This document shows positions 1 to 64,000 of a stretch of 64,000 nucleotides of DNA, in pieces. A model generated the notes under the pieces. That model was not told the origin of the DNA. It saw only the letters and a list, made by a program, of their open reading frames with translations, and made no database searches. This DNA comes from Tribonema minus (lineage: Eukaryota > Sar > Xanthophyceae > Tribonematales > Tribonemataceae), in assembly GCA_017506865.1 (NCBI GenBank), contig JAFCMP010000535.1, positions 248,001-312,000 of the forward strand, in the 5' to 3' direction. Position 1 is the stretch's first letter; the number at the start of each line of letters is the position of its first letter. The position numbers were made by a program, and so were the translations under genes.

Positions 1-992
1 CACCGCCCCGCTGACGCAGCCAGCAAATGTGTCGTGCCATGCGGCAGGTATGAGGGTCCCGACAATGCTGCGTGCCGCATGGCGCTTTCTGGAGGCTGCT
101 CCTGCCGCCAGCTCAGCCACCATGCCCTGCCTGCTTGCCTGGGACTCCGTGCTTCCCTTCCAGTGCGGGCTGCCCCAACGAGCGCAGGCTTCTGTGCAGC
201 ACCTCCCTTGCGTGCGATAAGCCGACTGCGATCTTTGAAGCTTGAACCAAGTTTGCCGGTGGGAGCTCTATTGCGCGGATGTTCGTGCTTGAAGGCCCTG
301 AGTAAGATCGCCAATGGATTTGTCGATGTACGAGATTTGACAATGCCTCAAAAGTTGTCCACGCTGCCGTGCGCCTGGTGTGCTTTGCTCGCAGATGTTC
401 AAGTTGAAACATCAAAAGTTCCGCGGGTTGAGGTTGAGAGTACCCGAAGGGGGGGGGGTCAAAAATACTTAATAGGGACGGGACTTTGGACACGGCACAT
501 AGCGCGCGCCGTCATACGCATACCCTTTTCAGGAATGAAGACAAAATGGCAAGCCACTTGAAAAGCTACGTACACTCGCGGATTCCGTCAAAAGACGAGG
601 CAGTCTGTGGACATGCAAGAGAGTGCGACTGTGAACCACAATGGCACTGTGGTATGAAGTGTTGTGTACCAAGAAGATGCACCGTGTGCATGCCTGCGTC
701 TGCAGGTCGTTGTAAAAAAAGGACAAGCATGCAGGATGATGACCTGTGAAGGGGTATGGGAGGGGTCCGTGGTCAAAGCACACCATGCACCTGCCAGAGA
801 CATGTACAAGTGCGTCGACACTGTCTCGCTCATGTCACACCCTCATCTGGACCTGAGGAAGTACCAGTAATCAAACATCCATTCCAGCCACATTGTTTAA
901 TTCACAGTGGCAGCGCAGTTCGCAAAAACAAAACAAAACACAGGCATCTGAGGACGCGATGTGATGTGATAGTGTCTTACAACCGTCAGGCC
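1..992. other. Region without a recognisable gene
   Basis: Open frames of up to about 175 codons occur on both strands but start with non-conserved low-information sequence, have no matching splice partners and resemble no family I know. A run of ten G lies near 450-459. The right end probably holds the 3' untranslated region of the carrier gene that terminates at 993 on the minus strand. Confidence 0.5.
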
Positions 993-3865
993 CTACCCCA
1001 CTGGCAAGTCTGACAACCGCTGCTTGACCCACTCGTACGTGCCGAACGTGACCGCCGCTGACAGCGACGCCTTCCACAGGGCGGGCACGAGCCCCCTGTA
1101 CAGCGCCACGGCGGCGCCTTCTTGCCACACCGTCGCCGCCGCTGACCGCAGGTTGCCCGCTTGTGCGACCGCCTGGTCGCCTGCGCCAGGGTACAGCGGG
1201 AAGGGGTGAAGAAGTCGAAAGCAGCAGCTGATACGAGAGGTCGTCGAGCATATAGGGCACTTTGACGGCTCTGATTTATGGGTGATGCCACTTGCACATA
1301 CTGTAGCACCCATGGGTTTCAAGTACTGGCCGCTCTGTTCTGCTCTGGTTGCGAATCAGATGTATGCGCTGAGCGTGGCTGTATGCATGAGTACATGGTA
1401 GACACAAGAAAATGTACTGCTGCGCACTTGACGGGCATGATGCCTGCAGCGCTATGTATCGTGCGTTGCCTTCGAGTGCTTGAACATGCACTGCACAAGC
1501 CAACTCACAGTCACGCACTGCCCCTGCTCTCCGCTGTCAGCATGCAGGCCTTTCCATACGTACCCCTGGGACACTGCATTGGCAGCAAAAGCTAGCAAGC
1601 ACAAATTGCCAGTGTCATGCAATCTAAAAGCCGCCTAGAAAGTCATATGCCGTGTGAGGACAAGCAACGCACCTACGTACTCATGAACAAACCACCTGCA
1701 CGATTTTCCTCCGACTAGCAGATACACCGCACTGCGCAAACCCAGCTCCTTGGGCCCTCGCGCAAGCTCATACCGACACGATGCGAGTACACAGTCTCTC
1801 GCGTGTGCACGCAGAACGTGAGCGCGCAGATCAGCAACGCTCAGCGGCACATACCTGCGCACGACAGCACCACGCGCGCCTGCACGCGCTTCTTGAGCGT
1901 ATCGAGCGGATACACGACCGTCTTGGACAGCAGTCCAGCGCTGAACCCCGCGACGCCGGGCCACCACGTCGCCAGCCCCGGCGCCGCCGCCAGCGCCTGC
2001 GGGGGGTGGTCCTTCACCGCTTCGTAGGCCATGAACGCGATGCCCATTTGCGGCGCGACCTGCAAGGGCACGGGACGATGGGGGTATCGTTGGCGTGGTG
2101 AAAAGGGCTACACGCCGTTTAGGCCTGCAGCCTTTGATGTAGAGTGTGATGCCTGGCGGAGGCGCCATGAGGGCGCTTTGGGTGGTTTGGGAGCAGGCTT
2201 GAGAGTAGGCCTCCATGCTTCACAGCATATAAACGCATTGCCATTGACCACAACTTGGGCAGCTGGACCAAGCAGTTAGAAAGCCTGTAAACACTGTCTG
2301 GCAGCTTCGCCCTCATGAAAGCTGAAGACACGAACCACAACCGCTCGACAAGCACCAAAACATGAGGACAACCACTGTCAGGCCAGGGCCAGACAGGGCA
2401 CGCACGACTTCTGTACCGAGCAAGAAGATCAACACACTGCGCCATATCTGTTTGTCACTGTAAACTTGAAGCGCGAACAACTCTGAGTGAAAGACACTGC
2501 AGCACTGACACCAGCAGCGGCTGCGCACCTGCACCAGCGCTGCGCTGAGCCCAGCGTAAAACCCGCGGACGCCCGCCACGTGCAGAGTGTTCGCCGCGAA
2601 CGCGCGGAGCGTGGGGTGCCGCCGCGGCACGCCCTGCCCCGCAAACGCCGTGCGCATGACGTCGAGCGGATACGTACACGTGGTCGCCACGCACGCTGCC
2701 GCCGCCCCCGCGAGGAACTTGTCGGTCTGCCTCGGGCGCGCATATGCGGACGCGCGGGACTGCAGGGGGAGAGGTAGGTGGTGGATGAGTGAGTGAGTGA
2801 GTGAGTGAGTGAGTGAGTGAGTGAGCGAGTGAGTGATTTGAGGGAGGGGATGAGTGGGCGAATGAGTGCGACTGCTGACTTGTCACGATGCCGGGCCAAA
2901 GTGTGCACGATGGTGCAACAAAAGCTGAAGCAGTCATGGCGCAAGCCTCTGAGGTGCTGCAACCACGACATCCAGAGGCCTGGCAAGGTTTGTAGTGCTA
3001 GTGCGCATGGCTCGGAAGGCCACGCTACACTCTCCAGCACGTGATGACTACAAAATGCAGTGAACGCAGCAATTCCCTTCAAGATCGGGTGCAATCTTTG
3101 ATGACGTTGCCAAGCCGAAGGCATGAGTTGAAGCCATGCACGCATTCTAGAGTGAAGGAACTTTAGCAAGCTGCCAACACACCGTGCGCACAGCCAAACA
3201 TGACACACCACCTGCGTTTCCCACACGCGGCTCACCGCGCTCAATGCGTCCCGCACAAGTGGATAGAGCCCGAACTGCACAGCCGTGTACGCTATCCACA
3301 GCGCCATCGCCGCAGGGTTGCCTCTCCACAGGCCTATCAAGCCCTCCTCCGCATAGACGCTGCGGAAGGTCTGAGATTGAGCAATGCACAGCACGGTTGA
3401 CTAAGGTCATCAGCAGGCAGCGACGCGCGTCATGCGTTGGACAGCAGGAGAGTAGTGCGTTGCTGATGTGTGTCAGCAGTGCGCGAAGCCTGAAGGCATC
3501 AAAAACGAGCAGCGCACACACAGTGGGACTGCTGCCGCAGCAGCGGATCGGCTCGTCATCAATGGAGAAATGCTGTGAAGACAAGTGTTACTTTCAAGCC
3601 GTGATCTGTAACCTTGCAGGCATGCGAACAATGTACTTCGGAAGTATGACACACATGAGTTCGAGCAGCACCGATTCGTCAACTGCACCTTGAGCAGACT
3701 GCCGTATCGCGGCGAGGCCTTGCCGCCGTCAAGCTGACATCTGATCTTCGCCACGTCGAGTGGAGCCGTGGATATTCTGCTGACAGCTCCAGCTACGCCG
3801 CCCGCTACCGCGTTGTGCCAAGGTGTTGGCAGGAGCCTGCTGTTCCTTCGCTCTTGCTGCTCCAT
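993..3865 (-). CDS. Mitochondrial carrier, thiamine pyrophosphate (SLC25A19/TPC) type
   Basis: Five exons on the minus strand join in phase: 3865-3689, 3370-3236, 2759-2529, 2059-1855 and 1180-993, giving about 311 residues, the normal size for the SLC25 family. The three tandem carrier repeats are visible. Repeat one has GGVAGAVSRISTAPLDVAKI, repeat two TYPLDVMRT and repeat three VYPLDTLKKR, each matching the Px[DE]xx[KR] signature of a transmembrane helix kink. The segments GLWRGNPAAM, GVRGFYAGLSAALVQ, APQMGIAF and ALYRGLVPALWKA match the [FWY]xG segments that follow helices in carriers. PLDVAKIRCQ and QMGIAF most resemble mitochondrial thiamine pyrophosphate carriers, which bring TPP into the matrix. 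The substrate call is inferred from this resemblance; membership of the carrier family is firm. The start is the first ATG, in EQQERRNS context; an alternative donor for exon 2 (end at 3215) would also keep phase. Confidence 0.85.
2786..2836. repeat. (GAGT)n microsatellite in a carrier intron
   Basis: About a dozen GAGT units run through the intron between carrier exons 2 and 3, with one GAGC interruption near the right end. It has no sign of function. Confidence 0.9.
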
Positions 3866-4289
3866 GTTCCAGGCCACCCAAGCAACAAAGACGGTGACAA
3901 CGTGCCACTACAACGCGGGCGAGCACACAGCAACTCCAGTACGCTGCCGTGCAGCAGCTCCCTTGGCGGCGCAGGAAGGACTTCAACTTTTCGGAGGAGT
4001 TGACGCTCCGCTCGGCGAGGAACTTGAAGTACTCAGAGACCACCGGCGACGCGACGACGACGACGCGACGCTGGGGGCAGCGATGCGTAAACTCTTGTAG
4101 CCCGTGCATGCGCACGAGTTGTTTTGATCAGCTTTCCGCGCCCGAAACGAGAGGTGACCTCGAATCAACAAGAGAGTAGTGGCGGGGGGGGTAGGTGGCG
4201 TTTGGCACGCCATTTAGAGTTATTGTCAATCAGCAACATGGTGATGGTCATCACTGGCAAGAGTGCTTGACATTAATTATCAGATTATG

Positions 4290-5068
4290 ATCTGGGCTTT
4301 CAATCACTAACAAAGAAGTGCATAGACTAGTACAAGCGCCACGCGTCAAGGCGCACGACACCATCGCCCACAATAGCGTCAAGAGGGCCACGCAGCGCAT
4401 CCTGCGGCAATACCTCAAAACGGGACTGGTGGACGAGGACTACACGCCGTTTCTGGGGTCCGCCGGGCCGCCGGGGAGTCGCAGGATGGACATCGTGCTG
4501 CCTGCCGACGCCTTCCCGGTGACCGGCTACGACGACCCGACACGCCACCTACCGCTCATGGTGGACGTTACCTGCTTCGAGGCACAGGTGGCGTCGCGGG
4601 CGGCGAAGACTGCAGCAGACCCCGAGCGATGCTGCCGCGACCAAAAGGCCGCCAAGACTACCCACTATTCTGGTCATTATGATCAGAATTGCTACAAACT
4701 TGCCACTTTGGCAATAGGTTCATTTGGCAGCATCGGGGAGCAGGGGCGGAAGCTGCTGGAGGCTGTGGCGACGGAGTATGCCAGCAGGATGCCAGTGCCC
4801 GGAGGAGCGCGCCCTGAAGCTCTCAAGGGCATCGCCCTGGCGCGCTTACGCTCGGCACTGTCGGCAGCGCTCCACATGGCGTACTCTGGCCGTGTCATGA
4901 CACACATGGCAGAATCCAGGGGGGGGGGGCACATGGAGGAGGACGTAGGGGAGTACCCCGAGATGCCATTTGGCGGCGGCGGCGTTTGAGTGGTTGTCGT
5001 TGCAACACTTTCAGACTGTCAGACGACATGTAGATTCCTTAGAGCTAGATGCCAATCATCTGGGCTTT
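4290..5068. repeat. 11-bp target-site duplication flanking the LINE
   Basis: ATCTGGGCTTT is found at 4290-4300 and again at 5058-5068 with no mismatch. The pre-insertion site can be read as the left flank running directly into the TTTCGCGCCC repeat that begins at about 5068. Confidence 0.8.
4301..5057 (+). mobile_element. 5'-truncated non-LTR retrotransposon (LINE) with C-terminal restriction-like endonuclease
   Basis: An open frame from about 4291 to 4989 has no start codon and reads as the C-terminal end of a LINE polyprotein. RVKAHDTIAHNSVKRA, then RRMDIVLPA, then HLPLMVDVTCFEAQ, then YKLATLAIGSFGSIGEQGRK follow the order seen at the carboxyl end of R2/CRE/NeSL-like elements: a basic His-containing helix, an R-x-D strand, a DVT strand and a conserved FG..GE block of the restriction-like endonuclease. 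The frame ends in a Gly-rich tail at 4989. The 11-bp sequence ATCTGGGCTTT lies just before the element (4290-4300) and just after it (5058-5068), exactly as a target-site duplication from target-primed reverse transcription. There is no poly(A). The intact duplication indicates a fairly young insertion, dead on arrival because the reverse transcriptase is missing. The family assignment is by motif order only. Confidence 0.75.
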
Positions 5069-5151
5069 TTCGCGCCCTGAGCGAGAATTAATCAAAGTAC
5101 AAAGGCCTTTTCGCGCCCCTTGCGAAGCGAAATCAATAAAAGTACAAAGGC
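5068..5151 (+). repeat. Two tandem copies of a hairpin-plus-tail motif
   Basis: The motif is TTTCGCGCCCCTTGCGAAGC followed by GAAATcAATAAAAGTACAAAGGC. One diverged copy is at 5068-5105 and one at 5106-5151; a third, nearly identical to the second, is at 6164-6209. TTCGC and GCGAA can pair into a short hairpin. The constant AATAAAAGTACAAAGGC end looks like the 3' tail of a retroposed element. The stretch 5152-6163 between copies two and three may be the body of such an element. Confidence 0.6.
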
Positions 5152-6163
5152 AGGCAGGTGGCGGCTTCGCCTGCCTGGTGGCCGACGCCGACGCAGCGAC
5201 CGAGTGTCAAGCCTGCTGCCTGCTGCACCAAGATCATCAACGCGAACGCCAACACCCGCAACCACAACGTCGAAGACCGGAGCCTCTCTGCCAGCGTCCC
5301 TGCCGCCGGCGATGGCGCACGCCTTCAACCCACAACCGACACAAGGACACTATCTTGGGGCCTCGCGGCACCCTTGATTGTTAGTCATACAACTCTGCGG
5401 AGTGTTGTCCAAGGAATGTGGTTAGAGAGCGGCGCCTGTGCGCGGCGACAGGGCAGGCGGCGGCAGCTGCTTGGCGGGAGCGGCGCGGAGGAGCAGGAGC
5501 AGGAGCAGCAGGAGGAAGGAGTTCGCAGCAGGGGTTCCAGTGTGTGGCCGGGGACACCGGGGGGGGTAACACTAGCAAATAGAAGGGCGGGTTTTCGTAG
5601 ATATGCTTGCTTTAGTGACAGCATCAGCCTTTGCAGCACCAGTGCCTGGCACTTAGTGATCCATGACCATTGTCCTCAGGTCTGGGCGCTGCTAACAGTA
5701 GCCCAGGCCTGCACAAAGCTGTTCACGGTTAGGACCATTTTGGCAGAGACACGGGAGGCCTTAAAGTGGGTCTGGTCGTGTAGAGGCAGCAGCTTAGGCA
5801 CTTTGGTGCAGCATGATAGTGGGGACCAATCAGGGTTTGGGTGGGGGGTGTTGGGGTTGGGTCGGACTCTTCGTAGCAACAGCATTGATACCTTTAGCAC
5901 CAGTGCCTGGTGCCCAGTGATCATTTTGCGTAGAAGCGTGATTCAGACGTGTCAGCATGGTCCTCAGTTCTGGGCGCTGTCAAAGGCGACCCAGGCCTGC
6001 ATAAACCTTCTCCAAGACGGGACAAGTGTGCCTCACGGCTGGGCAACTCTAAGTAGGGTTTGGTTGTGGGGTGTTGGTGGTAGTGTGAAGAGGGGGAAGC
6101 CTGTTTGCGTTTGAGTCTCTCTTCGGAGAAGGAATGTTGCATCGAACGCACATCCACAGAGAG
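5152..6163. repeat. 1-kb repeat segment bounded by the 46-bp motif, with an internal duplication
   Basis: The segment lies between two nearly identical 46-bp direct repeats (5106-5151 and 6164-6209). Inside it, about 250 bp is duplicated in tandem: 5615-5860 and 5875-6110 share 'accagtgcctgg', 'ctgggcgctg' and 'cccaggcctgca' in the same order. A long open frame through here has no conserved content and is not called. It may be a non-autonomous retroposon whose 3' tail is the 6164-6209 motif. Confidence 0.45.
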
Positions 6164-6209
6164 GCGTTTCGCGCCCCTTGCGAAGCGAAATTAATAAAAG
6201 TACAAAGGC
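6164..6209 (+). repeat. Third copy of the hairpin-plus-tail motif
   Basis: This copy matches 5106-5151 apart from the first bases and one C-to-T change. It ends in the same TACAAAGGC. Confidence 0.6.
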
Positions 6210-6930
6210 AAATCACGGACTGCCAGTGGATGACATTCAGCACATGACTCCACTCTGTCATGGCTGCACTGCTTTCTTGCAAAATGACATGCAGCGCTTG
6301 AGCTGAAAGAATGCACTTATGATCTTGTATTTATAGCAGCCCCAAGGTGGGCTTGATGCGTTGGATAAGATTGCAAAAAACTAAAATCGGACGGGCCCTT
6401 AGAGCCCTGCGTTGCAGGCTTGTACTAGACTCATGGGGGGCAGACACAGCGGCACCCAGTCTGAGCCACACCTATCGTAGCCGATGTCTCCATCTCTTGA
6501 GCGAGAACGCCGGAAGACCGCGGTTATGCCTCTAGTATACATTTGGGCCAGAGGCGCCCGGTCCTCGATTCCTTGCCTAAGCACGCCGCTGACGTGCCTG
6601 GCCGAGGTTCTCTTTCTTGCGTGTTCAAGCAAACGATCTACAGTGTGCCCTGATGCTATCCGTATCCCCATGTTCCAATATCCCCTGCTGCTGCCCAAAG
6701 CCGTATCCTCACCACACGCGACTCCGCAGCTCCTGCTCACAGCCAGCATCTCCCATCCCCTTGCTGCCTGATGCACCCTCGCCACCATCAGCGCCACCGC
6801 GAGCGCTGCCGCACCTCTCGGTGCGAACGAGCAGAGAAAGAATGCACAGGCAAAAACATGCACTCAGTTGATGAACAAAAAAAGTGTGTGCGTACCAACC
6901 CCCACAACGTTGTGTCAAAAGGAAAAAGAA
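6210..6930. other. Intergenic stretch without a recognised gene
   Basis: Short open frames on both strands have no conserved motif. Nothing can be supported between the repeat at 6209 and the tRNA gene. Confidence 0.4.
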
Positions 6931-7023
6931 TCTCCTGGCCCGGACTCGAACCGGGGACCGAACGATATCTGACAGGTTGTGTCCCATTACAGTCGTTCGC
7001 GCTGCCAACTGCGCCACCAAGAG
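6931..7023 (-). tRNA. tRNA-Tyr (GUA) with a 20-nt intron
   Basis: The full cloverleaf can be folded by eye. Acceptor CTCTTGG pairs with CCAGGAG (one G-U), with discriminator A. The D-arm is GCGC-AGTTGGCA-GCGC, the anticodon stem AACGA/TCGTT, and the T-arm CCCGG-TTCGAGT-CCGGG. The loop reads CTGTAA up to position 37, so the anticodon is GUA (minus strand, 6990-6988). A 20-nt intron follows position 37, the canonical place, as in nearly all eukaryotic nuclear tRNA-Tyr genes. The gene sits at the outer edge of an inverted duplication whose other copy, at 10289, has lost the T-arm and acceptor 3' strand. Confidence 0.95.
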
Positions 7024-7505
7024 AAGTCATAACTGGTGGCACAATTGGTGTTCACTTGCCACCTAGTTGGTGACTGTGTGCAGGTTCTCTCACATCCAGT
7101 ACTTGCACGCTGCCACATCGCAGCAGGGTCCGCTGGGACACACACCGCAGTGCCGCTTTAGCAGGTACAGGATACACCCCACCATGAGAGTCTACAGGCG
7201 AGGCGACTCGAAATGATGGCTCTGCCTTCGAACAGGGCAAGTCAGCAAGGGGGTGCATGGTGGTTTTCCTGGCAAACAGCGCTGTGGCATGTGAGGCACA
7301 CAAGTTGTGTCGCGTCACCGCAGCCTTCAACGCATGTAGCCTCAGGCACTCAGTGTCTCAGACTCCATGCATCGAGGATTGACCGCAGCGCTACGTGCAC
7401 GCCCTAGCAGACAACATGTGGCGGACGCATCATGTGCAACACACCACGATAGAAGGCAACGCGCAGCCATGGTGCAGAATGTGACAGCAGAGGCGTAGCG
7501 CAATA
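6970..7505. repeat. Left arm of a long inverted duplication
   Basis: The sequence from inside the tRNA gene to about 7505 reappears inverted at about 9795-10345. Long near-identical stretches include 'cttgctgacttgccct' and 'ggaaaaccaccatgcacccc' read on the right arm. Small indels and substitutions separate the arms, so the duplication is not recent. The spacer is about 2.3 kb. Confidence 0.85.
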
Positions 7506-9794
7506 CGGAGAAGCACAGTTGAAAATGTGGTCACGGTGCGCCTGCTGCAGGAAGCGTGAGCTGCACGCCTTCAAGGCAGGGGATCTACACTCCAACAACG
7601 CGCAGCAGAAACTACAGCGCTGCATCGTGTGTCTGCCCACGCCGGCCATTCGCGCGCGCTTTAGCACCATGCCCTATGGGTTGAGCAACAGCGGCATGCC
7701 ACGGGCAGTGGACGCCATGGGCCTCACGCCCAACACAACCTGCGGAGAACATGAGCCTGCAGACGGCCAAGGCGGACCTGGTGGACGGCGTCGGCTTGCG
7801 GCGCATCAGTTTCAGAAATGTAGGCAGGGCAAGGCGGGGGAGTGGGCATTGGAGTAGAGCGTGCGTTGTATTCATTTGTGTGTGCGTGTGTGAGGCATGC
7901 CATCAACGCACGCAAGCCGGCACACCCTAGCCGGCGGCCAGCTCTGCAATGGTCTCTTCATCTGTGGCCTTGCGCGGCCGCTTGTTGCCGCGCCGCACTA
8001 GCACGCTCCAGCTGTTGTGGACGCCAGACTGCCAACGTGTGCGCCAGGTCGGCGGCCGCTCTCATTTGCACCGCCACCGTCTGCTGCGGCGCCGCAGCAG
8101 CTGCAGCGTGGCACCGCACGTCGCACACCGCACAGCGGCCGTCCGCCAGTGGCTCTTCGCAGCGCCCGCGAAGAACCTCAATGTCACTCATTTCTTATCT
8201 GTCAGGCACAGGGCCACACATTTGATCGATGCACGTGTAGCACGTGGCGCGCTCGCTGAGAAAGTGAAGGGCTGCACAGCGCGCATGGCTCCGCGCTGGG
8301 CGTCGGGCTTGGCGGGTGCGGCAGCTCTGCACATGCGGCCTAGGACTGTATGATAGCCCAGCACCGCGTGTCCATGACAAGGTGTGCAGCGTGCGCATGC
8401 GCCAGTCCGCATGCCACTTCCTTTGTGGCGCGCCGTCCTCGCCACCACGAGGGCGCCGCCGCAGCGCGTGCAACGATCATGCGGCGCGTGCTCCGTGTTG
8501 CAGGTGCCATTGCCATATCTGGTACATGTTTCCTCTGATCAAACGTTGTAACAACGGGTCAGGCAGCGCACAACAATGCGACAATCATAATCTAATACTG
8601 CAGTGCAGGGCGATTACAACGCGAATCTTCCCAAGTTGATATTCAGTGCAGGGCAAAATCAACCACCATGAAGGCGACACTCCCAAGTTGGTGTTGAAGT
8701 ACAGGATGGAACCGCGGCGGTGATAACTGTAAAGTTACACCTGGAGATCTGTGAAATTGCATAATCCAACTGGCAAGATCTGATTACAAATCACAGTGGA
8801 CATATACGAGACTGTTCAACCAAACCCCGCAGATTGCAATGACCCAGTTTGAAATCAAAGAATGACGTCGATCTCTAATAAACTGGATCAAGACGCCGCA
8901 TGTAGACGGCCTGCTTGAATAGCTCACTGCCGAAGTCCTTGGCGCTGCGCAGGTCAGGCCGGAGCATCTTCTGGCGGAAAGCGGTGGCTGCGGATTTGGA
9001 CTCATGATGCAGTAAATTCTTGAGAAAAGTGAGTGTTCTGCTGGCGCTGCTTCGCCACCTTCTACTGAGCGCGGAGCTCGCGCGGCGCCGGCGCCACCGA
9101 TGCCTACGCCGGCGTGGGCCCTCATCTACTTCTGGGGGCACGTCTGTGTCAGCAGCATCTGTGTGAGCGCGCATGTATTTGCTTAGCTGGCGTGACATGC
9201 CGCAGGTGCGCGCGCACGCCCGTCTTCATCATATTCAGGGGGCCGCCGCGCTGCAAGGCCCGGGCGAGGTCGGCGCCATGAAGAGGCTCTTGGGCCCAGG
9301 CGCTACAAACATGGACTTGTAGTGAGCTGGCCGTGAGAGGGAATGGTCGCTGCGGGTGATGATGATGGCGCGTAGCCCGGAAGTGCCTGCGCCCTGCGTG
9401 ATCACGACAACAAAGCGAAAGAGGCAAGGAAGCAGCGCAGCAGCTGCCGCAGGGCGTCGCGCCAGCGCTGCGCAGGCATTGAGAATGTAGCGTACATCGA
9501 CATCGCAGCTGCCGCTGCCACCGAGCGCGCGCAGCTGGCGTTCGCTGAGCTCAGCATGGGCAGTCAGCTGCTGGCCCTGGTTTCGTCTTGATGTGGGCTC
9601 GCACAACGCTGTTGGTAGGACGCGCAGGCCTTTGGGTACCAGAATATTCACATTGTTTCATTGGCAAGATCGATGCCCAGTGTCGTACATGTACCGTAAA
9701 TACATGCACATCTGTTGAGCAAGCTGGAATTCCTTCGGCTGCAGCAGGCTGCTGAGGGTGGCCTTTTCTTAGTGTTTGAAATCAGCGTGTGGGA
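7506..9794. other. Spacer of the inverted duplication, with degenerate minus-strand open frames
   Basis: No intact gene is recognised. On the minus strand, overlapping frames at 9651-9235, 9427-9149 and 9198-8875 read protein-like and appear to be pieces of one decayed coding sequence; recognisable bits are CDVDVRYILNACAALARR, GLRAIIITRSDHSLSRPAHY and FGSELFKQAVYMRRLDPVY. Further on, a frame around 8191-7958 contains EPLADGRCAVCDVRCH, a possible Cys-pair metal site. Together with the long inverted arms this could be a dead DNA transposon of the long-terminal-inverted-repeat kind, but no catalytic motif is visible. Confidence 0.35.
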
Positions 9795-10345
9795 TGCGCC
9801 GTAGCCTTGCGCCACGCCTCCGCTGTCACGTTCTGCACCATGGCTGCGCGTTGCCTTCTATCGTGGTGTCTTGCACATGATGCGTCCGACACATGTTGTC
9901 TGCTAGGGCATGTACCTAGTGCCGCGGTCAATCTCGATGCATGGAGTCTGAGACACTGAGAGCCCGTAGAGGCCACATGCGTTGAAGGCTGCGGTGACGC
10001 GACACAACTTGTGTGCCTCACATGCCACAGCGCTGTTTGCCAGGAAAACCACCATGCACCCCCTTGCTGACTTGCCCTGATCGAAGGCAGAGCCATCATT
10101 TCGAGTCGCCTCGCCTGTAGACTCTCATGGTGGGGTGTATCCTGTACCTGCTAAAGCGGCACTGCGGTGTGTGTCCCAGCGGACCCTGCTGCAATGTGGC
10201 AGCGTGCAAGTACTGGATGTGAGAGAACCTGCACACATTCACCCACTAGATGGCAAGTGAACACCACTTGTGCCACCAGTTATGACTTCTCTTGGTGGTG
10301 CAGTTGGCAGCGCGAACGACTGTAATGGGACACAAACCTGTCAGT
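9795..10345. repeat. Right arm of the inverted duplication
   Basis: This is the reverse complement of about 6970-7505, with scattered differences. It ends inside a copy of the tRNA-Tyr gene. Confidence 0.85.
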
Positions 10346-10365
10346 TATCGTTCCATCGTCCCCAC
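10289..10365 (+). pseudogene. Decayed tRNA-Tyr copy
   Basis: The 5' half is preserved: CTCTTGG, the D-arm with one change, anticodon GTA and a slightly longer intron. After the anticodon stem the sequence departs from the real gene, so the T-arm and the 3' acceptor strand cannot form. It is the distal end of the inverted-duplication arm and is not expected to give a tRNA. Confidence 0.8.
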
Positions 10366-11044
10366 CTTCACTTGGGGCCTGCTAGGTGACCTGTGTAGCA
10401 TACTTTGCAGTAGTTCTGTATTGCATGTGTGACAGAATCATCACAGAAGCTGCAAAAGTTAGGCAAGTTGCGATCGTGAACACCAGAGCGACGGTACGCT
10501 ATAACTTCTTGTGTGGAGCTGCCTGACACTTGGTACAGTTCGTTTTGTTGTAAACTGGCTCGCAGGGTTGCCACTGCAGGATGCCACGGCGGTGCTTTCC
10601 TTGACTGTGATGCCAAAGCGCTAAAGCACCATGTTACATAATTGTGTCTTTGTGAAGGTCTCAAGTGAGGCCGGTGTCTTGTGGGTGCCTGCAGTTACCT
10701 CGTATGCAGCAAATTGAGCTCTCATCAGCCTAGACACAAAAGGTCTGTTTCACATTCAACGCTCTCCAATAAGCCGCCATGTGCTCCGCAGCTCCTGTGC
10801 CATTGACATGCACAATTCAGTGAGCATCTGGCGCTTAGCAACACCTGCCTGTGTGTATGTAGGCTTCGGCCTCAACACACTTCAACTTCAACCTTTCACT
10901 TCCATTGTGTAACTGTAAAAGTGTGTACAGCTGATCGCACTGAGCATGCAGTGAGGTTTTCAGAGGGGATCAATACACGATGATACAGCGGAAACGCTCA
11001 TAGGATAGTAGAGACACTGCAGCGCTGTATTGTATGTGCGCAGC
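10366..11044. other. Upstream region of the 11-kb gene, no gene recognised
   Basis: A minus-strand frame at 10664-10368 ends in FCSFCDDS...YCKVC, but has no start codon or splice partner. A CTTCAACTTCAAC motif that recurs across the window is at about 10886-10900. The promoter of the 11-20 kb gene should lie in the last few hundred bases; no TATA box stands out. Confidence 0.4.
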
Positions 11045-11101
11045 ATGCCTACAGCGGTAGATGTAAACCATCCGCCAGGAGATGCAGGCACGACAAGCAG
11101 T

Positions 11102-11136
<35 letters not shown>

Positions 11137-14100
11137 CAGCAGCAGCAGTGTATGCGACAATGATGACAGTCGAGACTACTGCGGCGAAAGCCATCCTCTC
11201 GAGAGCGGCGTCGGCGCGGGCACCTTGCCGGATCACATCAGCGTGCCGTCACCAGGGTCTGTGAGCTTCACGCGCACGCAGCAGTGCGGTTCTGCACCCC
11301 CCACAAGCACGCCAGGCGGCACAAGCTCTTTGACGGCACTGATCAGCAGTCTCAGCAAGCGACCGCCGGAAGCCCCACGGCTGGTTAGAGGCGGCAGCAG
11401 ATGTAAAAGAAAATCGAATGACCATCCTAGTCCGGGCTCGGCGCCAGCGGTCACCGGTCATGATGCCCAAGGAGACCACAGCGATGCTGCTACAACTTGT
11501 GCAGCGACTCCAAGCCCAAGGCGCGGCACGGCAGGCACAGGCTTCAAGACGCTGGGCGGAAGCGGCCACGACGACGGAGACGAGCGCTGCTGCGACAATC
11601 AGGCCGCCGCCGTGCACCCGCCCTTGCCTCTGCAGTTCAATCTGAGGCAGTGGAAGGAATACGCGGCCGCGCGGCACGCGGCCAACGGGCAGTTCAGGCG
11701 CAGCGCGCTGGGGTGGGACATCATGCAGGACATGGCGGAGAAGATCAGGACGGCGGAGGTGAGAGCAGATTTTTGTAGGTGTCGGCATGCGTGCTGCTGT
11801 GCGCCCGGGTGTTGTCGATACAACGCACTTGCGGTACCTGTACGAGTGCCCGGCTGTTGTCATTACAGTGCGTCTGGGTACCTGTGCGACTGTACGACTG
11901 TACAAGTGTATGAGTGCGTCGTACGGGTACCCAGATACGCACACGTGGGCGCACACTACGCACGGACGCGTCGGAGCGGCCAATCACTGAGGTCTGCTGC
12001 TTGCCCCTGCGTGAAGCAGCAAATATGTGAATTTCATGCTGCCCAGTCTCTTCGGACACCACTGCAGTAGCTGCCAGAGCGTGTGTGGTCATAGATTCGT
12101 TCCTTGCAGTTTCAGAGGGTGCGCATGTGAGGCGCGTGTGGTGGATGACACTGCAATAGCAACAGAATCCGCAACTTGCGGTGCCACAATTGCCACGTCG
12201 TCGCACAGCGTGCAGATCGCGTCCGACTGTGCCGCACATGCGTACGTGCTGACGGTCTGCCGCCGCTGAGTACTCGGACGCGTAACAAATATGTGGTCAC
12301 AACGCGCGCCCCCGGCTGCTGCGCGGGCGGCCAGACGGCGCGCGCCGCACGACCGCGCCTCAAAAAGCGGCAGGCTCTAAATTCAAACCGAAAGCAGCGC
12401 GGACCTGTCAGATCCCACCACGCAACGCCATCCCTTCAGAACGCGCTTGAATTTCCACAACAGATGCCATCCTCTTCAGAATGCGCTTTCCTCACACGCG
12501 CGACACGCCGCCGCGCTCGCGCCGCCGCGACACGCGCGCAGGTCGCGGGCCTGCACGCGCTGCTCGAGGAGCGCGGCCGGCGCCTGCCCTGCGCGACGCG
12601 GACGCCGCTCTTTCAAAGCGCGCGTTCCTCAGACACCCCCTCAAACCATCCTTCTCTCATTACGCACTTTGCTCACACGCGCGTGAATCCTTGCTGGCGC
12701 TGCCGCAACACACGGACAGGTTGCCGGCCTGCACGCGCTGCTTGAGGAGCGCGACCGCCGCCTGCGCGACGCGGCCGCCGCGCTGGCCGCGGAGCGCGGC
12801 GCCGCGTCGGACCTGCGGCGCCGCGTGGTGACGCTGCAGGCGCACGCGGGCGCGCTGGAGGAGGCGGCGCGGCGCGCGCAGCGCGACGCCGCGGCGGGGC
12901 GCGCGCGCGGCAGGTGAGGGGGTGGGGGCACGATGCTATGATGAGAGTTGACTCATCACTTTGTCAATATCAGGGTGCGGGTCGCTAGAGGGGGGGGGGG
13001 GGGGGGGCAGGCGCGGCGTGCGCAGCGCGACGCCGCGGCGGGGCGCGTGCGTGGCAGGTGAGCGCATCCTGAGCAATGCTGCGCGTAGATCGCACACGTG
13101 CGTGCGCGACGGTGCGCCTGTCTCTGGGACCATGTGCTTGGGGCGCGCCGCCAAAGTGTGGCGCCGCGGGGCGACGCTGCGAGCGCACGCGGGGGCGCTG
13201 TAGGAGGCGGCGCGGCGCGCGTGGCGCGACGCCGCGGCTGGGCACGCGCGCGGCAGGTGCAGGGGGGAGGGGGGGCTGGGGGGGGGCCTCTCCTGAGCAC
13301 TGCTGCACATAGATGGCGCGTGCGCGGGACAGCGCGCTCGTCTTTGCGGCCGTGTGCTCAGAGCACGCAGGTGAGAGAGAGAGATAGCGCACTTTCTGGG
13401 GCTGCTTTGCGCGGCAGGTGAGAGAGAGATATAGCGCACTGTCTGGGGCTGCTTTGTCCGCGGAGTCCGGCGGCGCGGGGGGGAGGCGCTCGCAGCGCGG
13501 TGTGCGCTGGCAGTGCGAGGCTCGCCTCTTTTAGGCTTCTGCTTACGCGGAGCGCGTCACAACCCCTGTCGTCAGACACACACACCTTCAAGTTTTTGAT
13601 TTCATATCTTCAACTTTCTAGATGTGGCTGCGCGCTGCACCCTCCATGCAATCTGTTGCCATCCTCAAACTCCTGCAGCAATCTGGAGCGGCGGCTAGCA
13701 GGGCGTGGCTCACCTCGTGCAGGCCTCTCCTTGCGCAGAGCGCGCCGCAGCCGCTGCCATTAGATGCACATCTTCCACTTTCCTGAACGTGGCTGTGCGC
13801 TGCGTCCTCCACACACAACTTCAGGTAACATATCATATCTCCAACTTTGTTGAATGTGGCTGATGGTTGTGTCCTGCATGCATTCGCCACCCCCACATCC
13901 TTGCAGCAATCTGGAGCGGCGGCTTGCAGCAGGGCCTGGGGGCCTCAAGGGCTTTCTTCACGGCCCCGACCCGCCTTCGGAGAGGGACCCGCCCAGCCCC
14001 CGGACGCCCTCTTGGGGGGGGGGCGCGGGGGGGGGGTCTCCCGCAGGCAGCATGATGGTGAGCGACATTGCGGAGTTTGGTATACAAGAATTGAGATGAG

Positions 14101-17100
14101 ATGAGTGATCCAGGTGCTTGTGTCATCAGATCTTGTGGCATGGGCAGTCTCTAAAAGGCGCATTGCCCGTAACGCCGGCATTGGGGTTGACATTAGGGTT
14201 ATGGCGAGGCCCCTGGGCCTCAGGCCTCGCGTTGCAGGATCGTGGCTGAACACGCGCTGCATTTAGAAGAAGCGCGCATGGACACGAAACAGCCGGTGCG
14301 CAGCTTCCGTCAGTCGTGGCCACTGGCTTTCGCGCGCGTGCACGCCTGCTGTCTGAAGGCACGCGCACGCTGCCACCAGAGGTGCACAAGGCGTTTTATA
14401 CGGCACCCACTCTACCATTGCCGTTGTAGCAGTATGACCTGATTCCCCACCCCTTGCACCTTGCCTGTGGGTCTGAATAGGATGAGAGCTTCAAGTGCGG
14501 GGGGGATGTCAGGGGGCGCGACAGGAAGGGGAGCGGCGCCGGCAAGGGGGTGCCTGCGGGGGGCATGAGCGCGGCGGATGCGCGGAAGTTTCTGGAAAAC
14601 GCTGAGCTGGAGAGGGGCGAGGAGCGGCGGCGGCACGCGCGCGAGCTGACGCTGAGGTGGGCGCTGCCTATTAGAGTACATTGTGAATCCACAGTTCCCA
14701 CGTGTACTTCCACAGCATGCCCTGTGCTGTGGTATGATTGCAAGACTCTGCAAATGGTTTTGCAGAGTACGTCGTTCGGTTGTGTGTTTGGCTTCAAGTA
14801 CTTGAAGAAGTATGTGGGTGACCGTATTGGCAGCTGTCAAACACGCGCTTGCGGCGCCTGTTGAGCACTGCTTCACTGACCTTTTGCGTGGGCCCAGTAC
14901 AGGCTCACATGGCATGCATGCTCGTCATCCTCACACGAGTGCACTGTAGCACGTTACACAAGTACATTGTAATATATAGGGATGCGAATGCGCGCAGCGG
15001 GGGGCCAACGACCTGTTGGCAGCTGCAGGGAGAGGCCGCCATCAGTAAATACGGCATACCAATCATCCTCTCTTCTTCACGCTACTGCAAGCCTTCTGCT
15101 ATCCCTACGCAACTAGAACACACTGACACCGCGGGGGTGTGCTAGACTCCCCCCCACCCAGCACCACCCTCCCTCGGCATTTGTCGGCAGCGATGAGAAG
15201 GCGAAACTTCTGCATCAACCCTTACGAGAAGACCTTGTAACCCCCCCTACCCCCCTCCCCTTTGACCCCACGCTTGTGGAGAAGGGAGAACACCGGCGTG
15301 CAGTTTTCTCGCGCATGAGCTGTATCCCTTCTGTGCCTCTGCGCTCCGTGCACGCCTCGGCAGCGATGACAAAGCAGAGCGCCTGTTTTTGCTCGTACTA
15401 GCGCATGTGCTGCCTCCCCCCCCTACCCCCTGCGCCTCTGCCCCCCGTGCATTCATCGACAGCGACAAAAATGCACAACGGCAGCGCTCACCTTACGAAC
15501 GCGCAAGCTGTGTCCCCCCCCCCTACGCTCCTGCCCCCGTGCTTCGTCGGCAGCGACGATAAGGCGGAGTGCGTGAATTGCTCCTGCTACATGGCAGCGT
15601 TGATGATATATGCAGCTCATATATGTGCCGCGAGCCCCCTGATCCCACTGCGCACCTACGCCCTGTGTGCACGCACCATCAGCGATACGACGGCGGAACG
15701 TCTGCAATCATTCCACGAGCGCGCACGCTGCATACCCCTCTGCTCCTGCTGGCGCGTGTGCTCGGCATTGTGCCGCCACCCCCCCCTGCCCCCCTGCGCA
15801 CCTGCGCCCCGTGTGCACACAATGTCTGCATTCATTTCACTGAGAGCACGCTGCGCGCCCCCTCTGTTCTGCCCGCCTGCATTTCATCGGCAGCGACAAG
15901 AAGGCGAAGCATCTGCGTCACTCGTGTGCGCAGACTGCCTGCATCTAATTCACTAGCGCGCACGCTGCACGCTCTCCCCTCTTGTGCCCGCCCCGTGCGC
16001 CGGAAGCGATGAGAAGGCAGAGCGCCTGCGCTGCTAATGCTAGCGCATGTGCTGCGAGCGCATGGGCTGCGAGCGCCCCCCCCGTCCCCCTGCGCGCCCC
16101 CCCCCCGCGTGCATTCAGTGACAGCGATGAGAAGACAGAACGTCTGCATTCAATTTCATCAGCACACACTCTGCCCCCCCCCCCCCCCCCCCCCCCTGCG
16201 CACTCATTGGCAGCGACGAGAAGGCGGAGCGCCTGCGCGGCGACGTCAAGCGGCTGCAGGGCGAGCGCGCCGGCCTGCAGGCGGCGCTAGAGGCGCAGGC
16301 GGCGTTCTGGGCGGCCAAGGTGGCGGCGGCGGAGGACGTGGCGCGGCGCGCGCGGGAGGGCGCTGCCGTCGCTGAGGTACGCTCACGTTATATTGCTAGA
16401 CTTAGGATCTAGGGTCAGGCTAGCTTACGGTCAGTGGGGTCAGGGTCGAGGTTTGGGCTGACCCTAGTCCGATGCTCGGTAGGGTAAGGCGATGCGGCGA
16501 TGCGGCGCGGCGTGCGCGGGAGGGCTGTCGCTGAAGAACTATTGCTACAATAGGGGTAGGGTTGAAAGTAGGGTTACGTCGAAGTGTAGGGTGAGGTTGT
16601 CGCCACCTAGAGGGTCCGATGCTCAGTAGGGCAGGGCGCGGCGGCGCAGAGAGCGCGGCGTGGCACGTACGCCAGGGCGCTGCCGCGGCTGAGGTACGCG
16701 TGACGGGGGTTGGGGTGAGGGTCAAGGGAGAGGATGAGCCTGCCGCTGAGCTGCAGTGGCCGGGGGGCTTGGGGTTAGGGCAAGGACAATAAAGTTAATA
16801 GGGTCAGAGGTTGGGTTGAGCAATGCGATCCGGCGTGGCGGGCGTCGGAGAGCGCTGCCGCTGCTGAGGTACGGTCGCCCCCATGCCTGACACGTAACGC
16901 ATGGTGGCTCCATCCCACCTGCGTCAATGAGCCCTGTGTTCACGTCGTTTACCTCGCGCACGATGGAGGCGGTGAACACCGAAACGGCGAGATGCTGGGG
17001 TGCAACAGTGTGAGGTGACGCGGCGGCGGGAGGAAGATGCGGGAGGGGCGCGCGGAAGCGCTCAGCTGCAGCAGCTGCTGCCTACATTTCATCGTCAAAT

Positions 17101-19840
17101 CGGCATTAGCTGCTACCGCCACTTCCAAGGTGCCCGCTTGGCGGCGTCAAGCGCCATCAATCGCCACGCAGCCGCTGCGAACGCTTAAAAAATGACTGCA
17201 GGCTTCCAGACATGACATTGCTCAATGCTTGTTGCGCGCGCTGCAGGCGGCGCTGGCGCAGCAGCAGCAGCGCGCTGCGGCGGATGCGCCGCCGGCCACG
17301 GCGGGCCAGGGCGAGCAGGAGCGGCGGCTGATGCTGGCCACGGAGGAGGGGCTGCGCCACCAGATCGCGCAGCTGCAGGAGCTGCTTGTGCAGGTGAGCA
17401 GTGTCAGCAGCATCGTGAATCTGACCTTGGCGCCATAACATATCGTAATCATGTATACCTCATATATGTGTGTGCGGTGCTGAGGGCTACGCGCTCTCAA
17501 AAGCAGGCGAGCCACGTAATCGAGCATGCTTACCACGGGAGAGCGCTTCGCCATCAGATTGCGCAGCTGCAGGAGCTGCTTGTGCAGGTGCGCATTGTCA
17601 GCAGCGTTGCTGGTTTGACCTTGTTGCCGTGTCAAATTACTACTACTTACACTTCATATTAGTGTACGGCGCCAAGGGCTGCGCGCTGCAACCAGGCAGT
17701 CCACGTGATCGTGTATGCTCGAGAAGGCCTGCGCCATCAGATCGTGCAGCTGCAGGAGCTGCTTGTGCAGGTGAGCGTCGCCGGCAGCATTGCTAGCTTG
17801 ACCCTGTCACCGCATGATGGCATAGTAATGTATACATGAATGCGTGCGGCACCAATGGCTGCGCGCTACGACCAGGCACGTCGCGCAATGTGTATGCTGG
17901 CCATGCAAAAGGGCCTGCACATTGCGCGGCCGCAGCAGGTGCTTGTGCATGTGGGCTTCGCCAGCAGCATGTTGCTGGACGTTCTCGCCGTGTCACGCCA
18001 TGCGTATCGTGCACACGTGGCATGTGCCAGCCAGGCAGGCCATCGAACCGTACATGCTGGCCGCGGTGGAGGGCCTGTGCCACCAGATCGCGTAGCCGAA
18101 CACCAATCGCAGGAAATTGCATCACACAGATGCAGGTGCTACAACAACAAAATGACGGGTCATGTGCGGCCCACTTTCACATCGATGGCAGTGCTGTCAT
18201 CTTCGCATATTTGTCGGGCTGCAAGCCGTGCGCCGCACGCGTCGAGCCTCAGCGGTGCAACAGCAGCACCCCTCGGCGCTCGTTGCAAATGCTTCTCGAA
18301 GCAGCGATCCTGATGAGTCCTTTTCCAACTCTGTCTCAACGCTCTTCAGGCAGTCGCCGCGGCGTACCCGACCATTGCCCTGCCGCCAGCGGTCCTGCAG
18401 GCGGCGGCGGGCATCCGCGGCGCGCAGTGCGCGCCGCCGCCGCGCGCCGCCGCCGCCGCAGCAGCGTCTCCACAAGGTGCTGGCGCTGCTGCTGCCTTCG
18501 CGCAGGACGCGTCGCGGCGGCGCAGCACCAAAGCGCTGCCCGCCGCAACGCTCGCCGCGCTGGCCGCCGCGCCGCGGCCCGTGCGGCAGCACGCGCAGCT
18601 GGCGGCGGTGGCGGCGGCGCGCGCGCAGCGGCGGCCGCGGCGGCAGCGCTCGCCGGACCCTTCGGCGGCGGCGGCGGCGGCAGCGATGGGCGGCGGCGGC
18701 AGCGGCAGCAGCAGCGGCGCGGGCAACGAGCAGCTGCAGCCAGACGCGCAGCTGCACTCGGCGACAGATGGCGGCGGCAGCGCGGCGCAGCGAGCAGCGG
18801 CGGGCCACGAGAGCGGTGTCGTCACTGGGCCAAAAGCGCAGCAGTGGTAAGCGCTGCTGCTCAAGTGGCCATGTTGCTAGGAACGGCGCTTGAGGTGGCT
18901 TGCGATGTCGCAGTGCCTCGTGACGTGAAGGCGGTTAGCATTATGGCGCATGTGCTGCTTTCCTGTAGCCGCAATTTCGACGCCAGAGCCTTGACATTAT
19001 TTGTGTACGACATGCCTCATTGTCAATGTCGCTGACATGTGCATATGGTACGTCCTACTTTGCGGCATTGCGCCCAAGCTCAAGCGCTCAAGCAGATCAC
19101 AAGAGACGCCCCGCGCAACTGGCAGACTCCTACGCATGTGCAGCACAAACCCATACAGCCGCACTCCGCCGTCTTGCAGGCAGCGCAAACCGTCATTCGA
19201 CCCGCCTCCGTGGCCAGGAGCGGCGCAGCGGCCGCCTGCATCAGCAGCCGAAGGCACCGCAACTCCCGGTTGTCACGGCACTGGCGCGCCGCCGCCGACG
19301 CCAAAGACGCTGCAGTCCATCGCCTCCGAGCCCGATCTCTTCGCCACGCTGCTGGTGCCGCCGCCGCCGGCGTCGCCGCCACCGGCAGCAGCGGCGGCGG
19401 CAGCGGCGGCGGCAGGGCAGCAGCGCTCGCCGGCCGCATCAGCAGCGGCAGCGCAGCAGCCGCCGCCGCCGACAGCGGCGCAGCTGCGCGCGCGCCGCCC
19501 AAGCCCGCCGCCGCCGTGGCCGGAGGAGCCCACGCGCGCGGCGCCGCGGTCACCACGAGACAGCAGCGATGAGAGCGACGGCTCGGACAGCGCCGCCGCC
19601 GACGCCGCGCCGCTGCTCGCGTTCGCGGCCATGGTCAGGGCGAGCGTGTCCGGTGGCGGCGGCAGCAGCACCGGCGGCAGCGGCGGCGGCAGCGGCGGCG
19701 GGGCCTGCAGCAACGCTCAGCAGGTGGTGCAGCAGCAGCACCGGCGGTCGGCGGCGTGGGCGGAGGACCGCGCGCGCGAGGTGGCCGCGGCGGTAACGGC
19801 GGTTTCGCGCAGCCGCCGGTCCATGTCCGACGCGCGATGA
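11045..19840 (+). CDS. Nine-exon gene for a ~900-aa coiled-coil and intrinsically disordered protein, function unknown
   Basis: Nine exons join without a frame break: 11045-11758, 12720-12913, 13907-14057, 14481-14656, 16214-16376, 17247-17393, 18350-18846 and 19180-19840 are clear. A possible small extra exon lies near 17005-17130, so the count is eight or nine. Every donor is GT, every acceptor AG, and phases match at each junction. The N-terminus carries a run of about 18 Ser encoded by AGC repeats. FNLRQWKEYAAARHAANGQF opens a helical region, followed by coiled-coil exons (LHALLEERDRRLRDAAAALA, then DEKAERLRGDVKRLQGERAG, then EGLRHQIAQLQELLVQ). The last two exons are Ala/Pro/Gly/Ser-rich, with PKTLQSIASEPDLFATLLVP and an acidic RDSSDESDGSD patch. 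I recognise no family; a structural or scaffold role is only a guess from the coiled coil. The introns hold tandem copies of exon ends, listed separately. Confidence 0.7.
11096..11149 (+). repeat. (AGC)n coding microsatellite
   Basis: A nearly pure AGC/CAG trinucleotide run inside exon 1 encodes the polyserine tract in the frame used. In the other frames it would give poly-Ala or poly-Gln, which creates shadow reading frames on both strands. Confidence 0.9.
12541..12745 (+). repeat. Duplicated acceptor junction before exon 2
   Basis: The acceptor and first ~11 codons of exon 2 occur twice. A decayed copy starts at 12541 (GTCGCGGGCCTGCACGCGCT...) and the copy in use starts at 12720 (GTTGCCGGCCTGCACGCGCT...). 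Both follow a CAG. Only the second leads into a full exon with a matching donor. Confidence 0.75.
12880..13421 (+). repeat. Tandem copies of the exon 2 donor junction
   Basis: The last codons of exon 2 plus its donor (GCGCGCGGCAG|GTGAG) recur after the true site at 12913, at about 13008-13057, 13150-13256, 13352-13370 and 13405-13417, with growing differences. The second copy has an in-frame stop, so these are not alternative full exons. An 18-base run of G sits at about 12991-13008. Confidence 0.7.
13676..13925 (+). repeat. Duplicated acceptor junction before exon 3
   Basis: CTGCAG|CAATCTGGAGCGGCGGCT occurs at about 13675 and again, in use, at 13907. The preceding bases, including 'tgtggctg', 'tgcgctgc' and 'tcctcca', are also repeated between 13620 and 13900, so a unit of roughly 100-230 bp has been duplicated. 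Confidence 0.7.
15181..16240 (+). repeat. Array of about nine acceptor junctions before exon 5
   Basis: Units contain a C-rich tract, then '...cggCAG|CGAYGAKAAGGCGGAGCGYCTGC', then 'gcgcacgctg', and repeat. Junction copies are at about 15191, 15364, 15463, 15554, 15682, 15894, 16005 and 16124. The last, at 16214, opens the real 163-nt exon. Spacing is 90-210 bp. Each decayed unit keeps roughly the first nine codons of the exon, then breaks back into intron sequence. C tracts reach about 19 bases just before the true acceptor. Confidence 0.85.
16360..16872 (+). repeat. Tandem copies of the exon 5 donor junction
   Basis: The end of exon 5 (GCGCGCGGGAGGGCGCTGCC...GCTGAG|GTAC) is repeated in decayed form at about 16495-16535, 16640-16695 and 16815-16870. 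Each copy is separated by ~150-170 bp of 'agggttgggg'-type sequence rich in imperfect TAGGG motifs. Confidence 0.75.
17345..18095 (+). repeat. Array of five exon 7 donor junctions
   Basis: The exon end encoding RHQIAQLQELLVQ plus its GTGAGC donor is in use at 17393. It recurs at about 17545-17587, 17725-17770, 17900-17950 and 18055-18092, period about 150-195 bp. Copies two and three still encode the same residues and keep a GT donor; the later two have drifted. Flanks such as 'gcgtgtgcggtgc..gggctgcgcgct' repeat with the unit. Confidence 0.85.
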
Positions 19841-21717
19841 ATGGCGTGACATTTTTTCCACCTCCTGGCCTTTATGCCGGAGAATTTGCTTGCTCCCTTA
19901 CCAAGAGCTTGTAAGGGCTGCTCCCTTGTCAGAGCCTAGAACGGCGCTGGACAGCACGTGTGGGCGCCGTTACTGAGTGGTGTTCGCACCGCTGCACATT
20001 GCGCCGCTGGCAGCTTCCGATGCTGCAGGTTTACATGATGTGAAATGGTGCGTTGGGCGTACATGCGGGCAATTGACGGGCACGTGGCCAAAAGCGCCAC
20101 GGTGCTTTACAGCTACTGAAGGTGTCATGAAATGCAATTTGATGCAGGCACGCAAGATGCGGAGGTGATGTTGCTTGCTGTACGCGTGACTGATCGGCAT
20201 GGCTGCTGCCCATACATTCATCGAGGTCTGGCTGACGTACAGGACGTTGTTGAATTGAACGCTGCTGACATTGCACACTGCGCTTCTGACAGCACCTGCC
20301 AACATGCCTCACCAGCATCAGACCGTTGCGCGCCTATTGAAAGAATGCTTAAAAACATGAATCGCCATGGGTGCAGCATGACGACATTGTGCGCCAGACA
20401 TGTGAATTTGGACGAATGCTCTGAGCACATGTGGCAGTACGAGGTGGGTGGTCATGATGAAGTTGAGCTTGTCTACTGAACTACTGAAGGTTGACTACAA
20501 AGCTGAACTTTGGCGGGATGTGCCCATAGACTTGTTGAAGCAGAATGACAGACACTGCACCAAGAGAATGATGGCCAGTAAAAGTGCCTCATGCACAGTA
20601 TCTTTGTTGGAGTTCAACCACAATACTGCACGTTGTGCAGTGCGCACTGCTGTGGTGGCGACATGTGACAAGCGCAGCAACACAGCCGTGTAGCAAATGG
20701 AGCGGTGTTTTCCCATGCGCTTTCTGGCAAGATTTGCACGAACGCACTGCAACAAGCGCATTGTAAGAACTACATGGCTCGTGTTCAGCGCTGAAATCAT
20801 CATGCATTGTGTGATAAAAAAGCAGGCCCATCATTGCGTTCAATGTGAACAAGACTTTCTCAACCAGATGACCTTCGTGCCGGCCCTGCAGGTGACCTTG
20901 CAACATGCACACAAGGTCAACAGAAGAAACACCGTGTGGCTGAGGCACATGACATTTGCGCAGCGCCTTACCACTCCTGACCCTGAGTACGCGTTGCATG
21001 CGCCGCAGGGCATGTGCGCATACTGCTCTGCACATAAATCTTAATATAAACGCATGCCGAAATGCCCATGAGTGGCGGTTTGAAAACTTACGCTGGCGCC
21101 CTAGGCTGGCCATACTGGACAGATCCCAATTCTAACAGACGGACCGACTGGCGCACCTGTGGTGTACTTGCAGCTTTCATGCTCGACCAAGCCAGGCACG
21201 TAGAATAACTTCACAGTAGCTGTCCCATTCACGCACAGCGCGTCATCACAAAGAGGGGTGCGCACTCAAACGCAATCAACGAACTTCAATAACGTTGCCA
21301 GAAGACAAGACGTAGCAGAGCCTGGGCAAGACGTTGACAGGACAGAAGCACTCGTGTTGGCGCAAGGCAGCGCATAGTCGTTGTGTTGAAGCTATCTTCT
21401 ATTACATGCATTGCTACTACTAGAAACAATAACTACATGGCCCGTGGGCCATCAGGTGTGGCAGTTGCGCGGGGCTAGGGGCTCGGGGCCCGTGGGCCGC
21501 ACTGCTTGTGCCCCCCCCCCCCCCTCCCCCCCGAAAACAAATCTTTGCGGCGGACGACCAGCGCAAGCGCTGCACTCCCCCCCGTCACGGCGCTCACCAC
21601 CAACAGGTGCCAGGAAGATAATGAAGTCACTAAATGCTGTGCGAGCGGCCATCACGACATATGGCGGCGCGCTGTGACAGAGAGCTGAGCGCTGATGCCG
21701 CGTTCACATGTCGACGC
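19841..21717. other. Intergenic region without a recognised gene
   Basis: Open frames of up to 174 codons on both strands between 20.0 and 21.1 kb show no motif, no splice partners and no biased composition. A run of C is at about 21511-21527. The two genes either side converge here, so both 3' untranslated regions fall in this stretch. Confidence 0.45.
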
Positions 21718-22628
21718 TCACTTCTGGCCGGCGCCCTGGCGCTGCTTGAGGTACTCCTCGAAGGTGGGGGCGGCCTTGATGGACTTGCGCGGGTCCTCGT
21801 GCTCAATGGGGTCGGGGTTGCGCGTCATGCCCTCCAGCTTCTCGCCCTCCGCGCGCTAAGGAGGGGGGGGAAGGGGGGGGGGGGGGCAAAACAGTGCGCA
21901 TGAGCGTCAGCGCCAGAAGCACCGCTTTGGAACAGCTGAAGAAGCAGGGTAGTCTGCCGCAATATGGGCAACCTAATCAATTATGTCATGTACTCTCTCT
22001 ATGAAGCTTTTTGAAACATTGATGATGTGCGGTATGGTAGTGACATGGCAGTTATTGTGTGGGGGCAAGGATTTTGCGACAAGCGTGGGGAAGCTAGCGT
22101 GCGGAAACTAGACGGGGAGGAGGGCTGATATACTAATGGCTTGTGGGTAATGCAGTCATGATTAACATTCAACAACATAGTTTCATTCCTGCAGGCTAAT
22201 GTGTGCACAACAAGCCTTGGGCACCAACGCCAACGCGACAGCGTCAGACGATTTTGCACTGAAAGTGTCCACACACCGTCAGGAAGCTAGCACTGCTCCA
22301 TGCTAGCAAGCGGAGCATATACACCACAATGCCTTCTGCTCTGGTTGAGGTGGCGGCTATGATTTACTCAAAGTCGCTAGCGAGGCAACAAAAGTGATCA
22401 GGAAAAAGTGCTCGCAACCGCTACATAGCGTGCGTTTGCTGCCGTGGTAACAGGCCGACGCCACCACCACCACATGACACCAAGGCAGCAACAGTGCTTT
22501 TGCGAACACCTCAGACATGCACGTGCCCTACTCACCAGCACCGTGAGGCTGCGAGGCGCCGCGATGCCGACAAAGGCTGAGACACCGGCCAGGAAAAGAA
22601 CCAGGAGGAGTGCCTGAAGCTTGAACAT
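21718..22628 (-). CDS. Small protein with signal peptide and plastid-type Ser-Ala-Phe motif
   Basis: Two exons, 22628-22536 and 21855-21718, join in phase 0 across a 680-bp intron (donor GTGAGT, acceptor TTAG) and give 76 residues. The first 18 residues, MFKLQALLLVLFLAGVSA, form a typical signal peptide, followed at once by FVGIAAPRSLTVLRA. A cleavage site of the form Ser-Ala-Phe followed by a Ser/Arg-containing stretch is the known hallmark of bipartite plastid pre-sequences in stramenopiles, cryptophytes and haptophytes. The mature part is short and charged, with NPDPIEHEDPRKSIKAAP and FEEYLKQRQ. I do not recognise the mature protein. Plastid targeting is inferred; simple secretion is the alternative. 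Confidence 0.65.
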
Positions 22629-23767
22629 GGTGGCGGTGGAGGAGGCGGTGATGTATATGAAGGTGATTGATGCGCGCGCGACAGAGGAAGTGTGATCGAG
22701 GACTGGACGACAGAGGTCAGTCTCGGAGGAATCCTGCATGTTGAAGCGTCTTACGTAAGTTAGTTGTGGATCTGCCAGCTCAGCTCAGCGCGTGTGCCGG
22801 ATGCGATGAGCTCGCGCAGATTCTTGATAATCAGGTACAGGGACATGATATCGTGCAGCTGATCTTTCAGGCAGGCGGCAGGTAGCGCCCCGTTCCTCTC
22901 CAACCGTGTTCTGTGTTTTCATTGAAGAATCGTGGTCCCGGGAACACATGACTTGCTAAGCTGTGAGATCGTTCGAGGCTCACGTGCGCAGGCAGACCGC
23001 GGATGTCCGCACTGATGCTCCAGCCGCTGAAGTCTCAGAGGCTCTAGGATGGAGAACTCTCTGGACCAACTTTGGCTGAGATGTATTCGTAGTTTGTCAT
23101 CGTGCTGCTAGAGCATTGGTTATGCAATTGTGTGCACCGCCTGTACTTTTTCGATGCCATGGAGAAGGTGTCGATCACGTCCGCACGTTGTGAGACGCAG
23201 CGACTACGCGACAGTGCAACACGGGTTCGGCGGGGCACGTGGTTGCGGTGCTTCCGTGCACTGCAACAAACCACAGCATGATGGTAGTGTACCACCACAC
23301 ATATGTGAGATACAAAACTGCTCCATCGGCTGCTGCAAACAACAATCCAGCAGAAATGACAAAAGAGCAAAGCCGAAAGGTGCACGCTGGACATGTGATA
23401 TAGTGTAGATAGAGGCGCTGAAATGCTAGACGCGGCGATCCGCTGCCGCTGCTGCTGCCGCCGCCGTTACTGCCAGCAGACTTCTCGTCATGAACATGCA
23501 GGCAGCAGCACACGCCCGCCGCTGCTGCGCCCCCCTCTCGACTACGCAGTACACTGCTCAAGCCCTGTGCCGTTGCGCACAAATGCACCGAGCGCTGCCG
23601 CGATCGCTGCGCATCATCTGTGTGCGCACCCACCGTCGACAGAGGCGAGGGGAACGCTATCCTTGCGGCCATTGCGCAACGGAAGCGCCACGTGCGTGTT
23701 GACACAGCCACCACGGGTCGCCACATTTATGTGTCAGCGCATCGTGTGTGGCACGCGCGTGCGGTGC
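22629..23767. other. Intergenic region between two minus-strand genes
   Basis: No gene is recognised. It should contain the promoter of the small targeted protein (left end) and the 3' end of the SURP/G-patch gene (right end). The open frames at 23130-23726 are antisense to each other and carry no motif. Confidence 0.4.
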
Positions 23768-26700
23768 CTAGTAGTACGCGCGCCGCGGGTTGTTGAGCGG
23801 GTTGGGCCTGAACTTGTATGCCAGCATCATGCGCTTGCGGTAGCTGTCAAACTCGTCGTCGTCGCCCTCCACGGCGTCGGTCGCCGTGGCGCCGACGCCG
23901 CTGCCGGCGGGCCCCGCGCCGGCCATGTTGACTGCAACAAGAGGCGCAGGCAGGCGAGAACGGCGTCATCAATTGAGGCCAGCAGACAAACGCAACAAAC
24001 AGTTGCCGCTGGCATCCCGCCGGCAGTGCACACCGCAGTCTCGTAGGTGCGCACACCATTGCGCGAGATTGCGGTCGCAGAGCTGTTTCGCGGAAGACAA
24101 CAGGCACCACTTCAACGGGGGCACGCGTCACGCGCTACTTCAGTACTAGTTGCCAGCACGCGCTGCAGGGCGCGGGGTGCGCAGCAATGCGATACCCCCG
24201 AGCTAGCCACGAGCTCTGCACATTGCACATTCTGCTGAGCTAGCAGCAAACTCTCAGAGGGAAGCGCTGTAAGTAGCACATCTTTCTGTTTGATCCAATG
24301 CCACGTTCACCTGTTCTCTTGCTGCAGTCAACACGGCCGGCAGGTGTCCCCTGGCACTCCACTCTACAAGCCCCATATCTACCAAGTGCCAATCAGCGGG
24401 ACGGAAAAAGCCCAAGGGACAAAGGCCCGCAGTGTGCTGGCTCTGTATCTCAAATCACACGTAAGAGGAACAACAGCAGCACAGACGGGCCACACCGCAC
24501 AGTGTACACTACGTACACCGGCGCTGCGCATATAAAACAAGACGACGGACTGAACAAGATACCTCAATGGTGGGGCCGACGCCCTCTGCTGACATGGGCC
24601 CAGACACAGTGGCAGCGTATTCATGATGCCCTCGTTGACAGATAGAATATATGATGCTCTCGTTGATAGATAGAAGATATTTCCTGCTTCAATGTCACCA
24701 AGCAGGCAAGTGATCTGTCTCACCGGGAGCTGAGGCACCGGAGCCCTCTTTGCCCAGGCCCTCGCCTTCCTTCCAGCCGGCGCGTTGCAGCATCTGATAC
24801 CCAATGTTGCTCTCGTCCAGCTTGTGCTTCTCGAAATCCTGCTCGGGGAGAGAAAGCAGTACAAAGCCTTCACTGTGAACCGCTGCCCAGGTGGCTTCGA
24901 CGGGCTGGCATCGGCGCTGCCATTGACAAGCTTGCATATGTATGCATTGTATGCACTGATAAGGTTTTACGTTTGCAGGGCCCAGGGCTCGTCATTGGCA
25001 AGCTTGCACATGTATGCATATGCATGCATAGATGAGGGTTTACTTTTGCAGGGCCCAGGGCTCGCCTACTTGGCCAACTTGAAATGAATGCGGTCGCGAC
25101 AGCTCAGCTGGCCCCAGTCAGAGAGCGCTAAAAGAGCGCTTCACGGCATTATGACAACAGCCGCCACCAGATCTTGGCGCCCTATGAGGTCATGCAAACA
25201 ACACCTTTCAAAGAAAATCAACCCTGACCCTAACATTGTGAAAAAATCCCGTCCGGCCCAGTATGCCAAATGCAGGTCTGTGAGTGCCATGCCAACCTGT
25301 TGTGAGCTGAAAAATGGTTGTAGCTGTGGCTCCGAAAAGAGCAGGACACAATACATAAGGCATCACATATGATGCGTCATACATGGCATGTGCTATGCCC
25401 TCGCTGCAGATGATTTTATACTTGCTGAGCATGTGACGTGGCTGAACCACTGCTTTAATCAGTGCTCAGCAACCCACGTGCCCCGGCATGCATCAAAATG
25501 CCAACCACGGTACGATCGCGTTCGCCATGCAGGCTGCCTTCGCGTAGGCCTCTTGTCGCATCTTTATCAGGCATGATGGGACGCTGGCCAACACCAACTG
25601 TTAGGGTTAGGCTAACCCTAACCCTAACCATGTCGCACAGCCCTCTCAACATAGGCAGGCCTTTGCCTTGAGTCACAATGGTTATGTGCGATCTGGACAC
25701 CGCCCCTAGCGTTATCACAGATGCTTTGAAGTTTTACAAAGGCAAACAGACGCCGCACTGGCAAAGCGCCTGGCTCACCTCTGGCGCTTCGAGGGTCTCG
25801 CCATTTGCGGCAGCCTTGGCCTGCGGTGCGCGGGTGGAGCCAGTGGCAGCACAGGCGTGCGCGTGAGAGGTCGCTCTGTGCATGTGCCGTTGCCGCTTTG
25901 CAGCGCAGCGGTGCCTTGCTGAGCGCTGCCTCGCGATCAGCATGTGCAGCTACGCGCGCCATGCTCGCTGTACATCACCATCAAGGCACTAACAGAATTT
26001 CATGACAGATGCGCGGCGGTGACAAGCGCCTGCGCTGCATGGGGGGCGTCAGACACTCTTTAAAGTTGCGCTGAGTGCACGTTGTCCCCCTATGCCTGAT
26101 ATGTGCACATCGACAGCTCGTCGCTTGTCGCTCTAGCGGTATGGAATGTACGGTGGGTATGGTGGGTGTAGTGGCAGCATGTCTCAGTAACCCATGCTTC
26201 CGTAGTAGCGCAGATAAACTAATCGATAAAACCTACTGCACTCAAAATTTGACACTGCTTCTTTGAATGGTGAACTTGTAGAAGTCGGCGCGCTCTCAAC
26301 TCGCACCTGAATCCACACGCCGCGAATATTTAGCGAGGCAGCGAGCATTGTGATCTGGAATACATTATTGACTTATCAACACTGTCCAGGTCATTCCGGA
26401 CGTAACTGGCACGCCAATGTGGTGCCCCCAGTCAAATCGACATCCACTTCGAAGTATGACAATTGACGCTGGTGTCAGCGAAACTCACCCCCTTCAAGAA
26501 CCGCTCAAGCTCCTCTGGAGGCAGGTACTGGCCTATGTGCGTGCCGCCCTTGGCCTTTGCGGTGAGCTGCAATGGCAGAACGGCATGAAGGACAGGCAAA
26601 GAGGTAGAATTTCATGAGGACTGCGTTCAACTCTCGTTTCAAAAACAGAGAGATCCAAGAGATCAAGGGCAATAAGGCGCAGGACACCAACGAAGAGGAA

Positions 26701-29700
26701 CGCAGGTTGCTGGCAATGCGGATGTTGATCGGTGACGTGTCGCCTAGCTATTGTGCAGAACGCTTGCCGGAGTGCCAGTATGCACCACCTCATGCCACAC
26801 GCTCAAATGAAAATAATGAACAGCAAAACAGCACTGTATACGGGCGCGGCAGCAAAGCTGCAGCACTGCAAAGTGTCAACAACGAGGTGCTCACAGCACA
26901 GAGTACAGGTAGTTAAGCTGCAGCAAGATCGTATTGCTCAGGACCAGAGCTGAGAGCAATGCTGACCATCAACTGAATGGTTCGTTGGTGCAGCAACGGG
27001 GCACGCTCAAAGCGCTCTTATGAGGGGCAGCCACACAGCATTACGGTAGCACTGTCAGCTGCCTTAATGATGAAGGTACCAAACGAGAGCAGGCGACAAA
27101 ATGAGAAAGCCATCAACGCAGCATGCAGCCGCTACGCAAGCGAGTGTGCCTCACGCAAGGGACGCACAAGCTAGGGCTAGGGTCAGACGACAGAACGTAA
27201 TCGTCTTCGCTAAGGCAATATCAGGCCCCAAGTTTCAGAGCAGGGCTGTCCATCAACTGACAGCACGTAACGCGGCAGCACGATACGTCCACGGAGTACT
27301 CTTCAAAGGAGCAATGAGCAACCATGCATTGCTGCGGCAGCCAACGATGCAAACGCAGGCATGTCGTTCAAGCTGTGAGAGCTCATTCTTACCGTCATTG
27401 ACAGCGCCGTGTCGGCCGTGGAGAGCATCTCCTGCGCGCGCTTGCGGTGCTCCCACGTGCCGCCCTCGATGACGCCCCGGTTGCGTTCCGCCATTTCGAC
27501 GGTGTCCTTGAACTCTGCATCGCGCGGCGCACACAGCAGGACGGATGAGGTGGCCAAGTGTGTACGCTCGCAACGCAAGAGCTCACTTCCACGTACGCTG
27601 CAGAAGCAGCAGTGGGTGCATGCGTGATGGCGGCGCGCTGACAGGACATGAAAATACACTTGAATTTGCCCCTCGAAGTCTGCATTGTTTTGCGCGTGTT
27701 CACCGCATAGAGGGTGGGAACACAGCTTTGAAGTGTCTGCCCATTATGGGCGGCGATGACGCGAGAGCTCACTGTCCGATCTGGTCATTGTGAGCAGCAT
27801 GGCAGTGCACAGTGACCATGCAGTGCTGCTGAGATGCACTCGTTGTGTGCCGCCATCGCAAAGGCGCAATTGCGGTGTGTAACAGTGTGGAATGAGGACA
27901 TGACAAACATGAACTCATGGATGGATGGTGCATGAGCTTGCGGCGTACCCACACCACTTGCATCCAGAGCCATTGCACGGCAGAGAGCAGCAAGTCATCA
28001 TAACAGTGGTCTCACAAGCTGTGCTCAATGATGCCCCCCATTGTCTTTCATCCCCTGCCCCTTCCCCCCTGATGATCTGACGTCAAACTGTCATCAGACA
28101 AGTTGAGAGACTTGCCAACGCATTGCAACCAAATCCTATGGTCAATACCCAACCAGCATGTTTGAAACACCAAATGCCAGGAGCAGGCTGCAAGAAATGC
28201 AGCTTGAGCTTGTACCCCCTGCCTGATGCAGCAGCAAACTGTTCAGCTCTGCCTGCAATCACGATGTCCACGTGTACCGCGATATAGTGACATCGAAATG
28301 CGAAGTGGACGAGCAGCAACACCGGTGTAGTGCACGAATTATTCTAATCGACTCATGAATTACGCACCTAAGTCATATCACTATTCAGGTTAAATTCATA
28401 AAGGGGTAAACGTGCGCTGACCTTCGTCCGCCCTCGCAGCAAGCTCAGCATCAATGTTGAGCCTTGTCGCAATGGTACTACTATACACATTATCACAATC
28501 AATTGTGAGTGGCAAAGTGATCTTCACTACCGCTTGCACATAGCTCTCACCTTCATCTGCCCTCGCTGCAAGCTCGGCGTACTCGTTTTGGATTCTCATC
28601 GATTCACGCATAGCGCAAGTAGATTGAATTCATGAACGATCGCATGCCTCTCACCTTCAACCGCCCTCGCCGCAGTACGCTTGGTGTACTCCTTGAGCCT
28701 CTCGCCACCACAACGGCGCACAATGATGACATCACTCTATGCATGGCAAAAGTAAACCGAATCATGATGCATTCATGGATGACGTGTTCCTCCACGCGCT
28801 CTCGCCTTCATCCGCCGTGGCCGCGAGCTCGGCGTTAAATTTTCATCGATTCACGCATGGAGCAAGTGAATTCATGAATCCTTGTGCACGCACTCACCTT
28901 CATCCGCCCGCGCAGCGCGCTCGGCGTACTCCTTGAGCCTCTTGACACCCCAACTGGTAAACAAACTACCATTCAACACATGGATGGCAAAGCTATATAC
29001 GACAAACTGTCGTCAACATATGAACGGCGCAGCGATATGTATATCCACAAACCCTCACACATGCTCTCACCTTCATCCACCCGCGCCGCGAGCTCTGCGT
29101 ACTCCTCGCCACTACAACGGCGCGCAATATTGACACCAATCTCTGCATGGCCGAATTCAATCAAATCACGATGAATTCATAGAATTCATGAATGTAATTG
29201 AATTTGCAATGTGATTGAATTTGCAAATTCTGACATGCGCTCTCACCTTCATCCGCCCTCGCCGCAAGCTCGGCGTACTCCTTGAGCCTCTCGCCGTGCA
29301 GGTCCTGGACGGCGGCGAGCTTCGCCTCCGCACCCGCCCCCGGAGCGCCGCCCATCATCTGTACAAAGAGCGCCATTGCGACAGCAGGATTCAGTTGAAA
29401 TTGCGAAGCTGTTTATGTGTGCCGCAGAAGCGCAGTGCCTCCGCACCCCCCCCCCCAGCGCCGCCCATCATCTACAGAGCAGCTGCGGTGCGACAGCAGT
29501 GCCCAATTCAGCTGGAATTGACGTCAGATGCACCTGCGTCCAACTGCCAGCATGCGCGCAGCCAGCAGCCCACCAAGGCGCAGCGCGCGCTCAGTGGGTG
29601 AAGTGGCACTAGGAGCAGCAGGCCAGCTGCAGGCCCCTAGCACCACTTGGCGGACAGGCATGAAATGACATCGCTATCTAGGCAGAGCATGCGGCCTATT

Positions 29701-32700
29701 GGCGTACGTACACTGAGAGCATAGACAGGTGGGGCTTCGCTAGCATGTCATTGAGGCGCATATGCAGTCCTCTCGAAGCGTTTGTGCGCGAGGTCATGCG
29801 TAGGTAGGTATCTCTGTGCGCCGCGATCGCTGCGGTCACCAGCGCGGTGGCCGATGCGAGGGACATGCCAAGTTACACAAACGCACGCAGCAGGAGACCT
29901 CGATCACGACACACGCGAGGTGCGCTGAACGCACTCACTTGTCTCCACGAAGGTCCTCTGCAGCACAGGTAGGTATCTCTGTGCGCCGCGATCGCTGCGG
30001 TCACCAGCGCGGTGGCCGATGCGAGGGACATGCCAAGTTACACAAACGCACGCGGCAGGAGACCTCGATCACGACACACGCGAGGTGCGCTGAACGCACT
30101 CACTTGTCTCCACGAAGGTCCTCTGCAGCACAGTCAAGTCAGGTCCACAACACACATCACCATGCAGTGACCTGCCACCGTAGGTACGCACCCATAGTGA
30201 CGCTCCACACACAAAAGGCCACTTCAACTTCAACCTCAATAGGACATGCCACACGCTGTCACCCATTGCCATGAAGCCTCCCGTAGCGCCCCACACAGCG
30301 GTTGACCACGTCAAACTTCAACTTCAACATGACTATTCAGCGGAGCGTCACCTGTCGCCGCGCGGCCTCGCGGATGCGCGCCTCTAGCCGCTGCAGCTCC
30401 TGCTGTTCGCGCAGCTGCTTGTCTGAGCGGCGAGCGCGGTCCGCACATGCGGGGAAACAAACACTTGAAGTCCTCAGCACAAATGTTGAAGTTCTAGGCA
30501 CGGCGCAGGCCAGACGAACGTGACATGGCAAGCTCTGGGGGCCTTGCTTGAATGATGACATGAAGGCATGGAACAGGGTCGACCCCCCCCCCCCCCTTTC
30601 ACCCCTAACACCCACGTACAACATACACATGCCAACGGCTGATGATGTAAAACATGGCGCGCCTGCAGCAAACGTAGTGCGTATGCTTCTGAGACTGCCT
30701 GTGTGAGGTTCACCCCAGCGGCACAGCAGCGTGCACAGCGCTGGTGCACAGCGAGCGGGGCTGTAAGTGCGCTTCTGACGCGCAGCGCACAGACGTCATC
30801 GCGCTGCCGGGCAGGTAGGTATATTGACATGTACTGGCGTGTATGCTAATGTAACGATGGCCGTTTGTGACAGGGTCATGAGTCAAGGCCGTTGCCTGCG
30901 ACCAACTGTGCGCGAGCCAGCAGCAGTGAGCTGGGCGCCTTAAGCCAAGATGCATACGCTCTGTCATCAAACCGCATGCTCTGTCATTGAGCCGCCAGGT
31001 GTGTCAGAAACACAGCAGGTGTGTGATGGCACCTCGCCACTTTTTGGTGTACTGCAGACTAGGCATGCGCAAATCACTATTGATGATGTTTTGATGAGAC
31101 TCCTACAACTGCCACACGAGATATGGCCAGCTGACTGTTGCATGATGCAAACGTCATCAGCATGCAGCATCGCTCAGGAAACAGGCACAACTCCTGTGTT
31201 TGGTCTACATGATTCAGGTGCAGCAGAGCAGCTGCATGAAAGGCTGCAGCGTCTGCCAGTGACTCCATGGGAGGCAATGTTATGCAGTGTGTGCTTGGAC
31301 AGCATTGCATGCGAGGGGACTGTAGTGTGGCTTGAGCAGCACACCACCTGAGCGTTGCTGCGGAAGGACTAGCCTCGGGCAGGGCCCAGACAAGTGCTAC
31401 TATGCTCACAAAGGCGGAGCTGAACTGCGATGACCATCAAGACGGATTCATGTGCAGTTCATGTGCACCTACAACACCAGTGCATATACACTGTGTACAC
31501 CAGGAGCAAAGCTGAATGACGAAGCGCCAAGGCCTGCTGACCAGGTGCGACGTACCACATGCTGAGTTCTCAGGCAGTTGCACAAAGGCGCAAGCCATTT
31601 ACAACCCCATTAGCGCAGCATCATAGGGAGAGTCACAAGCACCAGCAGCAGAACCGCGCCCCGCCGCCGCGCCCTCACAGAATGAGAATCTTACCAAATG
31701 TACATTTACACCGGCTCAACAGGCACAAAGGCCAAGCCCAAGGAGCCCACTTGACTAGTACCACTACTGCTCCGCTACAGCAGCAGCATCGGGCGGTGCC
31801 GCGGAGAATCTGCTCTTGAACCTCCTAGCACCGTGCCCACCTGCTGCCGCGTCCATCGTCTCCGGCAGCGCCTTTCCGCCGCCGCCGCCCGTCGGCGCCG
31901 CCACCACCGCTGCCACCGCCGCCTCCACTGCCGGCGGCACCGGCGCGGGCGCTGCTGCCGCTGCGTCCCCCGCCTTTGCGCCCCACCGTGACCGTCGCGC
32001 TCGCCGCTCCGACTGCGCCGCCGCCGCCGCCGCATCGCCGCCCGGCGCTGCTGCCGGCGCCGGCGCCGGCGCCGCCGCGCGCTGCGCGTCCGCCTCTGCC
32101 TCCATGATGACCGCCGTCGCCGCCGCCGCCGTCTCGGCGTGGCGGCGCTGCTCGGCGGCGGAGGCGCGCGCGGCGTGGCGCTCCGCCGCCGCCTTGGCGC
32201 GCTCGCTGCGCTGCGCCTCCAGCTCCGCCTCGAGGATGACCTGCGTCGCCGCCGCCGCCGCCTCCGCGGAGCGCCGCTGCGCCTCCTCGAGCGCCGCCTG
32301 CGCCGCCGCCGCCACTGCGCGGGCGCGCGGGGGACAGAGGCGCAGCGAACGGTGAGGCCGGCACCACAGCGAGATCGCCCGTGCGCCAGACAACGAGAGT
32401 GCAGCAAATACGCAATGACGACAGGCCTCAGTGGCAGGCACACGCACACGCGACAGCAGCGTCGCATCAGAAGAAACGGCAGGGCCGCCGGCGACGCGCT
32501 CACCGGCGGCCTCCGCCTCGCGCCGCATGCGCTCCGCGGCCGCCTCCGCCGCCGTCGGCGCCGCCACCGCCTCCGCGGCGCCGCTCGTCACGCGCGCGAC
32601 GTGGCTGCGCGCGCGCGCCGTCGCGAGGGCGTCGCGGTACAGGCGCCCCTCCGGCGTCGCGCCCGCGGCGTCGAGCGCGAAGCGCACGCGCGCGTCGCCC

Positions 32701-35501
32701 TCGCGCGCGCGCGCCTCCAGCGCCGCCGCCGCCTCCGCGCCGCCGCCCGTGACCCACTCCGCCGTCGCGCGGATCGTCGCCTTGACGTCGTCTGGCAGCG
32801 CCGCGGCGGCGGCGGCGGTGGCGGCGGCGGACGCGGGCGGCGCGGACGCGGCGGCGGCGCCGGCGGAGGACTCGTCGTCCGAGTCGAACGCGCCGCGGCC
32901 GTTGGCGTTGGAGGTGAACTTCATCGCGATCTTCGCCTTCCTGCGGGGCGTGCAGCAAAGTGAGGGTGGGGGTTGAGGGTGGGGTTAGGGTATGCGGCAT
33001 GTGCGCGCTGTTGCTGCCGCTTCTGCTGCTGTCAGATCAGCGCTGCGTGGCGTGCAGGGCGATGAAGCGCGGCGATCGTTTTCCGAGAGGATTGTGCAGC
33101 GTGCGGAGCTCATTATTGCATGTGATGTACGTGTATGCTGCCCGTTCAAACATGGACCAGAGGGCATGCGCATGAACGAACTGGTACTGGTGCCGTGGCA
33201 GCAGTAGCTGCAGTTGCAGCTGGCTGTGTGCCATGCTCATAACGTGGCAAGCAGGCGACATGCAGAGCAGGAGATGCGGGTGTTCCGCTCGCACTGAACA
33301 GTGCTGCAGGAGCGCGCTGCACGTTCTGTGCACATTGTGAGACCGCAGCATTGCTGCTGCTGGTGTATAGGCAACGTGCTATGTGTAGCTGCTGTCAAAA
33401 TCAGGGTATGGCAGCAATATCTGTGCCGCTGCACTACTGCGTGCATGTGCATTGCGTAGCCAGCGCAAGCCCTGTACTGCATGCCCAAACATCAAAACAA
33501 CGGTCCGCAGGCCTGCACCCAGTGCATGGGTGATAAACTCACTTACCTCAACTTCAACTTCAACATATTTGCAGGTGTTTAAGAATGAGCAGCGTGCGTG
33601 CCATATGCTCTGATGCTGTGATGGCAAGCAATAGCGGTTCTTGTAACTGCTGCTCAATTGCTGCTGTTAACGGTGATTTCTGTGACAGCGGAGTTGAACT
33701 TGAAGACCGCCTGAGGAAATCGCAGCAGACTGCGCGCTCTACCAGTCTGCAACAGCACAATACAGGCACAATCACAACTTGGCTAAGGTTGCTAGCACCG
33801 CATCGTCGACTTGAGGTATACGCCGCAAACCGATTGGTGTTTAGACAACCGTGCGCTACTGCTGCTGCACCAATGTGTCGATTGCAACCCATGTCGTCCA
33901 ATGACATGACGACCGGTGGACCAGGCACTATTGAAAATGTGCGCCCTGCTGATACAAGTACACACGCCGCTACCCGTAGTACAGTATAAGCGTCAGACTG
34001 CGCTGCTTGACCGGTCAGAAAGCGGCGTCGCCACCACTTAGGTTGGGAGTACGTAGGGCCGAAGCTACTTCGAAGAGCTTGCCTGACGACGCCTCCGGTG
34101 CCGCTCCCGAAGCGCCGCTTCCTGTTCTCCGCGGCGACTCTCCGCGCGTGCTCGGCCTTCTCCTTCTCCAGCTCCGCCTCCGCAGCAGAGAGCAGCGCCA
34201 GTTCGTCCTCTGCCGCCTTTTTCGCCTTCGCTTCCTCCTCTTCCTTGAGCCTGCACAAAGCGCGCGCATGGGTGTGATCGGTACCGCCCCAAGTCTCTTG
34301 CCCCGTTTGCAGAAGCCTTGGCTGGTGTATCGTGCGTCAATGCTGCCCCTTGTGGCACTGAACTTTGCGGTCTGCGCCATTGAAAGTGACTTCTATTGCT
34401 GACGCGCACCACCCGAGCTTCTCTCAAGGACTGCAATCTGTAAGCATAAATAGGCCATCTCTGCTAGTATCGCCAAAAGCAAGGTGCTCGTGACAGCACT
34501 CGATGTAGAGCATCAATAACACCAGGCCAGTGATGCACAACAGATCCAAAGGAAACACACACGTTTGAGTACTTGCAGAGGTTCAACGAATCCAGAGTCT
34601 ACCAGTGCCCTTCCTGCATCGCGACCAGTGCAGGCGTCAAATCAGTCTGGGAGACTGTAATTGTACCTTTGCTGTTCAGCCTCCTGCTGCTCCTTGAGTA
34701 GCTTTGCGTGAGCCTCCGCCTCTGCTGCCGCTCTTGCCGCCTTCTCCGCAGCCTCCAGAGGGTCATAGGTGCTCTCCGCAGCGGCAAAGGGATCGTAGTC
34801 GCCGTCTGCCGGCGGCAGGGGCGGCGGCGGCAGCGGCGGCGCTGTCGGCGTGCCTGCATCGCAAGCGCGCAGCAGGTTGACCAGTTAGTGAGCTGAAATT
34901 TGTGATGATGTGATGAAATCAGGCGACAGCAGTAGCGCAGGACCGACAGGAAGACTAGACAAACATGCGACAAGGCGATGGGCGGCACGGCTCTCGAAGG
35001 CTGCTGCACACCAGGGCGCGATCCGTGGAGTCGTTTGTCGGTCTGGTAGGAATCACACCGACATGGGAGAAGGCCACAAAGGCCATAGGAGCTGCGATAT
35101 GAGCCTTTGATCGATGTCTAGCGAAGCCAGTGAAAACGAACCAACGTACCTGGCGGCAGGGGGGGCTGTGCGGGAGCTCCTGGTGCGCCAGGCGGCAGCG
35201 GCGGCGCCGACAAAGTCGGAGGTGCTGGCGGAGGTCCTGGCGGCCCTGGCGGCAGTGGTGGCGGTGCTCGTGGCGGTGCAGACATGCCCGGCGGCGCCAG
35301 AGGAGGTGGCGGCAGTCGCATTTGATGCTGTTGGAATGGTGGCGGCGGCGGCTGCATAGGCATTCCTCGGGGAGGATACATGCCCGGAGGCATCGAACCC
35401 GGAGGCATCATGTTTGGGTGCATTGGCGGCATAAAACCAGGCGGTCGAGGTGGTGGCGCTCCAGGCGGACCCGGCGGAGGTGGGAAAGGTGGTCTGTACA
35501 T
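23768..35501 (-). CDS. SURP and G-patch domain splicing factor, SUGP1-like, 12 exons
   Basis: Twelve minus-strand exons join in phase to 773 residues: 35501-35150, 34853-34667, 34250-34083, 32940-32504, 32314-31841, 30422-30352, 29358-29247, 27514-27393, 26566-26489, 25820-25779, 24838-24724 and 23931-23768. In order they encode a Pro-rich N-terminus; YDPFAAAE repeats and a charged helix; a SURP (SWAP) domain in exon 4 ([18 protein letters not shown] to [14 protein letters not shown]); a long Ala-rich coiled coil; [18 protein letters not shown]; a G-patch ([20 protein letters not shown]); and a terminal [20 protein letters not shown] block. The last three are in the order known from the plant SURP/G-patch protein and animal SUGP1, which bind U2 snRNP at the branch site and stimulate a DEAH helicase. 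The intron between exons 3 and 4 is GC-AG. Exon 10 is only 42 nt. An alternative end at 31764, reading through exon 5's donor, would lose the G-patch. Confidence 0.88.
25601..25629. repeat. Head-to-head telomere-type repeat in an intron
   Basis: TTAGGGTTAGG is followed directly by CTAACCCTAACCCTAACC, so two telomeric repeat tracts face each other. It lies in the intron between exons 10 and 11 of the SURP/G-patch gene. A one-way tract of the same repeat is at about 36675-36702. Confidence 0.85.
28416..29290 (-). repeat. Array of seven exon 7 donor junctions in the SURP/G-patch gene
   Basis: The exon 7 end encoding [15 protein letters not shown] plus its GTGAGAGC donor is in use at 29247. Going down the minus strand it recurs at about 29100-29068, 28945-28893, 28835-28800, 28700-28650, 28582-28548 and 28450-28420. 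Each copy holds 10-17 codons and most keep a GTGAG or GTGAA donor, separated by 90-170 bp of AT-richer intron with recurrent 'gaattcatga'. Several copies remain open in the coding frame but lack a usable upstream acceptor. Confidence 0.85.
29802..30131. repeat. Near-identical 165-bp tandem duplication in an intron
   Basis: Two 165-bp units (29802-29966 and 29967-30131) differ at about one base. Each begins AGGTAGGT. On the gene strand each contains CTGCAG|AGGACCTTCGTGGAGACAA|GTGAGT, an acceptor and donor bracketing 19 nt. It sits in the intron between exons 6 and 7 and is the youngest duplication in this gene. Confidence 0.9.
32951..34082 (-). other. GC-AG intron of the SURP/G-patch gene
   Basis: Exon 3 ends ...GTCGTCAG followed by GCAAGC, and exon 4 begins after CCCCGCAG. 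The phase (two bases plus one) is right only with the GC donor, and no GT site nearby restores the frame. AG|GCAAGY is the usual GC-donor consensus. The exact acceptor is at 32941; the intron contains imperfect TTAGGG repeats near 32970-32995. Confidence 0.7.
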
Positions 35502-36079
35502 GATAGGCGCCGCTCTGCTGCTGCGCTTTGCTTCTACCTGGATCGGAGGTTAATCACCACGACAATCGCCCTTCGGCAGGCGCTGCCGAGCTGCAATTGC
35601 CAATCGCTGCTCTTGTCTCCCGTAGATTGACGCCTGAACCCTCAAACCGCTATGTACGAGGCCCCGCCAGCAGCCTGCTGCCTTTTGCATCACTGCACCC
35701 CTATTAACGCCTTTCTGGCATCCACGGCACGGCAACTTCAAACTTCAAGCTGAGAGCTCCGTAGGAAGACGCACGCACAGCACACGCACCGCCTGATCAT
35801 GTCAAGAAGCAGCACAGCAGGCGCTGTCGACGAAGCCAGCAGCAGCGAAAGCTCACACGCCCACGAGCACCGTGTAACAGCTCGGATCATGGCGCACCTC
35901 ACAGCAACTTGAGCAGCCCATGCTCCTTGTTTCTCCAGGGTAAGAATGCTGCTCTTAAACCGCCTCGCCAGCGCGCCCAATCAGTCAAACGCAGCTGGCA
36001 TCCTCAGTGCCGGCATCGTGAGGCATGACGCTGCAGCTGCAGCTTGTTGAAGTCAAATGAAAGGTGTGGTTTCGTGCCG
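35502..36079. other. Upstream region of the SURP/G-patch gene
   Basis: No gene is recognised. The promoter of the minus-strand gene starting at 35501 should be here; no clear core element stands out. Confidence 0.4.
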
Positions 36080-36600
36080 AAGGCGACCTCCAGGTCGGAT
36101 CGCAGATCGAATCTATAATTCGCATTGTCCCTGCTGCCCACGTCCATTAAATTTGACGCTCGCCAGGCCCTCTCTTTCCTGTGTACTACATCCTGCACAG
36201 ACGGACAGCACCTCGTGGCTAGGTCCATCATGGCCATTTCAGCGAGAGCTGAAGACTTGCCCCGGTTCGTGGGTCATCTGCACCTCGATGATGATCATCA
36301 GGGCGCGATGACGCTGGCGGCAGCTCAAAGAGCAGCAGCTAATCCTGGAAGGAGCTCGTTGACAGCACTACGGAGGTTAGCTGCTGCTCTTCGAGCTGCC
36401 GCCAGCGCCACCGCGCCCTGATGATGGTCATCGAGGTGCAGAAGACCCAGGAACCGGGGCAGAAATCACGGCTGTAGGGAGCAGGGACGAGGCGGACGAT
36501 GAAATCAATCCGCGATCCGACTTTGTGGTCACCAAACGCGAATCATGGTTCCATCTGACTTTCACCGAATTCCCGTATGAAGCAGTCCTGAGCGCCTCAA
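36080..36600 (+). pseudogene. Fold-back fragment of the small acidic protein family
   Basis: Bases 36165-36330 read DGQHLVARSIMAISARAEDL and GHLHLDDDHQGAMTLAAAQR after a CACAG acceptor, clearly related to exon 2 of the genes at 49.7 and 51.7 kb. From about 36350 the same sequence returns inverted (to about 36575), including part of the intron upstream of that exon. The two arms are not identical, and the inverted arm lacks an internal piece. There is no first exon, so this is a truncated, palindromic relic. Confidence 0.75.
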
Positions 36601-39560
36601 AATGCTGGCAGTGAAGACGCCAGCTGCGTTTCGCTCATCTTTTGCGCTGGCACGGCGATGCAAGGGCAGTTTCCTGACCCTAACCCTAATCCTAACCCTA
36701 CTCCTCGAGCCGAACGCTTGCGAAGCAGGATCAGCACCGCTTGCTCTTGCTACTAGGTTGTCTCAGGCAGGGGTGTCTGAGCTGTACACTGGTGTACGAT
36801 CGTTTATTGCTGCTGCGAGTAGCGACAATTATTTTGCGCTGCTGCTGCCTAACATGTTTCTCTTCGCTTGTTTACAAACAGTATGTGAGTGGTCTGAGTG
36901 CTTTGCGCTCCTGCGTGCTTTGGGCAACGGTTGTTTGGCATGTCACGTCACTGACTTGAGTGCTGGTAATTTGGGGGGGGGGGGGGGGGGCGCCGGCAAA
37001 TGCAGTATGCCTGTTTATTACAACTTGCAATCGAACAGGGGAAGGGTGGTGGGAGTGGGAGAGTGGGAGAGGAAACTATGTGGTGCAAACAAAAAGCGGG
37101 GGCAATGATGCAGTGGGGTGGGTGGATGATTGGGAGCAGTGACCTGTAAGCAGTACAACGTTTTGCTCACACTTTGTGCTGCTGGTATAACTTGACCGAA
37201 GGCACATTACTCCTGGACTGGGCTCACCAGCAGTAAATGCTCACGCTGCAGGTTACATATGTCTTGATGACCGGTCTCAGTCGATGGCAGCAGCCATGCA
37301 CAAATGTACATTAGCCCACCGCGTGACAGCATTCAAACATCTGTGTGCATGCGCACAATCTTCACCTTCACAGCAAAGTCAGGCACAACGCAGTGCAAGT
37401 AATCATAGAAGTAAATGTTTACAATTTTCATGTGCAAGGCAAGCACCATAAAGCAGAATTGGGCTGCATCTGCAAGGCAAGCACCATAAAGCAGAACTGG
37501 GCTGCATTATAAGCACACAAACCGTTTCACCGACTGCAGCATGCTGCATGACCCCCCCCCCCCCCCTCCAAAGCACATGACGAGTACTCCATTGGGACCA
37601 CAAATCTCAGCAACTAACTCATGCAGCGCGTGGCCGATTCCGCACAATGCAGTTTCACGCCACAATGCACACAGACACGGACAGCAAGAAGGCGGCGCCG
37701 TGACGACAGGCGCCATGCTCAGCAACTGAATACACTTGCATAATTTAGCTGATACAAGTGAGCGTTGTGTCCATGAAGGCTTTGCCCAACGTCAGTACAT
37801 TTTGCAGATCAGACCTGTGCGAGGAAACCCGTCCAGTTATTCATGTTAGGGCTTGACCAAGTTAGGAATTGAAAAACATACTTCGAAGTACGCACGTTCA
37901 AATACAGTTCACCCTCAGCCAAACAGCGGTCACTCCGTGAGCACCGCTCCATACACGACAGTCAAACGTGCTTGACAAGTTGATGCATGCTTTGTCGAAT
38001 TCAAGATGCCTCAGTATAAACGCGTGAGCTGAGCTGAGCTGAGCTGAGCTGATGCGTGGTCCACAAAGGCAGACAAAACACCAAATTCGCGGGACGTCTT
38101 CTCGGATTTGTGACCACATTAGCAGTAGGTTTCACCTTCCGGCTCATCAGATGAGAGCAGCGTGGTCGTATCCACTCTGATGCCTACATCACAACAGCTA
38201 CACAGGTGACACATACATACATGCTGTGTCGCGGAGCAGCGTTTTTGCAGAAGATGACCGACATACTCTGCTATTGGTGAATTGGTGGATTGCCTCTCTG
38301 TACCTCCTGGTTACCTCATGACCACCAGCTCCCGTTGCTTTACAAAAAGCACTAGGCGATCATTATCTGGCTGGCTAGTCTATACATCCAATTGTTTGAT
38401 TACTGGGTGAGTGCAGGTGCGCTGCTTGTACAAGCGAATGTGAGACTTATGGGTAGAGACGGAAGTACATTGATGCGCAGACTAGGACTGCTGCGTTGAC
38501 GCAAGCTTTTCGATTGCATAGGCAACCCGGCCTCCCTTGGGCCTTTATAAATACAAGTCCATACGTACATTGATTGATTGCCCGTAGTGGAGTGCCGCTA
38601 ACTTGAGACCACTTCAGCAGTAGGTTTCGCCTTCCGGCTCATCAGACCAGAGCAGCGTAGTCAGCTCCACCCTGGTGACCTACATGAAATTGGGCAAGGG
38701 GCAGCCAGGTGAAACCAGCAGCTCCTTCTAATCACCCAGCGTCGGGACAGAAGAGGAGCACCCTAAGCGCATGACACCGATACAGCGCAGAATGCGCACA
38801 CGAAGCTGCGGACGCAGAACGTCACGAGCCTCCACTGGGTCCGCGACGCAGTAAGAGAAGGACCAAACAACGCCCGGGGTTTGCCATCGTGTTAAGCCCG
38901 TTTTCGGTTGGGAAGCGATGTGCACACACCTGAAGGCCGCTCAACCCCCCTCTTGCTGTCCCAGCAGATATCACGCCTGCACATCGCATCACTCGCACGG
39001 TCGCGCACCGCACCCCGCTGAAACACTTCATTGCACGATGCTGTGTGAATGTACAAGGTGTGTTGCGCAAAGCAGCAAGCACTTTCGGCTTCTGTTCGGC
39101 CGAGTACACCTCCTGCTACCGACTGTTGGCATCTGTGCGAGGGGCAGGATCGCGGCAGGCTCTCTTGTACGTTGCTGTTGCTGTGCGTTGGTGACGAAGC
39201 GCAGGCGCTGGTGCAGCTGAATCGCTGCACCACCGCCTCAGACCCCACTCCAACTATCTCGACTCTACTACGCGAACACACATTTGCTACATAGACAGGC
39301 GCAGTAGTTTCGGCAAACGTTGAAGTTTGAGGAAGTTCGCGTGAGATGGAGGTGGAAGAGAGAGGCAGCGTCAGCAGCACCCTCTGCAGCAGCCTGCTGT
39401 GAAGCTCAGAGCAGGAGAGTCTGCCACACCGAGGGGACTGCCTGCAGCAGTGCAGGTACGTCAGCCCCCCTCGCCAGAATAAACTGGGTTGACTCTTCAA
39501 GTTGCAGCAGATAACAGCACTGTGCTGCGTGCCCTTCAACATGCCCCCACAGCCACAGCC
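36601..39560. other. Repeat-bearing region without a recognised gene
   Basis: It holds a CCCTAA-type tract at about 36675-36702, a run of 18 G at about 36975, a run of C at about 37552, a 38-bp local duplication near 37435-37505 ('ggcaagcaccataaagcaga'), GAGCT repeats at 38026-38050, and a ~65-bp direct repeat at 38121-38187 and 38616-38684 ('agcagtaggtttc.ccttccggctcatcag'). A minus-strand frame near 38728-38925 (WSFSYCVADPVEARDVL) reads somewhat protein-like but cannot be anchored. Confidence 0.4.
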
Positions 39561-42500
39561 ATGGCAGTCACTCACGCTGCTCCTGTCCCTCCGTCACGCG
39601 CTCTCTGCACTAACAGCAGCATCAGAGGCATGGTGGCTTTTTTCATCCTGATGCTCATGAGGCAGGCAGCGACCGTCACCACCGCCGCCTTCATCACGCA
39701 CCCGCTGCCCACGGCAGCGCAGCTGCTGCGCTGCGCCACCTCTAGCGGCACCATCGACACCATGCTCAGCATGGTGACGGAAAGAGCTCCCCAGCCCACT
39801 GGTAAGTGCTGCTGCCTCAACACACATGGCCAATGCATGACTTGCAATTCTGGGCGCACAGCATGCTGTCGCATGCCCTGCTGTGTCAGAATGACTGGCT
39901 GATCATGTGGTGTTGTGAAATGTGACTTGATGCGCGCACGCACATACGCCACGCCAAAACAGTGCTGGATCTTCTGAACGAGGAGTCGTTCAAGTCAATT
40001 ACGAAATACTTCGAGAACTGGGACGTTGACGACTACCTGGTGGTGACCGAGGATGAGATTGAGGTGCTGATGCCCAAGGAGCACCTGAGCACGGGCTACA
40101 AGCTGTTCAATCGCATCCAGGGGCGGAAGTCTGGTGAGCCGCGCGCGCTCTGGTGCTGCTGCTGTCATGTGTGAATCCTGTGACGCGACGCTGTGTCATA
40201 CATGCATGCGCGAGCTGTGCGTGACAGCACAGCGCCATGCGCAGCGCATGTTCCTATTTAGTCTGCGCCGCCGCGTGCGCTGACGCTGTTTCTATGCTGC
40301 ACACACACCGCACCACGCTGACGTCTGATTGCGTCAATTTGGCGGCGGCGAGCCGTGCAGTCCTTGCAACCCTCACCCAGTGTGTTTCAGTAAAAAAAGT
40401 CAGGACGAGTCGGCGCATTTGCACTTGTGGACCAATCTGCGGCTGTTGTGCTAAGCTGTTGTGGTACACTGAGTGGGCACACAGTTGTGAATACTGCACT
40501 TCGCTCGCCCACGAGGGTGGCCTGGCCCCTGGCTGGCAGTCACCAAGCGGAGGCTAAGAGAAGGTCTTTTTAAGCTGGTATGTGATGCTACATGTACATC
40601 AGAAGTATGTGGATGCGCACAATGGTTTCAAATCATATCTTTGCGCTCTTGCCACAGTTGCAGATATATACGCACTTGCACATTTGACATTGCGTTGTGC
40701 ATGACAATATGGCGTTAAATGCAGTGCACGTTCGTGCTATGCTGTCTGTGCCTGTGCCACCGCGTGCGCTGACCCTGTCCCTCACGCTGCACACGCACCG
40801 CACCATGCCGGCGCCTGGTGGCACGTGTATTAGAGGCGGCGGCCAAGACCGTTCACCTGGTCTACACTGACGACAAAAAGCCGCGCACATGCATATTCAC
40901 CGGAGAGGACGGCCGGGCAGACTTCGTTAGAAAAGCGGGTGCGTGCGGCCTCATCGCTGAGGGAGCAGACAAGGTGTTGCGTCGGAAGCTGGCAGAGCTG
41001 GAAGAGGGCGGTACCTACGTACTTGATTTCAGCAGTGGGAGCTCGCTGCACAATTTGCAGGACAGCGCCAAGGCGGCGCACGCCCGCATTGGGCACCAGG
41101 CCACCGCATGGGAAAACCAGGTGATCATGTCGTGAAGCGGCATGGATGCAGTTGAAAAGTTAAGGCACTGCATATGTGATCTGCGCAACCACTGCACGTG
41201 TATGCATGGGCTTTCATTGCTGCGCTATCAACCACTGTGCTCACTACTGACCTTTCACGCTATTGTGCCTGTCTTTCTCAATCCGTGCCCCACACTTGCG
41301 CGCAGTGCAAGCTGGCCATCCCGCGCCTCTTTGCCGACGAGGGCACGCTGACTCATCTGGAGCCATGCAACATCAAGTGCGTGCCCGTCGCTGGTGGCGG
41401 CTCGCGCCGGATTGATGGAGTCTTCTATGACCGTGAGGCCAATGTAGTGGTGCTGCTGGAGGCCAGGAACGGCCCCATGGAGCTCTCCGGCTATGTGAGT
41501 GTGCGCCCTGCAATTTGGCGAGTGCGTGTGGTGGTTGCCAGCATTGCCATGCATCACGCCTGTCATTCGCTGGTGAATCTTCGCATTTGCGGATGAAGTT
41601 TGACCTGCGCACTGCCACCATAATGATTTGTGCATGCCCCCACCCAATCTCGCACCAGCACACCCTGGAGGCACTGCGAAACACCTGCGACACCAGCACG
41701 GCAAAGCAGCTACACGACCTGTCCGACTGGTATGCCGATGTGCATCTGTTCAGGACGGCCAGAGCCGTGGAGGCAAACATCGGCCGGATTGGGGGGAACG
41801 CCGCCACATCGATCAAGATGGTGCTCGCGCCCGAGCTCCTGGAGGGCCACAACCTGTCAGATGCGCGCCACAAGCAGGAGGCGGGCGCCTTCTACTTTCT
41901 GTGCCGCGATGGCGACGGTGTCTCGCTGGGCGTGCCAATGTAAGCATGCTCAGTCCCCCGGCTTAAGTTTTATGATTATTGCATCAACCTTGCATATAGC
42001 TTTGTAGCATGATGCGGCAGCCAAGGCGCACACATTGTACTGCTACAGTACGCACAGAGCAGGCCTTGGCAGCGGTGGCAGCGGTGCCATATGGTAACGT
42101 GGTGGGGGACGGCAGGTGGCGGTTTCATGTTGCTCTCATTGCTCGCCAATATTGATGACCAAATCATGCAGGCAGGCACACGCAGCGTGTGTGCGCGCGA
42201 GCGCGGCGATGTTCCATATGATTGAATGTTGGCGATGTTGGTCCACATCGGCACCAGCCCCGTGGGGTCTTAGGACACGTTACACAATTCACGCCCTTGC
42301 GCGTCACGACGAGTCACTCTCACAGTGGCACGCTGTGCGATTTTGCCTCTGCCGCCGCCGCCGCTGCAAGGATTGAATTGCAAAAAATAGGACCTGAACT
42401 GTGAAAAACGGTACCCAGCATCACACTTTGGTGACGTCTGGTTGAACCCTGCCAGCGTTCGCTTCTGCATGAACATGAAGTTGAGGTATTAGGCAAAGGG

Positions 42501-43520
42501 ACCAGTGTCGAAGTTGGTTAGGATTCCATGATGAGCACTGAGCACCTTTAAACTTCAACTTGGAATTGAACTCCTGTACTTGAGCAAAGTTACAGTTGAT
42601 GTCAATGTTCAAGTTCAACATGGGATATCTCCAAAATCCTGAGCGTACAAAAAAAAATCTGTTCGCTATTTTTTTTATTTCTAGCCCTTACACCCATATC
42701 GTCACAATGAAAAAATTCTATTTGCAGAGTGAACTCCACAGAACGAGTTTTCTGGAGTTCACATTTGGCCGTTTGAATTCTCGTTTTTTTTGGCAATTTA
42801 AACCTTGCAGTCGCTGCCGTGCATTAGCTGAGTGCACCTGCCTCTGGGCATGCATGAGACGTCGCTTGTCTGCTTGCACGCGTGGGTGTTGCCATGTCCT
42901 CTACCTCTGTACATGACCCCTCACAAGCTTCAAGTTGAGGTTGAGTACTTTCGGCAAGTCATAGAGAGCGTCCCTTGCGCCTTTTACTTTTACCTCCATG
43001 AGAACAATTTCGGGGCAAAAGATTCGTGTCCATCAGACAAACTTCAAAGTTGAGATTGAATAGTTTTGGCAAGTTACCGACATCAGAAGCGTCGTACCTT
43101 GCCCTTCTTGCTTTGCGCTGTGAATACTGTTTTAGGTCAAAAGATTCGTAGCTCCGAACCACTATTTAACAATCACATCCAGGAGCCGCTGCATGCACAG
43201 CGCAGCATTTTGATGTAGCTTTGCCAGCTACGCTACTACAGCTGGCTGGAGATCTGCTGAATACGCATCCGCTATCAGCTTCTTCAAGTCGGGGCGTTTT
43301 CGGGCTTTGCAGCTCTCTCAAAAACTGCATTGGAGCCCAGCCCGCATGCCGAATGCTGCCTTCGCAGCTGATGTAAGGACATCTTGCGGCTGTTAGCACG
43401 ACGGTTATTTGCTGCGTTTGCGGATGTCCTTGCCGACCAGCAGGTCGTGATCCCCAAGCCCGTGAAGCGAAGCTTTTTCGGATCCAAGCCTCCGTCGCCG
43501 TGGGCTGCAGCGAGTCACAG
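39561..43520 (+). CDS. Intron-rich gene of unknown function, first seven exons
   Basis: Exons 39561-39801, 39963-40133, 40834-41120, 41306-41494, 41659-41939, 43279-43372 and 43441-43520 join in phase with GT-AG ends. The fifth could instead stop at 41943, because the TAA there lies inside a good GTAAGC donor. Readable parts include LDLLNEESFKSITKYFENWD and DDYLVVTEDEIEVLMPKEHL, then VHLVYTDDKKPRTCIFTGED, then SRRIDGVFYDREANVVVLLE followed by ARNGPMELSGY, then AKQLHDLSDWYADVHLFRTA. The IDGVFY...VVVLLEAR segment has the Asp ... Glu-x-(Arg) spacing of a PD-(D/E)xK nuclease core, but Arg replaces the usual Lys, so this is a weak hint. The start ATG sits in AGCCATGG; the N-terminal exon has a hydrophobic stretch (VAFFILMLM). 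I do not recognise the family. Confidence 0.55.
42729..42762. repeat. Perfect 10-bp hairpin in an intron
   Basis: GTGAACTCCA at 42729-42738 and TGGAGTTCAC at 42753-42762 can pair around a 14-base loop. It lies in the long intron between the fifth and sixth exons of the unknown gene. The surroundings are T-rich and unlike the rest of the window. Confidence 0.6.
42925..43150. repeat. Two-copy tandem repeat in an intron
   Basis: 'aagttgagRttgaRtaSttt.ggcaagt' followed by 'cgtcccttgc' or 'cgtaccttgc' and then 'ggYcaaaagattcgt' occurs at about 42929-43030 and again at about 43045-43150. The two copies differ by substitutions and small gaps. Confidence 0.6.
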
Positions 43521-44500
43521 GTAAACTCTCAGCTGAATGTAAGCACTGTTTGATGTACTTCATAGTTATTATCGTGGTTCAGTGTGCCTGGGGCCGGATT
43601 TGAGTGTTTTTTTGCAGACATTGTCGAATACGCCCATTTGGCCCTCCAGTAACAATGTTATGCCCAGGAATTTACACTGAGTAGAGTAGAGTCATTACTT
43701 GGTCCAATCAGGGCCAAATTTTAGTACAATAATCTTGAGTTTAGGCACCGAGCAAGTGCGAATAAATATTCCAAGTATTTAGTCTACTAGTTCTTACTGC
43801 CACTACTGAATAAAAATGAGAATACTCATGCTCAAAGCGTGCTGCACATCAAGTGGCCATCGCTACCGGCTGCAGAATGTGCCTCCCAGCGTGTGAGGGT
43901 ATCGAATTATCTGGCGAAGATGCGGGATTATCAACTGCTGGCAGAAACACCCCGGAGAACACCGGGAAGGTGGGGACTTGTTTGCTTGGTAAGTCAAGTA
44001 AAGTACCAAGTAAATATGGGAGTCGCTGAGCATCACCGAGTACAGTAAGAATCAATACTCGGTGCCTTTAAGAGCTACATACCTCGTACAGTAATTTCTC
44101 AGTAATTACTCGGTAAGACCCAGTAACAATAAGTTATTTGACCATGTCTGTTTACTTGAGGTGTTTTGTAATTTAACACCCCTGAGGTCATCAAGCTCAT
44201 GTAGCTGCCGCTACAGAGTGGCACACAGCGCTTGTATGCGCTACAAGTATCATCCCATTCACATTGCATGTTCTGGTGCGGTGCTTTTCAAAAAAAGCAG
44301 GTTGTCACGTATCTGTATACTTCATGTATTGGTGACATGCCAGAGTTGAGGTGCGCTGTAGGAAGGGAGATTCAATGTGAGTGCTGTGCAGCTGCTGCTG
44401 AGCAGCTGAGAGCAGCTTCCACCGGCAGCAACTTTCAATCAAATCACAGTCTAGAGCGACCCCTTTGATGCCCGCGTATCGACATGTCCTTGATTTTCAG

Positions 44501-47013
44501 CCATATCAGCGAGCTGCCAAATATATATTCACTGAGCGCAGACATGCACGCACTTCTCGCAAAACTTTGCAGCTGCTGGCGTTTTTATTGCCTAGCAATT
44601 CTGCGCGTAGGACCAGCTTCGCAATGTGTCATGCTACCTGTACCATTCTGTCGCAGCTGGTGCAATCCGCTGCGTGAAAGACTGATCTTGCGCCGCGATG
44701 GCTGCAACAGAATGCACCAAAAGGACAGACTAGCCGGATTGCGCTGCTAATTTGCTGCTGAACGGTATGCAGTAGTGCGATCAGCTGTAGTGCTGCAGCT
44801 TGTGCCTGCTGTTTTGAGCTGAGGGTCATTGAACGCGCAACAATTGTGCAGCCTCGAAAGACGTCAACAACGGCGCCTTTGGACGGCGAGACTGATCATC
44901 GGCCATGACATCAGCTCATAGTCAGTGTGAGTTCGTACCAGTGATAGCTGCGTGCCGTGCATAAGCGACTGATCATAGTCAGCAGGTGCCGCAAAGAGAT
45001 TTTCTCTACTTACTGACAGCAAGACTTGACGGGCGAGTCCCATGATGAGTGCCACCTTTTATTGCGTACCACCATCTTCTGCAATGCCTGCACTCACCAT
45101 ATTCATCTCAAAAATCCTGCTTTGCCTATGCCTGCTGCACCTGTATGGTGTGCTGTTATAGCACGGGCATACCTCATTTCCGTGGCGGGTGCCCTTCTGC
45201 TGCAGCATTCTGCTGTCAGGGATGACAAACCTCTTCAAAGAGGCTGCTTGTTGCCTGAATGACTGGGAGCTCCCGTGGACGGCAGTGTCCCATACAGGTA
45301 GCTCATGTATAGTGGAGCTCCATCGTCGCCGAGTCACCTGGAATACGCACATCGCTTCATGCGATGATTAATCATCAATGCTATCAACAGATTCTGGGCA
45401 CCACAACACACAACTGTATTTCAAGCACACGCAACTGCATATAAAGACAGCATGTAACTTCTTGCTGTCACCAATATATGCCGTTGTTGCATTGCAGAGC
45501 CAGGACGCCTTCAAGTTGTCTTGCTTACTAACCACTGCAGCCGCTCGCGCCGTTGGCATTGATATGCATCATGACCACAGCCTATAATTACATTACAAAG
45601 CGGCTGTTTATGGTGAGAGTTCAATGTGGACTACTGAAAAACGTAATTTGGGGACTCAGCGATGGCACGAGCTGCCAGTCTTGCTGACCAACTCATGCTG
45701 AGCGCTGCAGTGCCTGTGCTGTACCTTTTAACCCCAATGTGTAGGAGGCACCAGACCATCAATAATGCATAATTATACTGTGCACTGGGTTACACAATCT
45801 GTTGCTTATTTCTGCATGTGCCTCCCCATTCTGCTTCGATAGACAAAGGCAGCATCCACCATACTCGGGCATGAGCCATCTCGCGTGCATCTACAGCCAC
45901 TGCTGAAGGTCAACAACCATTGACGGTGCTCGTGGCCTGCACTCAAGAAAGGCGTCAACATGCAGAGGTCAGTGCACCGTGCATCATGTTGGGGACTGTC
46001 ACCTCACACTATCTAAACAATGCGCCCCGTCTGCTACCGTACAATTGAGTGAATACATTCGGGCCATTGTTGAACGTGCATCATGTCGGTCATGGTCATT
46101 GATGGGGTTACATATATGTAAGCGGCAGCGCCAACTTTGCGGATGCGTCAAGGAACTGATTGGCGCTTGTGAAAGCAAGCAAGAAGTTGACATGGCACTT
46201 GACAATTTTCAGCATGCAAATATGGGTATTTCAGCACACTATGACACAACTCGCTTCCAACGAATGATAGTACATGTGGGTCAGGCAGCAATGCATCATT
46301 TACATCATTGCTCGAGGCAGGATCATACCAAAGATGCTTGGAAGCACCATGGTGTATCATTTTAATTCATTGAAACAGGCTCAGCAACTTCAGCCTTGAA
46401 GCTCAGCAAGTTCAACTATGTGTACGCACTGACCAACTCAACATTTCAATTACGCTCACGTACTGAATCTGCATCTCGCACCCTCGTGTTTACGCCCTCT
46501 AGTTGCATGCAAGCCAGTAGTACAGTACGATGCCATGTTGCGCACGGTGGCGACCATTCGTGTGCCCGATATTTGCATTGCGCATGTGTCTCATCTGCAA
46601 GCCAGAGAATTGCAAATCAGAGAGTTGTGAATTCAAGCGCAAGTACCCTATCAGCAAGCACCAATTATCCAAGGGGCTGACTCATGGTGAACCAAAACCT
46701 CAAGCCTGATACTTCAACGTTCTTTGAGGTACTCGCATCAACATCATCGGCGCATGTAAACACTGTTACTCAACAGTGATCAACACAGTTTGTCACTTGT
46801 TCTCATGTGCAGGGACCCTTCATGCTCAACACCTCAATGACCAATGGGTTGGCAGCCGACATTGAGCGCATCGCGCGCACATTCGCAGCCGGTGGCGGCG
46901 GCATGAAGAAAGCCGCAGGTGCCAAGCGCAAGGCAGGCTCCCAGAAAGCTGGCCGATCAGCAGGCAGCAAGAACGTGCCACCCGCAAAGAAGAAGGGGAG
47001 CATGCTATTGTGA
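44501..47013 (+). other. Candidate downstream exons of the 39.6-kb gene
   Basis: Several stretches look like exons but their phases cannot all be chained. 44501 onward, after TTTTCAG, reads HISELPNIYSLSADMHALLA. 45220-45296, between CTGTCAG and GTAGCT, reads MTNLFKEAACCLNDWELPWT. 46150-46280 contains KELIGACESKQEVDMALDNF. 46813-47013, after ATGTGCAG, is the best: GPFMLNTSMTNGLAADIERI followed by a Lys-rich tail (KRKAGSQKAG, PPAKKKGSM) and a stop, which looks like a terminal exon with a nuclear-localisation-type tail. I infer that the unknown gene may end at 47013. The exon chain between 43520 and 46813 is unresolved. Confidence 0.35.
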
Positions 47014-49239
47014 CACTCGGGTTTACATTACCGGTGGTGGCTCTGGCATCTGGTGCCGCCACCGCTGCCGCTTCCACATCTGGTCCTGCCTCCGCTGAAG
47101 CCATTGACACCATGTCAACTGCAGCCGCCACAGCCACCCGTGCTGCATGAGCGGAATTTGCATCAGCAAGCGGCACACCTCGACTTGTCATCTGGCTCTC
47201 TCATCAGTCGCGCAGTGCTATAGTGCCCCTCCCTCCCCCCCACGAGTCGTTAAGCTCCCTGCGTCGACAAAGGTGCACATCAGCCAAACTCAGGAACCTC
47301 GAAATACTGAGATGGCCTTGCTGGCTGTTGCACTGGCGGCCGCTAGGCAAAAAGACTGCTGAGCCCGAAGAAGCACTTCACATGAATCCTAGGAATTTGC
47401 CTGCTGTTACCACCATCACAGCAGAACATTGGAGGTATAAGGGGGTACGGTATGGGTTGAAGTGGGCGTGGGGGTATGGGTTTGAGTGTGAGTAGTCGTG
47501 AAGGCAGAGTTAAGCGACAGGCTGGTGCAGTGCTGAGCGCACGCAGCTGTGATAAGTGAATGCAACTGCTTACTACTCTTACTAATCGGCTGCAAGTCTT
47601 TGCTTATTGCTGCTGTTTACAATGATGTATGCATTGGTGATAACCAAGGGCACTTTGCTGCGATGTGCTCAAGCCTGCCATTTCAAGTTCATCACAATGA
47701 GCCTACTATTATTGCAATGCATGTTGTGCCATAATGGTGCCTTAGGGCAATGCATGTGTCTCACACACCGCGATGCATGTTTCACTTAGCAAAGAGCACA
47801 AGTTCTGCACGAGTGCAGACCGGGTTTCACATCACTTCAGGCACACATGTACCTCACGGAATCACAGCACAGGACTGCATTCTCTGCAAGTTGATCAATC
47901 ATTATGGCACTCAGCAGAGGACACAGCATGGTTATTGTGACCTACACATGTCATACATGATGCAGAAAAGGGAGAAAAGACATGAATACTTCGTTGTCAG
48001 TAGACGACATGAGTTGACAACATGCGCACCGACTATTCGATCATGTCGAAACAGCATCCATTTTCAATCGGCATATTGTCACATGGGGCCCCTCAGCGCA
48101 CAGGAGGCCCACTGGCTAGCAAGGCAACCACCCACCACCGGATTGCGTCCAAGAGTGATACCTGTTCAAGTGCAAACAGGGCAGTGACGCTCCACTTGTC
48201 ACTGCTCAGCAAAGGGGATGCGCAACGCTGCCACAAACCCTCCCCTGCTCTTAGCAAATCACGACGCACGAGCGAGATGCACAGGGGACGCCCAAACTAG
48301 ACATCATTTTGAAGGCCAGAATGTATCATGTTGTGGCTGCTGGCATGCGAAAGAGAGACCGACAAGCATGGGCCGAGAGCATATCTAGTGTGCACCCACA
48401 TCAGCTAGCTGCCTCTACCAAGCTTTGCAATGCGTTGCTGCTACTACCTAGGCATGTGTGTGGGCACAGGCGTGAGTCACGCGCACGCTGCCAGAACACA
48501 GAACAGCGCGTGCGCATGCGCGAATGGTGAGCCCTCCTCCAAAAGCGTGCGGGCGCAAGTAGCGCGCGCTCGCCATGCATGAGAGCGCAGGCACGGGGAA
48601 CTCGCCGCCAAGCGAGTGTAGACGCGCGCCGCAACCGCAGCGCTGCCCGCCACGTGAGAGCATAGGTGCGCGCCACGACTGCAGCTGGTCTGCCGAGGGC
48701 GCAGGCGTGCACCGCGACCGCAGCGCCGCCAACAGCTGGCGTACACGGCGACTGCGGCATCGCCAAAAAGGCATGGATGCGCAGCGCGAGCGTGGCACCG
48801 CTTTCACCACACAGCGCGCTCCGCAACCGCGAGCATGCGGCGTGCTCCGCAACTGTAGAATCACCGCCGGCAGCAGTGATACGTAGTGCAGTGGTGTCGC
48901 CGTGTGGAGCAACGTCCCCAGACTCCAAGTGCGGCAGCATGCATGCGCGCCGCTGATGGCTGCGTGCGCAGAGACGCGCACGCGTGCAGCCGCATGCGCA
49001 GCGACGCGCGCTTGCGCCACGGCGAAACTCCAAGGGCCATGGTGAGCGCTGAGCGTGCGCGCCGTCTCCGCTTATGAACCTGGAGGCGAGCAGCTTTGAT
49101 CCACTGGCAGACAGCGCACAATTCAGCTCATGTTAAGGCTGGGTTCTGACATGGCTGTTCAAATTTGCCTCGAGGATACTCAGGCTGGTTCACCTCAATG
49201 ATCCGCTGTCGCAGTGCCACCATCATGATGCGCAGCACT
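47014..49239. other. Region without a supported gene; GC-rich degenerate repeat at 48.48-49.05 kb
   Basis: A 145-codon plus-strand frame at 47750-48187 has no motif or introns and is not called. From about 48480 to 49050 the sequence turns CpG-rich with a loose ~60-bp period ('gcgcaggc.cg.gacc.gcgccgcaaccgcagcgc'). This opens long frames on both strands that are probably artefacts of the repeat. Confidence 0.4.
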
Positions 49240-49668
49240 GCAGCAGCACAAGCAATTGCACTCTGAGAGTGCATGCATGGCAAGGGCCGAATCGCTGTGA
49301 TGGCCAACCTCCGTAAAAGCTGGGATAGCACACTCATCAGAACCGGCGCCTACATGCCTCGCACACGCCACTGCCCTCTGGCCCATTTTACCCCTCACTG
49401 CGCCCCATTGGTACTGTCACTTTCTGCTCTGTTTTTGCAGTGTTGACCATTGTTCAAAGCTGTCCGCGCTCCCTCGAACACCCACACTTACTCAAGCATA
49501 TTCAGCTTTACCTTTTACTGCACACATGCAGAGAGCTGCATTCACTTCAAGTGCAGTGTGCAAGTGTAAGCGGGTGACACTCCTGCCTGAGCATCATCGA
49601 CCACCTAAGTGCTGGGAGAGAGCTCTCCATCACACACAACACAGAGCAGTAAAAGAAGCAGCCCAGCA

Positions 49669-50413
49669 ATGTCAAGCAACAACGGAAGCGATGTCAACGA
49701 CCTCAGCAGCAACTACGGCGAAGACGCGCCCGGCAGCGACCACGACAGCGCAGATGATGTGTTTGACCTGCTGCAAGAGCAACGAGAACAAGCCATCATG
49801 ATCCTAGAGGTCCTTCACCAGCATCTGAGCTCGGAGGGTAAGAGATCGCCCTCAATCCACCTTGCCAGCGCGCTGGACGATCAAAGCGCAGCTGACGTCT
49901 TCACTGCCGGCATTTGAGACGCTTTTGAAGCTTTCATAGGATCTTTTAATGTGAACTAGAATGGAACAATGGTTTCTGTGCCGATGGCGACGACCAGGTC
50001 GGATCGCGGACTGATTTCATCATCCGCCTCGTCCCTGCTCCCTACAGCCGTGACTTCTGACGCTCTCCGTGTCCTCTCTTTCCTGCACAGACGGACAGCA
50101 GCTCGTCGCTCAAGCCATTATGGCGATTTCGGCGGCAGCTGACAATCTGCCCCGCTCCCTCGGTTGGCTGCACCTTGAGGACGATCACCAGGGCGCGGTG
50201 ACGCTGGCGGCGGCTCGAAGAGCAGCAGCAAACCTGCGGAACGCTGTCAACAACCTTCTTCCAGGCTTCGCCCACCTGGACATCAATCAGCTCCAAGTTC
50301 CCTCGGGGTCAGACTCTGATGGCGAGGCCGCCAGCGACGCCAGCCCCCCGGACTTGCTGCCAGCTGCGCCTGACGAGGACGAGGTGGTTCCTGCGCTGCA
50401 TCTGCACAATTGA
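49669..50413 (+). CDS. Small acidic protein, family of unknown function, copy A
   Basis: Exon 1 (49669-49837, ending GAGG before GTAAGA) and exon 2 (50091-50413, after CTGCACAG) join in phase to a 163-residue protein. It starts MSSNNGSDVNDLSSNYGEDA, an acidic Ser/Asp-rich stretch, then FDLLQEQREQAIMILEVLHQ, a helix; exon 2 begins DGQQLVAQAIMAISAAADNL and continues to HQGAVTLAAARRAAANLRNA, then an acidic tail SDSDGEAASDASPPDLLP and DEDEVVPALHLHN. There is no signal peptide or membrane segment. I do not know the family. Conservation of both exons and the splice sites in copy B, with mostly conservative changes, argues that it is a real protein. Copy A is the most complete of the four relatives in the window. 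Confidence 0.7.
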
Positions 50414-50590
50414 CCGACACCAGCACATATGTGTACAGACATAAACGTGAGGCATGTGCGCATGCGCGTTGGCTCGCAAGTGAGACCTAGTGTTATTATA
50501 TGGTGGCATTCAAGAAGGGATGAAGTCAAGGGTTCAATGTAGTGTTCAGATAAATTCCACTGGTTTCATGTGTTTTTGTAACTTATTTAG

Positions 50591-50726
50591 AAGTACAATA
50601 GTCGGGCACCGTGTGAAAATTTCACCATTGCCTGTACAGTCAAAAGCAGATGCTTCAGAAGTACAATAGTCGGGCACCGTGTGAAAATTTCAACATTGCC
50701 TGTACAGTCAAAAGCGGATGCTTCAG
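50591..50726 (+). repeat. 68-bp tandem duplication in the spacer
   Basis: Two copies (50591-50658 and 50659-50726) of a unit starting AAGTACAATAGTCGGGCACC differ at about two bases. The core ACAATAGTCGGG also occurs in the minisatellite at 58.6-59.2 kb. Confidence 0.9.
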
Positions 50727-50961
50727 CGACGCCGGCTCCGCCAAACATCATGGTGAGCAGCAGCACCCCATTAGGATCAAGTAAAGAGAATGAACGGCGC
50801 CATTATCAACAACGAAGAGTGGCAGGCTAACCGCTTAAAAAAAACAAGTGTCTTGTGGCCATGTTTTCAAACAAACGAGCGCCTCCTCTACATGTAGCTT
50901 TGCGAAAAGGTTGTGTGCTATGCAAAAAGTAGAAAAGCACGACGTGCAACAGCAGCTATGC

Positions 50962-51694
50962 TCATGACTCACCGCCGCCGAAGAGGGCAGGAACCACCTC
51001 GTCCTCGTCAGGCGCAGCTGGCAGCAAGTCCGGGCTGGCGTCGCTGGCGGCCTCGCCATCAGAGTCTGACCCCGAGGGAATTTGGAGCTGATCAATGTCG
51101 AGGTGGGCGAAGCTTGGAACGAGCTGGTTCCCAGCATTCCGTAGGTTGGCTGCTGCTCTTCGAGCCGCCGCCAGCGACACCGCACCCTGATGATCGTCGA
51201 GGTGCAGATCACCCAGGAACCGGGGCAGCTCGTCTGCTCTCGCTGCAATCGCCATGATGGCTTGTGCGACGAGTTGCTGTCCGTCTGTGCAGGAAAGAGA
51301 GGACACGGAGAGCGTCAGAAATCACGGCTGTGGGGAGCAGGGACGAGGCGGATGATGAAATCAGTCCGCGATCCGACTGGGTCGTTGCCATCAGCACAAA
51401 AACCATTGCTCCATTCGAGTTGAAATCAAAAGATCTATGAAAGCTTCAAAAGCGTCTCAAAATGCCGGCAGTGAAGACGTCAGCTGCGCTTTGATCGTCC
51501 AGCGCGCTGGCAAGGTGGATTGAGGGCGATTTCTTACCCTCCGAGCCCAGATGCTGGTGAAGGACCTCTAGGATGGCTTGTTCTCTTTGCTGAACGTCAA
51601 ACACATCATCTGCGCTGTCGTGGTCGCTGCCGGGCGCCTCTTCGCCGTAGTTGCTGCCGAGGTCGTTGACATCGCTTCCTTTGTCGCTTGACAT
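50962..51694 (-). CDS. Small acidic protein family, copy B
   Basis: Exon 1 is 51694-51538 and exon 2 starts at 51284 after CTGCACAG; phases match as in copy A. The protein starts MSSDKGSDVNDLGSNYGEEA and exon 2 starts DGQQLVAQAIMAIAARADEL. Compared with copy A it lacks a few residues in the exon 1 helix and one Pro in the tail. The reading frame can stop at 50962. However, GGCGGCG before GTGAGT at 50973 is a good donor, so a further exon not found here is possible; copy A has lost that donor and ends differently (LHLHN). It is convergent with copy A. Confidence 0.65.
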
Positions 51695-52728
51695 GCTGGG
51701 CTGCTTCTTACTGTGTTGTGAGATCCGCAGGCAGGAGTGTCACCCGCTTACACTTGCACACTGCACTTGAATGCAGAGTTCATGTGTGTGTAAAAGGTGC
51801 AGCTATATATCCTTGAGTAAGTGTGGGCGTTCGAGGGAGCGCGGACAGTTGTGGACAATGGTCAATACTGCAAAAACAGAGCGGAAAGTGACAGTCACTA
51901 CGGTACCAATGGGCGCAGTGAGCGGCAAATGGGGCCAGAGGGCAGTGACGTGTGCGAGGCATGTAGGCGCCGGTTCTGATGAGTGTGCTATCCCAGCTTT
52001 GACGGAGGTAGGCCACTGCAGCGATTCGGCCCTTCCCACGCATGCAATCTCAAAGTGCAATCACTCTTGCTGATGCAGCCTGCCATGCATGGTTGCAACA
52101 GTATCGTTGAGAAGGCACACTTGAACAGCCGCGTCAGTGCCCAAAAGGGCCCAGCCTCGACATGAGGTGAACTGTGCGCTGTCTGACTCAAAGCTGCTCG
52201 TCTCCAGGTGCATATGGCTTATGTGCGTCAACATCAGGGTGTGAATCGATTCCAACCACTCATGAGGGTTCAAAAAGGTTGTCTCGTTCAAGCTTTCAAG
52301 AATGACTGGAAACGCTCAAGTTGGAGTACCTGATGAGCACTTGAGTTGCAGCCCCCAGGTCATTGTCTTTGATTATCTCTTGTTCATGAACGAATAAAAC
52401 ATGACCATGGATGTCCTCGAGTAAGCAGCATGCATGCATGTCGACTCTGCGTGTCAGGGAGGGGTCAGTGCACCGTCAACTGCTGTAGATGGTAACTGCT
52501 GTCGATGGTAACGACGCAACGTACGCTGGAATGCAATGCTCGTCGTGATTCTTGTCATCATACACACATTTTTCAATGTTTTCGGTCTGAACATTCTTGA
52601 GATCTCTAGAGGACTCTAGAGAGTCACTCACCCAAAGATTGAAGCACCTGAAATGCCGGCAGTGAAGACGCCAGCTGCGCTTTATCGTCCAGTGCGCGCT
52701 GGCAAGGTGGTGTGATGCAGGGTATCAC

Positions 52729-52886
52729 CCTCCGGGCCGAGGTGCTGGCCAATGACCTTGAAGATGGCCTGTTCTTGTTGCTGCTGCACGAGCTCGAACG
52801 CCGCACCTATGCTCGCTGGCGGGCGCGTCTTCGCCGCTGTTGCTGCTGGAGTTGTTGATGACGCTTCCATTGCTGCTGCCTGACAT
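52729..52886 (-). pseudogene. Small acidic protein family, broken copy C
   Basis: The first exon is recognisable from ATG at 52886: MSGSSNGSVINNSSSNSGED, then in a different frame AFELVQQQQEQAIFKVIGQH. So the exon carries a frame change between its halves and the donor is altered to GTGATA. No second exon follows on the minus strand. Upstream (53200-53440, minus strand) is a diverged copy of the promoter region of copies A and B, split from the exon by the ACGCGT array and an AT-rich tract. Confidence 0.7.
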
Positions 52887-53006
52887 TATTGCTGGGCGAG
52901 GCAGCTTCTCTTTGTGTTATGAGGCTGCTTCTCTGTGTTGAGCCTGGCGGAAGCAAACCTCCAGCAGTGTCGATGATGCTCAGGCAGGACCCGTGTACCT
53001 TTGCAC

Positions 53007-53102
53007 ACGCGTGGTTGGATAACAGTTAACCAATTACGCGTAATCGGATAACCGTTATCCGACTACGCGTAATCGGATAAGAAATACTATCCGACCACGC
53101 GT
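53007..53102. promoter_or_regulatory. Four evenly spaced ACGCGT palindromes
   Basis: ACGCGT begins at 53007, 53036, 53065 and 53097, spacing 29, 29 and 32 bp. The last three sit in larger palindromes of the form TTATCCGACTACGCGTARTCGGATAA, so each site has inverted GGATAA/TTATCC wings. ACGCGT is the core of the yeast MluI cell-cycle box, but the function here is unknown. An AT-rich tract follows (53115-53165). A small transposon with nested palindromes is the alternative. Confidence 0.5.
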
Positions 53103-53444
53103 AGTCGGATAAGATATCTTTTTATTATTATTATTTTTAAATTAATTTATTATATTAGTAAAAAGGTACTGTAACGGTAAAGCTGTGGATATTTCAGTAT
53201 GTGTGGATGTTTGAGAGAGTGAGAACAGTCAAAACACCAGAAACAGAGCAGTCGGTGGAAGTGCCAATGGGGCAGAGTGAGGGGGCACCACTGGGCCAGA
53301 GGGGCATGGCCTGTGCGCATAGAGACATGTTTCTAGGGGCGCCCATATTCAAATCAGGCACACGGCATGCGCCAGCATGCATGACGCACCTGACAGCACA
53401 TGTCTACAAATTGCCATGCAGGCTAGACGTCTACGAATGACCGC

Positions 53445-54946
53445 TCTCAGCGATGATGCACCACCAGTGAAAAGCCTAGAGCATGCGAACATATACGCAT
53501 GGGAAACATTCTCAGAACTCTGTACTCTAAGCGCTTGCCACTTCAAGCTTGCCATCGCCACACACTTGCGCAGTACCAACATCATGTCTCATGAGAGATG
53601 CTGTGGATGTTGCCTGTGTTATGCATTCTGGCAGTGCACAGCGCTCATACTCCGCTCGATCTGCCATGAACAGGTTCTGCGACAATTGATGCCGCGTCGT
53701 GCCTTCTCTGACGGCAAGTTGTTTTGCTGCTCTCGCCACTGCCCCGCAGGTGAGGCTGAAGACAGTTCCATTGAGGCAGCACAACACCAATGGCGCTTTC
53801 AGGTCCTTCTTATAGGCGCTCTCAGGGGTGCACTTTGAGGTGCATCACTTCAAGTTCATCATGCAGTTGGCAGTGCTCTTGCAAGCGGCAAGACCAAATT
53901 CATGGGCAGCCTGAGTGCCAAAGCAGCGGAAGCGAGCCTGGCTGGCTCACAGCAATCATTGCGGGCTATTGACATGCATATGCAACGATAGGAGAGCTGC
54001 GAAAGGGTGCGGTGGGTGGGGGGGAGGGGGGGGTGCTGTCCAGAGTGTTGGTAGTGCGTAGCGGGTGTGTATGCTTGTGTGCCCTCCCCCTCCCTTACCT
54101 TTGCAATGTACTACCACAACCTACAAACTGTAGTTTCGTTTCTGCGTTTGGCTCGCGGCGTTTATTCTGCACATAGGTGCATGCTGGTACTGCGTTGTAT
54201 CAGGCTGTGGGTTGATGAGATCTTTTGTCAAAGTTGAAAGACTTGGCTCTTTCAACCCGGGTGACGTGCTAATATGTTGCCTTATCAAGACTTGAAGAAA
54301 GAGATTGCGGACTTTGAACAGTTTGGCGGTTGAAAGCTGGGACTTCAGTGTGGCATGACAATAGTGCGGCAACTTGCCATCGCGCTGCAATATAATGCAC
54401 ACACTACTGGTCAACTCAACGGAAAGTGCACGCATCACAACCCTACACTGCGTCCATCACTCCCAAGACTTGCTCGCTGCGGTAAAGCGCTGCAATATCA
54501 GGGCACCGCGGCTGCTGCAGACCTGGCACATCGTCCGGGGCTGCTACAAGCGTTGGCTCTTCACGACAAGGGCCGCCCGTGAAGTGCTAAGGTGAGAAGA
54601 TGCGTCGGCTTACAAACCCAAGACTACATGCGCTGCTGCTGCTGGGGTATCTGTGCTCTTCAACGCAAGCGCTAGATGTGTTGAGTCTGCTCGGCTAAGA
54701 AGCGGCGGAAGACCTGCAGACTTCATAACAAGCTCTGCATGTGTTGAAACTTACCCGACCAAGCAGCAGCGGATGACCCGCGCACTACAAGGCAAGCGCT
54801 AAATGACTATGCACATAAGGCAGGCGCTGAACATCTGCGCACTTGAGAGAAGCGCATTGTGTGCTGACATTAAAGGGCAAGCGCTACAAGTCTGCACAGT
54901 TAAGACAAGCGCATCATGTGCTGACATCAAAGGCAAGCAACATATG
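53445..54946. other. Region without a recognised gene
   Basis: The plus-strand frame at 53377-53838 and the minus-strand frames opposite it show no motif. G- and C-rich runs are at about 54015-54035 and 54083-54097. From about 54660 a loose repeat of 'gcgctga/gcgctaca..catctgcgcact' begins. Confidence 0.4.
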
Positions 54947-55169
54947 TCTGCACACTTCACCCTTTAAAGGTAAGAGTTTTACACCAGCACTCTACAAGGC
55001 AAGAGCTACATTTCTGTACACGGAAGGCAAGCCCAGGTTGTCCAATCTTATTTCAATGTCTGCACACTTCACCCTTTAAGGCAAGAGTTTTGCACCAGCA
55101 CTCTACAAGGCAAGAGCTATGTTTCTGTACACGGAAGGCAAGCCCAGGTTGTCCAATCTTACTTCAATG
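54947..55169 (+). repeat. Tandem duplication of 112 bp
   Basis: 54947-55058 and 55059-55169 both start TCTGCACACTTCACCCTTTA and end with CCAATCTTA.TTCAATG. They differ at only a few bases. Confidence 0.9.
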
Positions 55170-55594
55170 CATACATCACAAGACACTGCATACCATTGCG
55201 TCACTCTTGAAGGGCAATCTAAGCAATCAACAGTCATCTGAGAGCCTTTGTGTCCTGCAGCTGCGCGCAGCATTGACCATAGCACAAGTGCTGCCCTGCT
55301 GATGATGATCCCTACTCGTGCGGCTGCTATACCTTGCACAGGCGCAGCGACTCCTCTAGACAAGCGCTGCAGGGCCGGGACTGCACAGCAGAGCACTGCT
55401 TACAGGTGCGCTGACCGACACTAAGCAGCGCGGCAGCGCATGACCCCAAGCATTGTCCATCATGCTTTCGATACGAGCAGGGTACATTGTTTGCGCCAAT
55501 GCAACTAGAAAACAGAGGTAACAGTTTCAACATGCACACTAGACGGTATTTCTATGCTTCACATGAAATTCGTCTCAAGTGTGCCAGCTTCTGG
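55170..55594. other. Downstream of the zinc-knuckle/HNH-like gene, no gene recognised
   Basis: No coding motif is seen between the tandem repeat and the stop codon at 55595. The 3' end of the minus-strand gene should lie here. Confidence 0.4.
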
Positions 55595-57991
55595 TCATGT
55601 ACTTCGTGGCACCACAGGACGCGCTGGAACATTTGCTGGGTTGTAGTTGGTCCTGAAGAACAAATACTTTTCGCGAGACCAGCCACTGCAGCCGTCGCCA
55701 CCATACTTGCTGACTGCTGTGTAGTCTGTCCCTTGGAACTCCATCGCGATAAGGCAACAATTCTCACGGGTGTATCCCACACGCACATCTCTCCTCTCTA
55801 GTGACACTTTCCAGTCACCCTTCGTGGTCAACGGAATGCCACTATACAAGCAGCCACCGCCTTGCTCGCTGTACATGTTGACGACATCATCGAATCTGAT
55901 ATTGCATACCAGCCCGCGAGCCTCATGGGTGGTTGTTTTGCACCTTTGAGATGCGTGGGTCACCATCATGAAGAATGCTCCACGCCATGTGGAAGCATAT
56001 TGCTTTGCTCTGTCGCAGCAGCATCCCTTGCACATGACCCTGTCACTCTTATAGAAGTCACTGTCATGTTTCCAGTTGCTGCATTTATAACAGAGAGTCA
56101 TGATGACCCCGTCCTCCTCCTTTTGCTGCATGGGAATGGGGTATTTACAAGCTGTTGCAGAAGTCGATAGCGCTTCTCGCACGATGGTCTGTACAGTGGC
56201 GGTGTGCACGCTGTCGGTGTGTGTGGCTGCATACGCTGCCTTTGCTGCAGTCCACCCAGCTGCCACATTGAACTCAAGCACGCAAAGAGCGCTGTTGCTA
56301 ATGGTGTAGTCCTCGTCATTATTGAGCCTCTCAATGCTGGCCTGCCAATCTGACATCGGCGCAAAGTTCACAGGAAGCCCGCTGTAAATGCAGCGGTCAT
56401 TCTGGTTGCGGCAGATGCCATCGAAGATGGCAGTGGTAAGCTCATTCTGATTCATGCCACGACGCTTGGATCGCAGCCTAGAGCCCGCCACAAGACCGCT
56501 GATGAATCCTGGGCGCGTGTTGATGCGCACTCTGTTATTGAGTGCAACGCATTCTTTGCAAAAGGAATGCAGCCTGTTTAACTTATTCTTGTAGAAAGAG
56601 GTGAGAGGCTTTCGAACCTGGCACTGAAAATGCAACTTTGTGTCTACATCCTTCAAGGCCGCCATGGGTTCAGACACCTCAGGCTGTTGACAGGGCGAGG
56701 CGTGTTGCAGCGCAGCTGTTTGGGCATTGACAACGTCCAAGGCACTGGTGTCACCCACACTTGCTGACTCATCTGAATCAGTGCCAGCGACGTTGCAATG
56801 CAGCTCATTTGTGCTTTGGCAGCCGGGTAGCAGTGACGCTGCAATTGCAACGTGGTGCCCCGTGCAGAAGTTTCCATGAGCAGCCACCTTAACACATTTG
56901 TCTACTGAACATAACTTCCGATTATCTGCCGCATGCTTGCGCTTCTCTCTCGCCTTCTTATTGGCTCTCTCTACCTGCCTTTCCTTGAGCCATTGTCTGC
57001 GCCAATTTTGCCAAGCGATGTATTCACTGTCCTCCATTTTACGGTGAACATCGCGTGCTGTGTGCTCCTGCAATACCTCAGAAAGCTCATGATGAGGCAG
57101 CGGCGACGCCTGACCCACGACAACAGCAGTGTGTGCTGCCACTACAGCCTCTGTCCGTGCCTTCTTGCTCCTCATCTCCTTGTCAGAAGCTGCACTGCTC
57201 TCCTCTTCTGCACGTCGCTCCCTTGCCGCCACCAAGTCCGCCATATACGATAGGGCAGGGATTTCTTCTGTGCGGACATCCTCAATACGCATAAGGCTTG
57301 TCTTCTTGGAAAAAGCATACACGTTGGCGGGCGCTGCTGCTAGACATGTCACGCCCATTGCACCATCATCTAAGCCCTTGCGTCCATCACCGTCGCACAC
57401 ATTCACCCCCTCACTGCATCCATTGCCACTGCACGCATTGATTGCGGTTCTTGAACTCTCCTGCTCTCTGCAGTCCATGTCATCGACTGGCGCGTCATAC
57501 TTTACTACCGACTGCATCCGGTGCTCCAAACAGTAAAAACGGTCAATCCGCTGCTTTCTACACCTATAAACCAAGCATGGCTTCTGCATGGCTGCAGGTG
57601 TAATGGAAGGCTCAATGTAAGACAGTAGCGACCCAAGGCCGTTCCCAGCGGCTGTGCCTATCGCCACAACAGCACATGCTTGTGCCTTCTTGCTGACATC
57701 CTTCTCCACAGCATCAGCCGCGTGCTTTGCAGAGCGATCCACTTCTTCACGTCCGTCATTTGCAACATCTAACCCCTTGAGCGCATCACTGCTACACACA
57801 TTTGCTGACTCTTTGCATCCAATGTCGCAGCACGGATCTGTTGCAACGCTCGCACTCTCCTGCTCCTTGCAGTCCATGTCATCACCTGCCGTGTAGGCAG
57901 GCAGAACTGCTGACTGGATCCGGTGCTCCAAACAGTAGAAACGATCAATCCGCTGTTTTCCACACCTATAGGCCCAGCATAGCAGTTGCAT
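55595..57991 (-). CDS. 798-aa protein with three zinc knuckles and two zinc-ribbon/HNH-like modules
   Basis: A single uninterrupted exon, unlike its neighbours. Three C-x4-C-x9-C-x2-H knuckles are at residues 5-23, 139-157 and 361-379 (for example CGKQRIDRFYCLEH). The first two belong to an internal duplication of about 75 residues that also repeats DDMDC(K/R)EQES and KGLD. A charged, Lys/Arg-rich helix spans about 320-355. Then come two related modules. Module one has Cys pairs ending at 478-481 and then CIYSGLPVNFAPMSDWQASI and ERLNNDEDYT...LCVLEFN (534-575). Module two has C634-C637 and C654-C657 and then CLYSGIPLTTKGDWKVSLER and RDVRVGYTREN...LIAMEF (714-753). The C-x-YSG-x-P...W..S.ER...YT..N..L...EF pattern is known from HNH-endonuclease-like proteins of algae and large DNA viruses. 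Nucleic-acid binding or cleavage is inferred. The start is the first in-frame ATG; the frame stays open to 58126, so an upstream exon is possible. Confidence 0.75.
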   Translation of the reverse strand: MQLLCWAYRCGKQRIDRFYCLEHRIQSAVLPAYTAGDDMDCKEQESASVATDPCCDIGCKESANVCSSDALKGLDVANDGREEVDRSAKHAADAVEKDVSKKAQACAVVAIGTAAGNGLGSLLSYIEPSITPAAMQKPCLVYRCRKQRIDRFYCLEHRMQSVVKYDAPVDDMDCREQESSRTAINACSGNGCSEGVNVCDGDGRKGLDDGAMGVTCLAAAPANVYAFSKKTSLMRIEDVRTEEIPALSYMADLVAARERRAEEESSAASDKEMRSKKARTEAVVAAHTAVVVGQASPLPHHELSEVLQEHTARDVHRKMEDSEYIAWQNWRRQWLKERQVERANKKAREKRKHAADNRKLCSVDKCVKVAAHGNFCTGHHVAIAASLLPGCQSTNELHCNVAGTDSDESASVGDTSALDVVNAQTAALQHASPCQQPEVSEPMAALKDVDTKLHFQCQVRKPLTSFYKNKLNRLHSFCKECVALNNRVRINTRPGFISGLVAGSRLRSKRRGMNQNELTTAIFDGICRNQNDRCIYSGLPVNFAPMSDWQASIERLNNDEDYTISNSALCVLEFNVAAGWTAAKAAYAATHTDSVHTATVQTIVREALSTSATACKYPIPMQQKEEDGVIMTLCYKCSNWKHDSDFYKSDRVMCKGCCCDRAKQYASTWRGAFFMMVTHASQRCKTTTHEARGLVCNIRFDDVVNMYSEQGGGCLYSGIPLTTKGDWKVSLERRDVRVGYTRENCCLIAMEFQGTDYTAVSKYGGDGCSGWSREKYLFFRTNYNPANVPARPVVPRST

Positions 57992-58620
57992 CCTGCTTTC
58001 TTCTTTGCCTGCGCTTCGCCGCGTAAGTGAAATACACTTTGCAATGGTATGACCTGACGGCCTTGCGCAAAGACAAGTGAACGGAGTGCTCACAGTCTTG
58101 TTGCCTGACGCACATATTATCAGCACATCACTGACCGCAAGCTCATATAGTCACAAATCAGGTACAAGCATGGACAATACAGGAACGTGGCACTTGTACC
58201 TTGCAGGCTGATTGCTGGATCTTCTCTATGCAGGGCTAATGCGACATGTTTTCAACATTGTGTAGCCCTTGCACCTTGCAGGCTGGCTGCTGAATGTTCA
58301 CCACGCAGGCCTAATGCGGCATCATTCACAACAGTTGGTAGCACTCGCATGACAGGGGTGGCAGGAGCTCTTCCAAACGCTGTGCTAGGCAACACAGCAC
58401 AAGTACTGGCCTGCTGCTCATACTTTCGTCTCCTGCTGCTCTACCTTGCACAGGCCAAAAGACTTGATAAGCTCTGCAGGACCGGCCGGACCAGCACATC
58501 AGAGCACTGCTTCCAGGTGAGCTGGTTGATGGCAGGTGTTGGCTTTTCTATACACAGCGAAGCAGCGCGCTGGCAGTGAGCACATGAATTGCCCTATAGC
58601 ATTCTGCAAATGACAGCAGT
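57992..58620. other. Upstream region of the zinc-knuckle/HNH-like gene
   Basis: No gene is recognised. Two copies of 'gcaccttgcaggctg.ttgctg' at about 58195 and 58268 start the repeat family that becomes the minisatellite to the right. Confidence 0.4.
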
Positions 58621-58622
58621 GG

Positions 58623-59245
58623 CAACATATGCAGCGCTAATGCTGCACATCTCACCAAGGCTGTGCTGAAACTTCAACACAGTTACAATAGTCGGGACAC
58701 TTTCACATTGCAGGGGTAATGCTGCACATCTCGCAAAGGCTGTGCTGACAACTGCAACACAGCTACAACGGTTGGCACACTTGCACATTGCGGGGCTAAA
58801 TTAAATGCTGCACATTCCGCCAAGGCTGTGCTGAACATAGTTACAATAGTTGGGACACTTTCACATGGCAGGGGTAATGCTGCACATCTTGCAAAGGCTG
58901 TGCTGACAACTGCAACACGGCTACAACAGTTGGCACACTTGCACATTGCAGGGCTAATGCTGCACATCTCGCCAAGGCTGTGCTGAAACTTTAACACAGT
59001 TACAATAGTCGGGACACTTTCACATGGCAGGGGTAATACTGTACATCTTGCAAAGGCTGTGCTGAAAACTTCAACACAGGTACAATAGCTGGGACACTTG
59101 CACCTTGCAGGGCTAGTGCTGCACATCCTGCAGGGGTCATGCTGCAACTTCAACACGACTACAATAGTTGGGACACTTGCACCTTTGAAGGGCGAACTGC
59201 TGTACATCTCCAGGGCTAATGCTGCAAATTTCAACACAGTCACAA
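58623..59245 (+). repeat. Minisatellite of ~79-bp units
   Basis: Units carry 'aaggctgtgctga', 'caacacagYtacaatagtYgggacactt', 'cacattgcaggg' and 'taatgctgcacatct'. Unit starts fall near 58661, 58739, 58822, 58895, 58978 and 59056, with partial copies on both sides. The array ends about 100 bp before the start codon of the next gene. Confidence 0.85.
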
Positions 59246-59352
59246 CATGACATTGTTTTGCCATTCATATCTTGCAGGTCTAGTCCTGGTATTATACAAG
59301 AGCTGCTGTTGACACTGCACATGCCATTGCATTTTTATCACTCTCAGGCACC

Positions 59353-60472
59353 ATGTTGAGCGACATCGTTGGCAAAAACCTGGCGGCTCGTGCCAGCAAG
59401 CACCTGAACGGGAGAGCCAAGACGCACTTCAGCACTCTTGTTCCCAACTGTAGTCCTGAGAATGTGGAGATTGGCATGAAAGAAGAGGCGAGGATAAAGG
59501 CGCTGGCGGTACCATCACGTCCGGTTGGCGAGACCTTCGACTTTGAAGAGTCAACAATCGAAAGCGAGGTGAGCTCAATTCAGCAACACCTCATTTTGCA
59601 TCTGCATGCCATAGTGCACCTTCCCAACAAACTCAGCATTGCACATTGTACCGGTAACACATCTCCAGTGCTAGCAGCGTTCATCCAGCGCGCAGCTATC
59701 ACATACCACTTGCTGGTATGTATACTACATCTGTACTCAAAGTTTGTGCCTGACCATACACCTGTATCGCTCCTGTACTGTGCAGGTCTCCTGGGTGAGA
59801 ACAACCAAGTTTTCATCAAAGCTGATCCTCACGAACGTGGTCGACCCTGCCATGGGCAAGAACAAGGCCCTCTACTGCACCCCCCGTCCCACACCATCAT
59901 CACAGCAGGAGATCATCTTCAACTACACCCGCTGGGCAGACATCACCTCATACGGGCTAGTGCCTGGCAAGACCGTCCTCAACGACGGCGGCGTACTTGT
60001 CGACACCAACGGTCAACACTTTGTGGTGCGGTATGGAGATGATGCTCGGCGCACCCTTTCTGCTCGCGCGGCTGTACCGCCACCCCCGCCTCCACCTCTG
60101 GCGCCGGCCCCAGCACCGCTACCACCACCGCCACCAGCTCCTTCTGCGCCCAGATACAACCTCATCACTCAGATGCCGGACCCAACGGAGTTCACCGACC
60201 ACTTCTCCGGGTACAGGATCTTCTTTGCCAAAGATGATCGCTGGCACATCGGCGACATCAAGAGCTGCACCATCAGTACAGGGCGGACTCCTGCTTTCCA
60301 GGTTGAGGTGTCATTCAACATGAAGCAGATAGCCTCAACCACTGCGATGGCTTTGCTGGAGGAGCCCGAAATGTTCAGCTTCAGAGTCCTGCACAGCCAG
60401 TACCTCGGCAGCGGCGAGCTCAAACACCGCGCCAGCGGCAATTGGTTCTTGAAGGAGGTGCTGTCAAGGTGA
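59353..60472 (+). CDS. Two-exon gene of unknown function with a Pro-rich linker
   Basis: Exon 1 (59353-59568, donor GAG before GTGAGC) and exon 2 (59786-60472, after TGTGCAG) join in phase 0 and encode 300 residues. Exon 1 reads MLSDIVGKNLAARASKHLNG, with VPSRPVGETFDFEES near its end. Exon 2 opens VSWVRTTKFSSKLILTNVVD, contains EIIFNYTRWADITSYGLVPG and TNGQHFVVRYGDDARR, then a PPPPPPP/APAPLPPPPP linker, and a second globular part with HFSGYRIFFAKDDRWHIGDI and a C-terminal HRASGNWFLKEVLSR. An acceptor (CTCTCAG) just before the ATG suggests a 5' untranslated exon. The final TGA lies inside AAG before GTGAGA, a good donor, so the gene may have continued into the repeat and the retroelement to the right. 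The family is unknown. Confidence 0.6.
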
Positions 60473-60479
60473 GAAATTC

Positions 60480-61414
60480 CCCTGAACCTTTGTGCACACT
60501 TGAAGTTTCTGCCTCTGGGCCTGTCGAAAAGTGCTTTCAGAGGCTGACACTAAATGGGGTCGGTGCGATGCTAGCTAGATGTTGTAAAGTGCAAATAATC
60601 ATGGTCCAGCATCACAAGAGTAGGTGAGATCAGTGTAAGAGAGGTTCCAGCGTCCCCAGCATTAGCAGAGGCCATACTAAGGCTTAGAGCACAAAGTTGA
60701 ACTTGTGTTGAAACTGCAATGGGCCTGTCGAGAAAAGGGTTCATAAAGTGTAAATAATTGTGGCTCATGATAGAAAGTGAGGGGCAGATCAGGCTAAGTG
60801 AGGTTCAATCTATCCCTACATGAGCAGTCACCATACTAAGCCTTGCAGCACAAACTTGAACTTTGGCACACACTTGAAGTTCCTGAGGCTGGGCCTGTCG
60901 AAAAAAGTATTTCTCAGCGGCTGACCCTAAACGGGGTTGGTACGACGCTCGCTAGATTTTCGTAACCTGCAAATAAATAGGGCTGCTGATCAGAAGTGTA
61001 GGTGAGATCAGTTAGAGAGAGCTTCAAGCGTCCCCAGCATTAGCAGAGGCCATACTAAGCCTTAGAGCACAAAGTTGAACTTGTGTTGCAATTGAAGTGG
61101 GCCTGTCGAGAGAAGAGTTCATAAAGTGTAAATAATTGTTCATAAAGTTTAAATAATTGTGGCTCATGATCGAAAGTGTGGGTGAGGTCAGGCTATGGCT
61201 GCTGATCAGAAGTGTGGGTGAGATCAGTGTAAGAGAGGTTCAAGCGTCCCCAGCATAAGCAGGGGCCGTACTAAGGCTTATAGCACAAGTTGAACTTGTG
61301 TTAAAACTTGAAGTTCCTAATGCTGGGCCTGTCGAGAAAAGGGTTTATAAAGTGTAAATAATTGTGGCTCATGATCGAAAGTGAGGGGCAGATCAGGCTA
61401 AGTGAGGTTCAATC
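60480..61414 (+). repeat. Tandem repeat of ~230-300 bp units
   Basis: Blocks such as 'ctgggcctgtcgaRaaaag', 'ataaagtgtaaataattgtggctcatgat', 'gagatcagtgtaagagaggttc.agcgtccccagcat' and 'agcacaaagttgaacttgtgtt' recur in order about three to four times, with rearranged and partial units. The array is cut at 61414 by the LTR of the retroelement; the broken unit matches 60785-60815. Confidence 0.8.
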
Positions 61415-61786
61415 TGATACAGCAAAGCCAGCTGGGCTCCCATGCTGTCTGTACAGATGGGCTGGATTGCCATGGTCTAGGTCTGGGCAGCAACAAACTT
61501 GCAAGATAACATCAGCAAAACAAGCCAAGGATGAGACACACCTCAGTAGACATGTCTTGTGTGGCCAATATATGGCTCAGCTCCAGTATGTCTTGCTGTC
61601 CTCCAGCAGGGTGTCTCTGCTTGCTCCAGCAAGAACTGTGAGCAAAAAAGAGCCTGGATCCCAGGGCTGGCTAGGGGTCTAAGCTTGAAGTTGAAGAACA
61701 GTCCCAGGAATGGGCTTGTTCTAGAACAACAATCCCCTAGTGCTCGCTATGCTAGATCTAGCACAGAAAACAAGGAGTTTGTACCA
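61415..61786 (-). repeat. 3' LTR (372 bp)
   Basis: On the element strand it starts TGGTACAAAC and ends GCTGTATCA, i.e. TG...CA with an imperfect inverted TGGTACA/TGTATCA. The purine-rich AAAGAGGAGGGA immediately 5' of it (61787-61798 on this strand) is the expected primer for plus-strand synthesis. The left boundary is confirmed by the break in the surrounding tandem repeat. Confidence 0.75.
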
Positions 61787-62022
61787 TCCCTCCTCTTTGA
61801 AGAGGGCCGCCTCGTGCGGGCCGTTCTGTCGGCATGACACTGAAAAAGTCTCAGCAAGGCTCACTAGTACTGTCGCATCACAGCCAGGTGGTCTGGGCTA
61901 GGCTAGGGTGTCTGGTTTGTTTGCTTTGCCACTCCTTCGCGCCAAGCACGCGAATTCAACATGACGCGGCATCTAGGTTTCAACCGTTCCCTCGTCGCCA
62001 AGTGCGCGAGTTCAACACGGCT

Positions 62023-62805
62023 TCAACTGGTGCGCAAGCGTTTTTCGGGCCTGGCTTCATCGTCAGCCAGCGGTTCATCGGCAAGTTCTCGTGCAAGCAA
62101 CAAGTTCCAGGACGACGGTTCTGCACGAGGGTCGTCATGATAGTATTCTGCTCTTAGCTTCAAGCGTTTCTCGATGGGCTTGTTCCCTTGCGTGTTGGGG
62201 AATTGCACATCAAATGTGAACTCTCCGCGATTGCGTCTGGCAGAAACAAACTTGAGCAGAACACCACGGCTCCATCCAGAGGGAGACCGATAACGAAGTA
62301 CTTGACCAACGTAGAGTGGTCCAAAGTCACTTGGTAGACTCGGGCTCACGGTCACTCGCACGTTCGCAGGTAGGTCAGCATGCGGGCTAGTGTCTAGGGT
62401 TGGTTCTGGTTCGCCACGTTGGCGAGCAAGTCTGCGCAGCCGGTCACGCACGCCCTCGGCGGCGAGCTTGCCAGCACGTACTTGTGCAGAGGTCAAGTCT
62501 TCCCACGTCCCGTCCGTGTATTGCACACGCCAGCGAGAACGCGCGAAGTCGCGTACCTGGCCCCACAAGTAGTCAGTCGAGCCCGGCAAGTCTGTGGCTT
62601 GCCGCACTACTTGTGTGCCACAGGGGTAGCGTTGCAATGCAGCGTCCTTGGACAGTATACGATCCCCTTGAGGGGCATGGCGCTCAGCGTATGAGGGAAT
62701 GTTGCCGTGGTGTTTGAGCTCGTAAAGAGCGTGAAAAGTGTCTAGCACCCAAGGTGGCGTTGACAACAATTCCACTAACTCCTTCTCGCGCACCCATTCC
62801 GACAC
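62023..62805 (-). CDS. C-terminal retroelement frame with Tudor/chromo-like segment
   Basis: About 260 residues follow the integrase on the element strand. Two short beta-rich, aromatic segments (WRVQYTDGTWEDLTSAQV and YVGQVLRYRSPSGWSRGVLL) look like chromo- or Tudor-type folds, which many Gypsy elements carry next to integrase to guide insertion. The tail is charged (DDEARPEKRLRTS). The role is inferred. Confidence 0.55.
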   Translation of the reverse strand: MSEWVREKELVELLSTPPWVLDTFHALYELKHHGNIPSYAERHAPQGDRILSKDAALQRYPCGTQVVRQATDLPGSTDYLWGQVRDFARSRWRVQYTDGTWEDLTSAQVRAGKLAAEGVRDRLRRLARQRGEPEPTLDTSPHADLPANVRVTVSPSLPSDFGPLYVGQVLRYRSPSGWSRGVLLKFVSARRNRGEFTFDVQFPNTQGNKPIEKRLKLRAEYYHDDPRAEPSSWNLLLARELADEPLADDEARPEKRLRTS

Positions 62806-62835
62806 ACCGCCATGGCGAGCTTGCCACTTGTATGA

Positions 62836-63999
62836 TCAGCTACCGTCCTCTTCTGCCTTGCGGTCTAGCAACTGGTACAGCTTCTGGTCAGGGTCCAGTT
62901 CCTGCAGCTGTGCGGGGTCTAGGAGGGCATGTACTCCCTCAACTTCGAGTCTAGCGGGTCTAGGGTGATAGGGCTTCATGTTCTCAACATGCGCATCTGT
63001 CTCACGTATGCGTGTGCCCATCAGCTGGCACCTAAAAGAGAGCCCAGAATCACCATTGGGAGTTACCAGCTTCCAGGGGCCGGTAAAATGCTCTTCAAGG
63101 GCCTGTGCACGTCCGCGCGACGGTGGTTTCTTGATCCACACATAGTCGCCGACTTCAAGGTGCAAAGTGCGAGCAATCTGGTCATTGCGCTTCTGGATGT
63201 TTTCAGCACGGCATTCTAGCGCCTTGCCAATCACATCTTCAGCCATCTTGAGGTTTTCTTGTAGGCGCTGCACTTCTGTATGCAGGTCTGGTGCGCCAAC
63301 CTCAGGACTGAGGGCATCAAGTGGGAAGCGCGCTTCGCGGCCAAAGACACAGAAGAAAGGGGTCAAACCAGTCTCTTCTCTTGGTGTGTTCCTTAGCGCG
63401 AATTGCACTGCATCGAGGTTTTCATGCCAGCGTGCTTGGTGATGAGAACACAGCCTAGCGAGCGCTCGCTTGATGCGCCCGTTCAGGTTCTCAACCACGC
63501 CGTTAGACTGGGGGTGATATGCACTGGTTTCAATCTTGCGAGTTCTGAAAAAGCGGCATAGACATGCAACGAGCGAGCTCAAGAACTCGGCCGCTTGGTC
63601 GGACATCATCTCTTCTACCAGCGCGCCACATTCAAGCAGCACCTTTGCTAGCAGAGGAGCGGCTTCAGTTGCAGTCCGCGTTTTCACAGGGAAAAGCCAG
63701 CAGTATCCAGATCTAGCTTCTGCAACTACCAGCAGATATCGGTGCCCTTCTGAGGAAAGTACGCCCGGCTCTGTGTAATCAATGTGCAGACGTTGCCACA
63801 TACGCAGAGGCGGCATCAAGGCTTGCTTGTATCTAGCAGTCGCCTGCGGCTTAGTCTGTTGACAAGGTATGCATGAACGCACATAGTCTCTGACGTCAGC
63901 GCCTAGACCTCTCCAGTACATGCGCTCTAGCACCTTAGCGTGCGTAGCCGCAGTCGAGGGATGCTGTGCACTGCCGTCGTCATGGCAGAGACGAAGTGC
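62836..63999 (-). CDS. Retroelement integrase
   Basis: The frame is open from the right window edge. It has an HHCC zinc finger (CHDDGSAQHPSTAATHAKV ... CIPCQQ) and a catalytic core with Asp in LHIDYTEPG, Asp in MMSDQAAEF and Glu in HPQSNGVVENLNG (DDE). A C-terminal segment with LEVGDYVWIKKPPSRG and EEHFTGPWKLV follows, the GPF/Y-type module of Gypsy integrases. Confidence 0.85.
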   Translation of the reverse strand, partial: ALRLCHDDGSAQHPSTAATHAKVLERMYWRGLGADVRDYVRSCIPCQQTKPQATARYKQALMPPLRMWQRLHIDYTEPGVLSSEGHRYLLVVAEARSGYCWLFPVKTRTATEAAPLLAKVLLECGALVEEMMSDQAAEFLSSLVACLCRFFRTRKIETSAYHPQSNGVVENLNGRIKRALARLCSHHQARWHENLDAVQFALRNTPREETGLTPFFCVFGREARFPLDALSPEVGAPDLHTEVQRLQENLKMAEDVIGKALECRAENIQKRNDQIARTLHLEVGDYVWIKKPPSRGRAQALEEHFTGPWKLVTPNGDSGLSFRCQLMGTRIRETDAHVENMKPYHPRPARLEVEGVHALLDPAQLQELDPDQKLYQLLDRKAEEDGS

Positions 64000-64000
64000 A

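Follow-up and report, generated by a model that had tools for sequence, protein, structure and literature searches.

Many introns of Tribonema minus hold, in the loci sampled here, runs of decayed copies of their own splice junctions, and introns therefore seem to grow by duplicating them. The copies lie in the intron that adjoins the exon concerned, in the same orientation and at regular spacing; they decay in the manner of non-coding sequence, and within one copied unit the exon part is far better preserved than the intron part. The scheme that we favour, to which we give about an even chance of being right, is that tandem duplication spans the junction, that the copies are silent for want of a partner splice site, and that their exon part is refreshed by gene conversion. 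Below, the window is the whole stretch of 64,000 nt that was analysed, and coordinates refer to it unless a contig or locus is named; a slash within a motif marks the splice site.

Junction copies in the window

A sequence-only reading of the window had described an array of nine copies, each joining the end of an intron, an AG and the start of an exon, of which only the last leads into the full exon. This description holds: a 36-nt core (intron end, AG and first exon bases) occurs nine times between 15177 and 16236, with starts at 15177, 15350, 15449, 15540, 15669, 15880, 15993, 16111 and 16200 and hence spacings of 173, 99, 91, 129, 211, 113, 118 and 89 nt. Two extra partial units lie in the 173-nt and 211-nt gaps, the former judged by eye from the alignment and the latter also recovered in repeat families D1 and D10. 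The features are as follows.

14481–14656, + strand: exon upstream of the array (exon 4 of the sequence-only reading), from the HMM gene model; donor at 14657, score 5.8
15177–15212, + strand: acceptor-junction copy 1 (AG/CGATGAGAAG...)
15270–15349 (limits approximate), + strand: partial unit in the 173-nt spacing, from the alignment by eye
15350–15385, + strand: acceptor-junction copy 2
15449–15484, + strand: acceptor-junction copy 3
15540–15575, + strand: acceptor-junction copy 4, with the best acceptor score among the 80 AGs of the intron
15669–15704, + strand: acceptor-junction copy 5
15776–15851, + strand: partial unit in the 211-nt spacing, from repeat families D1 and D10 and the alignment
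15880–15915, + strand: acceptor-junction copy 6
15993–16028, + strand: acceptor-junction copy 7
16111–16146, + strand: acceptor-junction copy 8
16200–16236, + strand: last copy, which runs into the open exon; real acceptor, exon from 16214
16214–16376, + strand: exon (SDEKAERLRGDVKRLQ...) of the gene model; donor GAG/GTACGC at 16377, score 6.1

That the copies might resemble one another no more than by chance, a doubt raised in the same reading, is answered by a search with a junction core of 27 nt (GCAG and 23 bases of the exon) in 15151–16205, the last copy being excluded. It gave 6 copies at a local score of at least 24 and 7 at a score of at least 20, against a maximum of one match in 200 first-order Markov shuffles (means 0.005 and 0.05, respectively). 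Tandem Repeats Finder did not report the nine-copy array, and gave within it only a 15-bp run at 16038–16076. Identity of the copies to the last one is 0.67–0.92 over the 24 bases from the junction and 0.43–0.60 from base 26 inward, and the unit thus reaches about 26 nt into the exon.

The AG, said in the reading to be mostly kept, is present in all nine copies. By score the real acceptor comes eighth among the 80 AGs of the intron, and four of the eight decoys (15191, 15364, 15554 and 15894) stand above it. Only the last copy has an open exon and a strong donor; within 130 nt of six of the eight decoys no donor exceeds 3.5, and the other two have one donor each, at 3.6. Since the decoys are without a strong donor, it is the distal acceptor that would be used. 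The HMM gene model took two decoys as very short exons (15554–15568, 15 nt, and 15894–15923, 30 nt), and yielded no single open frame across the whole predicted gene. A Pfam search with the predicted protein pieces of this gene found no family; the product looks like a coiled-coil protein.

Further copies, including donor-side ones, lie on either side of the array.

12467–12611, + strand: acceptor-side copy of exon 12720–12913, 77% over 147 nt with 12646–12784
13000–13062, + strand: donor-side copy of exon 12720–12913, 90% over 63 nt with 12857–12918
16638–16699, + strand: donor-junction copy of exon 16214–16376 (GCTGAG/gtacgc at 16694), 81% over 62 nt; donor score 6.1
16832–16876, + strand: second donor-junction copy of exon 16214–16376, 82% over 45 nt; donor score 5.4
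17247–17393, + strand: next exon (...EGLRHQIAQLQELLVQ) of the gene model; donor GTGCAG/GTGAGC at 17394, score 7.6
17526–18096, + strand: four donor-junction copies of exon 17247–17393 (at about 17526, 17723, 17894 and 18054)

The first three of these four copies have donor scores of 6.8, 7.6 and 3.7, and no donor was found in the last. With two donor-side copies of one exon and four of the next, the pattern extends beyond acceptors; donor-site arrays were absent from the earlier account.

Other repeats were observed in the sequences analysed. A 165-bp unit that begins AGGTAGGT is present as two tandem copies, 99% identical, at 29802–30133, within a predicted minus-strand gene whose translation includes what we take to be a G-patch-like stretch, and this duplication is very recent. 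A cluster of diverged direct repeats in the same gene (28414–29295, mostly 36–65 nt, 73–93%) is possibly another junction array. The predicted exons at 48591–50410 (+) and 50965–52870 (−), with similar predicted proteins (DSADDVFD...SGSDSDGEAASDASP...VVPAL), appear to be an inverted pair. An 80-bp satellite of 7.7 copies, with a longer period of 159 bp, occupies 58625–59239. In the stretch C201:600001–650000 (loci L027–L031), the predicted proteins consist of very many PTAEPTAKPT-type repeats.

Copies of exon edges across the sample

The survey covered 314 kb, made up of the 64-kb window, C445:300001–500000 and C201:600001–650000, or 0.2% of the genome (158 Mb). Exon borders were predicted by a small HMM gene finder, self-trained on this sample, in which the donor consensus came out near AG/GTGAG and the acceptor as GCAG; the GC content of the C445 stretch is 55.2%. 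Exons of at least 75 nt and with a score of at least 12 were kept, shorter or weaker ones being dropped, which left 170 anchors, 137 inter-exon regions and 274 edges. Blocks of 36 nt of exon were then compared with up to 1500 nt of the adjoining intron.

On the same strand, 43 of 137 exon starts (first 36 nt) recur in the upstream intron and 45 of 137 exon ends (last 36 nt) in the downstream one, as against 1/137 (acceptor) and 3/137 (donor) on the reverse strand and 20/1370 and 10/1370, respectively, when edge blocks were compared with other introns of the sample. After removal of low-complexity blocks and of targets shorter than 150 nt, the profile peaks at the edge and falls off into the exon, from 39/109 through 18/102 to 4/88 on the acceptor side and from 40/105 through 24/108 to 4/87 on the donor side, the last values being reached by a depth of 72–108 nt. 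Intron blocks had matches in 5–24% of cases. Controls gave 0–2%, against the values at the same-strand edges, with 0/109 and 1/105 on the reverse strand at the edge. The suggestion in the sequence-only reading that such arrays might be general among the introns of this genome is therefore borne out within the sample.

The copies lie on the side expected of duplication across the junction. For exons of at least 110 nt, exon starts are matched in the upstream intron in 32/72 cases and in the downstream intron in 0/72, and exon ends in the downstream intron in 33/75 and in the upstream intron in 2/75. Edges formed by the start codon had copies in 1/12 cases (reverse strand 0/12) and those formed by the stop codon in 2/17 (reverse strand 3/17), although these numbers are small. 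Direct repeat clusters straddle exon edges in 4 of 7 cases in one identity class (0.5 expected from uniform placement), in 19 of 26 at 93–97% (1.7 expected) and in 38 of 61 at 88–93% (4.4 expected), with 1, 7 and 5 clusters, in that order, omitted as mixed or exon-only.

In total, 81 of the 274 edges bear 182 copies (106 donor, 76 acceptor), one to seven apiece, and 61 of the 137 regions have at least one. Neighbouring copies are a median of 166 nt apart (interquartile range 129–198, n = 182). Regions with copies have a median length of 1353 nt, as compared with 459 nt for those without, and the arrays occupy 33,492 of the 187,592 nt of sampled introns. The splice signal is often kept, with AG before 63/76 acceptor copies and GT after 81/106 donor copies.

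The frequency of copies differs strongly among genes. MCM5, IleRS and LeuRS have them on 53 of 84 edges, whereas the remaining predicted genes have them on 28 of 190, namely 16/78 in the C445 stretch, 8/60 in the window and 4/52 in the C201 stretch, where predictions are partly repeats. The identity of MCM5, in which the repeat units are 138 nt long, was confirmed by alignment to solved structures; the other two are presumably IleRS and LeuRS, as named from their sequence. A LeuRS donor junction occurs about six times with a 160-bp period at 98% identity (L021 about 6500–7790; C445:446.5–447.8 kb). This array is young, and would be useful for comparing copy number between strains.

Elsewhere, Pfam matches to the chaperonin family on three other contigs have overlapping profile ranges, and each of the three stretches contains repeated acceptor or donor junctions, with flanks fairly well preserved in two of them (L034 and L035); because these loci were picked for the profile overlap, they are evidence of occurrence and not of frequency. 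The tubulin-family loci illustrate how strongly junction repeats differ from gene to gene: four of the six, including alpha-tubulin (L003), have no local direct repeats (L001–L004), and the other two (L005 and L006) have many. A single weak repeat pair was seen at one of the two light-harvesting loci and none at the other. One light-harvesting protein has its best match among fucoxanthin chlorophyll a/c proteins, which makes a chlorophyll-c alga likelier than the green alga that alpha-tubulin had suggested.

Exon part, intron part and coding status of the copies

The copied exon part is about 87% identical to its original and the adjoining intron part about 66%, random sequence giving 58%. On the exon side, identity is 0.82–0.90 over the first 30 nt; on the intron side it starts near 0.75 and drops to 0.65. 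With the comparison restricted to the three recognised genes (117 copies), the means are 0.87 and 0.66. In a single-base profile of copies with an exon identity of at least 0.88 (28 acceptor, 49 donor), the border of conservation is the splice site itself: the exon side stays mostly at 0.85–1.0, whereas acceptor copies are at 0.64 four bases into the intron and donor copies go from 0.94 to 0.35–0.55 by nine or ten bases into it.

In the simplest account, close to that of the sequence-only reading, splice junctions would be duplicated in tandem and then decay neutrally with no refreshing; the contrast would come from constraint on the real exon together with the detection of copies by their exon part. 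The comparison of the two parts used 177 of the 182 copies, those less than 90 nt from the real site being dropped. Pairs with an exon identity of 0.94–0.98 have a mean intron-part identity of 0.70 (n = 7 acceptors) or 0.66 (n = 29 donors), with 90th percentiles of 0.78–0.79, and the one donor pair at 0.98 or above has 0.75; when neutral duplication was simulated, with assumed rates of mutation and indels and with detection as for the real copies, this class gave 0.90 (10th percentile about 0.8). Full-unit young duplicates do exist, as in the LeuRS array (98% over 553 nt, offset 160) and at 29802–30133 (99%, offset 165). Moreover, full-unit alignments are about as frequent among coding-involving pairs as among noncoding ones at 75–85% (29/91 versus 12/32) and at 85–92% (4/56 versus 1/10); at 92% and above, the counts are 0/21 versus 3/4, although these numbers are small. 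Pairs sought by their intron part (34 found) have exon parts of 0.53–1.00, and the contrast thus depends on how pairs are found. On balance we regard plain duplication and decay as unlikely to be the whole explanation. What stands of the earlier proposal is that introns grow as segments spanning their splice sites are duplicated, which agrees with the adjacency of the copies, the length of the introns that carry them and their generality; decay alone is insufficient, given how much better the exon part of a unit is kept than its intron part.

Alternatively, only the edge of the exon might be copied into the neighbouring intron, without its flank, by template switching or by an event coupled to splicing or transcription. 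The enrichment at edges far over uniform placement would fit this, as would the scarcity of copies at gene ends and the 14 of 34 pairs with an exon identity of at least 0.94 in which no significant flank homology was found. In the other 20 of these 34, however, the intron flanks are diverged and yet homologous in register (about 5–10% expected), which indicates that the tandem units are old although their exon part has remained young, and the regular spacing of arrays such as that of MCM5 likewise argues against copying of the edge alone. We consider this, too, improbable.

It might also be proposed that the copies are functional, be it as alternative, recursive or decoy sites or as short exons, bound or used by the spliceosome and kept by selection. 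In copies with an exon identity of at least 0.88, splice scores are indeed near those of the real sites (6.4 versus 6.5 for donors, 4.7 versus 5.4 for acceptors), with an intronic background of 0.3; conservation ends at the splice site, and the gene model reads some copies as exons, both in the nine-copy array and in LeuRS (LKEKPQFREKFGLTDE). Against this, 35 of the 36 indels in copies break the frame. Changes confined to a single copy number 105/2052, 96/2086 and 161/2017 at the three codon positions (52 edges, 153 copies); of these, 140 are synonymous (108 expected), 217 replacement (244 expected) and 5 stop changes (10 expected). This test omits 64 sites changed in at least two copies (46 of them third positions) and 36 sites where the exon alone differs (24 third positions). 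With changes spread almost evenly over codon positions and synonymous ones modestly in excess, the copies look non-coding and close to neutral; some coding constraint, or older changes shared between copies, is possible.

The splice sites of the copies give a similar picture. Loss of GT follows the general divergence of the core, retention tracking the square of core identity, and the acceptor AG is kept slightly above the prediction from core identity in all four classes; there is thus little support for selection on these sites. When MCM5 is aligned with solved structures, one copy per repeated piece is aligned and the extras fall in insertions or unaligned stretches. A function for the copies is accordingly quite doubtful. 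Donor copies have an upstream acceptor in 17 of 63 cases, as compared with 487 of 1005 control GT sites (p = 0.001). For acceptor copies and nearby donors, p is about 0.03 if the window includes the copied exon core and 0.4–0.9 without it, and donor depletion beside acceptor copies is not robust.

Proposed mechanism and comparison with known systems

In the scheme of junction-spanning duplication with conversion, a local tandem duplication would extend from roughly 30–70 nt inside the exon, across the splice site, to about 100 nt inside the adjoining intron. The intron-side copy would join the intron because it is without the partner splice site needed for exon definition, and the spliceosome would keep to the junction joined to the whole exon; repeated rounds at acceptors and donors would give longer introns. 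Silence for want of a partner would fit the weakness of the donors near the decoys of the nine-copy array and the depletion of upstream acceptors at donor copies. The exon part of the copies would be rewritten again and again from the real exon by gene conversion, which would stop at the limit of the region constrained in the real junction and leave the intron part to drift. Such rewriting is favoured by the occurrence of old units with a young exon part, together with the little sign of selection on splice sites; it is possible that selection on the copies, or copying of the edge alone, could yield the same contrast. The data themselves establish the copies, their adjacency, orientation, spacing and non-coding decay, and the contrast between their two parts; we infer that gene conversion causes the difference between exon and intron parts, that exon definition is the reason why the copies are ignored, and that they are absent from mRNA. 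A bolder version, tentative and rather doubtful, takes the splice junction itself as the unit of duplication: some mechanism coupled to transcription or splicing would copy exon edges, splice sites included, into the adjoining intron over and over, so that introns would be partly built of past sites.

That the pattern is an artefact, of misplaced exon borders, repeats in coding sequence or duplication in the assembly, is very unlikely: the exons do come from a home-made HMM and some predicted genes, as in the C201 stretch, are doubtful, but the pattern is strongest in the genes recognisable by conserved protein sequence and is seen also in the Pfam-found chaperonin genes, and the differing spacers make assembly stutter improbable. 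New introns with border repeats are known to arise from a duplicated AGGT site or from the insertion of an introner; either origin is exceedingly improbable here, since the copies are junction pieces within introns that mostly keep their AG or GT and match the adjacent intron far more often than other introns.

Intron growth and the choice that the spliceosome makes among near-identical sites are long-standing problems, for which rare cases have usually had to serve. One genome here offers many natural experiments, in which real and decoy junctions are adjacent, have similar scores and exon context, and differ mainly in the presence or absence of a partner site. Exon definition, intron growth and the exchange of sequence from exon to intron become directly testable. 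There is a warning here for annotation as well: an automatic pipeline may call spurious short exons in such a genome, just as the HMM model did.

Among the matches listed in a limited search of titles and abstract openings, no report of genome-wide splice-junction arrays was seen. Introns can arise when exonic AG/GY proto-splice sites are duplicated in tandem (PMC2891723, PMC4974935); this is likewise a local tandem duplication, handled by the spliceosome, that turns new sequence into intron. The unit described here, by contrast, spans an existing junction; its copies stay in the intron, several per edge and at many edges, and mostly retain an intron-side signal, rather than bounding an intron whose two splice sites both come from a duplicated exonic motif. 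Introner elements (PMC9860276, PMC7789003) are similar in that they rewrite introns widely in algae and protists. They form families across many genes, whereas the copies here are exon edges that match the adjacent intron, and similar copies were not a feature of different genes' introns within the sample.

In tandem exon duplication, exon sequence is repeated in a neighbouring intron. Here it is an edge of about 30–70 nt with one splice site only, and not a whole exon with both, as the fading of the matches within the exon makes clear. Tandem splice sites (PMC2423196) are, like the junctions here, competing sites of similar strength. Those of the NAGNAG type lie a few bases apart. The sites described here have the median spacing of 166 nt given above, and carry exon sequence with them. 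There is a further likeness to intronic minisatellites and the concerted evolution of repeats, in which tandem units are possibly kept alike by exchange: the junction copies are a tandem repeat array, head to tail, in one orientation, regularly spaced and with flanks often in register, and what distinguishes them is that the part kept alike is the part held in common with a functional exon edge.
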